Origin: Candidatus Hadarchaeum yellowstonense
Lineage (GTDB): Archaea > Hadarchaeota > Hadarchaeia > Hadarchaeales > Hadarchaeaceae
Direction of reading: 5' to 3'
Length of the DNA stretch: 51,958 bases
NCBI GenBank assembly: GCA_001515205.2
Contig: LQMQ01000039.1
Location: forward strand, 1 to 51,958
Position numbers and translations under genes: made by a program
Shown here: positions 1 through 51,958 of the stretch, piece by piece
How the letters are laid out: every line of letters starts with the position of its first letter
How positions within the stretch are numbered: the stretch's first letter is position 1
Notes under the pieces: generated by a model
Seen by the model: only the letters and a program-made list of their open reading frames with translations
Databases searched by the model: none
Told to the model about the DNA's origin: nothing

Positions 1-402
1 CCATTTTAGGTATATCCGCTCTTCGCAGCTCTCTTTGAACGGCCTTATCCAGCCATAGTTTCTTTCAAAGGCCAGTTTCGGGTTCATCTTCCTCAACACG
101 TATTTGCACACGGGTTCTGAAACTTTTCTGCAGGCTTCCTTCGTGTCGACTTTTAGGAGGACGGAGAGCCGAAGTACTGGACATGGGTTTTTGCATCGTG
201 TAATGAGTTCGTTATCAGTAAGCCGCACAACTTCAATATCCTTTCTGTTCACTCTAAGAAAGTCCAGATAAAAGAGCTTGAGCACATCCGACATCGAATT
301 TGCAATTTTAGGCTTGATCATCCATAAAAAAGCGTAAAGATAAAAGACGCTCTCTGCCATGGCTAGAACAATCTCCTTTATGAAGGCCAGGTTGCCGCGC
401 AT
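1..402 (-). CDS. Partial hypothetical protein, possibly L-2-amino-thiazoline-4-carboxylic acid hydrolase-like
   Basis: Reading leftward from an ATG at 402 the frame stays open for 134 codons to the window edge, so the C-terminus is missing. An in-frame TAA about 16 codons upstream bounds it. The protein begins MRGNLAFIKEIVLAMAES and later has a Cys-rich stretch (CKNPCP, then TKEACRKVSEPVCKY), a NPKLAFERNYGWIRP segment and CEERI. From memory this pattern (NPCP, a Cys-containing EACRKV helix, then NPKL-x-RNY-xx-IRP) recurs in small archaeal proteins of the ATC-hydrolase-like fold; I could not confirm it by search. A second ATG at 360 is a possible start. It is divergent from the arsR-AOR operon and shares that operon's low GC. 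Being a real CDS is fairly sure; the family is a guess. Confidence 0.6.
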   Translation of the reverse strand, partial: MRGNLAFIKEIVLAMAESVFYLYAFLWMIKPKIANSMSDVLKLFYLDFLRVNRKDIEVVRLTDNELITRCKNPCPVLRLSVLLKVDTKEACRKVSEPVCKYVLRKMNPKLAFERNYGWIRPFKESCEERIYLKW

Positions 403-725
403 TCCTCGGCCCCGACAAACTTTTGCACTATATCTTGCCTCCCGCCTTTATATGCTCTCAGGCTTATCATAGTTCTGCGGAACTAAAAAGCCGATTGAAA
501 TCAAAAACCTTGAGCCTAGCGACCACGACCTGATCAAAAAATCACGAATACGAAACGCGGCATTTATGGTTTCTGCTGCAAAGGTTGCTTTTTTGTAATA
601 TATTGTTGAATATTGGAGTATCTTGTCCTTAGGAACTCCCGCACATATGTGATCTTAGACTTTGTGGAGACCTTGTTGAGTAATTAATAACAATATTTAA
701 ATATTATTATAAACTCACGTTTATC
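403..725. other. AT-rich intergenic region upstream of arsR
   Basis: This 323-base stretch between the left-edge gene and arsR holds no convincing ORF on either strand. It is rich in A/T runs near its right end, where the arsR promoter and a palindrome lie (692-705). I see no tRNA-like or other structured RNA in the remainder. Confidence 0.5.
692..705. promoter_or_regulatory. TATA region and 14-bp palindrome before arsR
   Basis: AATATTTAAATATT is a perfect 14-bp palindrome centred about 27 bases upstream of the arsR ATG at 726. It has the composition and spacing of an archaeal TATA box, which would leave an almost leaderless mRNA. Because the gene encodes a metalloregulator, the palindrome is also a candidate autoregulatory operator; that second role is inference. 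Confidence 0.5.
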
Positions 726-1046
726 ATGCGCTCGGCAATAAAAAATTTGATGCTTAAGGCTAAAGTGTTCAAGGCCCTCTCCGACCCGGTAAGGCTTAAA
801 ATTCTAACACACCTACGCAATGGTGAAAAATGCGTCTGCGAGATCGTTCCCTATATTGGGATACCACAACCACTGGTTTCTAGACACCTGGCAATACTAA
901 AAAGATGTGGACTTGTGAAGAATAGAAAAATGGGGAATAGAAGACTCTATTTTGTAACAGATCCCGCAATATTCAAAATAATCGACGCTGTAAATGATGA
1001 TCTGTTGAGTGCGCTGTTAAAACATGCTGTTGAACAAATAGTTTAG
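726..1046 (+). CDS. ArsR/SmtB-family metalloregulator with CVC motif
   Basis: A 106-residue winged-helix repressor. KALSDPVRLKILTHLR begins the HTH domain, followed by GEKCVCEIV, the ArsR alpha-3 metal-site signature (Cys-Val-Cys), and the recognition helix PQPLVSRHLAILKRCGLV. In the family, As(III), Sb(III) or soft-metal binding to this Cys pair releases the operator. It is the first gene of an apparent operon with the polyferredoxin (35-base gap), tungsten AOR and FAD oxidoreductase. A metal, metalloid or thiol-redox signal may therefore control aldehyde oxidation here. The inducer cannot be read from sequence. The start is supported by the TATA region about 27 bases upstream. Confidence 0.85.
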   Translation: MRSAIKNLMLKAKVFKALSDPVRLKILTHLRNGEKCVCEIVPYIGIPQPLVSRHLAILKRCGLVKNRKMGNRRLYFVTDPAIFKIIDAVNDDLLSALLKHAVEQIV

Positions 1047-1081
1047 GAAATTTAGCATCATAACTGGAAAGGAGGGAAAAA

Positions 1082-1561
1082 ATGGATAAAATAGTAGTGG
1101 TGAACTACGACAAATGTATTGGATGCAGAACTTGTGAAACTGTTTGTTCCCTTGTTCACGAGAAGAGGATTAATCCCTCTGAATCGCGAATAAACGTGGT
1201 AAAATACGAAGAAATTGGGGCAAACATACCTGTACTTTGTCAAAAATGCGAGGATCCTGCGTGCGCTGCTGTCTGTCCTATGGACGCGATAAAAGTTGAC
1301 GAATCTCTTGGAACTTACATTGACTATACTAGATGTGTGGGTTGTAAAATGTGTATTTTGGTTTGTCCCATTGGAGGAATCGGCCTTAATCCAGCGAATA
1401 AGAAGGTTATAATTTGCGATTTGTGCAAGGGCGACCCACAATGTGTCAAGTCATGCCCTGAACAAGCGTTGGAATACGTTGACGTGAGCAAATTGTCCAT
1501 TAAAAAGAGGAGGGAAGGCTTAGAAAAACTTGCAAAGTTTTTGGAGGTGGCAAAGATATGA
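1082..1561 (+). CDS. aorA: Four-cluster polyferredoxin, AorA-like electron-transfer subunit
   Basis: A 159-residue cytoplasmic iron-sulfur protein with 16 Cys in four groups: CIGCRTCETVC, CQKCEDPACAAVC, CVGCKMCILVC and CDLCKGDPQCVKSC. This is enough for four [4Fe-4S] clusters. The layout is that of the small subunit encoded next to tungsten aldehyde oxidoreductases, like AorA of the AorABC enzyme of Aromatoleum aromaticum. It should carry electrons away from the tungsten subunit encoded just downstream, whose ATG overlaps this stop codon (ATGA at 1558-1561). The start has a strong AAGGAGGG ribosome-binding site 5 bases upstream. The gene symbol rests on context and architecture. Confidence 0.85.
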   Translation: MDKIVVVNYDKCIGCRTCETVCSLVHEKRINPSESRINVVKYEEIGANIPVLCQKCEDPACAAVCPMDAIKVDESLGTYIDYTRCVGCKMCILVCPIGGIGLNPANKKVIICDLCKGDPQCVKSCPEQALEYVDVSKLSIKKRREGLEKLAKFLEVAKI

Positions 1562-3426
1562 ACGGCTACACGAATAAAATTTTATTTGTAAACCTAAGCG
1601 ATAACAGTGCTGGGATCATTCCCACCGAAAAATACATTGAACAATTTGTCGGCGGCAGAGGAATAGCGGTTAAACTTCTCTACGAGCTAACACCAAAAAA
1701 CGTTGATCCACTCGGTCCTAAAAATGCGCTCATCATTATGACTGGACCGTTGACTGGAACAATTGTGCCTTCTTCAGGCAGAGTTGACGTTATTTCAAAA
1801 TCACCACAGACAAATTTGCTTGGAGGATCGAATGCTGGCGGATTCTTTGGACCTGAACTGAAATATGCAGGATATGACGGAATCGTCATTACTGGCAGAG
1901 CTTCGTCGAAAGTTTACATTGACATATATAATGATGATGTTGAAGTTAAAAGCGCTGAAAATTTGTCTGGAAAAGGGGTTTTCGACACAGTTAAAGCATT
2001 AAGAAAAAACGACGAAGATACACAGGTCGCTTGTATTGGGCCGGCTGGCGAGAAACTTGTTAACCTTTCAGGCATAGCCTTCAGCATGCGTAACTACGCT
2101 GCTCGCTGTGGACTTGGCGCGGTCATGGGCTCGAAAAACTTGAAAGCGATTGCTGTCAGAGGTACTAAAGGATTAGACGTAGCCGTGCCGGATCAGCTCA
2201 AGCAGATAGCGGATGAAATGAGAGAGCGCATAAAGGATACGCCTAGTTATAAGGAGTTCCCCGAATGGCATCACAAACTCTTTAGAGTTCTCGAAGCAGA
2301 CGCTAAAACATTCTTCGGCAATTATGATAATGTCTTATGGGATGGTCGGTTTGAAGCCTATGAAAATGCTGAAAAATTTGTGAAAGGCGCCGAGTTAAAA
2401 CTTCAATCATGTTTCGGCTGCCCATTACGGTGCTGGGCTTACATTAACATGAAAAATGTTGGAAAAGCAAGCGCTGTAGCATGCCAAGGAACCCTAACAT
2501 CCATAGTCAACTTCGCCAAAATTAAAGATTTCAACAAAGTGTGGGAAGCCTACCTATTGTGTCAAGACATGGGGTTAGACACAGGCGGAACAAGCGCCAC
2601 CATCGCCTATGCTATGGACTTGTATTCAAAGGGAATACTAAGCAAAACTCAAGTAAATGCCATAAACTTAACTTTCGGCGATGGAAACGCCTTTGTCAGT
2701 CTCGTCAAAAAGATTGCTGGGAAAGAAGGCATTGGAGAACTTTTAGCGGATGGTGTTAAAAAGGCGTCAGAGAAGCTAGGCGAAGCCGCCAAAAAACTTG
2801 CCGTGTACGCCAAGGGAGGCCAGGAGCTTTGGCTCATGGAGATAAGGCCGTTTAAGGGTGTCGCTCTCTCATGCGCCGTGACGGATTCAGGAAGCCACAA
2901 CAGAGCAGCATATGGTCTATGCGAGTTTTACTACAGATCAATGAAGACGCAAGCAGAAACTGTAGCAAAAAACATTGTAGGAACTGAGGAAGCGGCACAA
3001 CCCACAAGGTACGAGTATAAGCCAAAGCTGGTCGCAATATACGAGGACATGCACACTCTTGCCGACTCTTTAGGTGTGTGTTCCATACCCTTTATGCCAG
3101 TTGGGCTTGACTTGTGGACAAAAGCTTATACCGCGTCTACTGGGCGCGAAACTTCGCCTAAAGACCTTATGTACGTGGCTGAACGCATAAGAACTCTTGA
3201 GAGGCTCTTCAACATAAGAGAGGGACTCACCAGACAAGACGACACTATAGCTGAAAGAATGTTTAGCGAGCCATTGAAAGAAGGCCCATGGAAGGGCGAA
3301 GCACTTGATAAAGTTATGTTTGAGAAAATGATCGACGAATACTACGCTCTTAGAGGATGGGACCTCACTGGAAAACCAAAGCCTGAAACTTTGAAACGTT
3401 TAGGATTGGAAGATACATGCGCATAG
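1558..3426 (+). CDS. aorB: Tungsten-containing aldehyde:ferredoxin oxidoreductase (AorB-like)
   Basis: A 622-residue AOR-family protein, the usual length. Such enzymes oxidise aldehydes to carboxylic acids with a tungstopterin and one [4Fe-4S] cluster. Visible family marks are VGGRGIAVKLLYEL near the N-terminus, GPLTGTIVPSSGR, the GLGAVMGSKNLKAIAVRG pterin-binding segment (about residues 186-203) and cluster ligands Cys285, Cys288, Cys292 (CFGCPLRC) with the distal Cys508 (LGVCSIP). No frameshift is seen. It overlaps the polyferredoxin stop and its own end overlaps the downstream oxidoreductase start by 10 bases, indicating tight coupling. The aldehyde substrate cannot be inferred. Its GC content is lower than that of the second AOR in this window. 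Confidence 0.9.
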   Translation: MNGYTNKILFVNLSDNSAGIIPTEKYIEQFVGGRGIAVKLLYELTPKNVDPLGPKNALIIMTGPLTGTIVPSSGRVDVISKSPQTNLLGGSNAGGFFGPELKYAGYDGIVITGRASSKVYIDIYNDDVEVKSAENLSGKGVFDTVKALRKNDEDTQVACIGPAGEKLVNLSGIAFSMRNYAARCGLGAVMGSKNLKAIAVRGTKGLDVAVPDQLKQIADEMRERIKDTPSYKEFPEWHHKLFRVLEADAKTFFGNYDNVLWDGRFEAYENAEKFVKGAELKLQSCFGCPLRCWAYINMKNVGKASAVACQGTLTSIVNFAKIKDFNKVWEAYLLCQDMGLDTGGTSATIAYAMDLYSKGILSKTQVNAINLTFGDGNAFVSLVKKIAGKEGIGELLADGVKKASEKLGEAAKKLAVYAKGGQELWLMEIRPFKGVALSCAVTDSGSHNRAAYGLCEFYYRSMKTQAETVAKNIVGTEEAAQPTRYEYKPKLVAIYEDMHTLADSLGVCSIPFMPVGLDLWTKAYTASTGRETSPKDLMYVAERIRTLERLFNIREGLTRQDDTIAERMFSEPLKEGPWKGEALDKVMFEKMIDEYYALRGWDLTGKPKPETLKRLGLEDTCA

Positions 3427-4622
3427 TTATAATTGGTGCTGGTGCTGCAGGAGTAAGCGCTGCTGAAACAATTCGAAAGCTAAACGCAGATGTAGAAATA
3501 ACTATCATAAATGAAGAAGATAGTTTGCCCTACTCACCTGTCGCTCTTCCTGAATATATCGAGGGAAGAATATCAAGGGAGCAGCTCTACTTATGGAACG
3601 ATGACCGCATAAGAAAAATGAAAGTTTTTTACGTTCGTGGAAAAACTGCTGTAAACGTTGATGTAAACGCCAAAAAAGTGATAACTGAAGATGGATCCAT
3701 TTTTTCTTACGACAAGCTGCTAATAGCGACGGGGGGCAGACCAGTAATTCCCGATGAATTAAAAAATAAAAGGGGGATTCTTACGCTTAGAACTTACTCA
3801 GACGCAGAGGCAATTCGCAATAAAATTAAAGAAAGAGTGGTCATTTATGGTGCAGGAGCAGTTGCCGTAAAAACAGCTGTTGCACTACGCAGAAAGGGCA
3901 TTGACGTTATAATTCTCTGCAGATCAAGGGTTTTGAGAAGACTTTTTGACGAAGACATATGCCGGTTAATACACGATCTTTTAATCACAAACGGAGTGAA
4001 AATAGTCGGGATTCATGAACAAATGCGCCTATTAGGAGACCCCGTAGAAAAACTGAGAGTGGGAACACAGGAATTGAAATGTGACGGAGTCATCGCCGCG
4101 TTGGGGGTAACTCCAAACTTACCCTTTTTAGATCCGCGTCAAATCAAATTGGGCAGATCGGGGGGAGTAATCGTAAATGAAAAAATGCAAACCACGGCAC
4201 CAGGTGTTTACGCAGCTGGCGACTGCTGCGAAACTATAGAGATAACATCTGGAATCCAGAACGTAATCGCGCTATGGCCTCCAGCTGTAGATCAGGGAAA
4301 AATCGCAGCCTTAAACATGCTTGGCATAAACGCAATTTATGACGGAACACTCCCACAGAATATAGTCGACGTGTTTGACACAACATTCGCATCAATCGGG
4401 TCGCTGGATGGAGAAAAAATAACCGTCAGAAACCATACCACGATCAAACGCTTCACCATAAAAAATGGAGAAATCGTGGGGGCTCAACTTGTCGGCGACG
4501 TAAATGACGCCGGTATTATATCAAACGTATTGAAAAGAAAACTTCAGAAAACAACGTTAAAAGAAGTGCTTGCAAGAAAAAGCGTACTTGCAATGTACGC
4601 AAGCTCTAACAGCATCATATGA
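3417..4622 (+). CDS. aorC: FAD-dependent NAD(P)H oxidoreductase, AorC-like subunit
   Basis: A 401-residue two-dinucleotide-domain flavoprotein. The N-terminal FAD motif is IIGAGAAGVSAAETI; a second Rossmann motif VVIYGAGAVAVKTAVAL near residue 140 fits NAD(P)H, and TTAPGVYAAGDCCE near residue 260 is the conserved FAD-binding ATG/GD motif. At the place where NADH oxidases and CoA-disulfide reductases carry their redox Cys, this protein reads YSPVALPEYI, so that Cys is absent and a disulfide reductase role is unlikely. It starts inside the AOR gene (10-base overlap). By position it matches the FAD subunit AorC of Aromatoleum AorABC, which would couple aldehyde oxidation to NAD. That role is inferred from context. 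Confidence 0.8.
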   Translation: MRIVIIGAGAAGVSAAETIRKLNADVEITIINEEDSLPYSPVALPEYIEGRISREQLYLWNDDRIRKMKVFYVRGKTAVNVDVNAKKVITEDGSIFSYDKLLIATGGRPVIPDELKNKRGILTLRTYSDAEAIRNKIKERVVIYGAGAVAVKTAVALRRKGIDVIILCRSRVLRRLFDEDICRLIHDLLITNGVKIVGIHEQMRLLGDPVEKLRVGTQELKCDGVIAALGVTPNLPFLDPRQIKLGRSGGVIVNEKMQTTAPGVYAAGDCCETIEITSGIQNVIALWPPAVDQGKIAALNMLGINAIYDGTLPQNIVDVFDTTFASIGSLDGEKITVRNHTTIKRFTIKNGEIVGAQLVGDVNDAGIISNVLKRKLQKTTLKEVLARKSVLAMYASSNSII

Positions 4623-4653
4623 AATTTTGAATTTAAAAATTCCGACAAGAGTT

Positions 4654-5238
4654 TTAGGCTTCCATTTTTCTCCTGAGCCGCTTCATCGTCGAGAAAAGCG
4701 CCTCAGGATTTTGCCCGGGACTTGCCTCTGATTTCCAACGCAACTTTAACGAAAGAACGGAGGATCTCTGCGAAAACGCGCTTGCACAGCACGTCTAGCG
4801 GCTCCAGACGGATCGTGGATTTTCCAGTGGGACGGTCCACGGGATCAAATGATGGGAAAACACGCGCAATCAGAATCGCCTGAACGTGTGTTTTATGCTA
4901 ACTATCTTCCGAAGCACGCGCTCCTCCATCCCTAGGTTCTGTTCTGCATCCTTGCAAAAACATCCAACTCGTGCACATGTCGTGGCTTTGGCCTTTTATC
5001 TCCACTATCTGCTGCTTTGGCACACTATCAGCCATGCTGTGTAATCATCGGGTCGCCTTAGCTGAGGTCTCAAAAACACAGCTTCAAAAATCGACATGCC
5101 CAAAACTTACCATGCGTATGTGGCCGACTGCGGCAACACTCCACGTCTCATTTTGTGATTGCCCAACTCGCCATCTCGGCCAAAAACAACACCGATATTT
5201 TTCAATTTGGCGCTAAACTTAATTTGGTAAACGTTCAT
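4654..5238 (-). pseudogene. Decayed protein-coding gene, family not recognised
   Basis: Reading leftward from an ATG at 5238, preceded by AAAGGAG, codons give a good 43-residue N-terminus (MNVYQIKFSAKLKNIGVVFG...) that ends at a stop near 5107. Coding-like sequence resumes in other frames. One 66-codon stretch contains FPSFDPVDRPTGKST and IRLEPLDVLCKRVFAEIL and ends in a stop. After a one-base shift the frame continues to NPEALFSTMKRLRRKMEA and a TAA at 4654-4656. At least two frameshifts and internal stops are needed to join these pieces, so I read it as a pseudogene of about 195 codons. Sequence or assembly error is the alternative. It lies in the AT-rich segment, convergent with the AOR operon. 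Confidence 0.5.
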
Positions 5239-5441
5239 CAACTAACTCGCTCCTTTGTGATTTAAGAAGCTATCGTTAACAAAAACGAGCAATGTTGGTC
5301 TACGTTGAAAGCTAAGCAATTTAGCATCAAATCAAGGCTTTTTCAAGGTCGACGAAACTTATGCGGATAGAGTTAAAACTGGAGGAACAAGAACTAAAAG
5401 ATCATAAAATATCGCGAATATCAAAAAAGTACTAACTATTT

Positions 5442-5461
5442 TTACATCCAAGTAAATGTAA
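5442..5461. promoter_or_regulatory. Inverted repeat upstream of arsR (likely ArsR operator)
   Basis: TTACAT-N8-ATGTAA ends 13 bases before the arsR ATG at 5475. An A/T-rich CTAACTATTTTTAC stretch runs into it and may be the TATA element. A dyad overlapping the start of transcription is where ArsR repressors usually bind. Confidence 0.45.
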
Positions 5462-5474
5462 CTCCGCTGGAACC

Positions 5475-5852
5475 ATGGTGAAAAAATTCCAACGGTTAGA
5501 TCTCAGAATACCTCCAGATTACAGCCTCTCCGTTGAAGTTTTAAAAAAAATGGAAAAGGAGATACAATGCGACACCAAAGAGACGATCAAATTTTTACAG
5601 GCAATTTCCCATCCAACCAGGTTGCGCGTGCTCAGAGCACTGCGGATTAAGGAATTATGCGTGTGCGTGTTGGTCGCCCTGATGAAAATCAAATATTCCA
5701 AACTGTCCTACCACCTAAAGATCCTGAAAAAAGCCGGCCTTGTCGAATCGGAAAAACGTAAAAATTTCCTGATCTACCGGCTTACCGGCCTCGGCAGAAA
5801 AGTCTTAGCTGATCTGGAGAGACCATCGGAGGATCAGGGGCGACAACTTTAA
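5475..5852 (+). CDS. arsR: ArsR-family arsenic-type repressor
   Basis: A 125-residue winged-helix protein. TKETIKFLQAISHPTRLRVLRALR opens the HTH, IKELCVCVLV is the Cys-Val-Cys metalloid site, and YSKLSYHLKILKKAGLVESEK is the recognition helix and wing. It lies 74 bases upstream of the ACR3 arsenite exporter, and both genes have dyads in their promoters, so an As(III)-responsive repressor of the exporter is the simplest reading. The N-terminal 35 residues are an extension of unknown role. It sits about where base composition changes from the AT-rich left segment to the GC-richer rest. Confidence 0.85.
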   Translation: MVKKFQRLDLRIPPDYSLSVEVLKKMEKEIQCDTKETIKFLQAISHPTRLRVLRALRIKELCVCVLVALMKIKYSKLSYHLKILKKAGLVESEKRKNFLIYRLTGLGRKVLADLERPSEDQGRQL

Positions 5853-5875
5853 TGAAAAATAGCCAGCCATCACCT

Positions 5876-5914
5876 TTTTATAGGGTTTGAGATAATATGA
5901 ATAGAAATTCATAT
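5876..5914 (+). promoter_or_regulatory. ACR3 promoter with perfect 8-4-8 inverted repeat
   Basis: A TATA-like CTTTTTATAGG lies at 5875-5885. ATATGAAT-AGAA-ATTCATAT at 5895-5914 is a perfect dyad placed across the expected transcription start, ahead of a GAGGTAAGG ribosome-binding site (5915-5923) and the ATG at 5927. This is a good candidate operator for one of the flanking ArsR proteins. It also argues against the upstream in-frame ATG at 5897, which lies within the dyad. Confidence 0.6.
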
Positions 5915-5926
5915 GAGGTAAGGACC

Positions 5927-6970
5927 ATGACCGAGGAGAGAAAGCTTGGCCTGTGGGAGAAATACCTCACCCTCTGGGTGGCGCTGTGCATCATCTGCGG
6001 CATCTTGCTGGGAAGAGTTTTTCCCCAGATCTCGCAAATCCTCGCCGAATTTGAGATCGCCCAGGTTTCCCTACCGATAGCGATCTGTTTGTTCTTCATG
6101 ATTTACCCCATCATGGTTCAGATCGACTTCCAAGAGGTCAAGAAGGCCGCCCGATCCCCCAAGCCCGTAGCCCTCACGCTCTTCATGAACTGGGCGGTGA
6201 AACCCTTCACAATGGCCTTCTTCGCCTGGTTCTTCCTCAGCGTTGTCTTCGGCCAGTTCTTAACCCCAGACCAGATCCAGCAGTACCGGGCCGGGATGAT
6301 CCTGCTGGGGGTGGCCCCCTGCACGGCGATGGTGCTGATGTGGAGCTATCTGGCTCGGGGAAACGTCGCCCACACTTTGGTGATGACGGCGATCAACTCC
6401 CTGTCCATGGTCGTCCTTTACGCACCGCTGGCGACTTTCCTGCTCGGGATCTCCGGGATAGTGGTTCCCTGGGCCACCATCGCCCTGACGGTCACCATCT
6501 ACATCGTCACCCCCCTGATAGCCGGCTATTACACCAGAAAACTGGCCATTGAAAGAAAGGGACTGGAGTGGTTCCAGAGAAGGCTCGTCCCGCCGCTGGG
6601 TAAAGTTGCCATAGCGGCCCTCTTGATAACGCTCGTCGTGCTTTTCTCCTACCAAGGCCATCTCCTCCTAGCGATTCCGGCAATCATCGGCATGATCACC
6701 CTCGGCATCTTCACCAACATCCTCATCATCTTTGCCATTCCCTACGTCATCGCCAAAAAGATTCATCTGGGCTATGAAGACGCTGCGCCTGTGGCCATCA
6801 TCGCGGGGAGCAACCATTTTGAGGTCGCGGTTGCCGTTGCCATCACCCTGTTTGGAGTGAAGTCGGGAGCCGCGCTGGCCACCGTGGTCGGGGTTCTAAC
6901 CGAAGTGCCGCTGATGCTCTTTCTGGTTTGGCTCTGCAAAAGAACCAAGGGATATTTTGATCAACCTTAG
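5927..6970 (+). CDS. acr3: ACR3-family arsenite efflux transporter
   Basis: A 347-residue integral membrane protein with about ten hydrophobic segments. The diagnostic segment GVAPCTAMVLMWSYL carries the conserved Cys132 that ACR3 transporters need for As(III) transport, and AIIAGSNHFEVAVAVAI near residue 290 is the second conserved region. It exports arsenite driven by the membrane potential. The start at 5927 is chosen for the GAGGTAAGG ribosome-binding site; an in-frame ATG 10 codons upstream lies inside the operator dyad. It is flanked by ArsR genes on both sides. Its GC is like the main part of the window. Confidence 0.92.
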   Translation: MTEERKLGLWEKYLTLWVALCIICGILLGRVFPQISQILAEFEIAQVSLPIAICLFFMIYPIMVQIDFQEVKKAARSPKPVALTLFMNWAVKPFTMAFFAWFFLSVVFGQFLTPDQIQQYRAGMILLGVAPCTAMVLMWSYLARGNVAHTLVMTAINSLSMVVLYAPLATFLLGISGIVVPWATIALTVTIYIVTPLIAGYYTRKLAIERKGLEWFQRRLVPPLGKVAIAALLITLVVLFSYQGHLLLAIPAIIGMITLGIFTNILIIFAIPYVIAKKIHLGYEDAAPVAIIAGSNHFEVAVAVAITLFGVKSGAALATVVGVLTEVPLMLFLVWLCKRTKGYFDQP

Positions 6971-7015
6971 CCCTATTTTTAAAGCGGAAAGAGTTAATGC
7001 TAAAAGGTGCTCGGG

Positions 7016-7297
7016 ATGGGGGCAGAGGATCAGCTCAGGGTGCTGAAATGCGTGAGCGATAAAACGCGTCTTGAAATCCTGCAGCTGCTGAGGGAAGGGG
7101 AAAAATGCGTGCGTGACATGCTGGAGAGAATCAACCAAGAACAATCACTGGTCTCGCACCATCTGCAGGAAATGAGAAAGTGCGGGCTGGTGAAGACGCG
7201 GCGCGAGGGAAAAAAGGTGATCTATAGCCTCGCCGATGACTCCATCGTCAAGCTTCTGGATGACGTGGAACTGATTTCCAAGAAGTTCTGTAAATAA
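7016..7297 (+). CDS. ArsR-family HTH regulator lacking the CVC pair
   Basis: A winged-helix protein of 93 residues from the ATG at 7016, which has AGGTG 6 bases upstream; a GTG at 7007 would add three residues. LKCVSDKTRLEILQLLREG opens the HTH and SLVSHHLQEMRKCGLVKTRR is the recognition region. The metal-site position reads GEKCVRDML, with Arg where the second Cys of CVC would be. It may therefore sense a different ligand or bind As(III) through other Cys (there are four in all). It directly follows the ACR3 gene and is probably co-transcribed. Confidence 0.8.
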   Translation: MGAEDQLRVLKCVSDKTRLEILQLLREGEKCVRDMLERINQEQSLVSHHLQEMRKCGLVKTRREGKKVIYSLADDSIVKLLDDVELISKKFCK

Positions 7298-7321
7298 TTC
7301 TGAATGATCTCCGGCTCCCAA

Positions 7322-8311
7322 TTAACCGCTTAGATCAGGGGCCCTCTTCGCCACCAGCTTCAGCGATTGCAGCGGCTCCGGCCCGATGGGGGAGCCGATC
7401 ACAACGGTGGTTACCCCGATCTTCTTCAATTCCTCCACCCGGTTGACCAAGATATCGACGCCACCGCAGACCGAAAACTCTTCCAGCATCTCATCGGTGA
7501 CTGCCTCCCTCGCCTTGGCCAGATCCCCCCGGCGCAGATATCTCCTCACCACCTCCACATCCTCAGCCGAAATTGACCGATGGGCCAAAGACTCCTCCGG
7601 AGCCGACGACGCAACGAAGGCGACTACCCCCCGCGCGGCATCCCGGGCCTTTTTTTCATCGCTGTCTATGGAAACGGCCAGATAGGCCACATAGTCAAAA
7701 TCCGTTTGGGTGCGTCCGCCTCGCCTCAGGCCCTCCTTGATGCTCTTGACCGCATCCTCAATGTCCACTGGATGGGAGGCGTTGATGAGGGCGCCGTCGG
7801 CCACCTCGCCCGCCAGCCTGAGCATCCTCTCCCTCCGGCCCCCGACGTAGATCGGGATGTGGTTTCCCGGCCTGAACCTGAGCCGGGCCCCCCGACAGGT
7901 GAAACACTCCCCCTCGAACTCCACTTTTTCCCCGGCGAGCAGCCCCCTGATGATGTGGATGGCCTCCCGAACGCTGGTGACCGGCTTGGTCTGTTTCACC
8001 CCCACCGTCTCCAAAAAAAAGGGATCACCGGACGACATCCCGAGCAGCGCCCGCCCGTGGGAAAGTTCATTCAAGGTGGCCACCGCGGCCGCCGTCACCG
8101 CTGGATGGGTGAGGTAGGGATTGGTCACCCCGGGCCCCAGCTGCACCCGGCGAGTATTCAGGGCAAGCTGGGCCAGCACCGAATGAACGTAACGGTTGTG
8201 ATAGTGATCGCAGACCCAGATCTGCTGAAACCCCAGCTGCTCAACCTCCTTCGCCAGAGCAACCATTGTGTCCAGCCGCAGGTAGGGGACAAATTCCACG
8301 CCAAACTTCAA
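7322..8311 (-). CDS. mer: 5,10-methylenetetrahydromethanopterin reductase (F420-dependent)
   Basis: A 329-residue luciferase-like TIM-barrel protein. It reduces methylene-tetrahydromethanopterin to methyl-H4MPT with F420H2, in the methyl branch of the archaeal Wood-Ljungdahl pathway. Mer features: MKFGVEFVPY start, VCDHYHNR, LGPGVTNPYLTHPAVTA, ATLNELSHGRALLGMSSGD, DGALINASHP, and the C-terminal VVIGSPIGPEPLQSLKL. Length matches known Mer proteins. Translation should start at a TTG at 8311 preceded by GGTGGTC. It is divergent from cofE and cofD, which make its cofactor, with a shared promoter between. A general F420-dependent oxidoreductase is the alternative, but the motif match favours Mer. 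Confidence 0.87.
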   Translation of the reverse strand: MKFGVEFVPYLRLDTMVALAKEVEQLGFQQIWVCDHYHNRYVHSVLAQLALNTRRVQLGPGVTNPYLTHPAVTAAAVATLNELSHGRALLGMSSGDPFFLETVGVKQTKPVTSVREAIHIIRGLLAGEKVEFEGECFTCRGARLRFRPGNHIPIYVGGRRERMLRLAGEVADGALINASHPVDIEDAVKSIKEGLRRGGRTQTDFDYVAYLAVSIDSDEKKARDAARGVVAFVASSAPEESLAHRSISAEDVEVVRRYLRRGDLAKAREAVTDEMLEEFSVCGGVDILVNRVEELKKIGVTTVVIGSPIGPEPLQSLKLVAKRAPDLSG

Positions 8312-8321
8312 GGGACCACCA

Positions 8322-8331
8322 TCTGATTTAA
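8322..8331. promoter_or_regulatory. Shared divergent TATA element between mer and cofE
   Basis: The short gap between the two starts has one A/T-rich core, GATTTAAGCC. It reads ATTTAAG toward cofE and CTTAAAT toward mer. Its distance to the cofE start (about 37 bases) suits an archaeal TATA box; the distance to the mer start (about 15) is short, so the mer promoter assignment is weak. Confidence 0.35.
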
Positions 8332-8363
8332 GCCGTCTGGACTAATAATCCCCTTCGGTGCTT

Positions 8364-9104
8364 ATGCAGCTCATCCCGATAAAGGGCATCCCGATGGTCA
8401 GACGCGGCGACGACGTTGGTGAACTAATCCTAGAAGCAGCAGAGAAACAACACCTGAAGATAGAAGACGGCGACGTCCTGGCGGTGGCCCAGACGGTGAT
8501 CTCCAAAGCGGAGGGGGAAGTTGTCGACCTCCGCACCATCAGGCCCAGCCAGCGCGCCATCGAGATCGGTAGAAGGATCGACAAGGACCCCCGCGTGGTT
8601 GAGGTTATCCTTCAGCAATCTGCCGAGATTGTCAGACTGGCCCACGTGATCATCTCAAGGACCAGACATGGCTTCGTCTGCGCCAACGCCGGCGTGGACC
8701 GCTCCAACGTTGACGAAGAGCACGTGACGCTCCTTCCCCGCGACCCCGACGCAAGCGCCGCCAGGATTCGGGAGAGGATCAGGAAAAAACTGGGGGTGGA
8801 CATCGCGGTGATCGTGACCGACACGCAGGGTCGGCCCTTCCGCTGCGGTTGCACCGGGCTGGCCATCGGTGTCTCGGGGATGAAACCACTGCTGGACATG
8901 AGGGGGAGGCGGGACCTCTACGGGAAGGAGCTGAAGGTGACCGTGACCTGCCCCGCCGACTCACTGGCCGCCGCAGCGGTGATGCTAATGGGTGAGTCGA
9001 ACGAAGGCATCCCGGCCGTGTTGATCAAAGGAGCCGGTTACGAGCGGGGAAATGGCTCAATCCGGGAACTCATCAGGGCTCCGGAGCTGGACCTCTTCAG
9101 GTGA
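8364..9104 (+). CDS. cofE: Coenzyme F420-0:L-glutamate ligase
   Basis: A 246-residue CofE-family enzyme. It adds glutamate residues to F420-0 with GTP, the last step of F420 synthesis. Recognisable parts: MQLIPIKGIPMVRRGDDVGELI, DGDVLAVAQTVISKAEG, RTRHGFVCANAGVDRSNV and VIVTDTQGRPFRCGCTGLAIG. ATG 8364 is preferred because it aligns with the usual CofE N-terminus; GTG at 8358 would add two residues. The stop lies four bases before the probable cofD start. Confidence 0.92.
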   Translation: MQLIPIKGIPMVRRGDDVGELILEAAEKQHLKIEDGDVLAVAQTVISKAEGEVVDLRTIRPSQRAIEIGRRIDKDPRVVEVILQQSAEIVRLAHVIISRTRHGFVCANAGVDRSNVDEEHVTLLPRDPDASAARIRERIRKKLGVDIAVIVTDTQGRPFRCGCTGLAIGVSGMKPLLDMRGRRDLYGKELKVTVTCPADSLAAAAVMLMGESNEGIPAVLIKGAGYERGNGSIRELIRAPELDLFR

Positions 9105-9108
9105 TGGC

Positions 9109-10044
9109 TTGCTGGCAGTTCTCTCCGGGGGCACCGGGACACCCAAGTTGCTTCAAGGGCTCGTCCGCCTGGTGAAGCAGGAGGAGCTGTCCATCATCGT
9201 CAACACGGGGGAGGATGTGGAGATCTCTGGCCTGTTTGTTTCCCCCGACATTGACACCGTCATGTACACGCTGGCAGGTATCGTCAACGAAGAAACGTGG
9301 TATGGCGTCAGGGGGGACACCTTTGAAGAACACGAGCGGCTCAGGAGGGAAGGCAAACCTGAGCTGCTCCGCATCGGTGACCGCGATCGCGAGGTCAAAA
9401 GACGACGCACCGAGCTCCTGAAAGAGGGCAGGACACTGTCAGAGGTCACCAGGATTCTCTGCCGCGATTTCCATGTTCTCGCCAACGTCATGCCGATGTC
9501 AGACGATCGGGTCAGAACGCTGATTTACACCGAAGCCGGCCCGATGGGCTTCCACGAATTCTGGGTCGCCAGGAGGGCCAAGGACCGAGTGACCTCCGTG
9601 GCCTTCGAGGGCGCAGCATCCGCGAGGCCTGCTCCCGGAGTTCTAGAAACCATCGAAAAAAGTGATGCCATCATCATCGGGCCCAGCAATCCGGTGACCA
9701 GCATTGGGCCAATCGTGGCGATCAAGGAGATAAGGCTGGCATTGCAAAGGGCCAGGGAAAAGGTCATTGCCGTCTCCCCGGTAGTCGGCGGCTCCCCGGT
9801 GAGTGGCCCGGCGGGGATTCTGATGAAGGGACTGGGCTATGAGGCCAGTCCGCTGGGGGTGGCAAAAATTTACCATGACTTCATCGGGGGGCTGGTGATT
9901 GACGACCGCGATAGGTCAATTGCACCCGAAATTGAAAAGTTGAACATAAGGGCCTTCACCACTAACCTGATGATGCCAGACCTGCCCTCAAGGGTCAACC
10001 TAGCGCGGACGGTCTTAACCCTGGCCGGGATAAGGCCAACCTAG
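9109..10044 (+). CDS. cofD: 2-phospho-L-lactate transferase (LPPG:FO transferase)
   Basis: A 311-residue CofD. It transfers the phospholactyl group from LPPG to FO to give F420-0. The N-terminus MLAVLSGGTGTPKLLQGL is the conserved GGTG-TPKLL nucleotide-loop start. IIVNTGEDVEISGLFVSPD and IIGPSNPVTSIGPI are also typical. The frame is open further left to an ATG at 9052, but that would overlap cofE by 50 bases and add a non-homologous leader. A TTG at 9109, just after an AGGTGAT ribosome-binding site, gives the expected N-terminus. Its last four bases overlap the end of cofH, which is convergent. Confidence 0.92.
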   Translation: MLAVLSGGTGTPKLLQGLVRLVKQEELSIIVNTGEDVEISGLFVSPDIDTVMYTLAGIVNEETWYGVRGDTFEEHERLRREGKPELLRIGDRDREVKRRRTELLKEGRTLSEVTRILCRDFHVLANVMPMSDDRVRTLIYTEAGPMGFHEFWVARRAKDRVTSVAFEGAASARPAPGVLETIEKSDAIIIGPSNPVTSIGPIVAIKEIRLALQRAREKVIAVSPVVGGSPVSGPAGILMKGLGYEASPLGVAKIYHDFIGGLVIDDRDRSIAPEIEKLNIRAFTTNLMMPDLPSRVNLARTVLTLAGIRPT

Positions 10045-11168
10045 ATCAGTTCATAAGTCGTGGTCCGCTGCCGCGGGATCCTCCCCATCTCGAGAATAAG
10101 CCGCTCCAGCTGCTCCGCGCTCATGCTGTCCAGGCTCCCCCCGGCGGCTCTGGTGATGTGCTCCTCCATCAGCGTCCCGCCCAGATCATTTGCGCCCGCC
10201 CTGAGCATGAGCTGGGCGCCCCGGGGACCAAGCTTCACCCAAGAGGCCTGGATATTGTCCACGTAACCGGCGAGCATCAGCCGGGCCACCGCGTGCAGGC
10301 GCAGGCTCTGCACCAGGTTCGGCGCTGGCTCCAGCTTGAATTCCCTGCCCAAAGGGGTGTTCCGGGACATGAAGCCCAGCAGGACGAACTCCGTGAATCC
10401 CCAGGTCTCCTTCTGAATCTCGCGGATGATCGAGATGTGCTGGGCCAGCTCCAGCGGGGTCTCCACGTGGCCGTACATCACCGTGGCAGTCGTGGGCAAG
10501 CCGAGGCGGTGGCAGGTCTTTATCGTCCTGATCCACTGCTCGGTGGAGATCTTCTCCGGGCAGATTATCGACCTGACCCTGTCGACCAGTATTTCCGCCG
10601 CCGTCCCCGGAACTGAATTCAACCCCTCGCGCTTAAGGGCCTGGATCACCTCCTCAAGGCCCATGTTCTCCCTTTCCGCGATGTGGTTGATCTCGGAGGG
10701 AGAAAAGGCGTGAATGTGAATTTCCGGGGCCGCTCTCCTGATCGCGCGGAGTATCTGGAGGTAGTCCTCCAGCCTGAAATCAGGATGCAGACCTCCCTGC
10801 ACGCAGACCTCAGTAGCCCCGATTTCCAGCGCCTCGGCGACCTTGGCCTCTATCTGCTCCGGGGACAACACATAGGCTTCGGGGTCTCCGGGTGAACGGC
10901 GGAAGGCGCAGAACCTGCAACTGCCCCGGCAGATGTTGGTGAAGTTTATGTTTCTATTTTTAACATAAGTGACGATATCCCCGACCCTGCGCCTCCTCAC
11001 CTCATCAGCCACCTGGAGCAGCGCCTGCAACTTTTTACCTTCGGCCTGGAGAAGCAGCGCCCCCTCCTCCACCGTGAGCTCCTCGCCGGCAAGCGCGCGC
11101 TGCAGGATTTCACCGAACTTAGAGCGCCGCGGCACGGTAACCTTCTTCATCAGCAAGGTCGCGGACAA
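10041..11168 (-). CDS. cofH: FO synthase subunit 2 (5-amino-6-ribitylaminouracil-tyrosine 4-hydroxyphenyl transferase)
   Basis: A 375-residue radical SAM enzyme. CRGSCRFCAF holds the three [4Fe-4S] ligands (CxxxCxxC), preceded by NRNINFTNI. VCVQGGLHPDFRLEDY and HIHAFSPSEI are CofH hallmarks. It condenses tyrosine with the ribityluracil so that CofG can close the deazaflavin ring to FO. The start is a TTG at 11168 with GAGGTGA 6 bases upstream; an ATG at 11150 is an alternative. It begins inside the 3' end of cofG (50-base overlap), so the pair is translated together. Confidence 0.93.
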   Translation of the reverse strand: MSATLLMKKVTVPRRSKFGEILQRALAGEELTVEEGALLLQAEGKKLQALLQVADEVRRRRVGDIVTYVKNRNINFTNICRGSCRFCAFRRSPGDPEAYVLSPEQIEAKVAEALEIGATEVCVQGGLHPDFRLEDYLQILRAIRRAAPEIHIHAFSPSEINHIAERENMGLEEVIQALKREGLNSVPGTAAEILVDRVRSIICPEKISTEQWIRTIKTCHRLGLPTTATVMYGHVETPLELAQHISIIREIQKETWGFTEFVLLGFMSRNTPLGREFKLEPAPNLVQSLRLHAVARLMLAGYVDNIQASWVKLGPRGAQLMLRAGANDLGGTLMEEHITRAAGGSLDSMSAEQLERLILEMGRIPRQRTTTYELI

Positions 11169-12207
11169 GCTCTCTCACCTCTTTTGACATGAACTTCTCC
11201 TCCCTCACGAAGCGGGGATATATGGGCAGCCTCTCCCTGGGTTTGCCTCCGGCCTGCTCTATGGCCGCCCGAAGCTGGGAGGCGCTGGGCCAGGGGCGAT
11301 CGGCATTGATGAAGTCAGGTGTGACTGGGGAAATGCCGCCAAAATCAGAGGCGCCCGCTGAGATCACCTCCGAAACAGCAACCACAAAGTCGGGGCTGCC
11401 CGGGGGAGTGATCTTGCCGTTGCGGCTCAGCAAGTTGGGCGGCACCTGAATGCTGGTGTCGGGCAGGATCGAGCGAGCGAGGGCCACCGTGCTCAACAGG
11501 GTGCCTTCGTCCGGCCTGCGCCACGAAGCCATCGGGGTGCCGGGTTTGGGGTCAAAGGGCTGAATGATTACCTCCTGGATGTGGCCGTAGCGCTCCTGCA
11601 GCTCCTTGATCTTCACCAGCGAACGAACGCGATCTTCCATGCTTTCGCCGATCCCAATCAGAATACCTGTGGTGAAGGGGATGTTAAGTCTACCGGCTGC
11701 CTCGATGGTTGCCAGCCGCAGCCTGGGGGCCTTCCCCGGGCTCCTCGAATGGGCTTGGAGTTCCGCGATGCTCTCGAGCATCAGCCCCATGCTGGCGTTG
11801 TAGCGACGCAGGCGACGCAGCTCCGACTCCTGGAGGACCCCGGCGTTCGTGTGCGGTAACAACCCGATCTCGAGCACCTGCCGGCAGAGGTCCACCAGGT
11901 AATCCACGGTGCTCCGATAACCGAACTCCTCAAGCTTTTCTCTGGCCTGCGGATGAACCTCAGGAAGCTCGCCGAGGGTGAACAGCGCCTCAGAGCATCC
12001 GGCCTCCTTTCCCCGTTGGGCCAGCGCCAGCACCTGCTGAGGCGACATGAACCAGGCGCCGTCACCGGGATCCCTCCTGAAGCCACAGTAAGCGCAGCGA
12101 TTGCGGCACATGTTGGTTAACGGTAGAAAGACATTGCGGGAGTAGCTGATCTCCCTCTGAAGCCGCACCCCACCCACCTCGACACAACCATAAAACAGGG
12201 ATAACAT
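11119..12207 (-). CDS. cofG: FO synthase subunit 1 (7,8-didemethyl-8-hydroxy-5-deazariboflavin synthase)
   Basis: A radical SAM protein of about 362 residues. SRNVFLPLTNMCRNRCAYCGF carries the CxxxCxxC cluster motif. Downstream ALFTLGELPEVHPQAR, LGLLPHTNAGVL-like and QEVIIQPFDPKPGTPM segments are CofG marks. The frame is open leftward to 12741, but that extension lies over cofC on the other strand and is not homologous. I start it at ATG 12207 (MLSLFYGC); ATG 12225 is the alternative. Neither has a ribosome-binding site, so the mRNA may be leaderless. It is divergent from cofC and precedes cofH in an overlapping pair. Confidence 0.92.
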   Translation of the reverse strand: MLSLFYGCVEVGGVRLQREISYSRNVFLPLTNMCRNRCAYCGFRRDPGDGAWFMSPQQVLALAQRGKEAGCSEALFTLGELPEVHPQAREKLEEFGYRSTVDYLVDLCRQVLEIGLLPHTNAGVLQESELRRLRRYNASMGLMLESIAELQAHSRSPGKAPRLRLATIEAAGRLNIPFTTGILIGIGESMEDRVRSLVKIKELQERYGHIQEVIIQPFDPKPGTPMASWRRPDEGTLLSTVALARSILPDTSIQVPPNLLSRNGKITPPGSPDFVVAVSEVISAGASDFGGISPVTPDFINADRPWPSASQLRAAIEQAGGKPRERLPIYPRFVREEKFMSKEVRELVRDLADEEGYRAAAL

Positions 12208-12223
12208 AAAGGTGATTGTTACC

Positions 12224-12865
12224 ATGACCGTTTGGGCCATCATCCCGGTGAAGCGCCTGGACGCGGCGAAATCCAGCCTCGCCAGGGTCTTGAATCCCGC
12301 ACAGCGGCGATGGCTGGTGCTGGCGATGCTCGCCGACATGCTCCATGCCCTCAGCCAGGCCCCCTCCATCTCCGGAACCGCTGTCGTCTCCCAGGACGAG
12401 GAAGTGCTCGACTTCGCCCGCAAAAATGGGGCCACCGCCATCAGGGAGCAGAACCTCGGACTTAACGGTGCCTTCAGGCTGGCAATCAACCGCGTGGTCG
12501 AGTGGGGGGCAACGGCGGTGCTGCTGCTCCCTGGGGATCTGCCGCTGCTGAGGGCGGCCGATGTCGAAAATATCATCGCCATGGCCAGCGCCGCGCGTGA
12601 AGTAATCATTTCTCCCTCCAAGGCCAATGGAACCAACGCCCTTTTTCTCAGGCCCCCGGACGTCATGGAGCTAAAGTTCGGCGGTGAAAGCTTCCCCCTG
12701 CATGTGGCCGAGGCAGTCCGGGTGGGGGTCAAGCCCCGCATCTACCGGTCAACGACGGTGGCCTTCGACGTTGATGAGCCCGAGGATCTAATCGCAATGG
12801 AAAGTCTAGAAACCAGAAGCCAAACCCGTGAGTTCCTTCTCAGAACAAAAGCTGGCCGTACTTGA
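12224..12865 (+). CDS. cofC: 2-phospho-L-lactate guanylyltransferase
   Basis: A 213-residue nucleotidyltransferase that activates phospholactate (or a related phospho-acid) with GTP for CofD. MTVWAIIPVKRLDAAKSSLA is the CofC N-terminus; LLLPGDLPLLRAADV is the metal/nucleotide region; SPSKANGTNALFLRPP and STTVAFDVDEPEDL are typical of the C-terminal half. ATG 12224 is chosen because GGTGAT lies 7 bases upstream; GTG 12212 overlaps that site. It completes cofC, D, E, G and H within 4.5 kb. Its 3' end overlaps the convergent LysE-type gene by 26 bases. Confidence 0.9.
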   Translation: MTVWAIIPVKRLDAAKSSLARVLNPAQRRWLVLAMLADMLHALSQAPSISGTAVVSQDEEVLDFARKNGATAIREQNLGLNGAFRLAINRVVEWGATAVLLLPGDLPLLRAADVENIIAMASAAREVIISPSKANGTNALFLRPPDVMELKFGGESFPLHVAEAVRVGVKPRIYRSTTVAFDVDEPEDLIAMESLETRSQTREFLLRTKAGRT

Positions 12866-13475
12866 AAATGAAATATGTCCCCAGTATTATCAGCAGCAGC
12901 GTGCAAAGGAAAAGGATCACCCGATAACCCCTGACGCCGATCACCCTTTTGCCCCTCACCACCGAGAACGAGACCAGCGAGAACCAAGTCAAGTCGGAGA
13001 GAAAGTGGCCGACGAGCCAGAGGACAACTCCGGCCAAAGAGGCGACCAGATAGGCCTCCATGATCGTGGCCACCCCGATCGTGGCCCACCAGAAGATAAC
13101 CGTCGGGTTCAACAGGGTGCTGTAGAGCACCCCTCCCAAGATAGGGTGGTGTTTCGTCGCCACCATCTTTTTGGGGGCTGACCTGTTTCTCAGCTTTGAA
13201 AACCCATCCAAACCGAGAACGATCAACATCAACCCGCCAAAGAGCCCGAATCCTGACTGAAAGGACCTCGCCTGCAGGATCACGCCCAGCCCCAGCGCAA
13301 TCAACGAAAGGATGACCAGCTCGACGAGCACGTGCCCGACCACGGCCAGGGGCCCGGTGCGTGCGCCATAGCTCGGAGACTTCGCCATGGTGTAGGCCAG
13401 CAGAGGACCGGGGATGAGCGACCCCGAAAGCCCGATGATGAAGCCGATCGGCAGCTGAATCAATGTTTGTATCAT
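12840..13475 (-). CDS. LysE/RhtB-family amino-acid exporter
   Basis: A 211-residue membrane protein with six hydrophobic segments. The N-terminal [20 protein letters not shown] matches the family pattern (G-x-SPGP-like, here SLIPGP), and [14 protein letters not shown] is the conserved middle segment. Family members export amino acids or similar metabolites across the cytoplasmic membrane. The start is ATG 13475; the open frame to 13742 lies over trpB2 and is a shadow. It is divergent from trpB2, but no substrate can be assigned. Confidence 0.82.
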
Positions 13476-13507
13476 TTTGTACCTTGATGAACTTAATAGC
13501 ACAAAGC

Positions 13508-13516
13508 TTATAAATA
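13508..13516 (+). promoter_or_regulatory. TATA box of trpB2
   Basis: TTATAAATA lies 30-38 bases upstream of the ATG at 13546, with GAGGTGGTC at 13531 as ribosome-binding site. This placement supports the 13546 start over the longer open frame from 13477, which begins upstream of the box. Confidence 0.6.
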
Positions 13517-13545
13517 GCACGGTGCAATTAGAGGTGGTCGAAAAA

Positions 13546-14904
13546 ATGAAGCAGATGAAGTACCTTCTCGACGAGGAGGAAATTCCCAAGGCCTGGTACA
13601 ACATCCAGGCGGATCTGCCAACTCCGCTGGATCCGCCGCTTAACCCGGCGACCAAGGAGCCCATCCGGCCGGAGGATCTGGCCCGGATCTTTCCCATGGA
13701 ACTGATAAAGCAGGAGGTCAGCCAGGAGCGCTGGATTCCCATCCCTGAAGAGGTCCGGGATGTCTACAGGATCTGGCGCCCGACGCCACTCTACCGGGCG
13801 CTCAGGCTGGAGAAGGCGCTGAAGACTCCGGCGAGGATTTACTACAAGTGGGAGGGGGTCAGCCCGCCGGGAAGTCACAAGCCCAACACCGCCGTGGCCC
13901 AGGCCTACTACAACATGAAGGAAGGGGTGCAGAGGCTGGCCACTGAAACCGGTGCCGGACAATGGGGCAGCGCGCTAGCCTTTGGCACGATGCTTTTCGG
14001 CCTCAAGTGCACCGTCTACATGGTCAGGGTCAGCTACGATCAGAAACCCTATCGCCGTATCATGATGGAAACCTGGGGAGCCGAGTGCGTTCCCAGCCCG
14101 AGCAACAGAACCGAGTACGGCCGGAGGATCCTGAAGGAGGACCCGAACAACCCGGGAAGCCTAGGCATCGCGATTTCCGAGGCCATCGAGGATGCCGCCA
14201 CTCACGACGACACCAAATATGCCCTGGGCAGTGTCCTCAACCACGTGATGCTCCACCAGACGGTGATCGGCCTGGAGGCAAAGCGGCAGCTTGAAATTGC
14301 CGGTGATTACCCCGACGTGATCTTCGGCTGCGTTGGTGGCGGAAGCAACTTCTCCGGGCTGGTCTTTCCATTTCTCGCGGACAAGCTCTCAGGAAGGAAA
14401 CCCGAGCTTAGGGCCGTTTCCTGCGAGCCCAAAGCCTGCCCGACCCTGACCAAGGGGCCATACATGTATGACTTCGGCGACTCGGCGGCGATGACTCCGC
14501 TGCTGAAGATGTACACGCTGGGGCATTGCTTTGTGCCACCGCCGATCCACGCCGGGGGTCTGAGGTATCACGGGGATGCCCCGCTCCTCTGCAAACTCAC
14601 CCATGAAGGATACATGGAGGCCGTGGCCTATCACCAGACTGAAGTCTTTCAGGCAGCAAAACTCTTCGCGGAAACTGAGGGCTTTGTGGTCGCGCCGGAG
14701 ACCTCGCATGCTATAAAGGCGGTGATCGATGAAGCATTGAGGTGCAGGGAAACGGGGGAGGAAAAGGTGATCCTGTTCAACAACAGCGGGCACGGGCACT
14801 TTGACCTAGCGGCTTACGACGCCTTCCTGCGCGGCAAGCTCATCGACTACGAGTACCCGGAAAAACTGGTCCAAGAAGCGATAGCCAAGGTGCCGAAGGT
14901 CTGA
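13546..14904 (+). CDS. trpB2: Tryptophan synthase beta-like protein TrpB2
   Basis: A 452-residue PLP enzyme of the TrpB2 subgroup, longer than TrpB1. The PLP lysine is Lys112 in [31 protein letters not shown] follows, and [17 protein letters not shown] is the phosphate-binding glycine loop. The C-terminal [14 protein letters not shown] is also typical. It makes tryptophan from indole and serine, or uses phosphoserine in some archaea. No trpA or other trp gene is in the window. ATG 13546 is chosen from the GAGGTGGTC ribosome-binding site. Two small RAM-domain genes follow directly and are probably co-transcribed. Confidence 0.92.
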
Positions 14905-14916
14905 GGGGAAGAAGCC

Positions 14917-15147
14917 ATGCCGGTTGCCTTTGTGTTGATCGATGCCGATGTGGGCAAGATCCGCGAAATATTGAGCCAGCTCCGGAGAACCGAGGGCGTC
15001 GTCGAGGCCTATACTGTGGCCGGACCCCACGACATCGTGGCCAAGCTGCAGGCGGACAGGTTTGAGAAGGTAGCCGAAGCCGTGACCAAAAAGATCCAGC
15101 TGGTGGACGGAGTCAAGAACACCCTGACCCTGTTCGCCTTTGAGTAG
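14917..15147 (+). CDS. Stand-alone Lrp/AsnC ligand-binding (RAM) domain protein
   Basis: A 76-residue protein that is one RAM domain with no DNA-binding part. MPVAFVLIDADVGKIREIL, a VVEAYTVAGPHDIVAKLQA strand pair and NTLTLFAF at the end follow the Lrp effector-domain pattern. Such domains bind amino acids at subunit interfaces and form dimers or larger rings. It begins 12 bases after trpB2 (GGGGAAG upstream) and is followed by a paralogue after 8 bases. Amino-acid sensing linked to tryptophan metabolism is plausible, by context only. Confidence 0.85.
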   Translation: MPVAFVLIDADVGKIREILSQLRRTEGVVEAYTVAGPHDIVAKLQADRFEKVAEAVTKKIQLVDGVKNTLTLFAFE

Positions 15148-15155
15148 GGGTGAAA

Positions 15156-15533
15156 ATGCCGGTCGCCTTCATCCTCGTGGAGACCAAGCTGGGTCGGGTC
15201 GACGAGGTCCTGAACAGGCTGCTGCAGGTCGAGGAAGTCACCGAAGCCTACTCGGTGGCCGGGCCCTACGCCGTCGTGGCCAAGGTTGAAACCGATTCCT
15301 TTGAAAAACTGGTCAAAGTGATCCCGGAGAAGGTCCACACCATCGAGGGCATAACCAAAACCCTGACGCTAGTTGCCTTTGGGACCGGTAAGGAATTCAG
15401 GACCGACGCCTGCGACCTCGCGCTGGAGCTGGGCAGGCGCGGGGACATGGAAGGCCTCTACGCGCTCTGCCGGAGCTGCCGCCAGCTGAAGTACTGCGCC
15501 CACGGTGCCCGGGTGATCACCTACGGGATCTGA
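15156..15533 (+). CDS. RAM-domain protein with Cys-rich C-terminal tail
   Basis: The first 75 residues (MPVAFILVETKLGRVDEVL ... KTLTLVAF) are a paralogue of the preceding RAM-domain protein, a tandem duplication. It then adds about 45 residues carrying four Cys: one in TDACDLAL, then CRSC and YCAHG. These could bind a metal or cluster; the spacing fits no motif I know. ATG 15156 is chosen by alignment with its neighbour and GGGGTGA upstream; GTG 15150 is the alternative. The last gene of the trpB2 operon, whose product might combine amino-acid and metal or redox sensing. Confidence 0.8.
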   Translation: MPVAFILVETKLGRVDEVLNRLLQVEEVTEAYSVAGPYAVVAKVETDSFEKLVKVIPEKVHTIEGITKTLTLVAFGTGKEFRTDACDLALELGRRGDMEGLYALCRSCRQLKYCAHGARVITYGI

Positions 15534-15647
15534 AGCGGAAAAGTTCTAGCCAGCTGTCACCATCGGCCCCTGCTTCTCCAACTCTGAACGGCCTTGAAGC
15601 CGGCGGTTTAGTTCAGAAACAGACGCCGAAAATGCCTCAGACCGCCC

Positions 15648-15707
15648 ATCATCTAATCATCGACTTTCTCAGACGATGTCGTGACATCATTGGCGATGAT
15701 AAATGAT
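15648..15707. repeat. Nested inverted repeat upstream of the F420:NADPH oxidoreductase gene
   Basis: An outer imperfect dyad pairs ATCATCTAATCATCG (15648-15662) with CGATGATAAATGAT (15694-15707). Inside it GATGTC-GT-GACATC (15675-15688) is a perfect short dyad. It lies in the 266-base gap after the RAM-domain gene, about 90 bases before npdG. It could be the trpB2 operon terminator, a regulator site or a structured leader. There is no T-run right after it, so a simple terminator is not obvious. Confidence 0.4.
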
Positions 15708-15799
15708 TGCTCCCAGGATAAAAACTTTACAACCCGCTGGCCTTCCAACCCCAACAGCAAAACTTTTCAACCACGGGAGAAGAGGAGTTTGCTGATACC

Positions 15800-16468
15800 A
15801 TGATTGCCATTCTGGGTGGAACGGGAGATCTGGGGCAGGGGCTGGCCATGCGCTGGGCGATGGCCGGCGAGAAGGTGATCATAGGCTCCAGATCTAAAGA
15901 AAAGGCCGAGAAGATCGCCCAGGAGCTGAGCGCAAAGATCGGCAGGACCATCCTCGGTGCAACCAATCTGGAGGCGACAAAAAGCGCCGACTTTGTCGTC
16001 CTGAGCGTCCCCTTCGAGGGCTGTGAAAAAATACTGGAGGAAGTGATGCCGGCACTCTCCCCGGATAAAATACTGCTGAGCGCCATGGTGCCGCTAAAAC
16101 AAACAGAGGGCCTGCTCACCTGCTATTCGCCACCGGCGGGATCGGCCGCTGAAACAGTTGCCCAGATCGTCGGCGGCCGGGCGCGGGTCTGCTCGGCGCT
16201 ACAAACGGTCGGAGCCCAAGAGCTGCAGAGAATCGACCATCCTCTGGAAGGTGATACCGTGGTCTGCGGCGACGATGCCCAAGCGCGGCGCCAGACCATG
16301 AGCTACGTGGAAAAAATTGCCAACCTTCGGGCCATCGACGGCGGCCGCCTCTGCAACAGCCGCCTCGTGGAACCGGTAACCGCCCTGCTCATCAAGTTGA
16401 CCGGGAGATACAAGGTTCCCGCCGTGGGCATCAAGTTCGTGGGGCTGGACAAGTCCCCCGGGCTTTAA
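15800..16468 (+). CDS. npdG: F420H2:NADP+ oxidoreductase
   Basis: A 222-residue Rossmann protein of the F420-dependent NADP reductase family, which exchanges hydride between F420H2 and NADP. MIAILGGTGDLGQGLAMRWA is the dinucleotide loop and IIGSRSKEKAEKIA has the Ser/Arg that bind the NADP phosphate. LSVPFEGCEKIL, SALQTVGAQELQ and VVCGDDAQARRQTM are family segments. It is 3 kb from the cof genes. It would let this organism trade reducing power between the F420 and NADP pools. Confidence 0.92.
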   Translation: MIAILGGTGDLGQGLAMRWAMAGEKVIIGSRSKEKAEKIAQELSAKIGRTILGATNLEATKSADFVVLSVPFEGCEKILEEVMPALSPDKILLSAMVPLKQTEGLLTCYSPPAGSAAETVAQIVGGRARVCSALQTVGAQELQRIDHPLEGDTVVCGDDAQARRQTMSYVEKIANLRAIDGGRLCNSRLVEPVTALLIKLTGRYKVPAVGIKFVGLDKSPGL

Positions 16469-16519
16469 AATTGCTGCTGTCCCTTGGGGAACCAGAAGGG
16501 GCCGGCCCAGCCGGTTAAA

Positions 16520-17734
16520 TTAATCTCCGAAAAGGGCATTCAGGATGATCTCAGGCTTGAACTCCACCAGGTCATCGTAGCCCTGCCCGGTGCCCAGAAA
16601 CAGGATGGGTTTTCCGGTGACCTGGGTTATTGAAAGGGCTGCCCCGCCCCGGGCATCGGCGTCCATCTTACACAGGATGGTTCCGGTGATGCCAACGGCC
16701 TGATCAAAGGTCTTGGCCTGCTCCACCGCGTCATTTCCCGTGAGGGCATCGCCGACGAAAATTACGGCGTCAGGCTTAGCCACCCTCACCACCTTCCTCA
16801 TTTCATCCATCAGGTTGACATCCGTCTGCATCCTCCCGGCGGTGTCAACCAGCACCACATCCAGCCCCCGGGCCTTGGCGTGGGCTATCGCATCGTAGGC
16901 CACGGCGGCGGCGTCAGAGCCCCTCTTCTGCTTCACGATGTTAACCCCCAAGCGCTCGGCGTGTATCTCCAGCTGCTCTATGCCTGCGGCGCGGAAGGTG
17001 TCCCCGGCCGCGAGCACGACCTTGTACCCGCGCTTGGTCAGATATCTGGCCAGCTTGGCAATGGTTGTCGTCTTGCCGTGACCGTTGATGCCCACGAAGA
17101 CGAAGACCGCCGGCTCCCCCTTTGCCCTCTTGGCCTCGATGATCTTGATCAGGTCAACCTCCTGCTTGCTCGTCAGCACCTCCTTTATGGCCTCGCGAAG
17201 GACCTCATCGGCCATCTTTTTCACATCTGTCCTCAGCCCTATTCTCCTGCCCACCAGACCCGCTTTCACCCGCTCCACTATCTGGTCGGCCACGGGGACA
17301 GCGACATCGCTCTCCAGCATGGCCACCTGAAGATCCCAGAGAATGTCTTCAATATCCTTGGCGGTTAACTCCCTGCCGGCCACCCGCTTGACCGCCCTGA
17401 TGAAGCCGCGCCTCGGCTTCTCGGGAAGGATAACCCCGGCCCGAGTCCCTTTTTCCGGCCCTTTCCCCGGCTCCGCGGCTTCCGCCCTCCCGGCCTCGGG
17501 CCTTTCCACCGCCGGCTCCGGTTTTTTCTCAACCACTTCAAAATGACTCTCCCGCGGCTCGGCCCCCTTGACCTCAGGCCGGGCTTCCTGACCGGCTTCA
17601 GCCATGACCTCAGGAAGCGGCTCCGCTCTGGCCTCGGCTGGGACCTCACGGGTTTCCTCAAGCGGCTCGGGAGCGACTTTTTTAGTAATGCGCTCCTTTA
17701 CCTGCTTCAGCTTCTGTTTAAGCTTCTCAAACAT
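16520..17734 (-). CDS. ftsY: Signal recognition particle receptor FtsY
   Basis: A 404-residue SRP-GTPase. The first ~105 residues are a Glu/Pro/Lys-rich acidic A region, expected for membrane association. The N domain follows, then the G domain with G1 FVGINGHGKTTTIAKLA, GDTFRAAGIEQL, G3 VDTAGR and TGTILCKMDADARGGA. It docks the SRP-ribosome complex at the membrane. The stop is at 16520 and the gene begins 12 bases after the prefoldin alpha gene. It is the last gene of the long minus-strand operon that starts at Nep1, a common archaeal order. Confidence 0.95.
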   Translation of the reverse strand: MFEKLKQKLKQVKERITKKVAPEPLEETREVPAEARAEPLPEVMAEAGQEARPEVKGAEPRESHFEVVEKKPEPAVERPEAGRAEAAEPGKGPEKGTRAGVILPEKPRRGFIRAVKRVAGRELTAKDIEDILWDLQVAMLESDVAVPVADQIVERVKAGLVGRRIGLRTDVKKMADEVLREAIKEVLTSKQEVDLIKIIEAKRAKGEPAVFVFVGINGHGKTTTIAKLARYLTKRGYKVVLAAGDTFRAAGIEQLEIHAERLGVNIVKQKRGSDAAAVAYDAIAHAKARGLDVVLVDTAGRMQTDVNLMDEMRKVVRVAKPDAVIFVGDALTGNDAVEQAKTFDQAVGITGTILCKMDADARGGAALSITQVTGKPILFLGTGQGYDDLVEFKPEIILNALFGD

Positions 17735-17746
17735 CGGCGACGGCCT

Positions 17747-18193
17747 CTATTTACCGGTCGCTTCCTTCGCCTTAACCAACAGCCGCTCGGCCTCAGGTCT
17801 GATGGCCTCGATCCGCTCCTCGATCTTTCCCAGCTCTACCCGGGTCTGCTCGATGGCCTTTTCCACCTCCGCCACCCGGGCCTCCAAGAACTTTATCGCC
17901 TCTTCAGGGGTTCTCTCAACCATCACGTCGGCGCCCAGCCCCACCAGAACTCTGCCGTCTGGTGAAAGCTTGGCGGGGATGAAAGTGTCCGAGCCCAGCG
18001 GGACCAGAATATCTGTGGATGGCTGCAAGTCCTTGATGGCCTTGAGCGCGCCGACGGTCATGTTGAGTTCAGAGAGAGAACCAGCCAGGGCGGAGAGCTG
18101 CTGGCGCAACAGCTCCAGCACTGCCTGGCCGTCGTTCATCTCGGCCAGCAGGCGCTGCAGCCTCTCCCTCTCCTCTGCTTTCAAGGTCTCCAT
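17747..18193 (-). CDS. pfdA: Prefoldin alpha subunit
   Basis: A 148-residue protein with two long amphipathic helices (about 1-55 and 95-145) around a beta segment (LGSDTFIPAKLSPDGRVLVG), the alpha-class prefoldin layout. The (alpha2 beta4) hexamer delivers unfolded proteins to the thermosome. It lies 6 bases after rpl18a and 12 before ftsY, as in many archaea. Confidence 0.93.
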   Translation of the reverse strand: METLKAEERERLQRLLAEMNDGQAVLELLRQQLSALAGSLSELNMTVGALKAIKDLQPSTDILVPLGSDTFIPAKLSPDGRVLVGLGADVMVERTPEEAIKFLEARVAEVEKAIEQTRVELGKIEERIEAIRPEAERLLVKAKEATGK

Positions 18194-18199
18194 CTTCCC

Positions 18200-18421
18200 T
18201 CACTCCAGCATCGCCAGAACTCTCGGATCCGTTACCTCCTCAGGTTTAATTTCAGTGACCTCCTCTATATGGATTCTGTTTCGCGACAGCCCGTGCCGGC
18301 TACCCAGCAGGGAGTAAACTATTTCCAAGGCCTGCTTCTCCGACAGGGCCACCACCTCCCGGCGGAACTTCTGCTTGAAGAGGCCCTGCTTGAACCAGCC
18401 GCTGATCCTGTAGATCTGCAT
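18200..18421 (-). CDS. rpl18a: Large-subunit ribosomal protein L18Ae (LX)
   Basis: A 73-residue basic protein beginning MQIYRISGWFKQGLFKQKF, the archaeal L18Ae/LX pattern, with ALSEKQALEIVYSLLGSRHG and RNRIHIEEV. It is preceded by a strong GAGGTGATC-type ribosome-binding site and lies 9 bases after aIF6. Confidence 0.93.
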   Translation of the reverse strand: MQIYRISGWFKQGLFKQKFRREVVALSEKQALEIVYSLLGSRHGLSRNRIHIEEVTEIKPEEVTDPRVLAMLE

Positions 18422-18430
18422 GCGATCACC

Positions 18431-19093
18431 TCAGATGAACCCCAGGGCGCTTTCCACGCGCCCCAGCTCGGGACCGGTTGTGGTCATCCCGACTATGGCC
18501 CCGTTGGAGTTAGCCGCCATGCAAAGCCCGACGAACTTCACCCCGCCACAGGCCGTGCCCACCTCCACGGGGACGCCTAAGGTCTTTTCGATGAGCTTAA
18601 CCTCCGCGGCGGTGACATCGGGGTGAACTAAGGCACCGCGATTGGTGGCCACGCCAACGGCGCCCACATTTTTTATCCCGGCAATCGTCCCCCGCACCAC
18701 CGGCACGCGCAGCTTCCGGCTGACCAGCCTCAGCGTCTCCTCGGGCAGGTCCGGGTTGGCTATCGCCCCGTAATCGTTCACCAGAAAAACGTTGCCGAAG
18801 GCGTTGAACTTCCCCGGGATCTGGGTTACCGCGACATCCGGCTTCACGCTTCCTTCCCCGCATCCCATCTCAAACAACTCCGAGCAGATTAAACCGTTGG
18901 AGTTGCCCGCCACCAGCACGCCGATCAGCGGACTGCGGTCAACGTCGGTCCTCACCACGGGCACCCCCAGGGCGGCTTCAACCTCCCTGTCCTTAAAGTG
19001 GAAGATTGAAGGCAACAAAGCTATTTTATCGGTGCACAAGGAATACGCCCCCAGGTAAGGATTTCTGTTAAAGGCCATCCTGATTATCGCCAT
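18431..19093 (-). CDS. eif6: Translation initiation factor aIF6
   Basis: A 220-residue pentein-fold protein that binds the 50S subunit and prevents premature joining. The repeated five-blade pattern is clear: NRNPYLGAYSL, DRSPLIGVLVAGNSNGL, FGNVFLVNDYGAIANPDL, NVGAVGVATNRGALVHPDV and KFVGLCMAANSNGAIV. ATG 19093 is chosen because AAGGTG lies 6 bases upstream; GTG 19102 would add three residues. It directly follows rpl31e. Confidence 0.94.
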   Translation of the reverse strand: MAIIRMAFNRNPYLGAYSLCTDKIALLPSIFHFKDREVEAALGVPVVRTDVDRSPLIGVLVAGNSNGLICSELFEMGCGEGSVKPDVAVTQIPGKFNAFGNVFLVNDYGAIANPDLPEETLRLVSRKLRVPVVRGTIAGIKNVGAVGVATNRGALVHPDVTAAEVKLIEKTLGVPVEVGTACGGVKFVGLCMAANSNGAIVGMTTTGPELGRVESALGFI

Positions 19094-19107
19094 CACCCAC
19101 ACCTTGG

Positions 19108-19359
19108 CTATTCCGCGGGGAAGGCCTTCACCAGCCCATCCTCATCTTTAACTGCCTTCACCCGGATCTTCGCGGGAGGTTTCTCCTGGCCGCATTCCCA
19201 GAGTTTCTCATTCAATGCCGGGTCCAGCTTCACCCGCTCCGATTTCATGTGTCTGGTCAGATATTCCTTGATCAGCTTCACGGCGCGGCTGGTGCGTCTG
19301 TAGCGCGGCGCCCTTTTGACCTCCCGCAGAGGGATGACAAAAATTTTTTCCTCAGGCAT
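19108..19359 (-). CDS. rpl31e: Large-subunit ribosomal protein L31e
   Basis: An 83-residue basic protein with IPLREVKRAPRYRRTSRAVKLI and MKSERVKLDPALNEKLWECG, the L31e signature. It follows rpl39e by 8 bases with GGTGGTC before the ATG. It is part of the L39e-L31e-aIF6 order common in archaea. Confidence 0.94.
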   Translation of the reverse strand: MPEEKIFVIPLREVKRAPRYRRTSRAVKLIKEYLTRHMKSERVKLDPALNEKLWECGQEKPPAKIRVKAVKDEDGLVKAFPAE

Positions 19360-19367
19360 GCGACCAC

Positions 19368-19523
19368 CTACGGTTTAATCCTGGATCTCCGCCAGTGGCG
19401 GCGCCTGATGCTGGTGCGGATTTTTCCCTTGGTTTTGCTCATCACCCAAACGGGGGCCCGCCTGGTGCTCCGTGCCGCCCGAGCCAGCCTCTTTTTCACC
19501 GGAAATTTCTTGTTTCTCGCCAC
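19368..19523 (-). CDS. rpl39e: Large-subunit ribosomal protein L39e (short gene)
   Basis: A 51-residue very basic protein read from a GTG at 19523: MARNKKFPVKKRLARAAR, then RRAPVWVMSKTKGKIR and RRRHWRRSRIKP. This is the complete L39e sequence pattern. The GTG has a perfect AGGAGG 7 bases upstream and lies one base after the stop of the PDCD5-like gene. L39e lines the nascent-chain exit tunnel. It is easily missed because of its length and GTG start. Confidence 0.95.
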   Translation of the reverse strand: MARNKKFPVKKRLARAARSTRRAPVWVMSKTKGKIRTSIRRRHWRRSRIKP

Positions 19524-19524
19524 A

Positions 19525-19857
19525 TTAAATCCTCCTGATCTTGATATCGCGTTTGCGGGACTGCAACCGGTCTAGGATCTCCTTCAGCTGGGAGTCGGTT
19601 ATCTGACCAACGATCCTGCCTGCCTGGGCCAGCTGCATCAGCTGGATCTCCAGCTGCTCAGCGAACTCGGGCTTCACCGCGCGGATGTTGGCCAGCCGGC
19701 TCCGCGCCTCGGGGGTCAGGATCTGTGAGATGATCGCCCGCTTCTGAATCTCAAACTGGCGCCTCAGCTCGGCCTGGCGCTGCTGCTCCTCATACTGCGC
19801 CTGAAGCTCCTGCGCCCTCCGCCTGCGCAAAGCCTCCAGCTCGCTCTCCTCCTCCAT
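19525..19857 (-). CDS. PDCD5-family DNA-binding protein
   Basis: A 110-residue helical protein. An acidic start (MEEESELEALRRRRAQELQ) is followed by a Gln/Arg-rich helix, then QKRAIISQILTPEARSRLANI and QITDSQLKEILDRL. This is the archaeal PDCD5/TFAR19 domain, a compact three-helix fold with nucleic-acid or chaperone-related roles. It lies between rps19e (4-base gap) and rpl39e. Confidence 0.9.
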   Translation of the reverse strand: MEEESELEALRRRRAQELQAQYEEQQRQAELRRQFEIQKRAIISQILTPEARSRLANIRAVKPEFAEQLEIQLMQLAQAGRIVGQITDSQLKEILDRLQSRKRDIKIRRI

Positions 19858-19861
19858 AAAA

Positions 19862-20284
19862 TCAGGCCTTCTCGCTCTTCATCTGCCGCGCCAGGGACTC
19901 GATCATGCTCACGCCCTTGGGGGTCAGCTTCCTGCCCCGGCGCTCGACCCTGGTCACCAGCCCAGCCTTCTCCAGCTGCTGCAGGGCCACGCGGATGATC
20001 TTGCCCCCGGCCTTTCGGAAATGCTCCGGAGGTTGACCGCGGTTCTGCCGGCCTCCATAGTAGGTGCGCAGCCGGGAGATCCCCACAGGTCCGTCGACGT
20101 AAAGGCGCCGCAACAGCGAAGCCGCCCTGGTGTACCACCAGTCGGTCTGCTCCGGTGGCCTCTCCTTGTGGACACCCGTCTTGACAAACAGGGCCCACTG
20201 GGGCGGCCTTATCGCCTCGATCTTCTTGAGCTCCTCGCTCAGCCGCTTGATCAGCGCGGTGGGTTGAACTTCCTGAACTGACAT
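19862..20284 (-). CDS. rps19e: Small-subunit ribosomal protein S19e
   Basis: A 140-residue winged-helix protein. RPPQWALFVKTGVHKERPP, DWWYTRAASLLRRLYVDGP and GISRLRTYYGGRQNRG are S19e signatures, and the C-terminus GRKLTPKGVSMIESLA is the wing. ATG 20284 (MSVQEVQP) is preferred to the GTG at 20290 because the GGAGTGA ribosome-binding site overlaps that GTG. Confidence 0.95.
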   Translation of the reverse strand: MSVQEVQPTALIKRLSEELKKIEAIRPPQWALFVKTGVHKERPPEQTDWWYTRAASLLRRLYVDGPVGISRLRTYYGGRQNRGQPPEHFRKAGGKIIRVALQQLEKAGLVTRVERRGRKLTPKGVSMIESLARQMKSEKA

Positions 20285-20301
20285 TCTCACTCCAACCTGA
20301 T

Positions 20302-20703
20302 TTAGTCCTCTAATTTCTGGTCGCAGGCGGTATTAACGTTTTTCCCAAGGGCCTCAGCGGGCAACTTCGAGCCTCCCCCGGTACCATAGGGCAGACGTTT
20401 AACCCGCCCGCACCTCAGACAGGTAATAATTATCCTTCCTGACTTAACTCTGACGCGGCTGCTCACCCCCGGCCTCCAGTAGGACAGGCACTTTCTGCAA
20501 AACCTCATCCTGAGGGACCGGGGCAACCTCAAATTGTACCTTGTTTTGAGCTTCCAGGCGGCCCTGACGTAGCGGTCGGCCAGCTCGGGGTTTTTCCCAA
20601 AAGTTTCCTCCGCCAGCTCAAACAGGCGGATCACCCGCTCCAGCGCCAGGCTCCTGTTCTCGTCCAGCTGGCTCCGGTGTCTTTTTCGGTGGGTCATGCT
20701 CAT
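20302..20703 (-). CDS. rnp4: Ribonuclease P protein component 4 (Rpp21)
   Basis: A 133-residue basic protein. A helical N-terminal half with RYVRAAWKLKTRYNLRLP is followed by a zinc ribbon, CRKC...CLRC (about residues 69-97), and VKRLPYG. It is a protein subunit of archaeal RNase P, which removes tRNA 5' leaders. Its ATG overlaps the Nep1 stop (ATGA). Confidence 0.92.
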   Translation of the reverse strand: MSMTHRKRHRSQLDENRSLALERVIRLFELAEETFGKNPELADRYVRAAWKLKTRYNLRLPRSLRMRFCRKCLSYWRPGVSSRVRVKSGRIIITCLRCGRVKRLPYGTGGGSKLPAEALGKNVNTACDQKLED

Positions 20704-21392
20704 CTGCCCAACCTGGATCTGGTGATTCCCAAGGACTCTTCATAGACATAAATCGCGCGCGCGACGACGGTGGGGGCCGTGAGGGGTTCAGGATCGATGC
20801 ACACCTGCTCATCGGAAATCGACCCAACATCCGAAAGGAAATCACCGCTGGGAAATCCTCCGATGACAACGCAAACGTCATCATCCCTGGAGACTCCGGA
20901 GTAGATCTCACTCATGAGCTTTCGCTGGCCCCTGTCGCTAAAGGTGATGGTCTTCCTCGGCCGCAGCCTGCCGATCAGCTCCTTCAGCGTGGCCCTTTCC
21001 AGCCTGAGCAGCGGCTTCCCGGGCGGGGCCTCTCCGGCTAAAAAAAGCTGCTCCAGAAGGCCCTCGAACCGGTTGAGCACCCGGGGCAAGCGGGTGGAAG
21101 GGTTCACCGTGATGAGCCTGTCCTGCCTGGTGTGGACATAAACGCGGAGAAGTCCCTCGCGGTTCAGCGGCGCGTCCAGAGCCAGCAGCAGACACATGTG
21201 GGCTATGTCAGGTCTGCCGCGGCGGTCGCCGTCAGGGAGCCTTCTCATCGCCGCATGATGCAGCCCGGAGTTCAGGATGATTTCAGTTGGGCGCCTGCCC
21301 CTTTGCCTAGCGTGCCACCTGATGACGCGATGATCTGCGATTTCGGCCGGAACCGTCTCAACCTCGGCGTCGGCGATGACCAAATTCAGCAT
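20700..21392 (-). CDS. nep1: 16S rRNA pseudouridine N1-methyltransferase Nep1
   Basis: A 230-residue SPOUT methyltransferase that N1-methylates a pseudouridine in the small-subunit rRNA. Signature segments: ILNSGLHHAAMRRLPDGDRR, GRPDIAHMCLLLALDAPLNR, LRVYVHTRQDRLITV and VVIGGFPSGDF near the cofactor knot. It is the first gene of the minus-strand operon running to ftsY, with a TATA-like element about 30 bases upstream and probably a leaderless start. Confidence 0.93.
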   Translation of the reverse strand: MLNLVIADAEVETVPAEIADHRVIRWHARQRGRRPTEIILNSGLHHAAMRRLPDGDRRGRPDIAHMCLLLALDAPLNREGLLRVYVHTRQDRLITVNPSTRLPRVLNRFEGLLEQLFLAGEAPPGKPLLRLERATLKELIGRLRPRKTITFSDRGQRKLMSEIYSGVSRDDDVCVVIGGFPSGDFLSDVGSISDEQVCIDPEPLTAPTVVARAIYVYEESLGITRSRLGR

Positions 21393-21416
21393 GAAAACCC
21401 AGAGAAACTTTCACCG

Positions 21417-21430
21417 ATTTATATTTAACT
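21417..21430. promoter_or_regulatory. Divergent promoter between Nep1 and the MscS-like gene
   Basis: The 47-base gap has one A/T-rich core, TTTATATTTAACTT. On the minus strand it reads TTAAATATAAA about 30 bases before the Nep1 ATG. On the plus strand it precedes the MscS-like gene. One TATA region probably serves both operons. Confidence 0.5.
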
Positions 21431-21454
21431 TAAACAATAATGTCAGGGGAGAGG

Positions 21455-21931
21455 ATGCTGGAGTCCCAGATTCTAACCACCATAGTCGTCGTTGCCGCCA
21501 TCTTCATCTTCTGGAGAGTACTGGGCACCCTGTTCAGGAGAAAGCTCAAGAGGCTGGTGGGCCACCAGCGGCTGTCCAACACACTCTCCCTGATCTTCGC
21601 CTTCATCGTCATCCTTTACCTCCTCAATGTCTGGGGAATAATCCAGGCGCTCCTGGAGCTGTTCCTGGCCTTCAGCGCCATCAGCACTGTCCTGCTCTTC
21701 GCGGTTAAGGACCTCTGGATAGCCAACATCCTCGCCGGCATATCGCTGATCGGGGATAAAAACATCAAGGTGGGGACAGAAGTTGAAATCGAGGGGAAAA
21801 AGGGCACTGTGGTGGAACTCTCCCTGACCATCACCAAACTCCGAACCCGAGACGGCCGGATAATAATCGTCCCCAACCAGAAGTTCCGGGACGCAGTAGT
21901 CGTGGTGACCCCGGCCGAAGACCAGCGGTGA
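21455..21931 (+). CDS. Small MscS-like mechanosensitive channel protein
   Basis: About 158 residues: a first TM segment (ILTTIVVVAAIFIFWRVLG), a second (LSLIFAFIVILYLLNVWGII), a third hydrophobic stretch running into LWIANILAGISLIGDKNIKVG, then a beta domain (VEIEGKKGTVVELSLTITKLRTRDGRIIIVPNQKF). This is the core MscS pore and beta domain without the large C-terminal vestibule. I place the start at ATG 21455, preceded by GGGGAGAGG; ATG 21440 lies too close to the TATA region. It is followed after 6 bases by the rhomboid gene. Confidence 0.82.
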   Translation: MLESQILTTIVVVAAIFIFWRVLGTLFRRKLKRLVGHQRLSNTLSLIFAFIVILYLLNVWGIIQALLELFLAFSAISTVLLFAVKDLWIANILAGISLIGDKNIKVGTEVEIEGKKGTVVELSLTITKLRTRDGRIIIVPNQKFRDAVVVVTPAEDQR

Positions 21932-21937
21932 CCCCAA

Positions 21938-22621
21938 GTGTTTCCCCTCAAGGACGAAAACCCCACCTCGCGCTTCCCCTTTGTCAACATCGCGCTGATA
22001 GTGATTAACCTGGCCGTTTTTCTCATCACCTTAATCAGCGGGACGTTTGAGGAGACCATCGACCTTTACGGGATGAGGCCGGTCGAGGTGCTCGCGGGCA
22101 GGAGGCTTGAAACGCTGTTCACCTCGATGTTTCTCCACGGAGGAATCCTCCACATCCTGGGAAACATGCTCTACCTTTACATCTTCGGCGACAACATCGA
22201 GGATGTCCTCGGTCACGGAAAGTTTCTGGCCTTTTACCTGGTCACCGGCGTGATCGCCAGCCTGATTCACGCCGCGACCGATCCGACCTCGGATATCCCG
22301 ACCATCGGGGCCTCGGGCGCCATCTCCGGGGTGCTCGGTGCCTACCTCATGCTTTACCCGAGAGCCAGGGTCTACACCGCGGTCGGGATCTACCTCTTCT
22401 GGAGGATAGTCATGATCCCGGCGATCTTCTTCCTGGGCTTCTGGTTCCTGCTGCAGGTCTTCTCGGCCTCGATAACCTGGCTAACTGGGATTTCCGAAGG
22501 AGTCGCCTACTGGGCGCACATCGGCGGTTTCATCGCCGGGGCTCTCCTGATACTGCCGGTGAGGGCTGGGCGCAGAAGGCGCAGAAATTCAGGTGGCGGC
22601 CTGAGCTACGGGTTCTACTGA
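21938..22621 (+). CDS. Rhomboid-family intramembrane serine protease
   Basis: A 227-residue polytopic membrane protein. It has the rhomboid signature FTSMFLHGGILHILGNMLYL, the catalytic Ser in GASGAISGVLGAYL, and the catalytic His in AHIGGFIAGALL. These enzymes cut substrate TM helices within the membrane. The start is a GTG with GGTGA upstream, 6 bases after the MscS-like gene, so the two are co-transcribed. The C-terminus is a short basic tail. Confidence 0.9.
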   Translation: MFPLKDENPTSRFPFVNIALIVINLAVFLITLISGTFEETIDLYGMRPVEVLAGRRLETLFTSMFLHGGILHILGNMLYLYIFGDNIEDVLGHGKFLAFYLVTGVIASLIHAATDPTSDIPTIGASGAISGVLGAYLMLYPRARVYTAVGIYLFWRIVMIPAIFFLGFWFLLQVFSASITWLTGISEGVAYWAHIGGFIAGALLILPVRAGRRRRRNSGGGLSYGFY

Positions 22622-22688
22622 GGCCTTGTTGCAGGGGATGAAAGAAAAAGGTTTATAATAGCGTCGGAAAGCGATAACTGGCGAACGC

Positions 22689-23387
22689 ATGCTCCGCGAC
22701 AGCATAAGGGGGCTGGACAACGTCCTGAAGAACGACATCCCGCCGGGCTATGTGGTGCTGGTGACGGGCGGAGTGGGATCGATGAAATCCAGCTTCGTCT
22801 ACAGCGTCCTCTCCAGCTATCTCTCCCGGCACAGGGATGAATTCGGTGTTTACGTGACGCTGGAGGAGTCCCGGGAGAGCCATCTGAGAAACATGGAAAG
22901 CCTGGGGATTAAGAAGCCCGAGCACCTCCAGATTTTTGACTATCAGGACATCCGCAGGGAGTGGCGGGAGGAAGAGCCCTCGCTCAACATGGTGAGCATA
23001 ACCGAGGATGTGATCAAGTTTTACAAGGAAGAGATGAAGGAAAAGTTCACCGTTTTTTGCCTCGACTCCCTCAACGCCCTGCAAACACTCGCCAAGACGG
23101 ACAACCTGCGGAGGGAGAGCTACCACTTCTTCAACCTGCTCCGGGACAGCGGCCTGACCTCCTTCATCATCCAGGAGGCCCAGACCAGCGGCGAGGGGCG
23201 GAGTCACATCCCGGAGTCCTACCTCGCTGACGGGGTCATCGAGCTGGGCGTGATCGAGACCCCGGAGCTGGTCACGCGCTACATCCAGGTGAGAAAAATG
23301 CGCGCCTGCAGGCATTCCATGAAGAAGCACCAGCTGGTCGTCAACGAGGGCGGGCTGGAAGTGCTCGGACCGGTTTACGAAAGATGA
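22689..23387 (+). CDS. KaiC-like RecA-superfamily ATPase
   Basis: A 232-residue single-domain KaiC-like ATPase. GLDNVLKNDIPPGYVVLVTG leads to a Walker A GGVGSMKSSF, the Walker B strand is FTVFCLDSLNAL, and VYVTLEESRESHLRNMESLG is the usual KaiC motif with the catalytic Glu pair. Such archaeal proteins are thought to act as signal-transduction hubs with partner sensors. A TATA-like TTTATAAT lies about 30 bases upstream. It precedes the GH3-like/DUF835 operon by 144 bases and is likely its own transcription unit. Confidence 0.85.
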   Translation: MLRDSIRGLDNVLKNDIPPGYVVLVTGGVGSMKSSFVYSVLSSYLSRHRDEFGVYVTLEESRESHLRNMESLGIKKPEHLQIFDYQDIRREWREEEPSLNMVSITEDVIKFYKEEMKEKFTVFCLDSLNALQTLAKTDNLRRESYHFFNLLRDSGLTSFIIQEAQTSGEGRSHIPESYLADGVIELGVIETPELVTRYIQVRKMRACRHSMKKHQLVVNEGGLEVLGPVYER

Positions 23388-23464
23388 CCGCCTGGCAACC
23401 ATTATTTTAGACCTGAGTCTGGGTCAAGGACAAAGCCGATGGGTAAACCCTTTTGACCGAAAGG

Positions 23465-23475
23465 AGCTTATAAAG
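23465..23475 (+). promoter_or_regulatory. TATA-like element of the GH3-like/7TM/DUF835 operon
   Basis: AGCTTATAAAG lies about 57 bases upstream of the proposed ATG at 23532. It is the best TATA match in the 144-base gap and implies a leader of roughly 30 bases. No clear ribosome-binding site precedes the ATG. Confidence 0.4.
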
Positions 23476-23531
23476 GGGAACTTTCAGAAACTAAAACATC
23501 ACCTTAAAGAACGTCACCCCTCTGTCAAGAT

Positions 23532-25151
23532 ATGGTCGCTATGGGGGATGGCGAAGAGCTCTGGCAGAAGTATTGTTCTTTCCTGGAGAAACCGTTCTCC
23601 GAACAGCTGGAATACAACATCCGGGCCCGGGAAGAGTATTTCAAAAAGTGGCAGCGGACAAACATGGCCGCAAAGCTGTGTCCCGGCGGTGTTAACGGAT
23701 TTGAAGGGGTACCGCTGACGACCTACGATGACTACACCATCCTGCGTGACTTCGGAGAGAAGGTGGAGCAGCTCAGCAGAACCATCCCCAGAGAAAAGGG
23801 GGAGCTCTGGTGGGATTACTACCTCCGGATAGGTAAAATGGCTGCCCCGATGCTGGAGGGGTGGATGCCGGAGGATTTTGACTTCTGCGCCAAGACGTCG
23901 GGCAGCAGCGGGAAAAGCAAATGGCTGGCCTATGGTAAAACTTTCCGCGGAGAATGGGAGAGCCTCCTCTCCTACTTGGTGATGGCCTGCAGCGACAAGC
24001 CAGGGGATACCAAGCTGCGAAAGGGTGACACCTACCTGAACATCGTGGCGCCGGCGCCCTACGCCTCGGGCTACCAGATGCACCCCATCGAGCAGCTGCT
24101 CAGGCCGATACCGCCCCGAAGCGTCACCGACAACATCAGCAACATGAGGAAGAAAATGTGGATCATCCTCAGGGAAATTGAGAAGGGGGCCAGAATTGAT
24201 CTGGCGGGCGGGATCGCCTCGACCTTTTACATGATGGCCCAGTACTTCACCAGGCCGGATGAATTTTTCCGGGACTACTACCAGTCGATGAATTTTGGGG
24301 TAACGAAATTTCTGCTCTTTTTAAAGTATCTCCAGTGCAGGGTCAGGGGAAAAAAATACGGGAAGGCCAGGGAAATTTTGCCGGTGAAGGGGATTGGCCT
24401 CGGCGGCTACGACACGCACCTTTATCTGGACCACATCAGGGATGAATTTGGAGTTACGCCCACGACGGCCTACGGGTGTACGGAATTTGGCATTGTGATG
24501 TACGGTCATGCCGACAGAAAGCTGGATCTGATTCCGGATCTGCGCAACATGTATTTTGAGTTCCTGACCGAAAGCGGCGAGGTGAAAAGGATCGATGAGC
24601 TGAAAAAGGGAGAAATCTACGAACTGGTGGGGACACCATTTGGAACGATGCTGATGAGATATAACATCGAGGACAAATTCAAGGTTGTTGACTTTCGCGA
24701 CGACGGGCTGCCGATTTTCGAATTTGAGGGCAGAAAGAACGAGATAATCGACATCTACGGCTACTTCAGGGTTTCACAGGCGATCGCTGTCAGGGCCCTC
24801 TGCGAGGCCGGCCTGAAGGAAACGGACAAGTGGTGCCTCGCCAAGGCCACGAATCCCAGAGAACATCTGCTGTTCTTGATGGAGCGGGAGTGGGAACTCT
24901 CAGAGGAAAAAACCGCGGAGCTTCTGTTCAACGCCCTTTATCGGGTAAACCAGGAGTTTAAAAATTATGTGGATGATTTCGGGATAAAGGAACCGCAGGA
25001 GCTGATCAAGGTTCAGTACCTTAAAAAAGGTGCCTTTATGAGGTATACTATGAAAAAAATGAAGGAGGGAGTCCCAATAGGAAATATCAAACCACCCAAG
25101 ATAGCCAGCACGGATAAAAGCGATGACATCGAATTGCTCAGGAGTGTATGA
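23532..25151 (+). CDS. GH3-like acyl-adenylating enzyme (ANL superfamily)
   Basis: A 539-residue adenylate-forming enzyme. FCAKTSGSSGKSKWLAYGKT (about residues 117-136) is the ATP P-loop in the GH3/AMP-ligase form, TAYGCTEFGIVMYG (about 316-329) the second core motif, and YNIEDKFKVVDF with EFEGRKNEIIDIYG the hinge region. These enzymes activate a carboxylic acid as acyl-AMP. Plant GH3 proteins then conjugate it to an amino acid, and paralogues make CoA esters. The substrate here is unknown. The stop overlaps the ATG of the downstream 7TM gene (ATGA), placing it first in an operon of signalling genes rather than catabolic ones. Confidence 0.78.
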   Translation: MVAMGDGEELWQKYCSFLEKPFSEQLEYNIRAREEYFKKWQRTNMAAKLCPGGVNGFEGVPLTTYDDYTILRDFGEKVEQLSRTIPREKGELWWDYYLRIGKMAAPMLEGWMPEDFDFCAKTSGSSGKSKWLAYGKTFRGEWESLLSYLVMACSDKPGDTKLRKGDTYLNIVAPAPYASGYQMHPIEQLLRPIPPRSVTDNISNMRKKMWIILREIEKGARIDLAGGIASTFYMMAQYFTRPDEFFRDYYQSMNFGVTKFLLFLKYLQCRVRGKKYGKAREILPVKGIGLGGYDTHLYLDHIRDEFGVTPTTAYGCTEFGIVMYGHADRKLDLIPDLRNMYFEFLTESGEVKRIDELKKGEIYELVGTPFGTMLMRYNIEDKFKVVDFRDDGLPIFEFEGRKNEIIDIYGYFRVSQAIAVRALCEAGLKETDKWCLAKATNPREHLLFLMEREWELSEEKTAELLFNALYRVNQEFKNYVDDFGIKEPQELIKVQYLKKGAFMRYTMKKMKEGVPIGNIKPPKIASTDKSDDIELLRSV

Positions 25152-25969
25152 GCATGGCTGGCTGGTACTTCATCCCCATCACCCTTCAGTACTTGGTCGG
25201 GAGTGGGCTTATCTTCCTGATCTCCTTCTTCCTGATCTTGAAGAACAGCAAGAGCTGGGTCTACCGCTCCTTCTTTCTCTACGGGCTCTTCGCCGGCCTG
25301 TGGATTCTGATGGCGTTTTTTCACCGGAATGCGCCCAACGCGGAGCTATCCGCGGACTTCATCACCGTGGGCGCCGTTTTCGGCTTTACCTTCCCGGCCT
25401 TTCTGTTGATCACTTTTCTCATGCTCAAAAAGCAGAGCAAGCTTAACCTGCTGGCCTTACTTCCGGCCATATTTCTTGGAGCTATCACCCTTTACCTCAT
25501 GCCCTTTAAAATTTCCTGGACCACTTTCGGCTGGAGCTATGGCTACTCCAGCGATTGGTATTTCGCCACTGTTGTTGTTTTTAACTTGGCCTACATCGTG
25601 GCAAATCTGGCTGTGGGAATCGACCTAGTCAGGACTGCCCCAACTGAACTGCTGAGAAAAAAATATGCGGTGCTGCTGATCAGCTACTTCGTCTTCTACG
25701 TCGTTGCCGTCTCAATTAGCAACATGCTTCTTATCCGCTACATCGATGCCCCGCCTCTGGGTGGGATCTTCAGCGCCCTTGCTTTCCTTGCCATCGCGTG
25801 GGCCCTTTCTCTGAAATTCAACAGAAGCGCAAGTGAAAAATCGTCAAACGCAACCGGCGAGGAAGAAGCCATGTCAAAGAGGCTCCCTAGGCAAAGTTCT
25901 TTGACCGATAACCGGCTGGAGGGGGAGATGTGGAAAGAACCGCTGAGCCACCGTCCATTCTGGCGCTGA
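25148..25969 (+). CDS. Seven-TM membrane protein, putative sensor
   Basis: A 273-residue protein with seven predicted TM helices, starting LQYLVGSGLIFLISFFLIL, then around residues 36-57, 70-92, 98-118, 135-158, 172-195 and 203-222. A ~45-residue polar tail follows. The arrangement recalls the 7TM input modules of some archaeal and bacterial sensor kinases, but no kinase or other output domain is attached. It overlaps the GH3-like stop (ATGA) and the next DUF835 gene (40 bases). I do not recognise a specific family. Confidence 0.7.
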   Translation: MSMAGWYFIPITLQYLVGSGLIFLISFFLILKNSKSWVYRSFFLYGLFAGLWILMAFFHRNAPNAELSADFITVGAVFGFTFPAFLLITFLMLKKQSKLNLLALLPAIFLGAITLYLMPFKISWTTFGWSYGYSSDWYFATVVVFNLAYIVANLAVGIDLVRTAPTELLRKKYAVLLISYFVFYVVAVSISNMLLIRYIDAPPLGGIFSALAFLAIAWALSLKFNRSASEKSSNATGEEEAMSKRLPRQSSLTDNRLEGEMWKEPLSHRPFWR

Positions 25970-26817
25970 AATCTTTTCTCCACGAACTACTTCTGGCCCT
26001 GCCCGGAAAGGAACTCGGGGAAAACGTCATCGAGTTTCAGAGATTTCTGAAAAACGTGGGGTTGGGTGACGCCGTCTCCCTTGGGGAAAAGGGGAACATT
26101 TCAATCGAGCCCTCGGCACTGCCATCCCTAAACTTACCGGAAGCTGCGCGAAAAATTCTCCTTTATCTCGGCGATCAGATGGATCCCGTCCTGTCGGAAC
26201 TTTATGTAAAATTATTCCTGGAAACCTACGAAGAGTTCAGGTCCAGTTCCGAGCCGGCGGCCAACATCTGGCTGGGCCAGCTGCTGCGGGACTGCGGCGG
26301 CCTTCTCTCCGGTTATGGCATCATCGACCGGCTCCCTAAAAATGTGAAGATGCCCCAGCTTTTCCAGCTGATGAAGCCCGGATCAATCCACCTGAAAAAG
26401 GAGGAAAAACCCGCAGAAAGCTACGCCCTGGTCAAGGAGGCGGTCAACTATGGGTTCAAGGCCTTCTGCGTGACCAAGCTTGAGCCGAGCAAGATCAGAT
26501 ATCGCTACGGCCTGAAAAACTCAGAAATCATCTGGCTGACCTTCAAAAAGGTCAAGGAAAGGACTATAACCCCTGACGATCTGGCAGGGTTGAGTTCTTT
26601 TGTTTCAGGTGTTGGCCTCGGCTCGGTTGTCCTCTTCGACTGTTTCCAGGAGATAAAAGTCGTCAACGGCTTTAAAGGGGCGCTGGAGTTCTTCCGGGAA
26701 CTGAGGACCATTTGCGCCAAGAACAAATCCATCCTGGTGATCTCGATCAATCCAATGAAGCTCACCGAGGAACAGCTTTCCGCGCTGGATCAGGCGCTTG
26801 GAGGCCGCGAAAAATGA
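25930..26817 (+). CDS. Soluble DUF835-domain protein
   Basis: A 295-residue protein. The N-terminal ~145 residues are helical and end in LLRDCGGLLSGYGIIDRLP; residues ~150-290 are a DUF835 domain (MKPGSIHLKKEEKPAESY, IIWLTFKKVKERTITPDDL, VVLFDCFQEIKVVNGFKGAL, SILVISINPMKL). DUF835 is archaeal, is often fused to sensor modules and is thought to be related to the KaiC/RecA fold; no Walker motif is visible here. It starts at a GTG preceded by GGAGGGGGAGAT, inside the 3' end of the 7TM gene. It is probably a signal-relay partner of its neighbours. Confidence 0.78.
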   Translation: MERTAEPPSILALKSFLHELLLALPGKELGENVIEFQRFLKNVGLGDAVSLGEKGNISIEPSALPSLNLPEAARKILLYLGDQMDPVLSELYVKLFLETYEEFRSSSEPAANIWLGQLLRDCGGLLSGYGIIDRLPKNVKMPQLFQLMKPGSIHLKKEEKPAESYALVKEAVNYGFKAFCVTKLEPSKIRYRYGLKNSEIIWLTFKKVKERTITPDDLAGLSSFVSGVGLGSVVLFDCFQEIKVVNGFKGALEFFRELRTICAKNKSILVISINPMKLTEEQLSALDQALGGREK

Positions 26818-28682
26818 ACCTTCCAGAAATTCTTACGCTGCTGCTCGGCACCGCCATGCTGCTCCTAGTCCTCACTTTTGTAATTTATTCCATTGAGAAC
26901 ACCAGAAGGGCCAGGTATTCAACCACCTCGCTGTTGGTGACACTGGGCGCGATCTGCTTTTTAATCGCGGTGGCGGTCATGGGGGTCAGCACCCTTCTCC
27001 AACCCCTGGACATCCTGGTTCAAACAGCGGTGATTCTTTGGATGACCGGAGCGCTTTTGCTCCTAGTAGGACAAACGCTGCAAATCAAGGCCTTCAAAAA
27101 AATATATGGCTCCTTGAGGAGTGCCATTGGTCTCTCAAGCTCTAGGTGGTCCTTGGCCGGAATAATCACCCTCATCCTGGGAACTCCCGTCTATCTCTCG
27201 GCCCTGAACACCACAGTCAACGAAGGATTTACCTGGTACAGCGCCGTGAGCATCGTCATCTGGGTCTTCGTCTTTGCCTGCCTGACCGTTGCCGAAAGAA
27301 AACTGTTTCTGATCTCGAGCACCTCCCCTCCGGAAGCATCGATAACAAAACTGGTTCAAGACGACGCCCAAACTCTGGTAGCCTACTCAAGCCTCACGAA
27401 CAGGTTCCTGGCCCACGTGGTTCCCGTGATCGGTGTTTCCGGTCTCGAGGACGCCCTAGCCCCGTGTGTTGAGGAGCACCCCATCTTGTTCGATGACAAA
27501 CTTATCGATGGCGGAGTGCTCAACGTGGATCAGCTGATAAAAAACAGCCGGAGAATTCATGAGAGTGAAAGGATTTCAGAAATCTTCAGCGCCTTTTCGG
27601 ACCTGAACACCACCATAGTTGACCTCTACGCCGCGTTCACCTCCCCGGCCCAGGCGGCCTACATGGTCGGCATCGAGGCTGAACTTTACAGGGATGAGGT
27701 GGCTCTCTGGAGGCTGGGGGTTCCCCTAGGCAAATACAGCGAGGCCGTTTATGAAAGGGAGATAATCATCGGCCTGCCGGATGGCGTCGCCGATGTTGAC
27801 AAGGCCAAGAACTTCGCCTACCTCCTCTTCAAGCGCTATCTGGAGAGATTGCTGAACATGTGCAAGAAGTCCACCAGGGCCAGCATTAAGAGAGAGCTGA
27901 GCGAGATGGCGAGAAAAAACCCGGCGCTTGGCAGGGTTGACCTTTCTGAAGACGGCAAGATCGACCTCAGCAGGCTCTACCAGCACCTTTCAGGGACAAA
28001 GTTCAAGGATGGCATGCGGGAGCTGGTGGAAACCTTCTCCACCTTCGCTAACATCTGCTATGAAGCGGCCAAAAGGGACCTGGGGACAAAACAGGCCACG
28101 GAGATAGCCTCGGAGGTCTTTTCCGAACTCCTGCGCAAGTATGGTGGCTTCCTGCAGCACTACGGCATCACCGAGGCCATTCCAGAGGGAGTTCAGATCC
28201 GGGGCACCTATCTCCCCCTAGTCGCGGGCAAGAGCTATCTCGTCGAGGGGAGAAGCCCCAGACAGGCTTTCAAGATGTTTGCCGACCTGGTACGCTACGG
28301 CAATCCCGGCCTGGTGATAACAACCTCCCACCCGGCGCACGTGAGAAAGGAATACAGCATTCCGGACCGCATTACCGTCCTCTGGCTCTCAAAGGTGGAA
28401 GTTGATTACGCGGTCTCCCCATCGAACCTGGGAATTCTCCGCGATCGAATCACGGCTTTCGCTTCCAAGAGGGAGAACGCGGTTATCCTGCTCGAAGGGC
28501 TCGAATATTTGATCACCACCAATGGCTTCGACCTGACGCTGAAGCTGATGCACGACATAAGGGAGATTGTGGTGATCAACCGCGCCAGGCTCATCGTCCC
28601 GGTGGCACCAATGGCACTTGAGACCAAGCAGCTGGAGATGCTGAGGCGCTATATGGAGGTAGTTGAGACTGAGGAGGAGTGA
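26814..28682 (+). CDS. Membrane-bound DUF835-domain protein with five TM helices
   Basis: A 622-residue protein in three parts. Residues 1-165 hold five TM helices (ILTLLLGTAMLLLVLTFVIY, then around 40-60, 72-95, 110-130, 138-158). A soluble helical middle region of ~310 residues of unknown function ends in LLRKYGGFLQHYGITEAIP. The C-terminus is a DUF835 domain (GKSYLVEGRSPRQAFKMFAD, GNPGLVITTSHPAHVR, VILLEGLEYLITTNGFDLTL, LIVPVAPMALETKQLEML). The ATG overlaps the previous stop (ATGA) with GGAGG upstream. It shares its linker motif with the preceding protein, suggesting common descent. Confidence 0.75.
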   Translation: MNLPEILTLLLGTAMLLLVLTFVIYSIENTRRARYSTTSLLVTLGAICFLIAVAVMGVSTLLQPLDILVQTAVILWMTGALLLLVGQTLQIKAFKKIYGSLRSAIGLSSSRWSLAGIITLILGTPVYLSALNTTVNEGFTWYSAVSIVIWVFVFACLTVAERKLFLISSTSPPEASITKLVQDDAQTLVAYSSLTNRFLAHVVPVIGVSGLEDALAPCVEEHPILFDDKLIDGGVLNVDQLIKNSRRIHESERISEIFSAFSDLNTTIVDLYAAFTSPAQAAYMVGIEAELYRDEVALWRLGVPLGKYSEAVYEREIIIGLPDGVADVDKAKNFAYLLFKRYLERLLNMCKKSTRASIKRELSEMARKNPALGRVDLSEDGKIDLSRLYQHLSGTKFKDGMRELVETFSTFANICYEAAKRDLGTKQATEIASEVFSELLRKYGGFLQHYGITEAIPEGVQIRGTYLPLVAGKSYLVEGRSPRQAFKMFADLVRYGNPGLVITTSHPAHVRKEYSIPDRITVLWLSKVEVDYAVSPSNLGILRDRITAFASKRENAVILLEGLEYLITTNGFDLTLKLMHDIREIVVINRARLIVPVAPMALETKQLEMLRRYMEVVETEEE

Positions 28683-28773
28683 ACAGATGAACCTCGTCTT
28701 CTCGTCAAATTACCCCGGAGATATCGGGTTAAAAAGGAGGTTTTCCAAGGAAGAACCAAGGTGAGGAAAAAAT

Positions 28774-29742
28774 ATGTTGACGCCCAAAAACTCAGCCACG
28801 ATTCCGCTGGATAAAAAGGTCCTTCTGGTCAACGAGCTGCTGGTCAACGAATGCTCGCTGCTCCTTTACAGCCCGGGAGTTGATGTCTGGCGCTCCTTCG
28901 GCTCCTTCATCGACAACGGCCTGGCCAGCGGCGAGACCTGCCTCTACGCCTATGATGAGGCGGGTGTCAGGTTACAGCTGGAGACGATATTCGGCGAGGC
29001 CATCACCCAGGGCAGGCTGCTGAGATTTCCGCTGGGCAGGGGATATCTCCCCAAGGAAATCGAGGAGCTGAGCGAGAAGCTTGAGGCTCTTTGCGCCAAG
29101 TCCCGATCGGAAAAACGTCCCGCCAGGGTGCTGGTTGACTTCGGCGGCCTCGTCACCCGCCACAGCTTCGACAAGGCGGTTGGTCTCCTTAGGTCGTTAA
29201 TCTCCCTCAAGGAGGAGACATTTACCCTGCCTCAGGAGAAGAAAAAACATCCGGTTCTGCGGACGGCAATAATGGCTTTTAACCTGGAATCCCTTGACGA
29301 GGAGCAAATCAGGACGCTGATGGGGATCTGCAAAAATGTGATTATCTCCACGATCGATGGGACCACCACGCTGGCGCTGAACTTCCGGAGCCGCCGGCAG
29401 CTGGAACCTGAGGTCGAGCTGGCCCCGAAGGAATCCCTCGAACACTTTGTCAAGCGCCATCTGGAGACCATCGTCCTCTCCCTGCTGAGCGAGCATCCCA
29501 TGTGCGGCTATGACGTCATCAAGACGATCTACCAGCGCTACTACACCTCGCTGAGCCAAGGGACCGTTTACTCCCTTCTTTACTCGCTGGAGGCCAAAGG
29601 GCTGGTAACCGTGATGAAGGCGGAGTCACAGCGATCCAAGATCTATGTCCTGACCGATCAGGGGCGAAAGCTGGCGGAGAGCCGGATAAAGGACTTCGTC
29701 ACCGCCCAGAGGTATTTGCTGGAATCAATTCAGGGGACCTGA
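28774..29742 (+). CDS. MEDS-domain sensor fused to PadR-like winged helix
   Basis: A 322-residue protein. Residues ~20-210 resemble a MEDS domain (CSLLLYSPGVDVWRSFGSFI, GLASGETCLYAYDE, RVLVDFGGLVTRHSFDKAV), the KaiC-related sensor domain seen in DcmR and methanogen regulators. Residues ~230-320 are a PadR winged helix (LETIVLSLLSEHPMCGYDVI, LSQGTVYSLLYSLEAKGLV, YVLTDQGRKLAE). This makes a one-component ligand-sensing regulator. It lies 91 bases after the DUF835 operon with AGGTGAGG before the ATG, so it may be the operon's output or regulator. The ligand is unknown. Confidence 0.8.
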   Translation: MLTPKNSATIPLDKKVLLVNELLVNECSLLLYSPGVDVWRSFGSFIDNGLASGETCLYAYDEAGVRLQLETIFGEAITQGRLLRFPLGRGYLPKEIEELSEKLEALCAKSRSEKRPARVLVDFGGLVTRHSFDKAVGLLRSLISLKEETFTLPQEKKKHPVLRTAIMAFNLESLDEEQIRTLMGICKNVIISTIDGTTTLALNFRSRRQLEPEVELAPKESLEHFVKRHLETIVLSLLSEHPMCGYDVIKTIYQRYYTSLSQGTVYSLLYSLEAKGLVTVMKAESQRSKIYVLTDQGRKLAESRIKDFVTAQRYLLESIQGT

Positions 29743-29757
29743 GACAGACGCCAACTT

Positions 29758-30120
29758 TCACTCTCCATTTTGAAGGAAACTGAGGATCATCCTCTTGGCG
29801 TTGATGCGGTCCTGGAGTAAACCCCGGATTTTCTCCTCCATCCCCCTGACCGGCCGATACCTTTTCACCTTGCCGCTCGGCTCGTGCTGCACCAGCCCCC
29901 TTCTCTCCAGATCATGCAATAGTGGATAAATCGTCCCCGGGCTGAGCAGCAACCCAAATTTCCCGTGGATGGTCTTGATGATGTCGGTGCCGCATCTCGG
30001 CCGCTTCAGCAACAGCGCCAGGACCAGGTACTCCAGCTCATCCCTGACCGACTTCTGGACTGAGCCGGAGAAAACGGCTTTTTCATCACCGGCCTCATCA
30101 GGGGCTGTTCTCTCTTTCAA
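29758..30120 (-). CDS. PadR-family transcriptional regulator
   Basis: A 120-residue winged-helix protein. VRDELEYLVLALLLKRPRCG, IIKTIHGKFGLLLSPGTIYP and LLHDLERRGLVQHEPSGKVKRY are PadR features, with a C-terminal dimerising helix. It starts at a TTG at 30120; a TATATAAG at 30154-30147 on this strand is about 27 bases upstream, so the mRNA is nearly leaderless. It is convergent with the MEDS-PadR gene, 15 bases between stops, and divergent from the coiled-coil gene. Confidence 0.85.
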   Translation of the reverse strand: MKERTAPDEAGDEKAVFSGSVQKSVRDELEYLVLALLLKRPRCGTDIIKTIHGKFGLLLSPGTIYPLLHDLERRGLVQHEPSGKVKRYRPVRGMEEKIRGLLQDRINAKRMILSFLQNGE

Positions 30121-30146
30121 TCAACCACGATTCTGATATCTCCCTT

Positions 30147-30178
30147 CTTATATATCGATTTTTGTGTCGAAAATTGAT
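30147..30178. promoter_or_regulatory. PadR promoter and adjoining inverted repeat
   Basis: On the minus strand TATATAAG occupies 30154-30147. Directly upstream is an imperfect dyad, ATCGATTTT (30154-30162) against AAAATTGAT (30170-30178), with one mismatch. Overlap with the TATA box makes it a candidate PadR operator controlling its own gene and perhaps the divergent coiled-coil gene. Confidence 0.45.
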
Positions 30179-30238
30179 AGATTTTCCATAAGAAAACCCC
30201 TTTTTAAACCGGAAAGTTTCGCTCTCAGGGGTGCCCGG

Positions 30239-30637
30239 GTGAACGCGAGAGGTGACGCCGAGATCTGGATGAAAATGCTGGAAATGCTGCGGACAATCAG
30301 AGTCAGCAAAGAGAAACTGGAGGAGCTGGAAAGGATGGTAAATCGGCTGACGGCTGAGATGGCCGAGGCCTCGAGGCGAGGAGTATTGCCCAACCCGGGC
30401 GATGCCTACGAACAGCTGCAGGCCCTGGCCAGGTTGAGCTCCGCGATCGAAAGAATCGGCAGGGAGATGGAGGAGCTGGAAAGGCTCGAAAGGAAGATAC
30501 AGGCCTTGGAAAAGAGGATTGAGATGGATCAGCTGATAATGGACCAGATCCGGGAACAGCTGAGGAAGAAGCTCCAAGTTGTTATCAGGGAAGAGAAATC
30601 CGATCTAAAATTCAACCCCGAAAATCCGCCTGGTTAG
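30239..30637 (+). CDS. Coiled-coil protein of unknown function
   Basis: A 132-residue, strongly helical protein. Two charged heptad segments, SKEKLEELERMVNRLTAEMA and an Arg/Glu-rich stretch from IERIGREMEELERLERKIQA, are joined by a VLPNPGDAYEQL linker. No enzyme or DNA-binding motif is visible. I start it at GTG 30239, which has GGGGTG 5 bases upstream and a TTTTTAAAC TATA-like element about 35 bases upstream. The frame is open to GTG 30164, but that lies in the PadR operator region. It is divergent from padR and may be under its control. Confidence 0.6.
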   Translation: MNARGDAEIWMKMLEMLRTIRVSKEKLEELERMVNRLTAEMAEASRRGVLPNPGDAYEQLQALARLSSAIERIGREMEELERLERKIQALEKRIEMDQLIMDQIREQLRKKLQVVIREEKSDLKFNPENPPG

Positions 30638-30676
30638 AATATCGTTAAAGTAAATAAAAATCAAGAATACAAAACA

Positions 30677-30687
30677 TTTTTATTTAA
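30677..30687 (+). promoter_or_regulatory. TATA box of the Fe-ADH gene (leaderless transcript)
   Basis: TTTTTATTTAA is centred 25 bases upstream of the ATG at 30707, so transcription should begin at or next to the start codon. There is no ribosome-binding site, which fits a leaderless mRNA and rules against the in-frame GTG at 30692. Confidence 0.6.
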
Positions 30688-30706
30688 CCGCGTGGGACTT
30701 TCACCC

Positions 30707-31921
30707 ATGACCGAAGAAATTTTAACCGGAAGCATCGGGCATGTTGAGTTCAACTACCCGAAAAAATACATCTTTGGACCGAACGCGGTTGATAATATCT
30801 GCCGTGAGGTGGAGCCCTTCGCCCCCAAGGGATCAAAAATTCTGATCGTGACCGACAAAAACCTGGTTGATCTGGGGCTGGCCAACAGGATTCTGAAGCC
30901 GCTGGAGGAGGAAAAATACCAACTGGCCATCTATGACCAGGCCTCACAGGAGCCCACCATAAGCATGGTGGAGAAGGTGGCGGAGAGGGCAAGGGCAGAA
31001 AAGCCAGCTCTTGTCATCGGCTTTGGTGGTGGCAGTGCCCTGGACATGGCCAAGTTCGCCTCCGCCGCCGTCACCAACCCGGGCCCGATGAAGGAGTACA
31101 TAACCTACCTTCAAGACAGCATCAAGGTGCCACCGGTTCCCAAGATACTCATCCCCACAACCGCTGGGACCGGCAGCGAGGCCTCAGGGTACGCCGTGGT
31201 CATCGAGGAGAAGGGCTACAAGGGGTTTGTGATGAGCCCCAAAATCGTCTCAGACGTGGCCATCGTCGACCCCACCCTCTCGCAGTCAATGCCGCCCAGG
31301 CTGACCGCCCACACCGGTCTAGACGCTCTCTCGCACGGGCTGGAGGCCGTCTTGTCCTTCACCGCCAACATGTTTTCCGACACCTATGCCTACCGGACCG
31401 TTGAACTCGCGGCCAAATACCTGCGGAGGGCATATCACCACGGAAAAGATCTGGTCGCTAGGGCGGGCATGGCTCTGGCCGCCACCTACGGCGGAATAGC
31501 GATCACCACCCCGGCCGCGGTCAACATCGGCCACTGCCTCGGTGAAACCATCGGTCCAAGGTACCGCATACCTCACGGTGCCGCCTGCGGCATAGTTCTG
31601 CCCTACATAACCAAGTTCAACATCGCCGCGTGGCCGGAAAGAGTTGCTTCGCTGGCGAAATTCTTCACCGATGAACCGGCTAAGGATGTGAGGGCGAGGG
31701 CCATGCAGGTGGTCGAGGGGCTGAAGGAGCTGCTGCTGGACCTCAACATGCCCCTCAGCCTGAAGGAGTTGAACGTCCCGCGAGACCAGCTGGCAGAAAT
31801 GGCCGAGTTCATCGCCAAGGAACAGCAGTACAACTACGGCCTACCCGACATCAACCCGGCAGTGATCACGCTGGAAAACACCAAGAAGCTGCTGAACGAC
31901 ATCTGGGAAGGGAACATCTAA
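30707..31921 (+). CDS. Iron-containing (group III) alcohol dehydrogenase
   Basis: A 404-residue NAD(P)-dependent alcohol dehydrogenase. ALVIGFGGGSALDMAKFAS is the nucleotide-binding GGGS motif and PTTAGTGSEASGYAVV follows. Metal ligands fall in GLDALSHGLEA (Asp and His), NIGHCLGE and RIPHGAACG. It interconverts an alcohol and an aldehyde or ketone. It is convergent with an AOR operon 40 bases away, so alcohol oxidation here could feed aldehyde to that AOR, or the reverse. Whether it uses Fe, Zn or another metal, and on which substrate, cannot be read. Confidence 0.88.
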   Translation: MTEEILTGSIGHVEFNYPKKYIFGPNAVDNICREVEPFAPKGSKILIVTDKNLVDLGLANRILKPLEEEKYQLAIYDQASQEPTISMVEKVAERARAEKPALVIGFGGGSALDMAKFASAAVTNPGPMKEYITYLQDSIKVPPVPKILIPTTAGTGSEASGYAVVIEEKGYKGFVMSPKIVSDVAIVDPTLSQSMPPRLTAHTGLDALSHGLEAVLSFTANMFSDTYAYRTVELAAKYLRRAYHHGKDLVARAGMALAATYGGIAITTPAAVNIGHCLGETIGPRYRIPHGAACGIVLPYITKFNIAAWPERVASLAKFFTDEPAKDVRARAMQVVEGLKELLLDLNMPLSLKELNVPRDQLAEMAEFIAKEQQYNYGLPDINPAVITLENTKKLLNDIWEGNI

Positions 31922-31961
31922 AAAAAGACTTTATCCGCTGGACTGGACAAAAGAAAAATTT

Positions 31962-32372
31962 TTAGATATTCTTGGCTTCCAGCGCCCCCGTGGGGCACCA
32001 CTTGACGCACTCAGGGTCTCCGCCGCAGAGATCACAGATCAGCGGCTTTCTGCCCCTCTCATCCATGCTGATCGCTGAGTAGGGGCAGCTCTTCACGCAC
32101 AGCCCGCAGCCCGTGCAGATATCGCTGTCCAGCAGGACGGCGTTGGTGGCCTCATCCTTCCTCAGCGCTGAAACGGGACAGGCCTTGACGCAGGACTGCT
32201 CGGCACATTGAATGCAGGCGACGGGGTACATTATCGTCCTGGGGTTGCCAATCGCCACCTGAACCCGGGAAAGATGGGGATCAAAATTCCCGGTCTTTTT
32301 GAAGGAGCAGGCCAGCTCACAAGTCCTGCAGCCAACGCATTTTTCAGGGTGAATTTCCAGCTTGACCGGCAC
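31962..32372 (-). CDS. aorA: Four-cluster polyferredoxin, AorA-like
   Basis: A 136-residue iron-sulfur protein with 16 Cys in four groups: CVGCRTCELAC, CIQCAEQSCVKAC, CTGCGLCVKSC and CDLCGGDPECVKWC. It has the same layout as the polyferredoxin at 1082-1561 but a shorter C-terminus. It follows the second AOR by 9 bases and is last in the symporter-AOR-polyferredoxin operon. It should pass electrons from the tungsten subunit to ferredoxin or another acceptor. Confidence 0.85.
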   Translation of the reverse strand: MPVKLEIHPEKCVGCRTCELACSFKKTGNFDPHLSRVQVAIGNPRTIMYPVACIQCAEQSCVKACPVSALRKDEATNAVLLDSDICTGCGLCVKSCPYSAISMDERGRKPLICDLCGGDPECVKWCPTGALEAKNI

Positions 32373-32381
32373 AAGCTCACC

Positions 32382-34232
32382 TCACAGGAACTCCCCGAGA
32401 CCCAGCTCCGCCAGCTTCTCCCTGGTCGGGATGCCGTTGGAGTCCCACTTTCTCAACCGGTAATAATCATCAAGCAGCCTGTTCAGGTCTGCGGAGCTGA
32501 TCATGTGGCCCTTAGCTGGTCCGGAGGGCAGGGGCTCCTCCTTAAACCTCCTGGGGAGATCGTCATCCTTTCGCGTGAAGCCCTCGCGAACGTTGAACAT
32601 CCGGGTCAGGTTCCAGACGCGCTCGCCGATCTTCAAGAACTCCTCAGCGCTAATTTCCCATCCGGTGGCCGCGGAAAGCAGTTTCGCCGAGTCCTCCGGC
32701 ATGAGTCCCGTCCGGCTGAAGTCGCAGCCGACCAGCGTGTCCACCGCCGCAAACCAGTCCTGCTCCCACTTCACGATCTCCGCCTTGCCCTCCAGCGATA
32801 GCCGCTCCACGGGACCGGATGGCCCGGGGATACCTTCGACCTCATAGCCGATCGGCCAGCCCCTTTCATGACAACCGCCGCGATCGGCCGTGGCCAGGGC
32901 AAGGCCCATCCCGGGAGCACCACGCGGGGGCCAAGCGGGGGTCTCCAGCCCCTTGACGTGAATCGCGAAATCTCCGGCCTTACCACCAACCCTTTCCGCG
33001 ACTCCCTTCACCCCCTCGGCCAGTAGGTCACCGACGCCCTCTCGATAAGATATCTTCCTGATCAGCTTCAAAACCGCCTCGCCGTTGCCGAACCTCAGCC
33101 TCAATGCCTCCAGCTCGGGATCCCTCCAGATCCCCCTCTCAAAAAGTTCCATCGCAAATCCAATCACCCCGCCCGCGGAGATGGTGTCCAGCCCCAGTTC
33201 ATCGCAGAGGTAATTGGCGTAGGCGACCACCTCGGGATCCGTCAGGCCGCAGTTGGCGCCCAGCAGCCCGGTGGTCTCGTACTCTATGCCGTCCAGCACC
33301 GTGCCGCTGTGGGGTCCCCTTCTGATGAAAGAGATTGCCGAGCAGATTATCGGGCAGGCATAGCAGGCCGCCCGCCTCAGCCACAACAGCTTGCTCTGGG
33401 AAACTCCGGAGAGCCTCTCGCCTTCCTCGATGTGCCCGTCCTGGAAGTTCCTCGTGGGGAAGAATCCCTGCATGTTGGAGAACTCGACCGACCCCGCCGT
33501 CCCGTATTTGCTCCATACCGTCCGCACGGCCTCGCTTTCCAGCAAGGTTCGATGAAACTTTCTGGCCGTTTCAAAAAACTCCTGAGGCTTTGCCACCCCC
33601 ACTGAACCGGTGCCCCGGACGGCCACCGCCTTGAGGTTCTTGGAGCCCATTACCGCCCCCAGGCCACCGCGCCCCGCCTGCCTCTTGACATCGCAGTCGA
33701 TCAGGGCAAACCTCACCCTCCTCTCCCCCGCAGGGCCGATGCAGGCCACCTTGACCTTGGCGTCGCCCAGCTCCCTCTTTATGGAGAGGCTGGTCTGGGT
33801 GGTGTCCTGTCCCCTCAGCCCCGAGGCATCTCTTAATTCCACATGACCGTCATTGATCCAGAGGTAGCTCAGCCTCTCCGCCCTTCCCCTGATGACCAGG
33901 GCGTCGTATCCCGCGTACTTCAGCTCCTGAATGAAATGGCCGCCGAAATATGAGTCGGAAAAGGTGCCCGTGAGGGGCGACTTGGCGCAGACCAGTCCCC
34001 TCTGAGAGGGGGCGATGGTGCCGGTCAGCGGGCCGGTGGCAAAGATCAACACATTCTGTTCACTGAAGGGATCGGTACCCGGTTTCACCATCTTGTACAG
34101 CAGCCAGGCGGCCAGCCCCTTGCCACCCACAAGCTTCCTCGTCACGGCGGGATCCAGCGGCCGCTCCGCAGTGTTGCCACGGGACAAATCAACCTCCAGA
34201 ATCTTCCCGCAGTAGCAGGGAGCTGGAGTCAT
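32382..34232 (-). CDS. aorB: Aldehyde:ferredoxin oxidoreductase, second copy (AorB-like)
   Basis: A 616-residue tungsten AOR-family protein. LVGGKGLAAWLLYKMV, GPLTGTIAPSQRG and GRGGLGAVMGSKNLKAVAVRG are the pterin-region motifs. Cluster ligands are Cys290, Cys293, Cys297 (CYACPIIC) and Cys503 (LVGCDFS). It differs considerably from the first AOR (1558-3426) and has the higher GC of the window, so the two are not a recent duplication. The start lies 3 bases after the symporter stop. No AorC-like flavoprotein is beside it. Confidence 0.9.
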   Translation of the reverse strand: MTPAPCYCGKILEVDLSRGNTAERPLDPAVTRKLVGGKGLAAWLLYKMVKPGTDPFSEQNVLIFATGPLTGTIAPSQRGLVCAKSPLTGTFSDSYFGGHFIQELKYAGYDALVIRGRAERLSYLWINDGHVELRDASGLRGQDTTQTSLSIKRELGDAKVKVACIGPAGERRVRFALIDCDVKRQAGRGGLGAVMGSKNLKAVAVRGTGSVGVAKPQEFFETARKFHRTLLESEAVRTVWSKYGTAGSVEFSNMQGFFPTRNFQDGHIEEGERLSGVSQSKLLWLRRAACYACPIICSAISFIRRGPHSGTVLDGIEYETTGLLGANCGLTDPEVVAYANYLCDELGLDTISAGGVIGFAMELFERGIWRDPELEALRLRFGNGEAVLKLIRKISYREGVGDLLAEGVKGVAERVGGKAGDFAIHVKGLETPAWPPRGAPGMGLALATADRGGCHERGWPIGYEVEGIPGPSGPVERLSLEGKAEIVKWEQDWFAAVDTLVGCDFSRTGLMPEDSAKLLSAATGWEISAEEFLKIGERVWNLTRMFNVREGFTRKDDDLPRRFKEEPLPSGPAKGHMISSADLNRLLDDYYRLRKWDSNGIPTREKLAELGLGEFL

Positions 34233-34234
34233 TT

Positions 34235-35764
34235 TTAATCACTTGGCTTTAGCGCCTTGAATTTTTCATACTGCGGCTTGGTGGCCAAGGAAACTATTAT
34301 GAAGGCGATCGCCGAAAACAGAATCCCCACCGGGAGGTAAAACGGATACTCCGGCCAGGGCCTGGGGACCTCAATGCCAAAGAGGTCACCTACATAGTTG
34401 TAGAAGGCAAACACGGCTCCCACTATCATTCCAGCCAAGGCTCCGGCTTCGTTGGCCCTCTTCCAGACGAACCCGCCTATCAAGGGAACCAAACAGCCAC
34501 AGGCTAGAATGTCCGCGGCCAGCCACAACACCCACAGCATGTCAGGAAGGGTGACACCAACGCCAAAAGCCAAAACAGTTATGATGGTGGTGGCGACCAG
34601 TCCCACCACGAACAGGCCCCGCGGCGTCGCTTTCTTATTTATATATCTGTGGTAAACGTCCTCGCACAACAGCAATGCCCCTGAGTTGATAGCGGTGTCA
34701 GCCGATGACATCACCGTGGCCAGAATCCCTGCCAGAGCAAACCCAAACAGCAACGGCGGGAATATTGATTTAGCCAGAGAGGGCAGGACGCCAACGCCCT
34801 CGAGGCCGGGCACAACCTTTACCGCCGCCATGCCGCCCAAGGTATAAATGAAGTACAGCGGGATGAAAATGATGGCCGCAACCAAAAATGCCTTCATCAC
34901 CAGCCTGGGGTTCTTCGCGGCCAGAATTCTCTGCCACATGTCGGCCTCCAAGAACCAAGCCAAGGAGAAGGAAATGGCATAAGCAAAATTGTACCTGAAG
35001 TTGTCGAAAAAGTCCAGAAAGCCGGGCGCGCCAAGCTCCTGGGGAAGCTGGGCGAGGGCTCCAAAACCGCCTATCGCGTTCAGGGCGATAAAGCTCGTCG
35101 CAATACAAATGATGTTCAGCAAAATGAACTGAAAGATATCGGTATAGATAACCGCTCTAAACCCGCCGATCACGGTATAAAAGTAAACTACCGCCGTGAT
35201 CGCCAATAACCCTACCAAGTAAGGCATGTCCAGAGCCACGGAAAGGGATTCACCGCCGCCGATTAGCTCGGAAGCCGCCCAGGTCATCATGTACCAGATA
35301 CCAAGCAAAGCCAGAATTATCCTGACCTTTGGACCATAGCGCCACTCAAATATCTGCGGCTGGGAGATGGCGTTGGTTTTTCTGATCCTGTAGGCCAAAA
35401 CGGCGACGACGGCAGTGGCAAAAACAGTTGGGAAGCCCATGATCCACCAAGTGCTCACGCCGCCTGTGTAGGCCGCATTATAGGAAATCAGCGCGGAAAT
35501 TCCCGTCCACGAGGCCCCAACCGTGCAGACCAGCGCCCAGAAACCGAGTTCCCTAGAGGCTAGGAAGTATTCCTCTTCCGTATGTCTTTTTCTTGATATT
35601 ATATAACTGTATAATCCTATCACTATCAGAATCACGCCATAGATGACAAGGCCAACCAGGACCTCTGCGTCTATGTTATCAACCTCTCCTTTTGGTGCTA
35701 CGATTTTCTCTCGTCTGCTATTTAAATAGTTTTCGGCAAATTTTCTGACGCGCCATTGAAGCAA
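34235..35764 (-). CDS. Sodium:solute symporter (SSS family)
   Basis: A polytopic membrane protein with about 13 TM segments. YFLASRELGFWALVCTVGAS, SQPQIFEWRYGPKVR, ELIGGGESLSVALDMPYL and ILATVMSSADTAINSGALLL (a Na+-site motif) are SSS features. The coordinates run to the only canonical in-frame start, a TTG at 35764. That leader contains a palindromic TATA box (35718-35729). More likely translation begins at an ATA at 35674, which would give MDAEVLVGLVIYG after a GGAGAGG ribosome-binding site. It is the first gene of an operon with the second AOR, so it may import the carboxylate or other substrate of that enzyme; this is inferred. Confidence 0.85.
   Translation of the reverse strand: MLQWRVRKFAENYLNSRREKIVAPKGEVDNIDAEVLVGLVIYGVILIVIGLYSYIISRKRHTEEEYFLASRELGFWALVCTVGASWTGISALISYNAAYTGGVSTWWIMGFPTVFATAVVAVLAYRIRKTNAISQPQIFEWRYGPKVRIILALLGIWYMMTWAASELIGGGESLSVALDMPYLVGLLAITAVVYFYTVIGGFRAVIYTDIFQFILLNIICIATSFIALNAIGGFGALAQLPQELGAPGFLDFFDNFRYNFAYAISFSLAWFLEADMWQRILAAKNPRLVMKAFLVAAIIFIPLYFIYTLGGMAAVKVVPGLEGVGVLPSLAKSIFPPLLFGFALAGILATVMSSADTAINSGALLLCEDVYHRYINKKATPRGLFVVGLVATTIITVLAFGVGVTLPDMLWVLWLAADILACGCLVPLIGGFVWKRANEAGALAGMIVGAVFAFYNYVGDLFGIEVPRPWPEYPFYLPVGILFSAIAFIIVSLATKPQYEKFKALKPSD
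35718..35729 (-). promoter_or_regulatory. Palindromic TATA box for the symporter-AOR operon
   Basis: CTATTTAAATAG is a perfect 12-bp palindrome. Counting about 26 bases on gives a transcript start near 35697, leaving GGAGAGG (35689-35683) and the candidate ATA start (35674) in the leader. Confidence 0.55.
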
Positions 35765-35940
35765 GCTAATTAATGGTTTACGCCATCTTTCGCCACCGCT
35801 TCAAACACCTCGCCGCGGGATAGCATTTCCGGCCCTGACCAAAAACCGTGGCAAAATTGCGCCTTAAGATCACGCGGCCAGTTTGGCCCAAAGAATTATT
35901 TTAATTGGGCAACTTAGCTATGCTAGAACTTGGTGGATGT

Positions 35941-36954
35941 ATGGACAAGGTTAAAGAAGCCCTAAAGAAGGTTGATAAAACCAGGCCCGCCGTTCCCATA
36001 CCCCTCAGCTATGATGACGAGCTGAAACACATCTGGGGCAAAAATTGGGGAGCCCAGAGCGAGATCGGAAAGCTCAGGGAGGTGCTGGTACACAGGCCAG
36101 GCTCTGAGATAGCGCCACCGAAGAAAGACCTAAAATGGTACGGCATGAAAAGCGTCCCCGACGTGAGCAGGGCTGTGGAACAGCACGACAGATTTGTTGA
36201 AATTTTAAAGGACGAGGGAGTAAAAGTTCATTATCTCAATCCCGATCCCAAAGCCAAGGGCCCGTATGCCCCCTTCCAGGGGCTCTGGGGAACAAGGGAC
36301 TTCGGCTTCGTGGTCCGCGGCGGGGCCATCGTCCACCGCATGGCATTACCGTGGGACAGGGGTGCCGAATTCTGGTGGGCAAAAAGGGTCATGGAGCTGG
36401 GTTGCCCCATCCTGTACACCGTTCGGGGATACGGCACGTTTGAGGGAGGCAACGTGGTCTGGCTTGACCCCGCTCACGTGTGCATAGGCAAGAGCATAAG
36501 GACAAACCAGGAGGGAATCGATCAAGTTTCAGCGATACTCGCCTCGGTGGGAGTTGAGGAGATCAAGATCGTCCCCATACCGGGATGGCTTGAAAACGTC
36601 GACTGGCCTGCCGGAGGATTCGCCCACCTGGACTGCGTCTTCGGTTACGTGGACTCCGGTGTTGCCCTGATCTACCCGCCAGGAGTGCCTTACGATTTCC
36701 TGGAGTATTTGCAGGAAAAGGAGATCAACCTGATCGAGGTTCCTCCGGAGGAGGCTAAGGACTACGCCTGCAACACCTTGGCCCTTGAGCCGGGCAAGAT
36801 AATAATGCTGGAGGGATTTGAAGCTGCCCGGAAAAAACTGGAAAAAGAGGGCGTTGAAGTTATAACCGTGAACATGAGCGAGTTTATAAAGTTGGGTGGG
36901 GGTCCACATTGCGCCAGCTCCCCCCTGATCCGTGACCCGGGACCCAAACTATAG
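35941..36954 (+). CDS. Arginine deiminase/amidinotransferase-superfamily enzyme
   Basis: A 337-residue penteïn-fold guanidino-modifying enzyme. Candidate catalytic residues are the Asp in WGTRDFGFVV, Glu in GTFEGGNVVWL, His229 in GGFAHLDCVFGYVD and the nucleophile Cys324 in GGGPHCASSPLIRD. The family includes arginine deiminase, dimethylarginine hydrolase and amidinotransferases; which reaction applies is open. GGTGG precedes the ATG at 35941 and an ATTATTTTAATT TATA-like element lies upstream, so the in-frame TTG at 35905 is not used. It is divergent from the symporter operon. Confidence 0.82.
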   Translation: MDKVKEALKKVDKTRPAVPIPLSYDDELKHIWGKNWGAQSEIGKLREVLVHRPGSEIAPPKKDLKWYGMKSVPDVSRAVEQHDRFVEILKDEGVKVHYLNPDPKAKGPYAPFQGLWGTRDFGFVVRGGAIVHRMALPWDRGAEFWWAKRVMELGCPILYTVRGYGTFEGGNVVWLDPAHVCIGKSIRTNQEGIDQVSAILASVGVEEIKIVPIPGWLENVDWPAGGFAHLDCVFGYVDSGVALIYPPGVPYDFLEYLQEKEINLIEVPPEEAKDYACNTLALEPGKIIMLEGFEAARKKLEKEGVEVITVNMSEFIKLGGGPHCASSPLIRDPGPKL

Positions 36955-36960
36955 GGTCTC

Positions 36961-36985
36961 CGGAAATTTCAAAAACAGAAAACTT
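36961..36985 (-). terminator. T-rich termination signal after tRNA-Gly
   Basis: On the minus strand the tRNA is followed by AAAGTTTTCTGTTTTTG and further T residues. Archaeal transcription commonly stops at such T-runs. It lies just past the end of the plus-strand amidinotransferase-type gene. Confidence 0.45.
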
Positions 36986-37062
36986 TGGTGCGGTGGGCGG
37001 GATTCGAACCCGCGCTGCGAGCTTGGCAAGCTCGTGTCCTAACCAAGCTAGACTACCACCGC
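36986..37062 (-). tRNA. tRNA-Gly (GCC) with encoded CCA
   Basis: Reading the minus strand gives the acceptor GCGGTGG, D-arm GTCTAGCTTGGTTAGGAC, anticodon arm CGAGC-TTGCCAA-GCTCG, a four-base variable loop and T-arm GCGGG-TTCGAAT-CCCGC. The acceptor closes with CCACCGC, discriminator A and CCA. All stems pair. The anticodon is GCC, so it reads GGC and GGU glycine codons. No intron is present. The 3' CCA is genomically encoded. Confidence 0.96.
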
Positions 37063-37085
37063 TCATGTTGAAGTTGTCAACACCT

Positions 37086-37093
37086 CAATTAAA
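37086..37093 (-). promoter_or_regulatory. TATA box of tRNA-Gly
   Basis: TTTAATTG on the minus strand lies 24-31 bases upstream of the tRNA 5' end, the usual archaeal distance. It is just past the stop of the TadC-like gene, giving the tRNA its own promoter. Confidence 0.5.
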
Positions 37094-37098
37094 CATTA

Positions 37099-38604
37099 CT
37101 AGCCCAGGAGAAAATCGATCAGCTGCCCGCCCAGTATTGTCCCCGCCGTAAAGACCACCATGGCCACCGGCAGGGCCCCCGCCACCGCCATTCTCTTGGC
37201 CAGCCCATCGTCGCCCAGCTCGATCTCAACCACATAGTTGACCAGGATCACCGTCAGGATGATCACGTAAACGCCAAGGATGAGGAGAAACTCCGGAGGA
37301 GAGATCCCGGCCGTGCCGAAGAACTCAAGAGCGGCTGTTTTCTCCGAAAGCACCCCCTGTACCCTCGCCGCAACCGAGGTGATCAGCGGGGCAAAGAAAA
37401 GCGCCACCGCCCGCATGGAGGTCACCACCTCGGCCATCGAGCGCCTCATCTCCTCCCTGACCTCCCTCAGCTCACGAAGATGCTGCGCCGTCTGAAGGAT
37501 CGCCTCTCCGGCGGCCCGGGTGCTCCTCTCAATCAGGTCGACCAGCATCTTCAGCGTCCCCTGAATCATGCCTGAGCCCACCTCTCTCATCGCCCCCCTG
37601 TTTTCCTCAAAGAGGGCCGCGCGCAGCCCCATCCCTCCCAAACTGATGTTCGAGGCTGCTGCCCTGAAGACCTCCGCCAGCTTGCTTCCGGCCATGGTCA
37701 CGGCCACATGTCTCAGGGCTTCCTCGGCGGGATGCCCCTCGCTGACGCGATTGCCCAGCTGCACCAGCGCCTCGCTGAACTCCTCCTCCATCTGGATGAT
37801 CTCCTCACGACGCCGGAAGGCCCCCCTGAAGCTCAAGTGGAGGGAGAGGGAAATTCCCAGCACCAGCCCCCAGAGAACGGCCAGAACCATGATCTCGGAA
37901 GGCGCCCCGAGCCACAGACAAGCTACCGGGATTAGAACGGAGGTGAACGCGGCCGCAAAAATCGAACGAAACCAGTTCACCCTGGCCTTGACGCCGGGAA
38001 GCGGGAAAGATGCCGGGCGTCTGGAAAGGACACTGCTGCTCAGGAAATAGACCAGCAGGGGGAGCAAAACACAGTACAGGAGGACCATCGGCACCGGCCC
38101 GATTTGAAGCTCCATTACCGAGAGCACCGGCAGGATGACCACGAGGACCAGCGGGAGCAATACCCCCAGGCTGTAGATCAACAAGGTGGGCAGGTTGATG
38201 CTCGAGGAAAATTCCCGCATCCTTGCCCTGGCGCCCTGCAAGACCAGCTGCAGCGATCTGTCCAGCGTCCTCTCCCGGCTGGCTCTCCGCTCATTCAGGG
38301 AGCTGCGGATGAGATAGATGGACCGACCCAGCTCCGGAAGCACCTTCTCCCAGTGCTGGGCAAACCCCCGCAGCGCCTCGTCCGCGCCAGAATGAAGGCG
38401 CAGGTGGCAAGCGGAGAGCCTCCTTCTCAGATCCTGCCCCATCCGGCCGCCCAGCTGTTCGCCCGCAAAATTACAGGCCCGCTCCAGGTTCGGCGTTATC
38501 TTCATGGCCATGGTGAGATAGCCGATCAGCAGGGGCGCCTCGCCCGCGGCCTTCAGTTTCTCGCAGTTATCCCGCCAGCCCTTCAGAAAAGAGGGCTTCA
38601 TCAT
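37099..38604 (-). CDS. tadC: TadC/GspF-like pilus assembly membrane protein
   Basis: A 501-residue protein of the type II/IV secretion F family. It has cytoplasmic helical domains (about 1-110 and 255-370) and TM clusters near residues 125-190, 205-255, 390-415 and 430-500. MEEEFSEALVQLGNRVSEGH and SLGGMGLRAALFEE in the second half are F-domain features. It forms the inner-membrane platform for an assembly ATPase. ATG 38604 overlaps the TadA-like stop (ATGA); the longer frame from 38643 is not needed. No pilin or prepilin peptidase gene is in the operon. Confidence 0.82.
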   Translation of the reverse strand: MMKPSFLKGWRDNCEKLKAAGEAPLLIGYLTMAMKITPNLERACNFAGEQLGGRMGQDLRRRLSACHLRLHSGADEALRGFAQHWEKVLPELGRSIYLIRSSLNERRASRERTLDRSLQLVLQGARARMREFSSSINLPTLLIYSLGVLLPLVLVVILPVLSVMELQIGPVPMVLLYCVLLPLLVYFLSSSVLSRRPASFPLPGVKARVNWFRSIFAAAFTSVLIPVACLWLGAPSEIMVLAVLWGLVLGISLSLHLSFRGAFRRREEIIQMEEEFSEALVQLGNRVSEGHPAEEALRHVAVTMAGSKLAEVFRAAASNISLGGMGLRAALFEENRGAMREVGSGMIQGTLKMLVDLIERSTRAAGEAILQTAQHLRELREVREEMRRSMAEVVTSMRAVALFFAPLITSVAARVQGVLSEKTAALEFFGTAGISPPEFLLILGVYVIILTVILVNYVVEIELGDDGLAKRMAVAGALPVAMVVFTAGTILGGQLIDFLLG

Positions 38605-40778
38605 CCCCTTTGATCCAACGCCGAATCGAACCACTCGCGCCACCTCTGAAACAGCTCACGATAGTCCACGCCCCCTCTCTGGAGCTGCTCCTCGAGAAGG
38701 GAGTGCCAGGCGAGATTGGTCTTTACGATAAACGGGGCCTCCAGCAGTTCCGTCCGGCCCAACTCCGCCTCTTCAACCAGCGATTCATAAATCCTGGCCC
38801 GGAGCTCCAGGTTGGCCATGACCTGGGCCGGGGTCACCCCCCATTTACCCGCTATCCCCGCGATCAACTCTGATTTCCTCAACGACCGCGCCGGACGCAA
38901 GCAGTCGGCGGAATAATCAAAATACATGAGATTCCCAAACCCGTTCTCCGCCACCGGGTCGCTGCGCCATCCCCTTCTCACCTCGACCACCTGCACCAGC
39001 CTCCTGGCCCGAGATGCCCCTCCCCTCACCCGGATGGGCGCGGCCACGACGATGGCCTCGGTTGCCTTGAAAGAACTCGGCGGTATCCTGAGGTCGTGAA
39101 CAACTCTCTCAAAAACATCGCGCGCGGTGGCCCCGTGAATGGTGCCCATCACCGAGTTCCCGGCCGCCCCGACCCTCATGGCCTCATAGAGGACCCGGGC
39201 CTCCTCACCTCTCACCTCTCCTATGATCAGCACCGATTCACCCAGGCGAAGAGCCGCCCGGAGGGCCTCCTCAGCGCGAAACTCGATTCCCCCACCCGAG
39301 ACCGACGACTGCACCTGCAGTGACTGGATCTTATAACCCAGCCCGCGGAGCCTCTCCACCATGAGCTCCCTGGTGTCCTCGATGGTGATGATCCTGAACT
39401 TGGGAAGAATCTCCAGCATCAGCGCCCCCAGCAGGGAAGTTTTACCCGCTCCGCGGCTGCCAGCGATCAGCAGGGAGACCTGGGCGTCCACCAGCAGGCT
39501 GAGCAGCCCCGCCGCATGGGGGGTCAAAAATTTTGCCCTGATGAACTGCGGCAGCGTCCAGGGGGTGGGCTTGTGCCGGCGCAGCGCAAAGGCCAAGCCA
39601 CCGGGGCTGAGGGGCGGCCCGATGGCAGCTATCCTCACCTCACCCAGGTTGAGGTCCAGAACAGGATCCGCCTCGGAGAAAGGCCGGCCGCTGAGGGCGC
39701 GGAACTTTGAGATCATCGACTCAGCGTCGTCTGGGGTGAGGAAGATGTTGGTGAGACACTCGTCGTGATCATGATGCAAGATGTGCACCGGTGTTGTTCC
39801 CACCGGGGCATCGATGTAGATGTCCTGAACCTTAGGATCCTGAAGAAGGGACTCCAGCAGCCCCAGCCCGGCCGTGAACTTGGCCAGGTAGGAGGCCAAG
39901 GCCCTGACCTCCTCCCGCGAGACCTGAATCCTCTCTTTGACCGCCCTCTCGATGATCAGCCTCTCTCCCAGGCGCGCAATCTGTTTGCGGGCCTGCAGGG
40001 GGTTCGGGTCGAGCGCCGGGCATTGCTCGACGATCATCTGCCGCGCGTGCCGGAGGAGCGCCACCTGGTCGTGGGTCAGCCGGTACTCCGGTGGAACCAA
40101 AAAATAAAGATGCTGAAGCCGCCGCGGCAGGCGATAGATCTTCAGCTCACAGCCCTCGACCTCGTAAGAATCGATGAGCTCACCATCGGGTGGCGGCTCC
40201 ATGCTGAGGCGGGTTGTCAAAAAGCAGGGACGGACGAGGGGACGCAATATCTCTGAATATTTCAGGCCCGCCTGGGCAGCCCGCAGCAGCGCTGATCCCC
40301 TCAGTGAATTCAACAGCGGCTCCAGAGTATTTTTGATAAATTCCGACCGACAGGACCGACAGTTGCTGGCCCCGCGCGCCCTTTTCGCGTTGATCTCTTG
40401 GCACAGGTTCTCCAGCCTGCGCAGCCCCGAGAGGGGATTGCCGGAGAGCTCCTCAAGCGCCCTGCTGAGCTGGAGTCTGCGAGAGGCCTCACACCTTCTG
40501 CAGTCAGCTGGCGTGAGGTTTGCCAGCGACCAGCGACGGAACTCATCGAGAATTTCCGCAACCTCTTTGAGCGCCTGCAGGCCCACACCGCTGTACTCGT
40601 GCTCATAAGATCCCGAAAGAACGACAACGTCAACGTCGGGCTCCTCAACCAGGGCCCCCAGAACCCCCCTCATGCACTCACTTGACTTTTCTACCGAGGC
40701 CCCACCACTGCAGCCGCTGCACCTGATCTTCATCACGCGCTCGCTGCCGAGCGTCGTGGTTCTCCTTTCACAGCCCAT
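38601..40778 (-). CDS. tadA: TadA/GspE-like secretion ATPase with Cys-rich N-terminus
   Basis: A 725-residue type II/IV secretion ATPase. The C-terminal ATPase has Walker A LLIAGSRGAGKTSLLGALML, an Asp box IITIEDTRELM, Walker B VLIIGEVRGEEA and a His box MGTIHGATARDV. The N2 domain includes LLQDPKVQDIYIDAP. Unusual is the first ~170 residues, with CxxC pairs RCSGC, DCRRC and NCRSC plus single Cys, which look zinc-binding. ATG 40778 is chosen because GGGGAAGGGG precedes it; ATG 40733 would remove part of the N-terminus. It powers pilus assembly, secretion or DNA uptake machinery through the TadC-like platform. Confidence 0.87.
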   Translation of the reverse strand: MGCERRTTTLGSERVMKIRCSGCSGGASVEKSSECMRGVLGALVEEPDVDVVVLSGSYEHEYSGVGLQALKEVAEILDEFRRWSLANLTPADCRRCEASRRLQLSRALEELSGNPLSGLRRLENLCQEINAKRARGASNCRSCRSEFIKNTLEPLLNSLRGSALLRAAQAGLKYSEILRPLVRPCFLTTRLSMEPPPDGELIDSYEVEGCELKIYRLPRRLQHLYFLVPPEYRLTHDQVALLRHARQMIVEQCPALDPNPLQARKQIARLGERLIIERAVKERIQVSREEVRALASYLAKFTAGLGLLESLLQDPKVQDIYIDAPVGTTPVHILHHDHDECLTNIFLTPDDAESMISKFRALSGRPFSEADPVLDLNLGEVRIAAIGPPLSPGGLAFALRRHKPTPWTLPQFIRAKFLTPHAAGLLSLLVDAQVSLLIAGSRGAGKTSLLGALMLEILPKFRIITIEDTRELMVERLRGLGYKIQSLQVQSSVSGGGIEFRAEEALRAALRLGESVLIIGEVRGEEARVLYEAMRVGAAGNSVMGTIHGATARDVFERVVHDLRIPPSSFKATEAIVVAAPIRVRGGASRARRLVQVVEVRRGWRSDPVAENGFGNLMYFDYSADCLRPARSLRKSELIAGIAGKWGVTPAQVMANLELRARIYESLVEEAELGRTELLEAPFIVKTNLAWHSLLEEQLQRGGVDYRELFQRWREWFDSALDQRG

Positions 40779-41004
40779 CCCCTTCCCCCGCCCGGCAGCC
40801 CTCGACTCCGAACCCGGAGGAGGCAAGATTGCTGCAGAGCCTCACCAGACCCGCCAGGTTGGCCTCAAGGGTTGAGACCCTCCTCTCCAGAGCCGCCAGG
40901 CGCTGGCTCAGAATTTTAACGTCGTCCTGCAGCCTCGCCACCATCCTCCCATGGTCGGCGATGATGGCCCTCTCATCGCTCCCCTTGAAGATCATCGGGG
41001 ACAT
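40768..41004 (-). CDS. Small coiled-coil protein of the pilus operon
   Basis: A 78-residue protein. After MSPMIFKGSDERAII there is a heptad-rich helix (ARLQDDVKILSQRLAALERR and on to LEANLAGLVRL), then a short Gly-rich end. It has no recognised domain. ATG 41004 follows AGGGGG; ATG 40995 is an alternative. It overlaps both neighbours by about 10-30 bases, so it is an integral part of the operon, perhaps an adaptor for the ATPase. Confidence 0.55.
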   Translation of the reverse strand: MSPMIFKGSDERAIIADHGRMVARLQDDVKILSQRLAALERRVSTLEANLAGLVRLCSNLASSGFGVEGCRAGEGDGL

Positions 41005-41608
41005 CCCCCTGGGGCGGGCCTCTTCCCTGCCCCCTTCGACCCTTTCTCGCCTCCTGGAGTTCAAGGAGCCAGGAGGAAATCCGCGAAATCTGCTTGGAGA
41101 CCTCCCCGTCCCTGAGCCACTCCTCCCCGGAGCCCGGGTAGGACATCAGCAGAACCCAGGTGCGCTCGCTCAGGAAGCCGGCCTCATGCAGCTCCTGGAA
41201 AAGCCTCTCCGGCCTGGTGCCCGCCAGTTTTCCGATCTGGTCTCGCAGGCAGGCGAGCCTGAAGAAGTCGGCGTCGCCAACCAGTTGCTCCCTGAGCGCC
41301 AGCAGCTCCTCCTTGAGCGCCATAAAATCCCGCCGGGCGAAGCGCAGCCAGTCCTGGCGCAGCTGGACATCCCTTCTGGCGCTGCCGAGGGACTGAAACA
41401 TCTCTGCCGCCGCCGACCTCACCGACGCCACCGCTTTGTTCAGCTTCCGCCAGCGGGACTCGTCGACCCTTGACGCCTCGAGCAGCCACTCCAGTTTCTG
41501 ATCCAGCCTGCGCAGCCTTTTCGCCGCCTTTTCCGGGCTGTCCTGGTCCAGCTCCAGAATTCGGTCCACATCATCCATTACCGCCTCCAGCCTGAGCTCA
41601 CGACCCAT
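40973..41608 (-). CDS. Helical protein of the pilus operon, unknown function
   Basis: A protein of about 211 residues, almost entirely helical and charged (DSPEKAAKRLRRLDQKLEWL, FMALKEELLALREQLVGDAD), with a basic Gly/Arg/Pro-rich tail. No TM or known motif is seen. ATG 41608 has GGTGAGG just upstream; ATG 41578 with GGAGG at 5 bases is as good a start. It overlaps the upstream gene by 11 bases. Confidence 0.6.
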   Translation of the reverse strand: MGRELRLEAVMDDVDRILELDQDSPEKAAKRLRRLDQKLEWLLEASRVDESRWRKLNKAVASVRSAAAEMFQSLGSARRDVQLRQDWLRFARRDFMALKEELLALREQLVGDADFFRLACLRDQIGKLAGTRPERLFQELHEAGFLSERTWVLLMSYPGSGEEWLRDGEVSKQISRISSWLLELQEARKGRRGQGRGPPQGDVPDDLQGER

Positions 41609-41849
41609 CCTCACCCAGCTCCTCCAGCCTCTGCTCCACCCGGGAAAGCTTCATTTTGACCTCATCATCATCGAGCGAGCGGCATCTTTTCAGCTCCTCC
41701 CTCAGGGCGCGGAGGACCTCAACTTCGGCCAGGAGGAGAAGCCTCAGGAGCGAGGGGCCCCTTCTGCCCCGGCTGAGGTGTCTCTCGAGGACAGCAAGCC
41801 CCACATGCCAAGAAACGGCCACAGCAATGACGCCGAGAAGGACCTCCAA
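41598..41849 (-). CDS. Single-TM coiled-coil protein, first gene of the pilus operon
   Basis: A protein of about 83 residues from a TTG at 41849. One TM helix (LEVLLGVIAVAVSWHVGLAV) is followed by an Arg-rich stretch and a helix (LAEVEVLRALREELKR ... RVEQRLEELG). The frame is open to 41960, but TTTTTTAAAC at 41888-41879 looks like this operon's TATA box and lies inside that extension, so I favour the short form. It could be a minor membrane component of the assembly machine. The start is uncertain. Confidence 0.45.
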   Translation of the reverse strand: MEVLLGVIAVAVSWHVGLAVLERHLSRGRRGPSLLRLLLLAEVEVLRALREELKRCRSLDDDEVKMKLSRVEQRLEELGEDGS

Positions 41850-41878
41850 GCCTCCCGCCGCATCATTGAGGGCTGCCC

Positions 41879-41888
41879 GTTTAAAAAA
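41879..41888 (-). promoter_or_regulatory. Probable TATA box of the pilus operon
   Basis: TTTTTTAAAC on the minus strand is centred about 34 bases upstream of the TTG at 41849. It is the only A/T-rich element in this GC-rich stretch upstream of the four overlapping pilus-related genes. Confidence 0.4.
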
Positions 41889-42031
41889 AGGAAAAAAGGA
41901 AATTTCCGGCCGCAGCCCATAACGCCAGGCAGTTAACAATCGACCCATCTGGCTCAACAACGGGGAAGACCGGCCCAGAGATGAACTGCGGACAGTATTT
42001 TAACCGCTTAGGTCGATTTAAGTGTGATCAC

Positions 42032-42610
42032 ATGATGGATGAAATAATCAAGTCGGCCCTTACCTTCTTCGTCATCATGGGTCCCTTTTCCAGCGTCCCG
42101 ATCTTCATCTCGGTGACGAAATACATGAACCAAACGCAAAAGCTCTCCGCGGCCACGCAGGCGATAGCCACCGCCGGAGGGGTCCTCTTCGCCTTCCTCT
42201 TTTTCGGCCAGTTTCTCCTCGATGTCTTCATGATAGATTTTGCCTCGCTGAGCATCGCCGGTGGGTTGATCCTCACCATCCTCGGGATCGAGCTGATGCT
42301 GTCGCTGTCGATCAGCGGCAGGGGGGAAAGCTCTCCGGCCATCACCCTGCTAGCGACGCCCATCCTCACTGGTCCGGGGGTGATCGTCACAACGATGATC
42401 TTTGTGCAGCAGTATGGTTATCTGATAACTTCAATCGCGGCCTTGATCGCCTTAGTGGCCAGCTGGTTGGTCCTCTGGTTTTCCGGACACATCAGCCGGG
42501 CGATAGGGGACTTCGGCACGGGAATTATCTCCCGGATCACCGGGCTGCTGCTGACCGCCTTTGCCATAGAACTCATCATCACCGGAATCAAGGCGGCCTT
42601 CGCCCTTTGA
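42032..42610 (+). CDS. MarC-family integral membrane protein
   Basis: A 192-residue protein with six TM helices. FFVIMGPFSSVPIFISVTKY, SIAGGLILTILGIELMLS and TPILTGPGVIVTTMIF are MarC/UPF0056 features. The molecular role of this family is not established. A TATTTTAA element at 41996-42003 and GTGATC before the ATG support the 42032 start. It is divergent from the pilus operon and convergent with the FdrA-like gene. Confidence 0.87.
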   Translation: MMDEIIKSALTFFVIMGPFSSVPIFISVTKYMNQTQKLSAATQAIATAGGVLFAFLFFGQFLLDVFMIDFASLSIAGGLILTILGIELMLSLSISGRGESSPAITLLATPILTGPGVIVTTMIFVQQYGYLITSIAALIALVASWLVLWFSGHISRAIGDFGTGIISRITGLLLTAFAIELIITGIKAAFAL

Positions 42611-42616
42611 ACCCGA

Positions 42617-43840
42617 TCACCGGGCCAAACTTTTCCAGATTTTGCCCTGCGTGGCAATCAGCGCGGCCACCTTGGCCGCGCGGGCGTTGGAATTCATCAC
42701 CAAAACTCCCGCGCGCTCCAGCTGCTCCACTTGCCTCCTGAGATCCTGGGGGTCACCGCCGGTGCCCAGTACCGAGGCCACGGCGCTGAGGTAGCCCCCC
42801 GATTCCTCCACGATCTCCTTTGCCTCCCTCAAAGCGGGGACAAGTTCACCCGCGGGGTTGGGATGGGCCCCAAAGCCCAGGAGAACGTCAAACAGGACCA
42901 CGGCGGTTTCCCAATCCTTCGCCTCCTTCACCAGCCTCTCGCAACGCGGGGTGAGATCAACCGCCGGGTGTTTCCCCCCGGAGAGATATTCGGCCCCGAA
43001 GTCCACGCAGGCATGGCCCTTGCTGGAATGGGGATCCGGCAGCCTGAGCTTGGGCTCGAGGGGAACGTTGGAGTAAATAGCGTCAAAATACCTTCGCAGG
43101 ATCACCATCGTCTCCGTGCAGAGGGCCCCGCCTGAATAAAGCCCCCGGACGAACTTCTGCCCGTAGCCAAACTTGCCGTACTCCTCCGCGGCAATTTTCC
43201 TGAATTTCTCCGGCAAGGCGGGAGAAAGCTCATCGGGTTTACCGGCACCGCTTAAAGCCAGCGCCTCGGCTGCGGCTTCCTCAAGGGTGCTCACGACCGT
43301 CACTCCGGATTGCCCCCCGCCGGCCCTGCCGCCCAGGAAACAGGCCACGGCCGGCTTTCCCGTCTCCGCGGCGGCCTCGAGCACCAGACGTCGGACGCTG
43401 GTGACGGGCTCGCGGGAAAGCACCGCGATGACTTCTGTGGCCGGATCTTCCGCCAAAAATTTTAAGGCCGACAGGGTACCCGAGGCGTTAACGCTCTGGG
43501 AAAGGTCCCTGCAGCCCACGTCAAGCGCCTGGGAGACGCCAACACCATCAACCAAACAGGCGACCTGCTGAATGCCGCTGCCGAAGGTGCCGATTATCCC
43601 TATCGGGCCGCGGCGCACCTTGTTCCAGATGCCGAACCCCTGACCGTTTAAAATCGACGTGCTGCAGCCCGGGCCCAGAAAGAGAAGCCCGCGCTCGGAC
43701 GCGGCCGACTTGAGAGCCGCCTCCTCGGTGAGGGACAAACCGCCGCCGAGAAAAACCACGTTTTTTCCCGACCTAATGGCCTCCATGGCCTCACCCGCGG
43801 CTTGAACTCCCGAGGATGAAATGACGGCGATCTCCACCAT
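42617..43840 (-). CDS. Short FdrA-like acyl-CoA synthetase-superfamily protein
   Basis: A 407-residue relative of FdrA and succinyl-CoA synthetase alpha. NVVFLGGGLSLTEEAALKSA, GLLFLGPGCSTSILNG, RRGPIGIIGTFGSGIQQVAC and VRGLYSGGALCTETMVIL match FdrA. The C-terminal LTPRCERLVKEAKDWETAVV and LGFGAHPNPAGEL belong to the ligase domain. FdrA proteins are usually over 500 residues; this one lacks about the first 100. FdrA is part of oxamate carbamoyltransferase in purine breakdown, but the usual partner genes are absent here, so I assign no reaction. A TATA-like GTTTTAACC lies about 35 bases upstream. Confidence 0.75.
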   Translation of the reverse strand: MVEIAVISSSGVQAAGEAMEAIRSGKNVVFLGGGLSLTEEAALKSAASERGLLFLGPGCSTSILNGQGFGIWNKVRRGPIGIIGTFGSGIQQVACLVDGVGVSQALDVGCRDLSQSVNASGTLSALKFLAEDPATEVIAVLSREPVTSVRRLVLEAAAETGKPAVACFLGGRAGGGQSGVTVVSTLEEAAAEALALSGAGKPDELSPALPEKFRKIAAEEYGKFGYGQKFVRGLYSGGALCTETMVILRRYFDAIYSNVPLEPKLRLPDPHSSKGHACVDFGAEYLSGGKHPAVDLTPRCERLVKEAKDWETAVVLFDVLLGFGAHPNPAGELVPALREAKEIVEESGGYLSAVASVLGTGGDPQDLRRQVEQLERAGVLVMNSNARAAKVAALIATQGKIWKSLAR

Positions 43841-43931
43841 GCTGCACCCAACAAAAATCTCTCCTGGTGGTTAAAACACCTGTCACGGGCAACTATCTTA
43901 AGCCGGAGGACCAAGGGAAAAGGGGAGGTAA

Positions 43932-44375
43932 ATGCAATCTGCGAGCTACCGGGTCGGCAGGGCCTTCCTCTGCCGGGCTGACTACCGCTCGGAGCTGATG
44001 AAGTCCACGCTCGATTTGGTGAGGGAGAAAAAAATAAAGATGGCCCTTTTCGCCGTGATCGGCTCAGTTGCGGAGGCGACCCTCGCCTATTACGACCAGT
44101 CAAAAAGGAAATACCGGAAGATCAGGCTGGAAGAGCCGCTGGAAATCGCGGACTCCTGGGGAAACATCTCCTGGAAGGACGGCCAGCCCTTCGCCCACCT
44201 GCACGCCGTGCTTTCCGACGCCGGGGGCAAGACCTACGCCGGGCACCTAGTTCAGGCCACCGTCTTTGCCGCCGAAATTCACCTTCTGGAGCTGATCGGG
44301 AAGAAACTGGAAAGGGAACACGATGAGGTAACCGGGCTGTCGCTCTGGAAGTTCAAAAAACAGGGGTTGAAGTAG
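43932..44375 (+). CDS. PPC/DUF296-domain protein
   Basis: A 147-residue protein made of one PPC domain. YRVGRAFLCRADYRSELMKS, AVIGSVAEATLAYYDQSKRK, GNISWKDGQPFAHLHAVLSD and GGKTYAGHLVQATVFAAEIH follow the family, with the two His of FAHLHA in the metal-binding position. In plants this domain follows AT-hooks; archaeal single-domain forms are trimers of unclear role. GGGGAGGTAA precedes the ATG. It is convergent with queC, with no gap. Confidence 0.85.
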   Translation: MQSASYRVGRAFLCRADYRSELMKSTLDLVREKKIKMALFAVIGSVAEATLAYYDQSKRKYRKIRLEEPLEIADSWGNISWKDGQPFAHLHAVLSDAGGKTYAGHLVQATVFAAEIHLLELIGKKLEREHDEVTGLSLWKFKKQGLK

Positions 44376-45026
44376 CTACTCGGCGTACTGGGTGGGGTCC
44401 TCAATTCCGGCGGCTTGGAAGGCTTTTTTCCGGTTTCTGCAGGACTCACACTTACCGCAGTGAATCTCCCCATCGCGGTAGCAGCTCCACGTCAGCTCCA
44501 GCGGAACCCCCAGCTTCACGGCCAGCTTCAGCACCTCGGCTTTGGTCATGCCGGTGAGCGGGCTCTTCACCTGCAGCTTTGATTCCGTGCCCAAGGAAAT
44601 GGCCTTGGAGATGGCGCGGACAAACTCCTCCCGGCAGTCGGGATAGAATTTGGCATCGTCAAGCTGGGGCCCGTAAAAGATGGCCTCGGCGCCGAGCGAT
44701 GAAGCATAGGCGGCCGCGATCGCCAGCATTACACCGTTTCTAAACGGGACGATGATGCTGGTGTCAAATTTCTCCGGCATGCGCATGCTGCTGTCAATCA
44801 GAGCGGTGACGCCCGGCCCGTAGAGGTCCTTCAGAAATGAGATGTCCACCACCCGGTGCTCCCTCGCCCCCAGCGCCCGGGCAATTTTCTTGGCGCTCTC
44901 CAGCTCCCTGGTGGCCAGCTGCCCGTAGTTGAAGGACAGGCAGTAGAGTTCATAGCCTTCCCTTTTTGCCAGAGCAGCGGCCACGGCGCTGTCAGGACCA
45001 CCCGAGAGGAGACAGACGGCTTTCAT
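44376..45026 (-). CDS. queC: 7-cyano-7-deazaguanine synthase
   Basis: A 216-residue QueC that makes preQ0 from carboxydeazaguanine, needed for archaeosine in tRNA. The PP-loop is LLSGGPDSAVAAALA, and the C-terminal zinc site is SCYRDGEIHCGKCESCRNR. IIVPFRNGVMLAIAAAYAS is also conserved. ATG 45026 is supported by TTTTATTTAG at 45058-45049, centred 27 bases upstream, so the mRNA is leaderless. The longer frame to 45080 is excluded by that promoter. Confidence 0.93.
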   Translation of the reverse strand: MKAVCLLSGGPDSAVAAALAKREGYELYCLSFNYGQLATRELESAKKIARALGAREHRVVDISFLKDLYGPGVTALIDSSMRMPEKFDTSIIVPFRNGVMLAIAAAYASSLGAEAIFYGPQLDDAKFYPDCREEFVRAISKAISLGTESKLQVKSPLTGMTKAEVLKLAVKLGVPLELTWSCYRDGEIHCGKCESCRNRKKAFQAAGIEDPTQYAE

Positions 45027-45076
45027 ACAATTCCACTTGCCGGTGGAACTAAATAAAACTTTGAAATCTGCGGCGA

Positions 45077-45478
45077 TCACCGGACGGGGAGATTGAGGCT
45101 GGCGTCTATGTCCTCGGCGATCTCCCGGATGGACTTCAGGGTGCGTTGAATGTCCAGCTCTATTTCATCCACGATCTTCTGGAGAGAATGGGAGCGAAGT
45201 TCCCACTTGCTTCCCTCCTTTGAGATTACTCCGGCCCTCCTCATTCGGTTCAGATGATGAACGATCGCGGTCCTGCTGAGCTTGACGTGTTGGGAAATAT
45301 CGTCCACGGTTATCTGGCCTTTCTTCGATTCCATCAGAAACGCCTTGAAGACCTTCACTGCCGTCTCAGACCTGTCCCTCACCCCGAGCAGCCCTAGGGA
45401 CTCACAGAACCATTTCAGGTCCCCATCCAGCGTGCTCTTCGCCGGCTGCTTCATGGTGCGGATCAAGATCTCCCTCAT
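45077..45478 (-). CDS. Winged-helix (ArsR-like) regulator divergent from hsp20
   Basis: A 133-residue protein. AVKVFKAFLMESKKGQITVDDISQHV and LSRTAIVHHLNRMRRAGVI are the HTH; a C-terminal helix (QKIVDEIELDIQRTLKSI) probably dimerises it. No metal-binding Cys pair is present. It is divergent from hsp20 with a palindrome between the genes, so it is likely the local heat-shock repressor, by analogy with the role Phr plays in Pyrococcus. That role is inferred from position. Confidence 0.78.
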   Translation of the reverse strand: MREILIRTMKQPAKSTLDGDLKWFCESLGLLGVRDRSETAVKVFKAFLMESKKGQITVDDISQHVKLSRTAIVHHLNRMRRAGVISKEGSKWELRSHSLQKIVDEIELDIQRTLKSIREIAEDIDASLNLPVR

Positions 45479-45533
45479 GACACCACCTTTTTACTATTGG
45501 ACCGTTAAATTTAAATACTTTAACCTTGCTATA

Positions 45534-45548
45534 ACTATTTGAAATAGT
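45534..45548. promoter_or_regulatory. Perfect palindrome in the hsp20 promoter
   Basis: ACTATTT-G-AAATAGT lies between the A/T-rich TATA region (ATTTAAATTTAA and following, near 45506-45522) and the hsp20 ribosome-binding site. A half-copy ACTATT occurs at 45493-45498 on the regulator side. Its place at the expected hsp20 transcription start fits a repressor operator. Confidence 0.55.
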
Positions 45549-45581
45549 CAAAAACAAAACGAATTAGTGGAGGTGGTGAAC

Positions 45582-46031
45582 ATGATCTGGATGGACATCT
45601 TCGATGAGATGAGAAGGATGCAGAGGGAGATCAATCGGATGTTTGGAAACCTGCTCGCCAGACCATCGTTCGCCACCCCGCTGGCACCGGCTTGGGGCGG
45701 CTGGAGAGAACCACTGATGGACCTGTGGGAGGATGAGGACAACGTGACCATCAGGGCAGAGATCCCAGGGGTTAACAAGGAGGACATCAAGCTCAACGTC
45801 ACCGAGGACAGCCTAGAGGTCAAGGTGCTGAGAAAGAGGGAAAGCAAGGGAGAAACAGCGGGAGTGCAGCACCTGGAACGCAGCTACGAGGGCTTCTACC
45901 GCTACGTGCAGCTGCCCTGCAAGGTGGTTCCAGAGAAGGCAGAGGCGACTTACAACAACGGCATCCTCGAGGTGAAAATACCCAAGGCGGAAAAGGAGAA
46001 GAAGCGGGGTGTCGAGGTAAAGGTCCAGTAA
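45582..46031 (+). CDS. hsp20: Small heat-shock protein Hsp20
   Basis: A 149-residue alpha-crystallin-domain chaperone. The N-terminal arm MIWMDIFDEMRRMQREINRM is followed by the core (PLMDLWEDEDNVTIRAEIPG, VNKEDIKLNVTEDSLEVKV, YEGFYRYVQLPCKVVPEKAE, YNNGILEVKIPK). It holds unfolded proteins in soluble complexes. ATG 45582 is chosen for its GGAGGTGGTG at 4-5 bases; the GTG at 45567 lies upstream of that site. Confidence 0.93.
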   Translation: MIWMDIFDEMRRMQREINRMFGNLLARPSFATPLAPAWGGWREPLMDLWEDEDNVTIRAEIPGVNKEDIKLNVTEDSLEVKVLRKRESKGETAGVQHLERSYEGFYRYVQLPCKVVPEKAEATYNNGILEVKIPKAEKEKKRGVEVKVQ

Positions 46032-46034
46032 ACG

Positions 46035-46067
46035 CCCCCTTTTCCCTTTTTTTATTTGATTTTTTCG
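46035..46067 (+). terminator. T-rich terminator after hsp20
   Basis: Directly after the hsp20 stop come CCCCCTTTTCCC, a run of seven T, and TTTTTT again. Such T-clusters are typical archaeal intrinsic stop signals. Confidence 0.5.
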
Positions 46068-46151
46068 CTCTTTCCTGGCAGGGGCCGTTTCTCCGCTTTT
46101 TTCGGAGGATCACGCAAGCAGCTATTTAAATCAGGTGCTCTTGTCAGTTAA

Positions 46152-46733
46152 ATGGAAAATCGGGTTGAAAAGATGCCGCGCGCGTTCATCGCCATCGATG
46201 TGAGCGAGGAGGTAAGGAAAAGGATAGTTGAGGCCCAGGAGCAGCTCCGGGCAACCGGGGCTGACGTCAAGCTGGTCGAGCCACCAAACATCCACGTGAC
46301 GCTCAAGTTTCTGGGGGAGGTCCCGGAAAAAAGGGTTGAGGAGATCGCCGCCGCCCTCGGAAGAGCGGTAAATGGTGCGAAAAAATTTGACATCGGCGTT
46401 AGGGGAATGGGTGTATTCCCCAACCTGAGCTATATTCGAGTCATCTGGGTCGGTGTGGAGAGGGGCAGGGATGAAATTCTGGAACTTCACCGGAAAATAG
46501 AGAAGGAACTGCAGCAGATGGGGTTCCGCCCAGAGGCTGATTTCGTCCCCCACCTGACCGTGGCCCGGGTAAGGACCGCGAAAAACAAGGAAAGGCTCGC
46601 GGGCTTCATCAAGGAAAAGGCCGCCGTGGACTTCGGCACGTCGCGGGTGCTCGCCGTGGAGCTGAAGCAGAGCACCCTGACGCCGAAGGGACCCATCTAC
46701 AGCACCCTGGCGAGGCTGGAGCTGCAGGACTGA
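46152..46733 (+). CDS. thpR: RNA 2',3'-cyclic phosphodiesterase (2H family)
   Basis: A 193-residue 2H phosphoesterase of the ThpR/LigT type. The two catalytic HxTx motifs are IHVTLKFLGE and PHLTVARVR, in a two-lobed fold. It opens 2',3'-cyclic phosphates and is linked to RNA end processing. TATTTAAA at 46123-46130 is about 26 bases before the ATG at 46152, giving a leaderless start; ATG 46173 (MPRAFIAIDV) matches most homologues and is the alternative. Confidence 0.9.
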   Translation: MENRVEKMPRAFIAIDVSEEVRKRIVEAQEQLRATGADVKLVEPPNIHVTLKFLGEVPEKRVEEIAAALGRAVNGAKKFDIGVRGMGVFPNLSYIRVIWVGVERGRDEILELHRKIEKELQQMGFRPEADFVPHLTVARVRTAKNKERLAGFIKEKAAVDFGTSRVLAVELKQSTLTPKGPIYSTLARLELQD

Positions 46734-46764
46734 GAGCGGTCCCGCCAAGATCATCTCCGGGAGT

Positions 46765-48150
46765 TCAGCGGTACCAGGGGAGCCTTCTGGTAAAATATTC
46801 CGAGAGGAACTCCCTGAACCCGCTATCCCTGAGAAGCGCCTTCAGTTTGGCCCCCTCATAGATCTGGTATTTTCTGGCAATCGCTTCCGCAACGTGCTTG
46901 CCAAATGATGCCCGCTGTGATAAAATATCCTTCAGCAAATCCAAAGCGTCAGTCCACTCCCTCTTCAGCTCAAAAACCATCCTGCCGGCCGCATCCACCA
47001 TCGGTCCGGCCAAGTAGGATTTTGAGCCGAGGTGTTCCCTGACGAAGCTCTCAGCCGGCACATTGGGGGGAGGGCCCACGCGTGTCTTGACCCCGGGCAA
47101 GCTTGAGACGCTCAGCTCGATGAGGATGGCCGAGTTTGAGTTGGCCCAGACATCGCTGCGGAGCACCTCAAATCCTTCCTGGGCCAAACGGGTCACGATG
47201 GCCCGCTCCGTCTTGCGCAGCTGGGGGAAGAGCACGTCCGGCACCACCCGCGGCGACCGGAAGACAACACAGAAGATCCTTGTTCCCCTCTTCTTCAAAA
47301 TTCTGTCGAGCTCCCTGGGCTCCAGCAGTCTCACCTGCCTCGGAAAGAAGAACTTCAGGCCCGGCCTATGCTGGAAATCCTGGCAGGCCCGCACGAAAAT
47401 GGAGAAGTTCTGCAGGGAAACTGCGGCGGCGGCATTGCGATTGGGGTCCACGGGATCCACCACCACGAGCGGCTGGTTTTCAAACATCAGCTTCAGCTCG
47501 GACCTGTCAGAATAATGGGAGGAGATATCGATCATCTCTCCCGGCAGCCACCTGCTCGCCGCCTCGACCAGTTTTGTAAAGGAGCCATAATGCAAGATGA
47601 GGAGCTCGCAGAGATAGCCGGAGAAGCCCTGTTTCTTCAGCTCGGCGCCGTAGACCCCTATCCCCGTGGCGAACTGCTTGAGCAGCAGCACCTCGTCGGC
47701 GAGCTGAGGTGTCAGTTTTTCCTTGACGTAACGCTGGTGGTGCGGGGAACGGTCGACAGCACTTTTGATTCTCTTGGGATCGGCGACATCGAAACAGGGC
47801 ACCAAATCTATGTCGAGCCCGCGGAACTTCATCGTCACGTAGGGGTGCTCGGCAAACTTTTCCTCCCCCGCCGCGCCCGCCACCTCTCGCGCGACCGCCA
47901 GCCCCTTTTCCTCCAGCTCCTCACGGGTGAGTCCCTCGTCAAAGAGAATGAAGATATCGATATCCGGTTCCTGACGAAGCCAGGTGCCGCGGGCCACCGA
48001 GCCGACGAGCATCGCCCTGGCGTTAAACCCGAGCCTTGAGATGGCCTCATCGGTGCGGCGGAGCAATTCGGAAGCCACCTCTTCCACAAACCTGATATCA
48101 GCCTCCCTGGGTTTGACCCTCCGGAGAACCGCTGCGAGGATATCAGCCAT
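46765..48150 (-). CDS. cca: CCA-adding enzyme (class I, archaeal)
   Basis: A 461-residue nucleotidyltransferase that builds or repairs the tRNA 3' CCA. MLVGSVARGTWLRQEPDIDIF holds the GS motif and the DxD metal site; a third carboxylate lies in GLDIDLVPCFDV. LLLKQFATGIGVYGAELKKQGFS and GYLCELLILHYGSF are archaeal CCA-enzyme segments. GGAAGG precedes the ATG. It is convergent with thpR. Confidence 0.93.
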   Translation of the reverse strand: MADILAAVLRRVKPREADIRFVEEVASELLRRTDEAISRLGFNARAMLVGSVARGTWLRQEPDIDIFILFDEGLTREELEEKGLAVAREVAGAAGEEKFAEHPYVTMKFRGLDIDLVPCFDVADPKRIKSAVDRSPHHQRYVKEKLTPQLADEVLLLKQFATGIGVYGAELKKQGFSGYLCELLILHYGSFTKLVEAASRWLPGEMIDISSHYSDRSELKLMFENQPLVVVDPVDPNRNAAAAVSLQNFSIFVRACQDFQHRPGLKFFFPRQVRLLEPRELDRILKKRGTRIFCVVFRSPRVVPDVLFPQLRKTERAIVTRLAQEGFEVLRSDVWANSNSAILIELSVSSLPGVKTRVGPPPNVPAESFVREHLGSKSYLAGPMVDAAGRMVFELKREWTDALDLLKDILSQRASFGKHVAEAIARKYQIYEGAKLKALLRDSGFREFLSEYFTRRLPWYR

Positions 48151-48232
48151 CCTTCCACAAAGATTGATTAATTGCGGCGGGATAAATTGTTAGCGTTATA
48201 ACGGCTGGAATCGATGGGGAAAGGAAAGAGGT

Positions 48233-49177
48233 ATGACAAAATCCTTTGAAGCTCTGGTAAAAAATGCCAGGCACGCCATGGTGGTGGGAATCGGGGGAGG
48301 CGGCGACGTTGTCGGCGCCATACCCACCTCTCGCTACCTTCGCTGGCTCGGCATCCCCACCCTGCTCGGCGGGCTGACCTGGGAGCGCTACGTCAACGAC
48401 CCGGAGCCAGGGCCCAGGAAGATGGAGGAAATAATCGATATCGAGCTGCTCTCACCGACCGTGGGGCTGGCCAACGAGAGGACGAGAACAACGAAGGGGA
48501 TCCGATTCACCGAATCCGCGGTGGCCGAGGTCCTCAGGGAAAAGGTCGCGCTGATCGACCTGAACCAAGGCGTCCAAGGGGTCATCAAGGGTCTCAACGA
48601 GGCCATGCGGAAGCTAGGCATCGATCTCTTCATCGGCATCGACGTCGGGGGCGATGTCCTCGGCGAGGGGACAGAGAAGGGGCTGCACAGCATGCTCGCA
48701 GACAGCATGATGCTGGCGGCGATGGCCAACCTCGAGGTGCCCACTGTTCTCGGAGTGCTGGGCTGCTGCATGGACGGTGAACTGACCTTCGAGGAGTTCA
48801 ACAGGCAGCTGGCAAAAATCGCAGGGTACGGCGGGCTCCTCGGCGCCCGCTGTCTGACGCCGGAGGACATCGAGCTCCTGGAGAGGGTGATCCCGCATAC
48901 CAAGACGGAGTCGAGCCTGCTCGCCGTCAAGGCCGCCCGGGGATTCACCGGAGAAATCGAGATACGTGGCGGTCGCTGCCGGGTGCTGATGACCCCCATG
49001 TCCGCGCTCACCTTTTACTTCGACACCAGGATCGTCTATGAGCACATAAGCAAGGTGGCGAAGGACCTAGTGCCCACGAAGAGCTTGGAGGAGGCCAACG
49101 AGGTGTTAAAGAGGGCCAGGTTACCCAGCGAGCTGGACTTCGAGAGAAGCTTCGCTTGGAAAAAATATCTGAAGTGA
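48233..49177 (+). CDS. DUF1152-family protein
   Basis: A 314-residue soluble protein with MVVGIGGGGDVVGAIPTSRY at the N-terminus, LFIGIDVGGDVLGEGTEKGL in the middle and CMDGELTFEEF. This is the DUF1152 pattern, found mainly in archaea and with no established function. The Gly-rich loops suggest nucleotide or phosphate binding. GAGGT lies directly before the ATG. It is not part of an evident operon. Confidence 0.8.
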   Translation: MTKSFEALVKNARHAMVVGIGGGGDVVGAIPTSRYLRWLGIPTLLGGLTWERYVNDPEPGPRKMEEIIDIELLSPTVGLANERTRTTKGIRFTESAVAEVLREKVALIDLNQGVQGVIKGLNEAMRKLGIDLFIGIDVGGDVLGEGTEKGLHSMLADSMMLAAMANLEVPTVLGVLGCCMDGELTFEEFNRQLAKIAGYGGLLGARCLTPEDIELLERVIPHTKTESSLLAVKAARGFTGEIEIRGGRCRVLMTPMSALTFYFDTRIVYEHISKVAKDLVPTKSLEEANEVLKRARLPSELDFERSFAWKKYLK

Positions 49178-49252
49178 CAACATCACAATCCTGATCACCG
49201 CTCTTGGGGTTTCGCGCGGACTTAATTTTCCATCCGAAAGCCGCTGCTTGAG

Positions 49253-50161
49253 GTGACTTTTGCCGGCGATGGACTATTAGCCAGGTTCAACCAAGTGTTT
49301 TCGGAGACCATGGGAAGCCTGAAGCGTGCTTTAACCGGCGCTCTCGGCAGGAATGCCCCGGCCATCAGCTTCATCATCTTGGCCTTCCTGATCGTCACCG
49401 TTCTGAGCACCGCTTACTTCCTGCTGGCCTTCAACCGGGAACAGTTCCTCAACCTGCCCCAGGTCAAGGAGTACGACAACCTGCTGGAAAACGTCACGGG
49501 GATGGACGAGTGGTCGAGGACAAAATTTTACTGGTCAAACAACCTCAGGATCGCCGGGCTCTACGCGATCTCCTTTCCCTTTTACACCGGGGCGGCCTCG
49601 CTCCTGATGACGAGCCACCAGATAGGCCTGGCGGCGGTGTACAACTATCACCTCTACGGCCCGCTTGTCCTGCTGAATTTCATCAGCATCATCTTCGTTC
49701 ACGGGATCCTCGAGCTGACGGGAGCTCTGATCCTCGGGGGCGCCTCGCTGCGGCTTGCCTGGAAGCTCTGGGGTTATTTGGGCCATGCCCTGACCGCTGG
49801 CTGGGGGAAGGTGACTAGGAAAAGAAAGGCCGCGATCAGGCAGCACCTGACCGATTACCTCATCCTCATCGCCCTGGGTTCACTTCTGATCGCCCTGGCC
49901 GCTCCCGTCGAGTCCTATCTTACTCCGAGCGCCAGCGTCTTGTTCCTGATCTCACCGACGCTGGCGATCTTGTTCCTCGCCTCCGTGCTGCTCTTCTACG
50001 CGGCAATCATCAGGGTGGGCTTCAGGCCAATGCTCCGCCGGGCCTCCTCGGTGCTGGAGGACCTCGGAGAACTGGCCTCGGGCAGGTGGAAACCGAGCCA
50101 CCTTTCGCTGCTGATGTTCCTCCTCTTTTCCCTGCTGACCTGGCTGGGACTGCTGGTCTGA
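49253..50161 (+). CDS. SpoIIM-like (DUF95) membrane protein
   Basis: A 302-residue protein with about six TM helices. FYWSNNLRIAGLYAISFPFY and FVHGILELTGALILGGASLR are the stage II sporulation M/DUF95 signature, present widely in non-sporulating archaea. Its function there is unknown. The start is a GTG at 49253, with a CTTAATTTT TATA-like element about 30 bases upstream and no clear ribosome-binding site. Confidence 0.8.
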   Translation: MTFAGDGLLARFNQVFSETMGSLKRALTGALGRNAPAISFIILAFLIVTVLSTAYFLLAFNREQFLNLPQVKEYDNLLENVTGMDEWSRTKFYWSNNLRIAGLYAISFPFYTGAASLLMTSHQIGLAAVYNYHLYGPLVLLNFISIIFVHGILELTGALILGGASLRLAWKLWGYLGHALTAGWGKVTRKRKAAIRQHLTDYLILIALGSLLIALAAPVESYLTPSASVLFLISPTLAILFLASVLLFYAAIIRVGFRPMLRRASSVLEDLGELASGRWKPSHLSLLMFLLFSLLTWLGLLV

Positions 50162-50250
50162 TCTCGCAGAAACAACCCGGCACCGTGGCCGCGAAAATCA
50201 GAGGAGAACCGGCGTTATATTAGCTGGCGGGAAACTTAGGTTTGATACCC

Positions 50251-51282
50251 ATGGAAAAGATAAGCCTGGGAAAGCTGCCCACGGTGATGACCTCGCGGGA
50301 ACTCATCGACACCGCTTTCAGGAGGGCCTCCGAAGCCGCGCCCAGGATAAAGGGGTCTCCACGAGAGGTAGCGGTCCAGCGCGAGCAGCAGCGCATAACT
50401 GTGGTCACAGCGACTGTGGTCGAGCACCTGAAGAAAACCGTGGCGGCCTTTCCCACCCTGACCGGCCTGCCCCAGTTCCACCGCGACCTGGTGGAGGCCC
50501 TGTGCGGCATCGATCGCCTGAGAAAGGCGCTGGGTGCCATCGCCGGGGCAACCAAGGTCGTGGAGAAAATCAGGCGGGAACAGCTGAGGAAACTGAAGTA
50601 CATCAAGTATCCCGCCGAGGCTGCCGCCGTGCGCCGCCAGGCCTACGGCCGGATCTCCTCGGTGCTGAAAAAAATAGACCAGGAGCTCCTTTTTCTGAAG
50701 GAGGCCGCCAAGAAGCTCTCAGAACTGCCCGAAGTTTATGTCGATATGCCGACGATTGTGATCGCGGGTTACCCCAACGTGGGGAAATCAACGCTGCTGA
50801 AGGCGCTGACGGGTTCCTCCCCCAAGATCGCCCCCTATCCCTTCACCACCACCGGGATACAGCTGGGCTACTTTGAGGACAGGCACCGGCGCTACCAGGT
50901 CGTGGACACACCGGGATTGCTGGACCGGCCTTTGGAAGAACGCAACCAAGTTGAGCTGCAGGCGATATCGGCCCTGAAGAACTTGGCCGGGGTCATCGTC
51001 TTCCTTCTGGATCCCTCCGAGACCTGTGGCTACCGGCTGGCGGACCAGCTGCACCTCCTCGAAGAGGTCAGGAGATCTTTTCCGCACACAAGGATTTTCG
51101 TGGCCGCCAACAAGGCCGACCTGCTGGGCCCGGAGCTAACCCAGCAAATTCAGAGGGACCATCCCGACATCCTCTTACTCACGGCCACGACGGGGGAAGG
51201 TGTCGAGGAGCTGCGGCGGAGACTGATCGCTGAGCTGGGGTCGAGCCCGCCAGGCGCCGGGCCACAATCTCAGAACTTGTAG
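50251..51282 (+). CDS. NOG1-type (Obg-related) GTPase
   Basis: A 343-residue GTPase. An N-terminal helical NOG1 domain (about 1-160) is followed by the G domain: G1 [19 protein letters not shown]2 around [12 protein letters not shown]3 [16 protein letters not shown] and G4 NKADLL. Eukaryotic and archaeal NOG1 proteins act in large-subunit assembly. The TATATTAG region at 50214-50222 lies about 30 bases before ATG 50251, suggesting a leaderless start; TTG 50242 is less likely. Its end overlaps the convergent adenosine-kinase gene by 13 bases. Confidence 0.9.
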
Positions 51283-51752
51283 CCGATCTTCCGGAGAAAC
51301 TCCTTCCGCCAGGCGATGTCCTTCTCGGTCTCGATTCCCTTGCTTCCAAAACCATCGACGACCCCGAGGATTCCGCGACCCTGAGCCGTTTCGGCCAGAA
51401 TCACCTGCAGCGGGTTGGCGGTGGCGGCAAAAATGGAGCAGACTTCGGGGATCTCCTTAATCCTGTTCAGGACGTTGATCGGGTAGGCATTTCGGATCAG
51501 GATCAGCAGACTGTGACCGGCACCCAGCTCGAGCGCCTTCTTGGCCGCAAAATCCTCGAGTTCCGGGTCGGTGCCGCTGTGCCTGACGAGACAGGGGCCG
51601 CTCGACTCACAGAAGGCCAGCCCGAACTTCAGCCCGGGAATGGAGGTCACCAGTGCCTCGTGCACATCCTCAACTGTCTTGATGAAGTGCGACTGGCAAA
51701 GGATCAGGTTGCATCCCTCGGGAGGAACCAGCTCCACTATTTTTAGCTCCAA
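51270..51752 (-). CDS. Adenosine-specific kinase (DUF355)
   Basis: A 160-residue protein beginning [20 protein letters not shown] with [58 protein letters not shown] and a [15 protein letters not shown]-terminal loop. This is the adenosine-specific kinase family known from Pyrobaculum. A TTG at 51752 is chosen because GGAGGTGG lies 6 bases upstream; GTG 51761 is inside that site. It follows the partial right-edge gene and probably shares its transcript. Confidence 0.87.
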
Positions 51753-51765
51753 GGAACCCACCTCC

Positions 51766-51958
51766 TCACAGGATAAACTCCCGTTTCAAATCGATAAATA
51801 TTTCCTTGTCGAGACTGTTTCTGAGAGGATGGGGAAAAACCTGATCCTGAAGACGGCAGCGGGTGCGGGCAAACACCGGGTCCAGCTCCTCCTGCTGCCT
51901 GTCGGTGAGGACATACTGGCGGTGTTTTTTGGAGGGGACCGGCCGCACGTCGGAGCCG
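51766..51958 (-). CDS. Partial hypothetical protein at the right edge
   Basis: About 63 codons are open to the window edge on the minus strand and end at a TGA at 51766, so the N-terminus lies outside. The visible part is a charged segment ([19 protein letters not shown]) followed by [19 protein letters not shown] and [17 protein letters not shown] do not recognise it. It is upstream of, and probably co-transcribed with, the adenosine-specific kinase gene. Confidence 0.5.

Follow-up and report, generated by a model that had tools for sequence, protein, structure and literature searches.

The WorS–WorL–WorN operon and its surroundings

The window, a stretch of 51,958 nucleotides from Candidatus Hadarchaeum yellowstonense (contig LQMQ01000039.1), carries close to its left end three genes, designated worS, worL, and worN, which are preceded by an ArsR-type regulator gene and followed by an arsR–acr3–arsR cluster. 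The features discussed below are as follows.

726–1046, + strand: ArsR1, ArsR/SmtB-type regulator (HTH_5, 64.9 bits; HTH_metalloreg, 93.2 bits, cut-off 55)
1082–1561, + strand: WorS (AorA-like), polyferredoxin of 159 residues, with 16 Cys corresponding to four [4Fe–4S] sites
1484–1549, + strand: WorS residues 135–156, predicted C-terminal helix and candidate filament contact (AlphaFold2 model)
1558–3426, + strand: WorL, W/Mo bis-pterin subunit of 622 residues, AOR/WOR family, Cys-Gln-Gly-Thr subfamily
2410–2433, + strand: WorL [4Fe–4S] cluster motif Cys285-x2-Cys288-x3-Cys292, with the fourth ligand, Cys508, at 3079–3081
2482–2484, + strand: codon of WorL Cys309 (motif Cys309-Gln310-Gly311-Thr312), candidate metal ligand from alignment
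3417–4622, + strand: WorN (AorC-like), FAD/NAD(P)H flavoprotein of the ferredoxin-reductase type, 401 residues
4623–5507, no strand: right edge of a low-GC insert, placed by the GC step and by the start at 5508 of synteny with the sister genome G001
5475–7297, + strand: native neighboring cluster of arsR2 (5475–5852), acr3 (5897–6970), and arsR3 (7007–7297), lying outside the enzyme and given for context

The WorS and WorL reading frames overlap by 4 bp and those of WorL and WorN by 10 bp, and 35 bp separate the ArsR1 stop codon from the WorS start; ArsR1 is very probably the first gene of the operon. The sequence-only reading had described a 16-Cys polyferredoxin, an AOR subunit, and an FAD/NAD oxidoreductase encoded by overlapping genes, and all three reading frames are confirmed where it placed them. 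Domain scans detected 4Fe–4S domains in WorS, both AFOR domains in WorL (AFOR_N, 248 bits; AFOR_C, 300 bits), and Pyr_redox_2 in WorN (PF07992, which we take to be IPR023753; 190 bits). The three-module locus is not a product of chance, since three adjacent frames match solved structures with E values of 1e-38 (WorS), 1e-95 (WorL), and 1e-44 (WorN). By the published gene-content rules, the locus is a Class III WOR (WorLSN; PMC13328260), in that WorL has two AFOR domains, WorS has four [4Fe–4S] sites, and WorN has an FAD-binding domain for NAD(P). The one characterized member of this class, AaAOR, belongs to clade 87 (PMC13328260), and WorL does not fall within its group.

ArsR1 contains a Cys-Val-Cys motif (Cys36 and Cys38), and Cys-x-Cys in this helix is presumably an As(III)-type site. 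The neighboring acr3 gene encodes an arsenite exporter (364 bits, cut-off 283) that is 89% identical in G001, a genome of the same genus in which the arsR2–acr3–arsR3 cluster is syntenic. The link between ArsR and a WOR is seen in the window only. A shared ArsR/arsenic theme across the subfamily was rejected, as the SBF-family transporters beside the Thermococcus and DHVE2 operons reach 76–114 bits where ACR3 requires 283, and the HTH gene near those operons is a marginal HTH_5 match. A literature search returned nothing on AOR together with arsR in Thermococcus. The tungstate-binding protein WtpA, the one tungstate transporter searched for, gave no match at 1e-10 in the organism's own genome.

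The active site and phylogeny of WorL

The best solved relatives of WorL are AOR large subunits, and the four cluster cysteines of PfAOR are all retained in WorL. A loss of the WOR4 type, in which one cluster Cys is changed to Gly and a Tyr to Trp, was ruled out by this retention. The second-shell set used for comparison comprises Thr243, Glu313, Tyr427, and His448 in PfAOR numbering, as given in a review (PMC12096430). In WorL, Thr243, Glu311, Tyr312, Glu313, Tyr427, and His448 are all replaced, and the position of PfAOR Glu311 is taken by Cys309. A histidine, His447, stands beside the lost His448 position, where the relatives of WorL have Val or Ile.

The Cys-Gln-Gly-Thr motif that begins with Cys309 is invariant in the aligned subfamily members (14 of 14), and is found in 27 of 30 ORF pieces compared; the remaining three are two non-members (L117 and L121) and a fragment (L149) that ends before the region. 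Profile alignments match Cys309 to the Cys of an alignment containing YdhV (YdhV Cys336), and also to that of a CQ-type Chloroflexi group. The spacing between the cluster cysteines and the extra Cys varies, with 17 residues in WorL, 14 in proteins of the L127 type, and 22 in YdhV. The review describes an extra Cys ligand and missing second-shell residues in both YdhV and BamB, as well as a BamB reaction that differs from those of AORs (PMC12096430); it is through this account that BamB Cys322 is equated with Cys309. By analogy, the W (or Mo) of WorL would be ligated by Cys309. The clade-41 enzyme CsWOR41L, tested on 46 aldehydes, oxidized none (PMC13328260).

In the WorL tree, the 15 Cys-bearing rows, WorL and the WORs of the YdhV/BamB type among them, make up one side of a branch with support of 100/98; a second tree recovers the same side with a support of 98. 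Trees in which the subfamily is joined to the AORs were rejected by the AU test (p = 0.00107 and 7.8e-5). The YdhV branch is long in these trees. The YdhV-type enzymes (Class V, clade 41) and BamB share with WorL the side of the tree, the loss of the AOR second shell, and, by alignment, the extra Cys near the metal site, but differ in their partners: YdhV-type enzymes have Tat/membrane subunits and BamB has BamDEFGHI, whereas the window operon would encode a soluble, NAD-linked three-gene set. Pfam and NCBIfam scans of positions 1–9104 found no Tat/membrane or Bam partner genes, and WorS begins directly at MDKIVVVNYDKC.

The subfamily is patchily distributed in Thermococcus, DHVE2, and Desulfurococcales, three archaeal lineages across which WorL identity is 45–51%, and CQGT is present wherever the region is covered. 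The relatives are often arranged as WorS–WorL1–WorL2–WorN.

Partner subunits, filaments, and the origin of the operon

The top solved match of WorN is AorC of AaAOR (8c0z_E, E 3.3e-44), and its predicted model resembles NADH:ferredoxin reductases in fold comparison (Z about 35); 8c0z_E does not appear among the best 50 fold-comparison rows listed, which excludes nothing. A small tree, long in its branches, places the WorN subfamily apart from AorC, of which WorN is at most a candidate orthologue. A role as a CoA-disulfide reductase was rejected, the motif Cys of 3kd9 being replaced in WorN. Flavoprotein homologues lying mostly away from AOR genes had been named as evidence against the sequence-only reading, and here the picture divides: members of the WorN subfamily adjoin WorL in all nine cases found, and 11 of the 13 genomes with a WorN match at E <= 1e-50, all but the window's own genome and G387, have no WorL in the 3–4 kb retrieved around the match. 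It is improbable that WorSL mainly uses ferredoxin or another carrier, with WorN as an accessory that may act elsewhere. Two loci (L068 and L159), where WorS–WorL has no WorN behind it, favor such an arrangement, but it is opposed by the nine adjoining cases and by the complete WorL1 and WorL2 relatives, in which WorN follows directly and often overlaps.

The order of polyferredoxin, W subunit, and FAD/NAD subunit is shared with AorABC of Aromatoleum aromaticum (AORAa, 8c0z), whose small subunit, like WorS, has four clusters and whose flavoprotein is of the same NAD type. The earlier proposal of an archaeal AorABC, acting as an aldehyde:NAD oxidoreductase or an NADH-driven acid reductase and stacking into conducting filaments, accordingly holds for the layout: the modules and overlaps are the same, and 8c0z_C is the second solved match of WorS, as 8c0z_E is the first of WorN. 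The catalytic subunit is where it fails. By the AU tests WorL is no orthologue of AorB, CQGT and the lost second shell also set it apart, and a simple AorABC orthologue is ruled out by these losses together with the rejected trees. An aldehyde:NAD or acid-reductase role is unlikely because WorL lacks the residues for aldehyde or acid chemistry and falls with the YdhV/BamB-type WORs and not with AaAOR.

The filament part of this proposal turns on WorS, whose 16 Cys are all invariant in an alignment of 15 sequences. Among solved structures, its closest relatives are two small subunits, 9mqx_E and 8c0z_C. Filaments of the Aromatoleum enzyme are mediated by a C-terminal extending helix of AorA (PMC10413684), and WorSL of Acetomicrobium mobile AmWOR1 (Class IV, 9mqx) has been described as a nanowire (PMC13328260). 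A helix is predicted for WorS residues 135–156, with low confidence (pLDDT about 64–70, mean 69.3), and in alignment with the small subunit of AmWOR1 the tail pairs with that protein's end, through residue 152. In fold comparison the tail lies outside the aligned range of the 8c0z_C and 9mqx_G rows. Tails vary in the subfamily: most members have a shorter one, of another sequence than that of WorS. AmWOR1, although closest to WorS and WorL by score among solved structures, has five subunits, a bifurcating WorABC plug, the canonical T/E/Y/H set, and a WorL of another clade. Taken as a whole, with WorL outside the AOR clade and WorN apart from AorC in a tree of long branches, the proposal is decidedly improbable.

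The operon is low-GC DNA joined beside the native arsR–acr3–arsR cluster. GC is 0.40–0.45 up to about 5.5 kb and 0.50–0.63 beyond, GC3 steps from about 0.4 to about 0.75, and blastn against G001 (L173) gives a single match (5508–14000, 76%) and nothing upstream. A search of 27 further genomes from the phylum found no WorL of the subfamily. All of this would also fit a contig join, in which the first 5.5 kb is DNA of another organism and the operon, though real, is foreign to this archaeon, but horizontal transfer accounts for the identical facts. G001 itself has lowered GC upstream of arsR2 (0.40–0.46), which makes the site look variable, and the remaining WOR contigs of the organism's own genome have GC of 0.49–0.55. 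A join is somewhat unlikely.

Proposed function and implications

On balance, WorS–WorL–WorN is probably an NAD-linked, polyferredoxin-wired WOR holding W (or Mo) in an active site that would not be of the aldehyde type, as judged from its residues and relationships. Electrons would travel along a chain made up of the metal site, the cluster in WorL, the WorS wire, and the WorN FAD, with a substrate reduced at the metal site by NAD(P)H, or in the reverse direction. NADH alone (about -320 mV) is too weak for benzoyl-CoA-type reductions, and for this reason a less demanding acceptor (for example an oxyanion, a metalloid, or another stress-related compound) would be more likely in the reductive direction. 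The relatives with two L subunits and those without WorN imply that the modules are exchangeable. A bolder extension, which we regard as quite unlikely, would make the subfamily a third, archaeal branch of Cys-ligated W (or Mo) enzymes. One catalytic subunit, or two different ones, would then be served by an NAD(P)H flavoprotein together with a polyferredoxin wire and would reduce or oxidize a metalloid or sulfur substrate under ArsR-type control, possibly in a filament whose single wire bears two different active sites.

The subfamily would extend chemistry of the BamB/YdhV type to soluble, NAD-linked WORs of thermophilic archaea. Unrelated catalytic subunits can share one gene-content class (WorLSN), and labeling all three-subunit WORs as aldehyde oxidoreductases is therefore unsafe. 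As complete Thermococcus genomes contain a WorS–WorL–WorN-type set, the proposed function is genetically testable in a tractable group.

The operon and its genomic setting

An AorABC-like architecture, proposed in the sequence-only reading together with NAD-linked aldehyde chemistry, is borne out by three overlapping open reading frames, their module domains and their PDB matches.

Features at the start of the window
726-1046: ArsR1, ArsR/SmtB-type gene, ending 35 bp upstream of WorS
1082-1561: WorS, polyferredoxin (Pfam 4Fe-4S domains)
1558-3426: WorL, tungsten/molybdenum subunit (AFOR_N and AFOR_C)
3417-4622: WorN, FAD/NAD(P)H flavoprotein (Pyr_redox_2)
5475-5852, 5897-6970 and 7007-7297: arsR2, acr3 and arsR3

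In PDB sequence searches, WorS matches 9mqx_E (E 4.4e-38) and 8c0z_C (6.7e-35), and WorL matches 9mqx_D (4.5e-95), 9g7j, 1aor and 8c0z_A, while WorN finds 8c0z_E (3.3e-44) ahead of CoA-disulfide reductases. The 8c0z structure is the Aromatoleum AorABC enzyme (AaAOR), and the title of 9mqx (AmWOR1) names an electron-bifurcating tungstopyranopterin aldehyde oxidoreductase. The WorN model adopts an NADH:ferredoxin-reductase fold (Z about 35), with pLDDT < 50 at residues 362-401.

GC content is about 0.42 in window 1-5474 versus about 0.50-0.63 in the rest, and GC3 is 0.38-0.43 in the four operon genes versus 0.64-0.78 in seven genes beyond arsR2 for which it was measured. Similarity to the same-genus genome G001 begins at window position 5508 (76% over 8.5 kb; ACR3 89% identical); upstream of this stretch G001 carries other genes, three of them short and thioredoxin/glutaredoxin-like by eye. 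The compositional step, the start of the match and the ACR3 identity thus mark the DNA carrying ArsR1-WorSLN as foreign; it abuts a native arsenic cluster as the result of either insertion or assembly. Adjoining that cluster, at 7322-10044, are F420-type genes: CofD and, by eye, an LLM-like oxidoreductase and a CofE-like frame.

The genome holds seven AFOR_N matches. A second tungsten oxidoreductase (WOR) in the window (32382-34232, minus strand; within 31962-35764) lies with a WorS-like gene at 31962-32372 and with an SSF symporter; its second-shell Tyr is replaced by Trp, a change also reported for WOR4. Nearby, at 30692-31921, is an Fe-ADH.

Active site and phylogeny of WorL

The residues around the metal of PfAOR are given in the accessible text of PMC12096430 as Thr243, Glu311, Tyr312, Glu313, Tyr427 and His448. 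In a 120-row alignment, the subfamily of window WorL keeps all four cluster cysteines and has Ala, Val, His or Arg at Thr243, a gap at Glu313, Ser or Met at Tyr427, and Ser or Asn at His448. Thr, Glu and His are kept in most rows outside the subfamily; non-canonical rows there include L053, L090, L093, L109-L111, L115, L116, L123-L136 and L138. L053, an own-genome WOR (contig C57, 2814-4715), has Lys, Asn, a gap and His, and adjoins a WorS.

Gapless hhalign comparison with nine AOR-type WORs sets Cys309 on Glu311, Gln310 on Tyr312 and Gly311 on Glu313. Against ten YdhV-like WORs, Cys309 falls on an invariant Cys (residue 336 in E. coli K-12 YdhV), and it also meets an invariant Cys in four WORs of Chloroflexi and Thermodesulfobacteriota. 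In these four (L109, L110, L111 and L138; alignment A5), that Cys is mostly followed by Gln, and in three of them WorS was not found beside WorL. The Cys309-Gln310-Gly311-Thr312 motif (CQGT) is invariant in 14/14 aligned subfamily members (alignment A3) and occurs in 27 of 30 ORF pieces, representing 22 genes; the other three are two non-members (L117, L121) and an N-terminal fragment (L149).

Quick (85-row) and careful (36-row) WorL trees agree, and both support the subfamily at 100%. A 100/98 branch separates the Cys-bearing rows (15 in the 36-row tree) from AORs, among them AaAOR and AmWOR1. YdhV has a long branch. In the 85-row tree, the Cys side also takes in L108, which has Glu, and L115, neither of them assigned to a group. 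Grouping of the subfamily with five AORs (p 0.00107), or with AaAOR, AmWOR1 and L070, a Nitrospinota triad (p 7.8e-5), was rejected by the AU test. In a 27-row WorN tree, weakened by long branches, nine subfamily WorN group together (support 100), and AorC and L070 fall weakly near glutamate-synthase-linked flavoproteins (87-93).

From the alignments, Cys309 is a putative metal ligand, with support from three independent comparisons (profile alignment, tree and second-shell residue loss). Given the lost residues and the trees, the proposed aldehyde chemistry is probably not the chemistry here.

Distribution of the CQGT subfamily

In a single-sequence search of 61 genomes, the best WorL match outside the window was 38%; a WorN search of 394 genomes found a relative at 49% in G387, part of a cluster with WorS and a tandem pair of WorL genes. 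The collection used holds 28 Hadarchaeota genomes. A GTDB contig scan, queried with three WorL (alignment A1) through two peptide patterns only and therefore not exhaustive, returned, among the best 80 of 85 relatives, matches of 43-48% in Thermococcus sp. (L061-L064), Aciduliprofundum/DHVE2 (L065-L067) and Desulfurococcales (L068, L140), followed by a gap down to 36%. At E <= 1e-130, matches occur in 9/94 Thermococcaceae genomes and in 3 genomes among 394 relatives.

Gene layouts of subfamily loci (L064, L067 and L140 end before any WorN position)
WorS-WorL1-WorL2-WorN: G387, G410, L061, L062, L063, L065, L066
WorS-WorL-WorN: window, G426
WorS-WorL without WorN: G371, L068

Among the best 80 of 85 relatives, a WorN-like gene was seen beside WorL only in the subfamily and L070. 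A second, diverged WorS gene precedes the main one in two Thermococcus loci (L063 5938-6468; L064 313-891).

Three-subunit AORs are treated as bacterial in the accessible part of PMC6365974, and that of PMC13328260 defines Class III as WorLSN, counting 179 members of which one has been characterised; ArsR goes unmentioned there, and its main text, as accessible, carries no passage on a Cys ligand. No description of the subfamily was found in the open main texts searched, and one of the numbered clades of PMC13328260 may correspond to it.

WorS tail and neighbouring genes

Stacking of AaAOR requires a helix formed by the last 20 residues of AorA, according to the accessible text of PMC10413684. 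Window WorS has 34 residues beyond its last Cys, and a helix, a candidate for filament contacts, is predicted at 135-156 (mean pLDDT 69 for the whole protein); the Thermococcus and DHVE2 tails are 27-29 residues long and differ in sequence from the window tail. VIA-align matched the WorS model to 8c0z_C (Z 6.0) and 9mqx_G (Z 5.3), with residues beyond 98 outside both alignments.

In three Thermococcus loci, an old-yellow-enzyme/BaiCD-like flavoenzyme is followed by an MFS gene and then WorS.

Flavoenzyme genes in these loci
L160, 3142-4980
L161, 3326-5164
L159, 4158-6029

The Thermococcus and DHVE2 operons have an MFS transporter directly upstream, and DGC, OsmC, TauE, SLAC1, SBF and UspA-like genes occur in various loci. 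Without naming a substrate, these neighbours suggest a role in dealing with small molecules that are reactive or toxic.

Follow-up and report, generated by a model that had tools for sequence, protein, structure and literature searches.

A GH3-like adenylating enzyme encoded with a split 7TM/DUF835 receptor points to an undescribed signaling arrangement in Hadesarchaea

Plant GH3 enzymes conjugate acid hormones to amino acids, and one of them, JAR1/GH3.11, tunes a hormone acid in plants. A prokaryotic GH3-like enzyme, OlsH of a planctomycete, is an acyl-amide synthetase that makes lyso-ornithine lipid and adjoins lipid genes (PMC12493201), and FilI of Methanosaeta harundinacea reportedly synthesizes carboxyl-acyl homoserine lactones (PMC3991700). 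In HisKA_7TM receptors (PF16927), seven transmembrane (TM) helices precede a cytoplasmic transducer, which is a histidine kinase. DUF835 and MEDS have been described as inactivated-KaiC (iKaiC) signaling domains and KaiC hubs have been described in archaea (Galperin 2018, PMC5847659; Makarova 2017, as cited therein); the portion of this account accessible to us reports no GH3-type enzyme among the hubs. KaiC/DUF835 proteins are proposed archaeal signaling hubs whose signals and partners are largely unknown.

The window analyzed here is a stretch of 51,958 nucleotides from Candidatus Hadarchaeum yellowstonense, whose genome (G000) amounts to 1.23 Mb and is about 95% complete. A preliminary description had proposed that a GH3-like gene, a 7TM gene, two DUF835 genes and a MEDS-PadR gene make up a signaling system. 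All five ORFs are present where it had placed them, with Pfam matches to GH3_M, DUF835 and PadR above cut-off. The features of the region are as follows.

22689..23387, + strand: KaiC-family ATPase (Pfam ATPase/KaiC, 117 bits) with its own TATA-like promoter
23467..23508, + strand: TATA-like element and conserved 5′ leader block (about 40 nt), candidate promoter/operator upstream of GH3
23532..25151, + strand: GH3-like acyl-adenylating enzyme (Pfam GH3_M, 28.9 bits; dN/dS about 0.07)
25148..25969, + strand: receptor-like 7TM protein of a divergent HisKA_7TM type, predicted orientation N-out/C-in
25930..26817, + strand: DUF835a, helical domain and DUF835 (Pfam DUF835, 60.1 bits)
26814..28682, + strand: DUF835b, five-TM anchor, two helical repeats (aa 181-460) and DUF835 (Pfam, 100.1 bits)
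28774..29742, + strand: MEDS-like-PadR transcription regulator, likely output (PadR, 54.6 bits; MEDS, 20.2 bits)
29758..30120, - strand: convergent gene for another PadR protein, a paralogue of the PadR portion above (35% identical to the MEDS-PadR wing)

Signaling through KaiC, DUF835 and MEDS and receptors of the HisKA_7TM type are known kinds. Like the archaeal KaiC/iKaiC hubs (PMC5847659), the locus has DUF835 at the output end of a sensor, a KaiC ATPase nearby and a MEDS-like regulator, and unlike them it has 7TM and DUF835 split into two genes. The claim that no archaeal system of this composition had been described therefore holds for the GH3 link, of which we found no description, and not for DUF835, MEDS and KaiC-hub signaling, which that source had already published; "undescribed" is limited accordingly. 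A limited literature search returned no description of a GH3-DUF835 link, of a split 7TM/DUF835 receptor or of a swap of kinase for DUF835 within this locus type, and the coupling of KaiC/DUF835 signaling to a GH3 enzyme appears to be new.

The close relatives of the window genome are Hadesarchaea MAGs; among them, G017 is its sister species and G009 a further relative with the same GH3 subfamily. Class-wide counts refer to 27 genomes and the wider archaeal comparison to 394. As had been noted, four of the genes overlap stop to start: ATGA joins GH3 to 7TM (25148-25151) and DUF835a to DUF835b (26814-26817), and 40 nt are shared by 7TM and DUF835a, which starts with GTG at 25930. A gap of 91 nt separates DUF835b from the MEDS-like-PadR gene. 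Gene order is identical in G017, where the locus lies on two contigs with the break between GH3 and 7TM. The DUF835a/DUF835b ATGA is conserved there, and the 40-nt overlap is not, being a 55-nt gap in G017 and a fusion in G009. A frameshift or pseudogene as the cause of the 7TM/DUF835a split was rejected, since the two are separate ORFs in G017 too. Ratios of dN/dS between the window and G017 were roughly 0.05-0.14 for all genes except the convergent PadR, values to be read as approximate, dS being close to 1 or higher. The genes of the locus are thus real and under purifying selection, not artefacts. The block at 23467-23508 is near-invariant between the window and G017 while its flanks diverge, and the same comparison revealed no comparable conserved promoter before the MEDS-like-PadR gene. 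A predicted single operon from GH3 to MEDS-like-PadR fits this one conserved block. A defence system was considered and rejected, PADLOC having given just weak matches of the PadR helix-turn-helix region.

Assignment of the first gene to the GH3 family relies on its middle region and its motifs. GH3_M scored 28.9, 25.1 and 35.3 bits in the three full-length members (cut-off, 23.6), whereas the N-terminal (11-18 bits) and C-terminal (≤17.3 versus 23.6) GH3 models stayed below cut-off with partial alignments only, hence the name "GH3-like". The ATP/AMP motifs (P-loop TSGxxGxxK, YGxS/TE, RYxxxD and C-terminal GQxKxP) are all present, reading TSGSSGKSK, YGCTE, RYNIED and C-terminal KMKEGVPIGNIKPPK in the window protein. 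Variants occur as RYNIED and GNIKPP in the window and RYRIGD and GQIKPP in G009; where the RYxxGD motif has its Gly, the window and G017 carry Glu, and G009 retains the Gly. A PDB search with the profile of three GH3-like copies returned GH3 enzymes only, with JAR1 first (E 1.4e-6). Since the adenylation motifs and the C-terminal GxxKxP are intact, the protein is likely an acyl-adenylating enzyme. It shares with JAR1 the three-domain layout of an adenylating enzyme and the P-loop, YGxTE, RYxxxD and C-terminal GQxKxP motifs; the differences are its strong divergence (30 bits across the C-terminal half) and its setting, a prokaryotic operon with receptors. OlsH is likewise a prokaryotic GH3-like enzyme with lipid genes for neighbors, whereas the window gene adjoins sensors and a regulator (PMC12493201).

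The 7TM protein and DUF835a correspond to a single fused gene in G009. The window 7TM protein shares 38% identity with the N-terminal part of this fusion, and DUF835a shares 33% over 292 aa with its C-terminal part. No Pfam family is dedicated to the 7TM protein, and HisKA_7TM scored below its cut-off of 28.6 bits in both genomes (25.5 over the full length in G009, where E was 1.4e-5, and 6.8 in the window). Profile-profile comparison of the 7TM family with clear HisKA_7TM-DUF835 proteins of the class gave 94.5% (E 8e-8), and all HisKA_7TM matches in the class fall within DUF835 genes or frames. An AF2 model of the fusion, built from three sequences and with a pLDDT of 72, displays exactly seven TM helices, the fourth and fifth being separated by a hairpin, and after them a helical domain and an alpha/beta domain. 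The positive-inside charges of the 7TM protein broadly agree with the topology. Conservation is not significantly higher in its extracytoplasmic than in its cytoplasmic half (P 0.66), and a sequence search of solved structures with the 7TM/DUF835a alignment gave no match. The G009 fusion gives the strongest support to the prediction that 7TM and DUF835a act together as a single receptor. Such a receptor is akin to HisKA_7TM receptors (PF16927) in having seven TM helices followed by a cytoplasmic transducer and unlike them in that this transducer is DUF835 rather than a histidine kinase.

Both window DUF835 proteins exceed the cut-off of the family (PF05763, 33.1 bits). The five-TM anchor ascribed to one of them was borne out for the DUF835b orthologue, in which hydropathy reveals five TM segments. 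The helical repeats of DUF835b (repeat comparison, 92%) form a domain that is 33% identical to that of a G009 histidine kinase; the AF2 model of DUF835b is of low confidence (pLDDT 57) and fold matches for the repeats were uninformative. In G009, this helical domain carries a histidine kinase core in place of DUF835, which argues that DUF835 occupies the transducer or output slot. Elsewhere in the class, DUF835 lies C-terminal to PAS, GAF and 7TM sensors and also inside REC proteins, so that domain architecture supports a transducer/output position. A Foldseek search with a DUF835 model ranked FlaH and KaiC at the top with probability 1.0, a weak likeness at E 6e-3 at best, and an ArlH profile matched with E 0.0066. 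No Walker A motif is visible in 21 aligned DUF835 domains, and a comparison of small profiles made here for KaiC and for DUF835 found no match between the two. The modeled likeness is in line with the published "inactivated KaiC" label (PMC5847659).

The remaining gene of the predicted operon had been described as a MEDS-PadR regulator. Its PadR part is above cut-off (PF03551, 27 bits), whereas MEDS (PF14417) reached 20.2 and 21.6 bits against 29.8; the MEDS assignment is therefore tentative and the protein is termed "MEDS-like". Full-length MEDS-like-PadR proteins occur only in G000 and G017, both of which have the GH3 locus, and there they take the place of the REC and histidine kinase proteins of G009. 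A two-component system of histidine kinase and response regulator is present in G009 and was not detected in G000: no REC domain was found in this genome, topoisomerase VI B is the sole protein with HATPase_c, and no histidine kinase was detected. A phosphorelay is therefore unlikely in G000, of which about 5% is missing, and the relay is probably of KaiC type.

The window's GH3 subfamily occurs in 3/27 genomes of the class, and the rest of the 394 archaeal genomes gave remote matches only; as far as peptide patterns reach in the genome collection, it is confined to Hadesarchaea, and plasmids yielded no match to a GH3 of this kind. Every copy with readable neighbors adjoins signaling genes. 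G009 holds two, each with its own sensor gene. Its locus 1 reads REC, GH3, 7TM+DUF835 fusion, UbiA, helical domain+histidine kinase, KaiC and KaiC; locus 2 pairs a GH3 gene, truncated where the contig ends, with a divergently oriented REC-DUF835-winged-helix gene. Both REC genes (2/2), both DUF835 genes (2/2) and the only convincing HisKA-HATPase of G009 lie at these two loci. Given about 1290 genes and random placement, the chance of finding three such genes in neighborhoods of 12-20 genes is 6e-7 to 3e-6. GH3 homologs lacking DUF835 or 7TM neighbors, which the preliminary description held to speak against the link, exist in 16 other archaeal genomes (no DUF835 or 7TM-DUF835 neighbor in the stretch read) and were never found for the window's own branch. 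The GH3 genes of these 16 genomes belong to other, more canonical branches, and the pairing is thus particular to the window's subfamily. DUF835, for its part, is independent of GH3, since 6/27 genomes of the class keep DUF835 proteins without it. The evidence supports one functional unit that recurs, and the partnership of GH3 and receptor looks like a real, undescribed signaling arrangement.

We consider the best reading, at a probability of about 0.45, to be a receptor module with an enzyme that sets the level of the sensed compound. The 7TM protein and the five-TM protein would sense a compound at or in the membrane. The DUF835 domains, KaiC-like and without the ATP-binding loop, would then change partners or oligomeric state, and may pass the signal by protein contact, without His-Asp phosphotransfer, to the KaiC ATPase encoded nearby, to the MEDS-like-PadR repressor or to both. 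The repressor would adjust transcription, probably including that of its own operon. The GH3-like enzyme would adenylate a carboxylic acid and conjugate it, most likely to an amine, setting the level of the compound detected by the receptor, by analogy with plant GH3 enzymes and hormone acids. That it makes or removes the receptor ligand is what we infer from these parts. Points against this reading are the divergent GH3 membership, the occurrence of the module in three genomes only, the lack of higher conservation in the outer half of the 7TM protein, the absence of a match between the KaiC and DUF835 profiles and the presence of DUF835 proteins in genomes without this GH3. A bolder form is a hormone-like archaeal circuit in which the GH3-like enzyme would produce an acyl-amide (or inactivate its acid), a 7TM protein of GPCR topology would sense it, and KaiC-derived pseudo-ATPase domains instead of kinases would relay the signal to a PadR repressor; we consider this form unlikely.

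The main competitor is that GH3 is a regulated output: the receptors would sense an outside acid or stress, and the enzyme would detoxify the acid or activate it for metabolism, with no signal made. In its favor, GH3 leads the genes that follow the conserved promoter, the GH3 genes of other archaea lack DUF835 neighbors, and genes for an Fe-alcohol dehydrogenase, an aldehyde:ferredoxin oxidoreductase and a solute symporter, which could make acids from alcohols, lie 1-6 kb downstream. However, the available G009 and G017 contigs keep the receptors but show none of these metabolic genes next to GH3, and the two G009 copies with their own sensor genes fit signaling as well as catabolism. The computations here do not separate this alternative, which we rate as somewhat doubtful, from the sensed-compound reading. 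It is improbable that GH3 works in the manner of OlsH, yielding a membrane lipid with an amide group or a modified isoprenoid, with both membrane sensors monitoring membrane state: fatty acyl chains are rare in archaeal membranes, no acyltransferase accompanies GH3, and neither the window genome (best match, 25 bits) nor its operon contains a close counterpart of the G009-type UbiA. What recommends this idea is that a bacterial GH3 of the same general family makes lyso-ornithine lipid (PMC12493201) and that a divergent extra UbiA prenyltransferase gene overlaps the 7TM-DUF835 gene of G009. UbiA as a fixed partner of the module was rejected, being close to GH3 only in G009.

Adjacency of GH3 and sensor genes by chance or joint transfer, with no functional link, would accord with a distribution over three genomes, two of them sister species, and with the lack of a GH3-DUF835 pairing found outside Hadarchaeia. 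Tight ATGA coupling, purifying selection and the independent recurrence at two G009 loci (chance, about 1e-6) make it very improbable. Under the sensed-compound reading, a compact operon in a genome without detectable histidine kinase or response regulator ties KaiC/DUF835 proteins to an enzyme of predictable chemistry, and the acid activated by the GH3-like enzyme becomes a candidate ligand of the 7TM-DUF835 receptor and an entry point to the system. If right, archaea would share with plants the use of GH3-type conjugation to tune a signal acid. In its predicted chemistry the locus would also resemble FilI/FilR (PMC3991700), an archaeal locus that links acyl-amide chemistry with a two-component-type protein and differs in the reported FilI products.

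Two flanking genes are conserved as well. The convergent PadR gene (29758-30120) is kept in G017 at 53% identity, and its association with the module is uncertain. The upstream KaiC-family ATPase (22689-23387), absent from the gene set of the preliminary description, is syntenic and 91% identical in G017; its aligned Walker A motif reads GGVGSMKS, with Met at the usual Gly, and Walker B and the EE motif are kept.

Comparison of the window with the sister species G017 unveiled a block of ∼40 nt (23467-23508), extending from the TATA-like element upstream of GH3 into the leader of that gene, that is near-invariant between these two species while its flanks have diverged. This conserved block is a candidate operator or leader element. 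Features around the GH3 operon and at related loci are as follows:

22689-23387, KaiC ATPase gene, Walker A GGVGSMKS
29758-30637, convergent PadR gene and adjoining conserved coiled-coil protein
30692-35764, Fe-alcohol dehydrogenase, 4Fe-4S protein, aldehyde:ferredoxin oxidoreductase and sodium/solute symporter
G000:C21:270-1424 (L053, L114), the window genome's second 7TM-DUF835 gene
L005 8639-9610 (within a GH3 locus of the relative G009), extra, divergent UbiA prenyltransferase

The Walker A motif of the upstream KaiC ATPase carries Met before Lys, where Gly is usual, and this variant is also present in G017; Walker B and the catalytic EE are still present in the window protein. Downstream of the operon, G017 retains both the convergent PadR, which evolves faster (dN/dS of about 0.33), and its coiled-coil neighbor. 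The genes at 30692-35764 possibly constitute an alcohol-to-acid pathway adjoining the GH3 operon.

A helical domain with a β-hairpin (about 120 to 140 aa; encoded within window 25930-28682 and L005 9895-11976) is unannotated and matches no Pfam family. It occurs twice in DUF835b and again in the G009 histidine kinase, and a related segment stands N-terminal to DUF835 in DUF835a. In G009, an ATGA overlap joins UbiA to the 7TM-DUF835 gene.

Across the whole window genome, neither a response regulator nor a histidine kinase was detected, but DUF835 and KaiC-family matches numbered six and five, respectively. The second 7TM-DUF835 gene of this genome has an in-frame TAA within its 7TM part, possibly reflecting a pseudogene or an assembly error.
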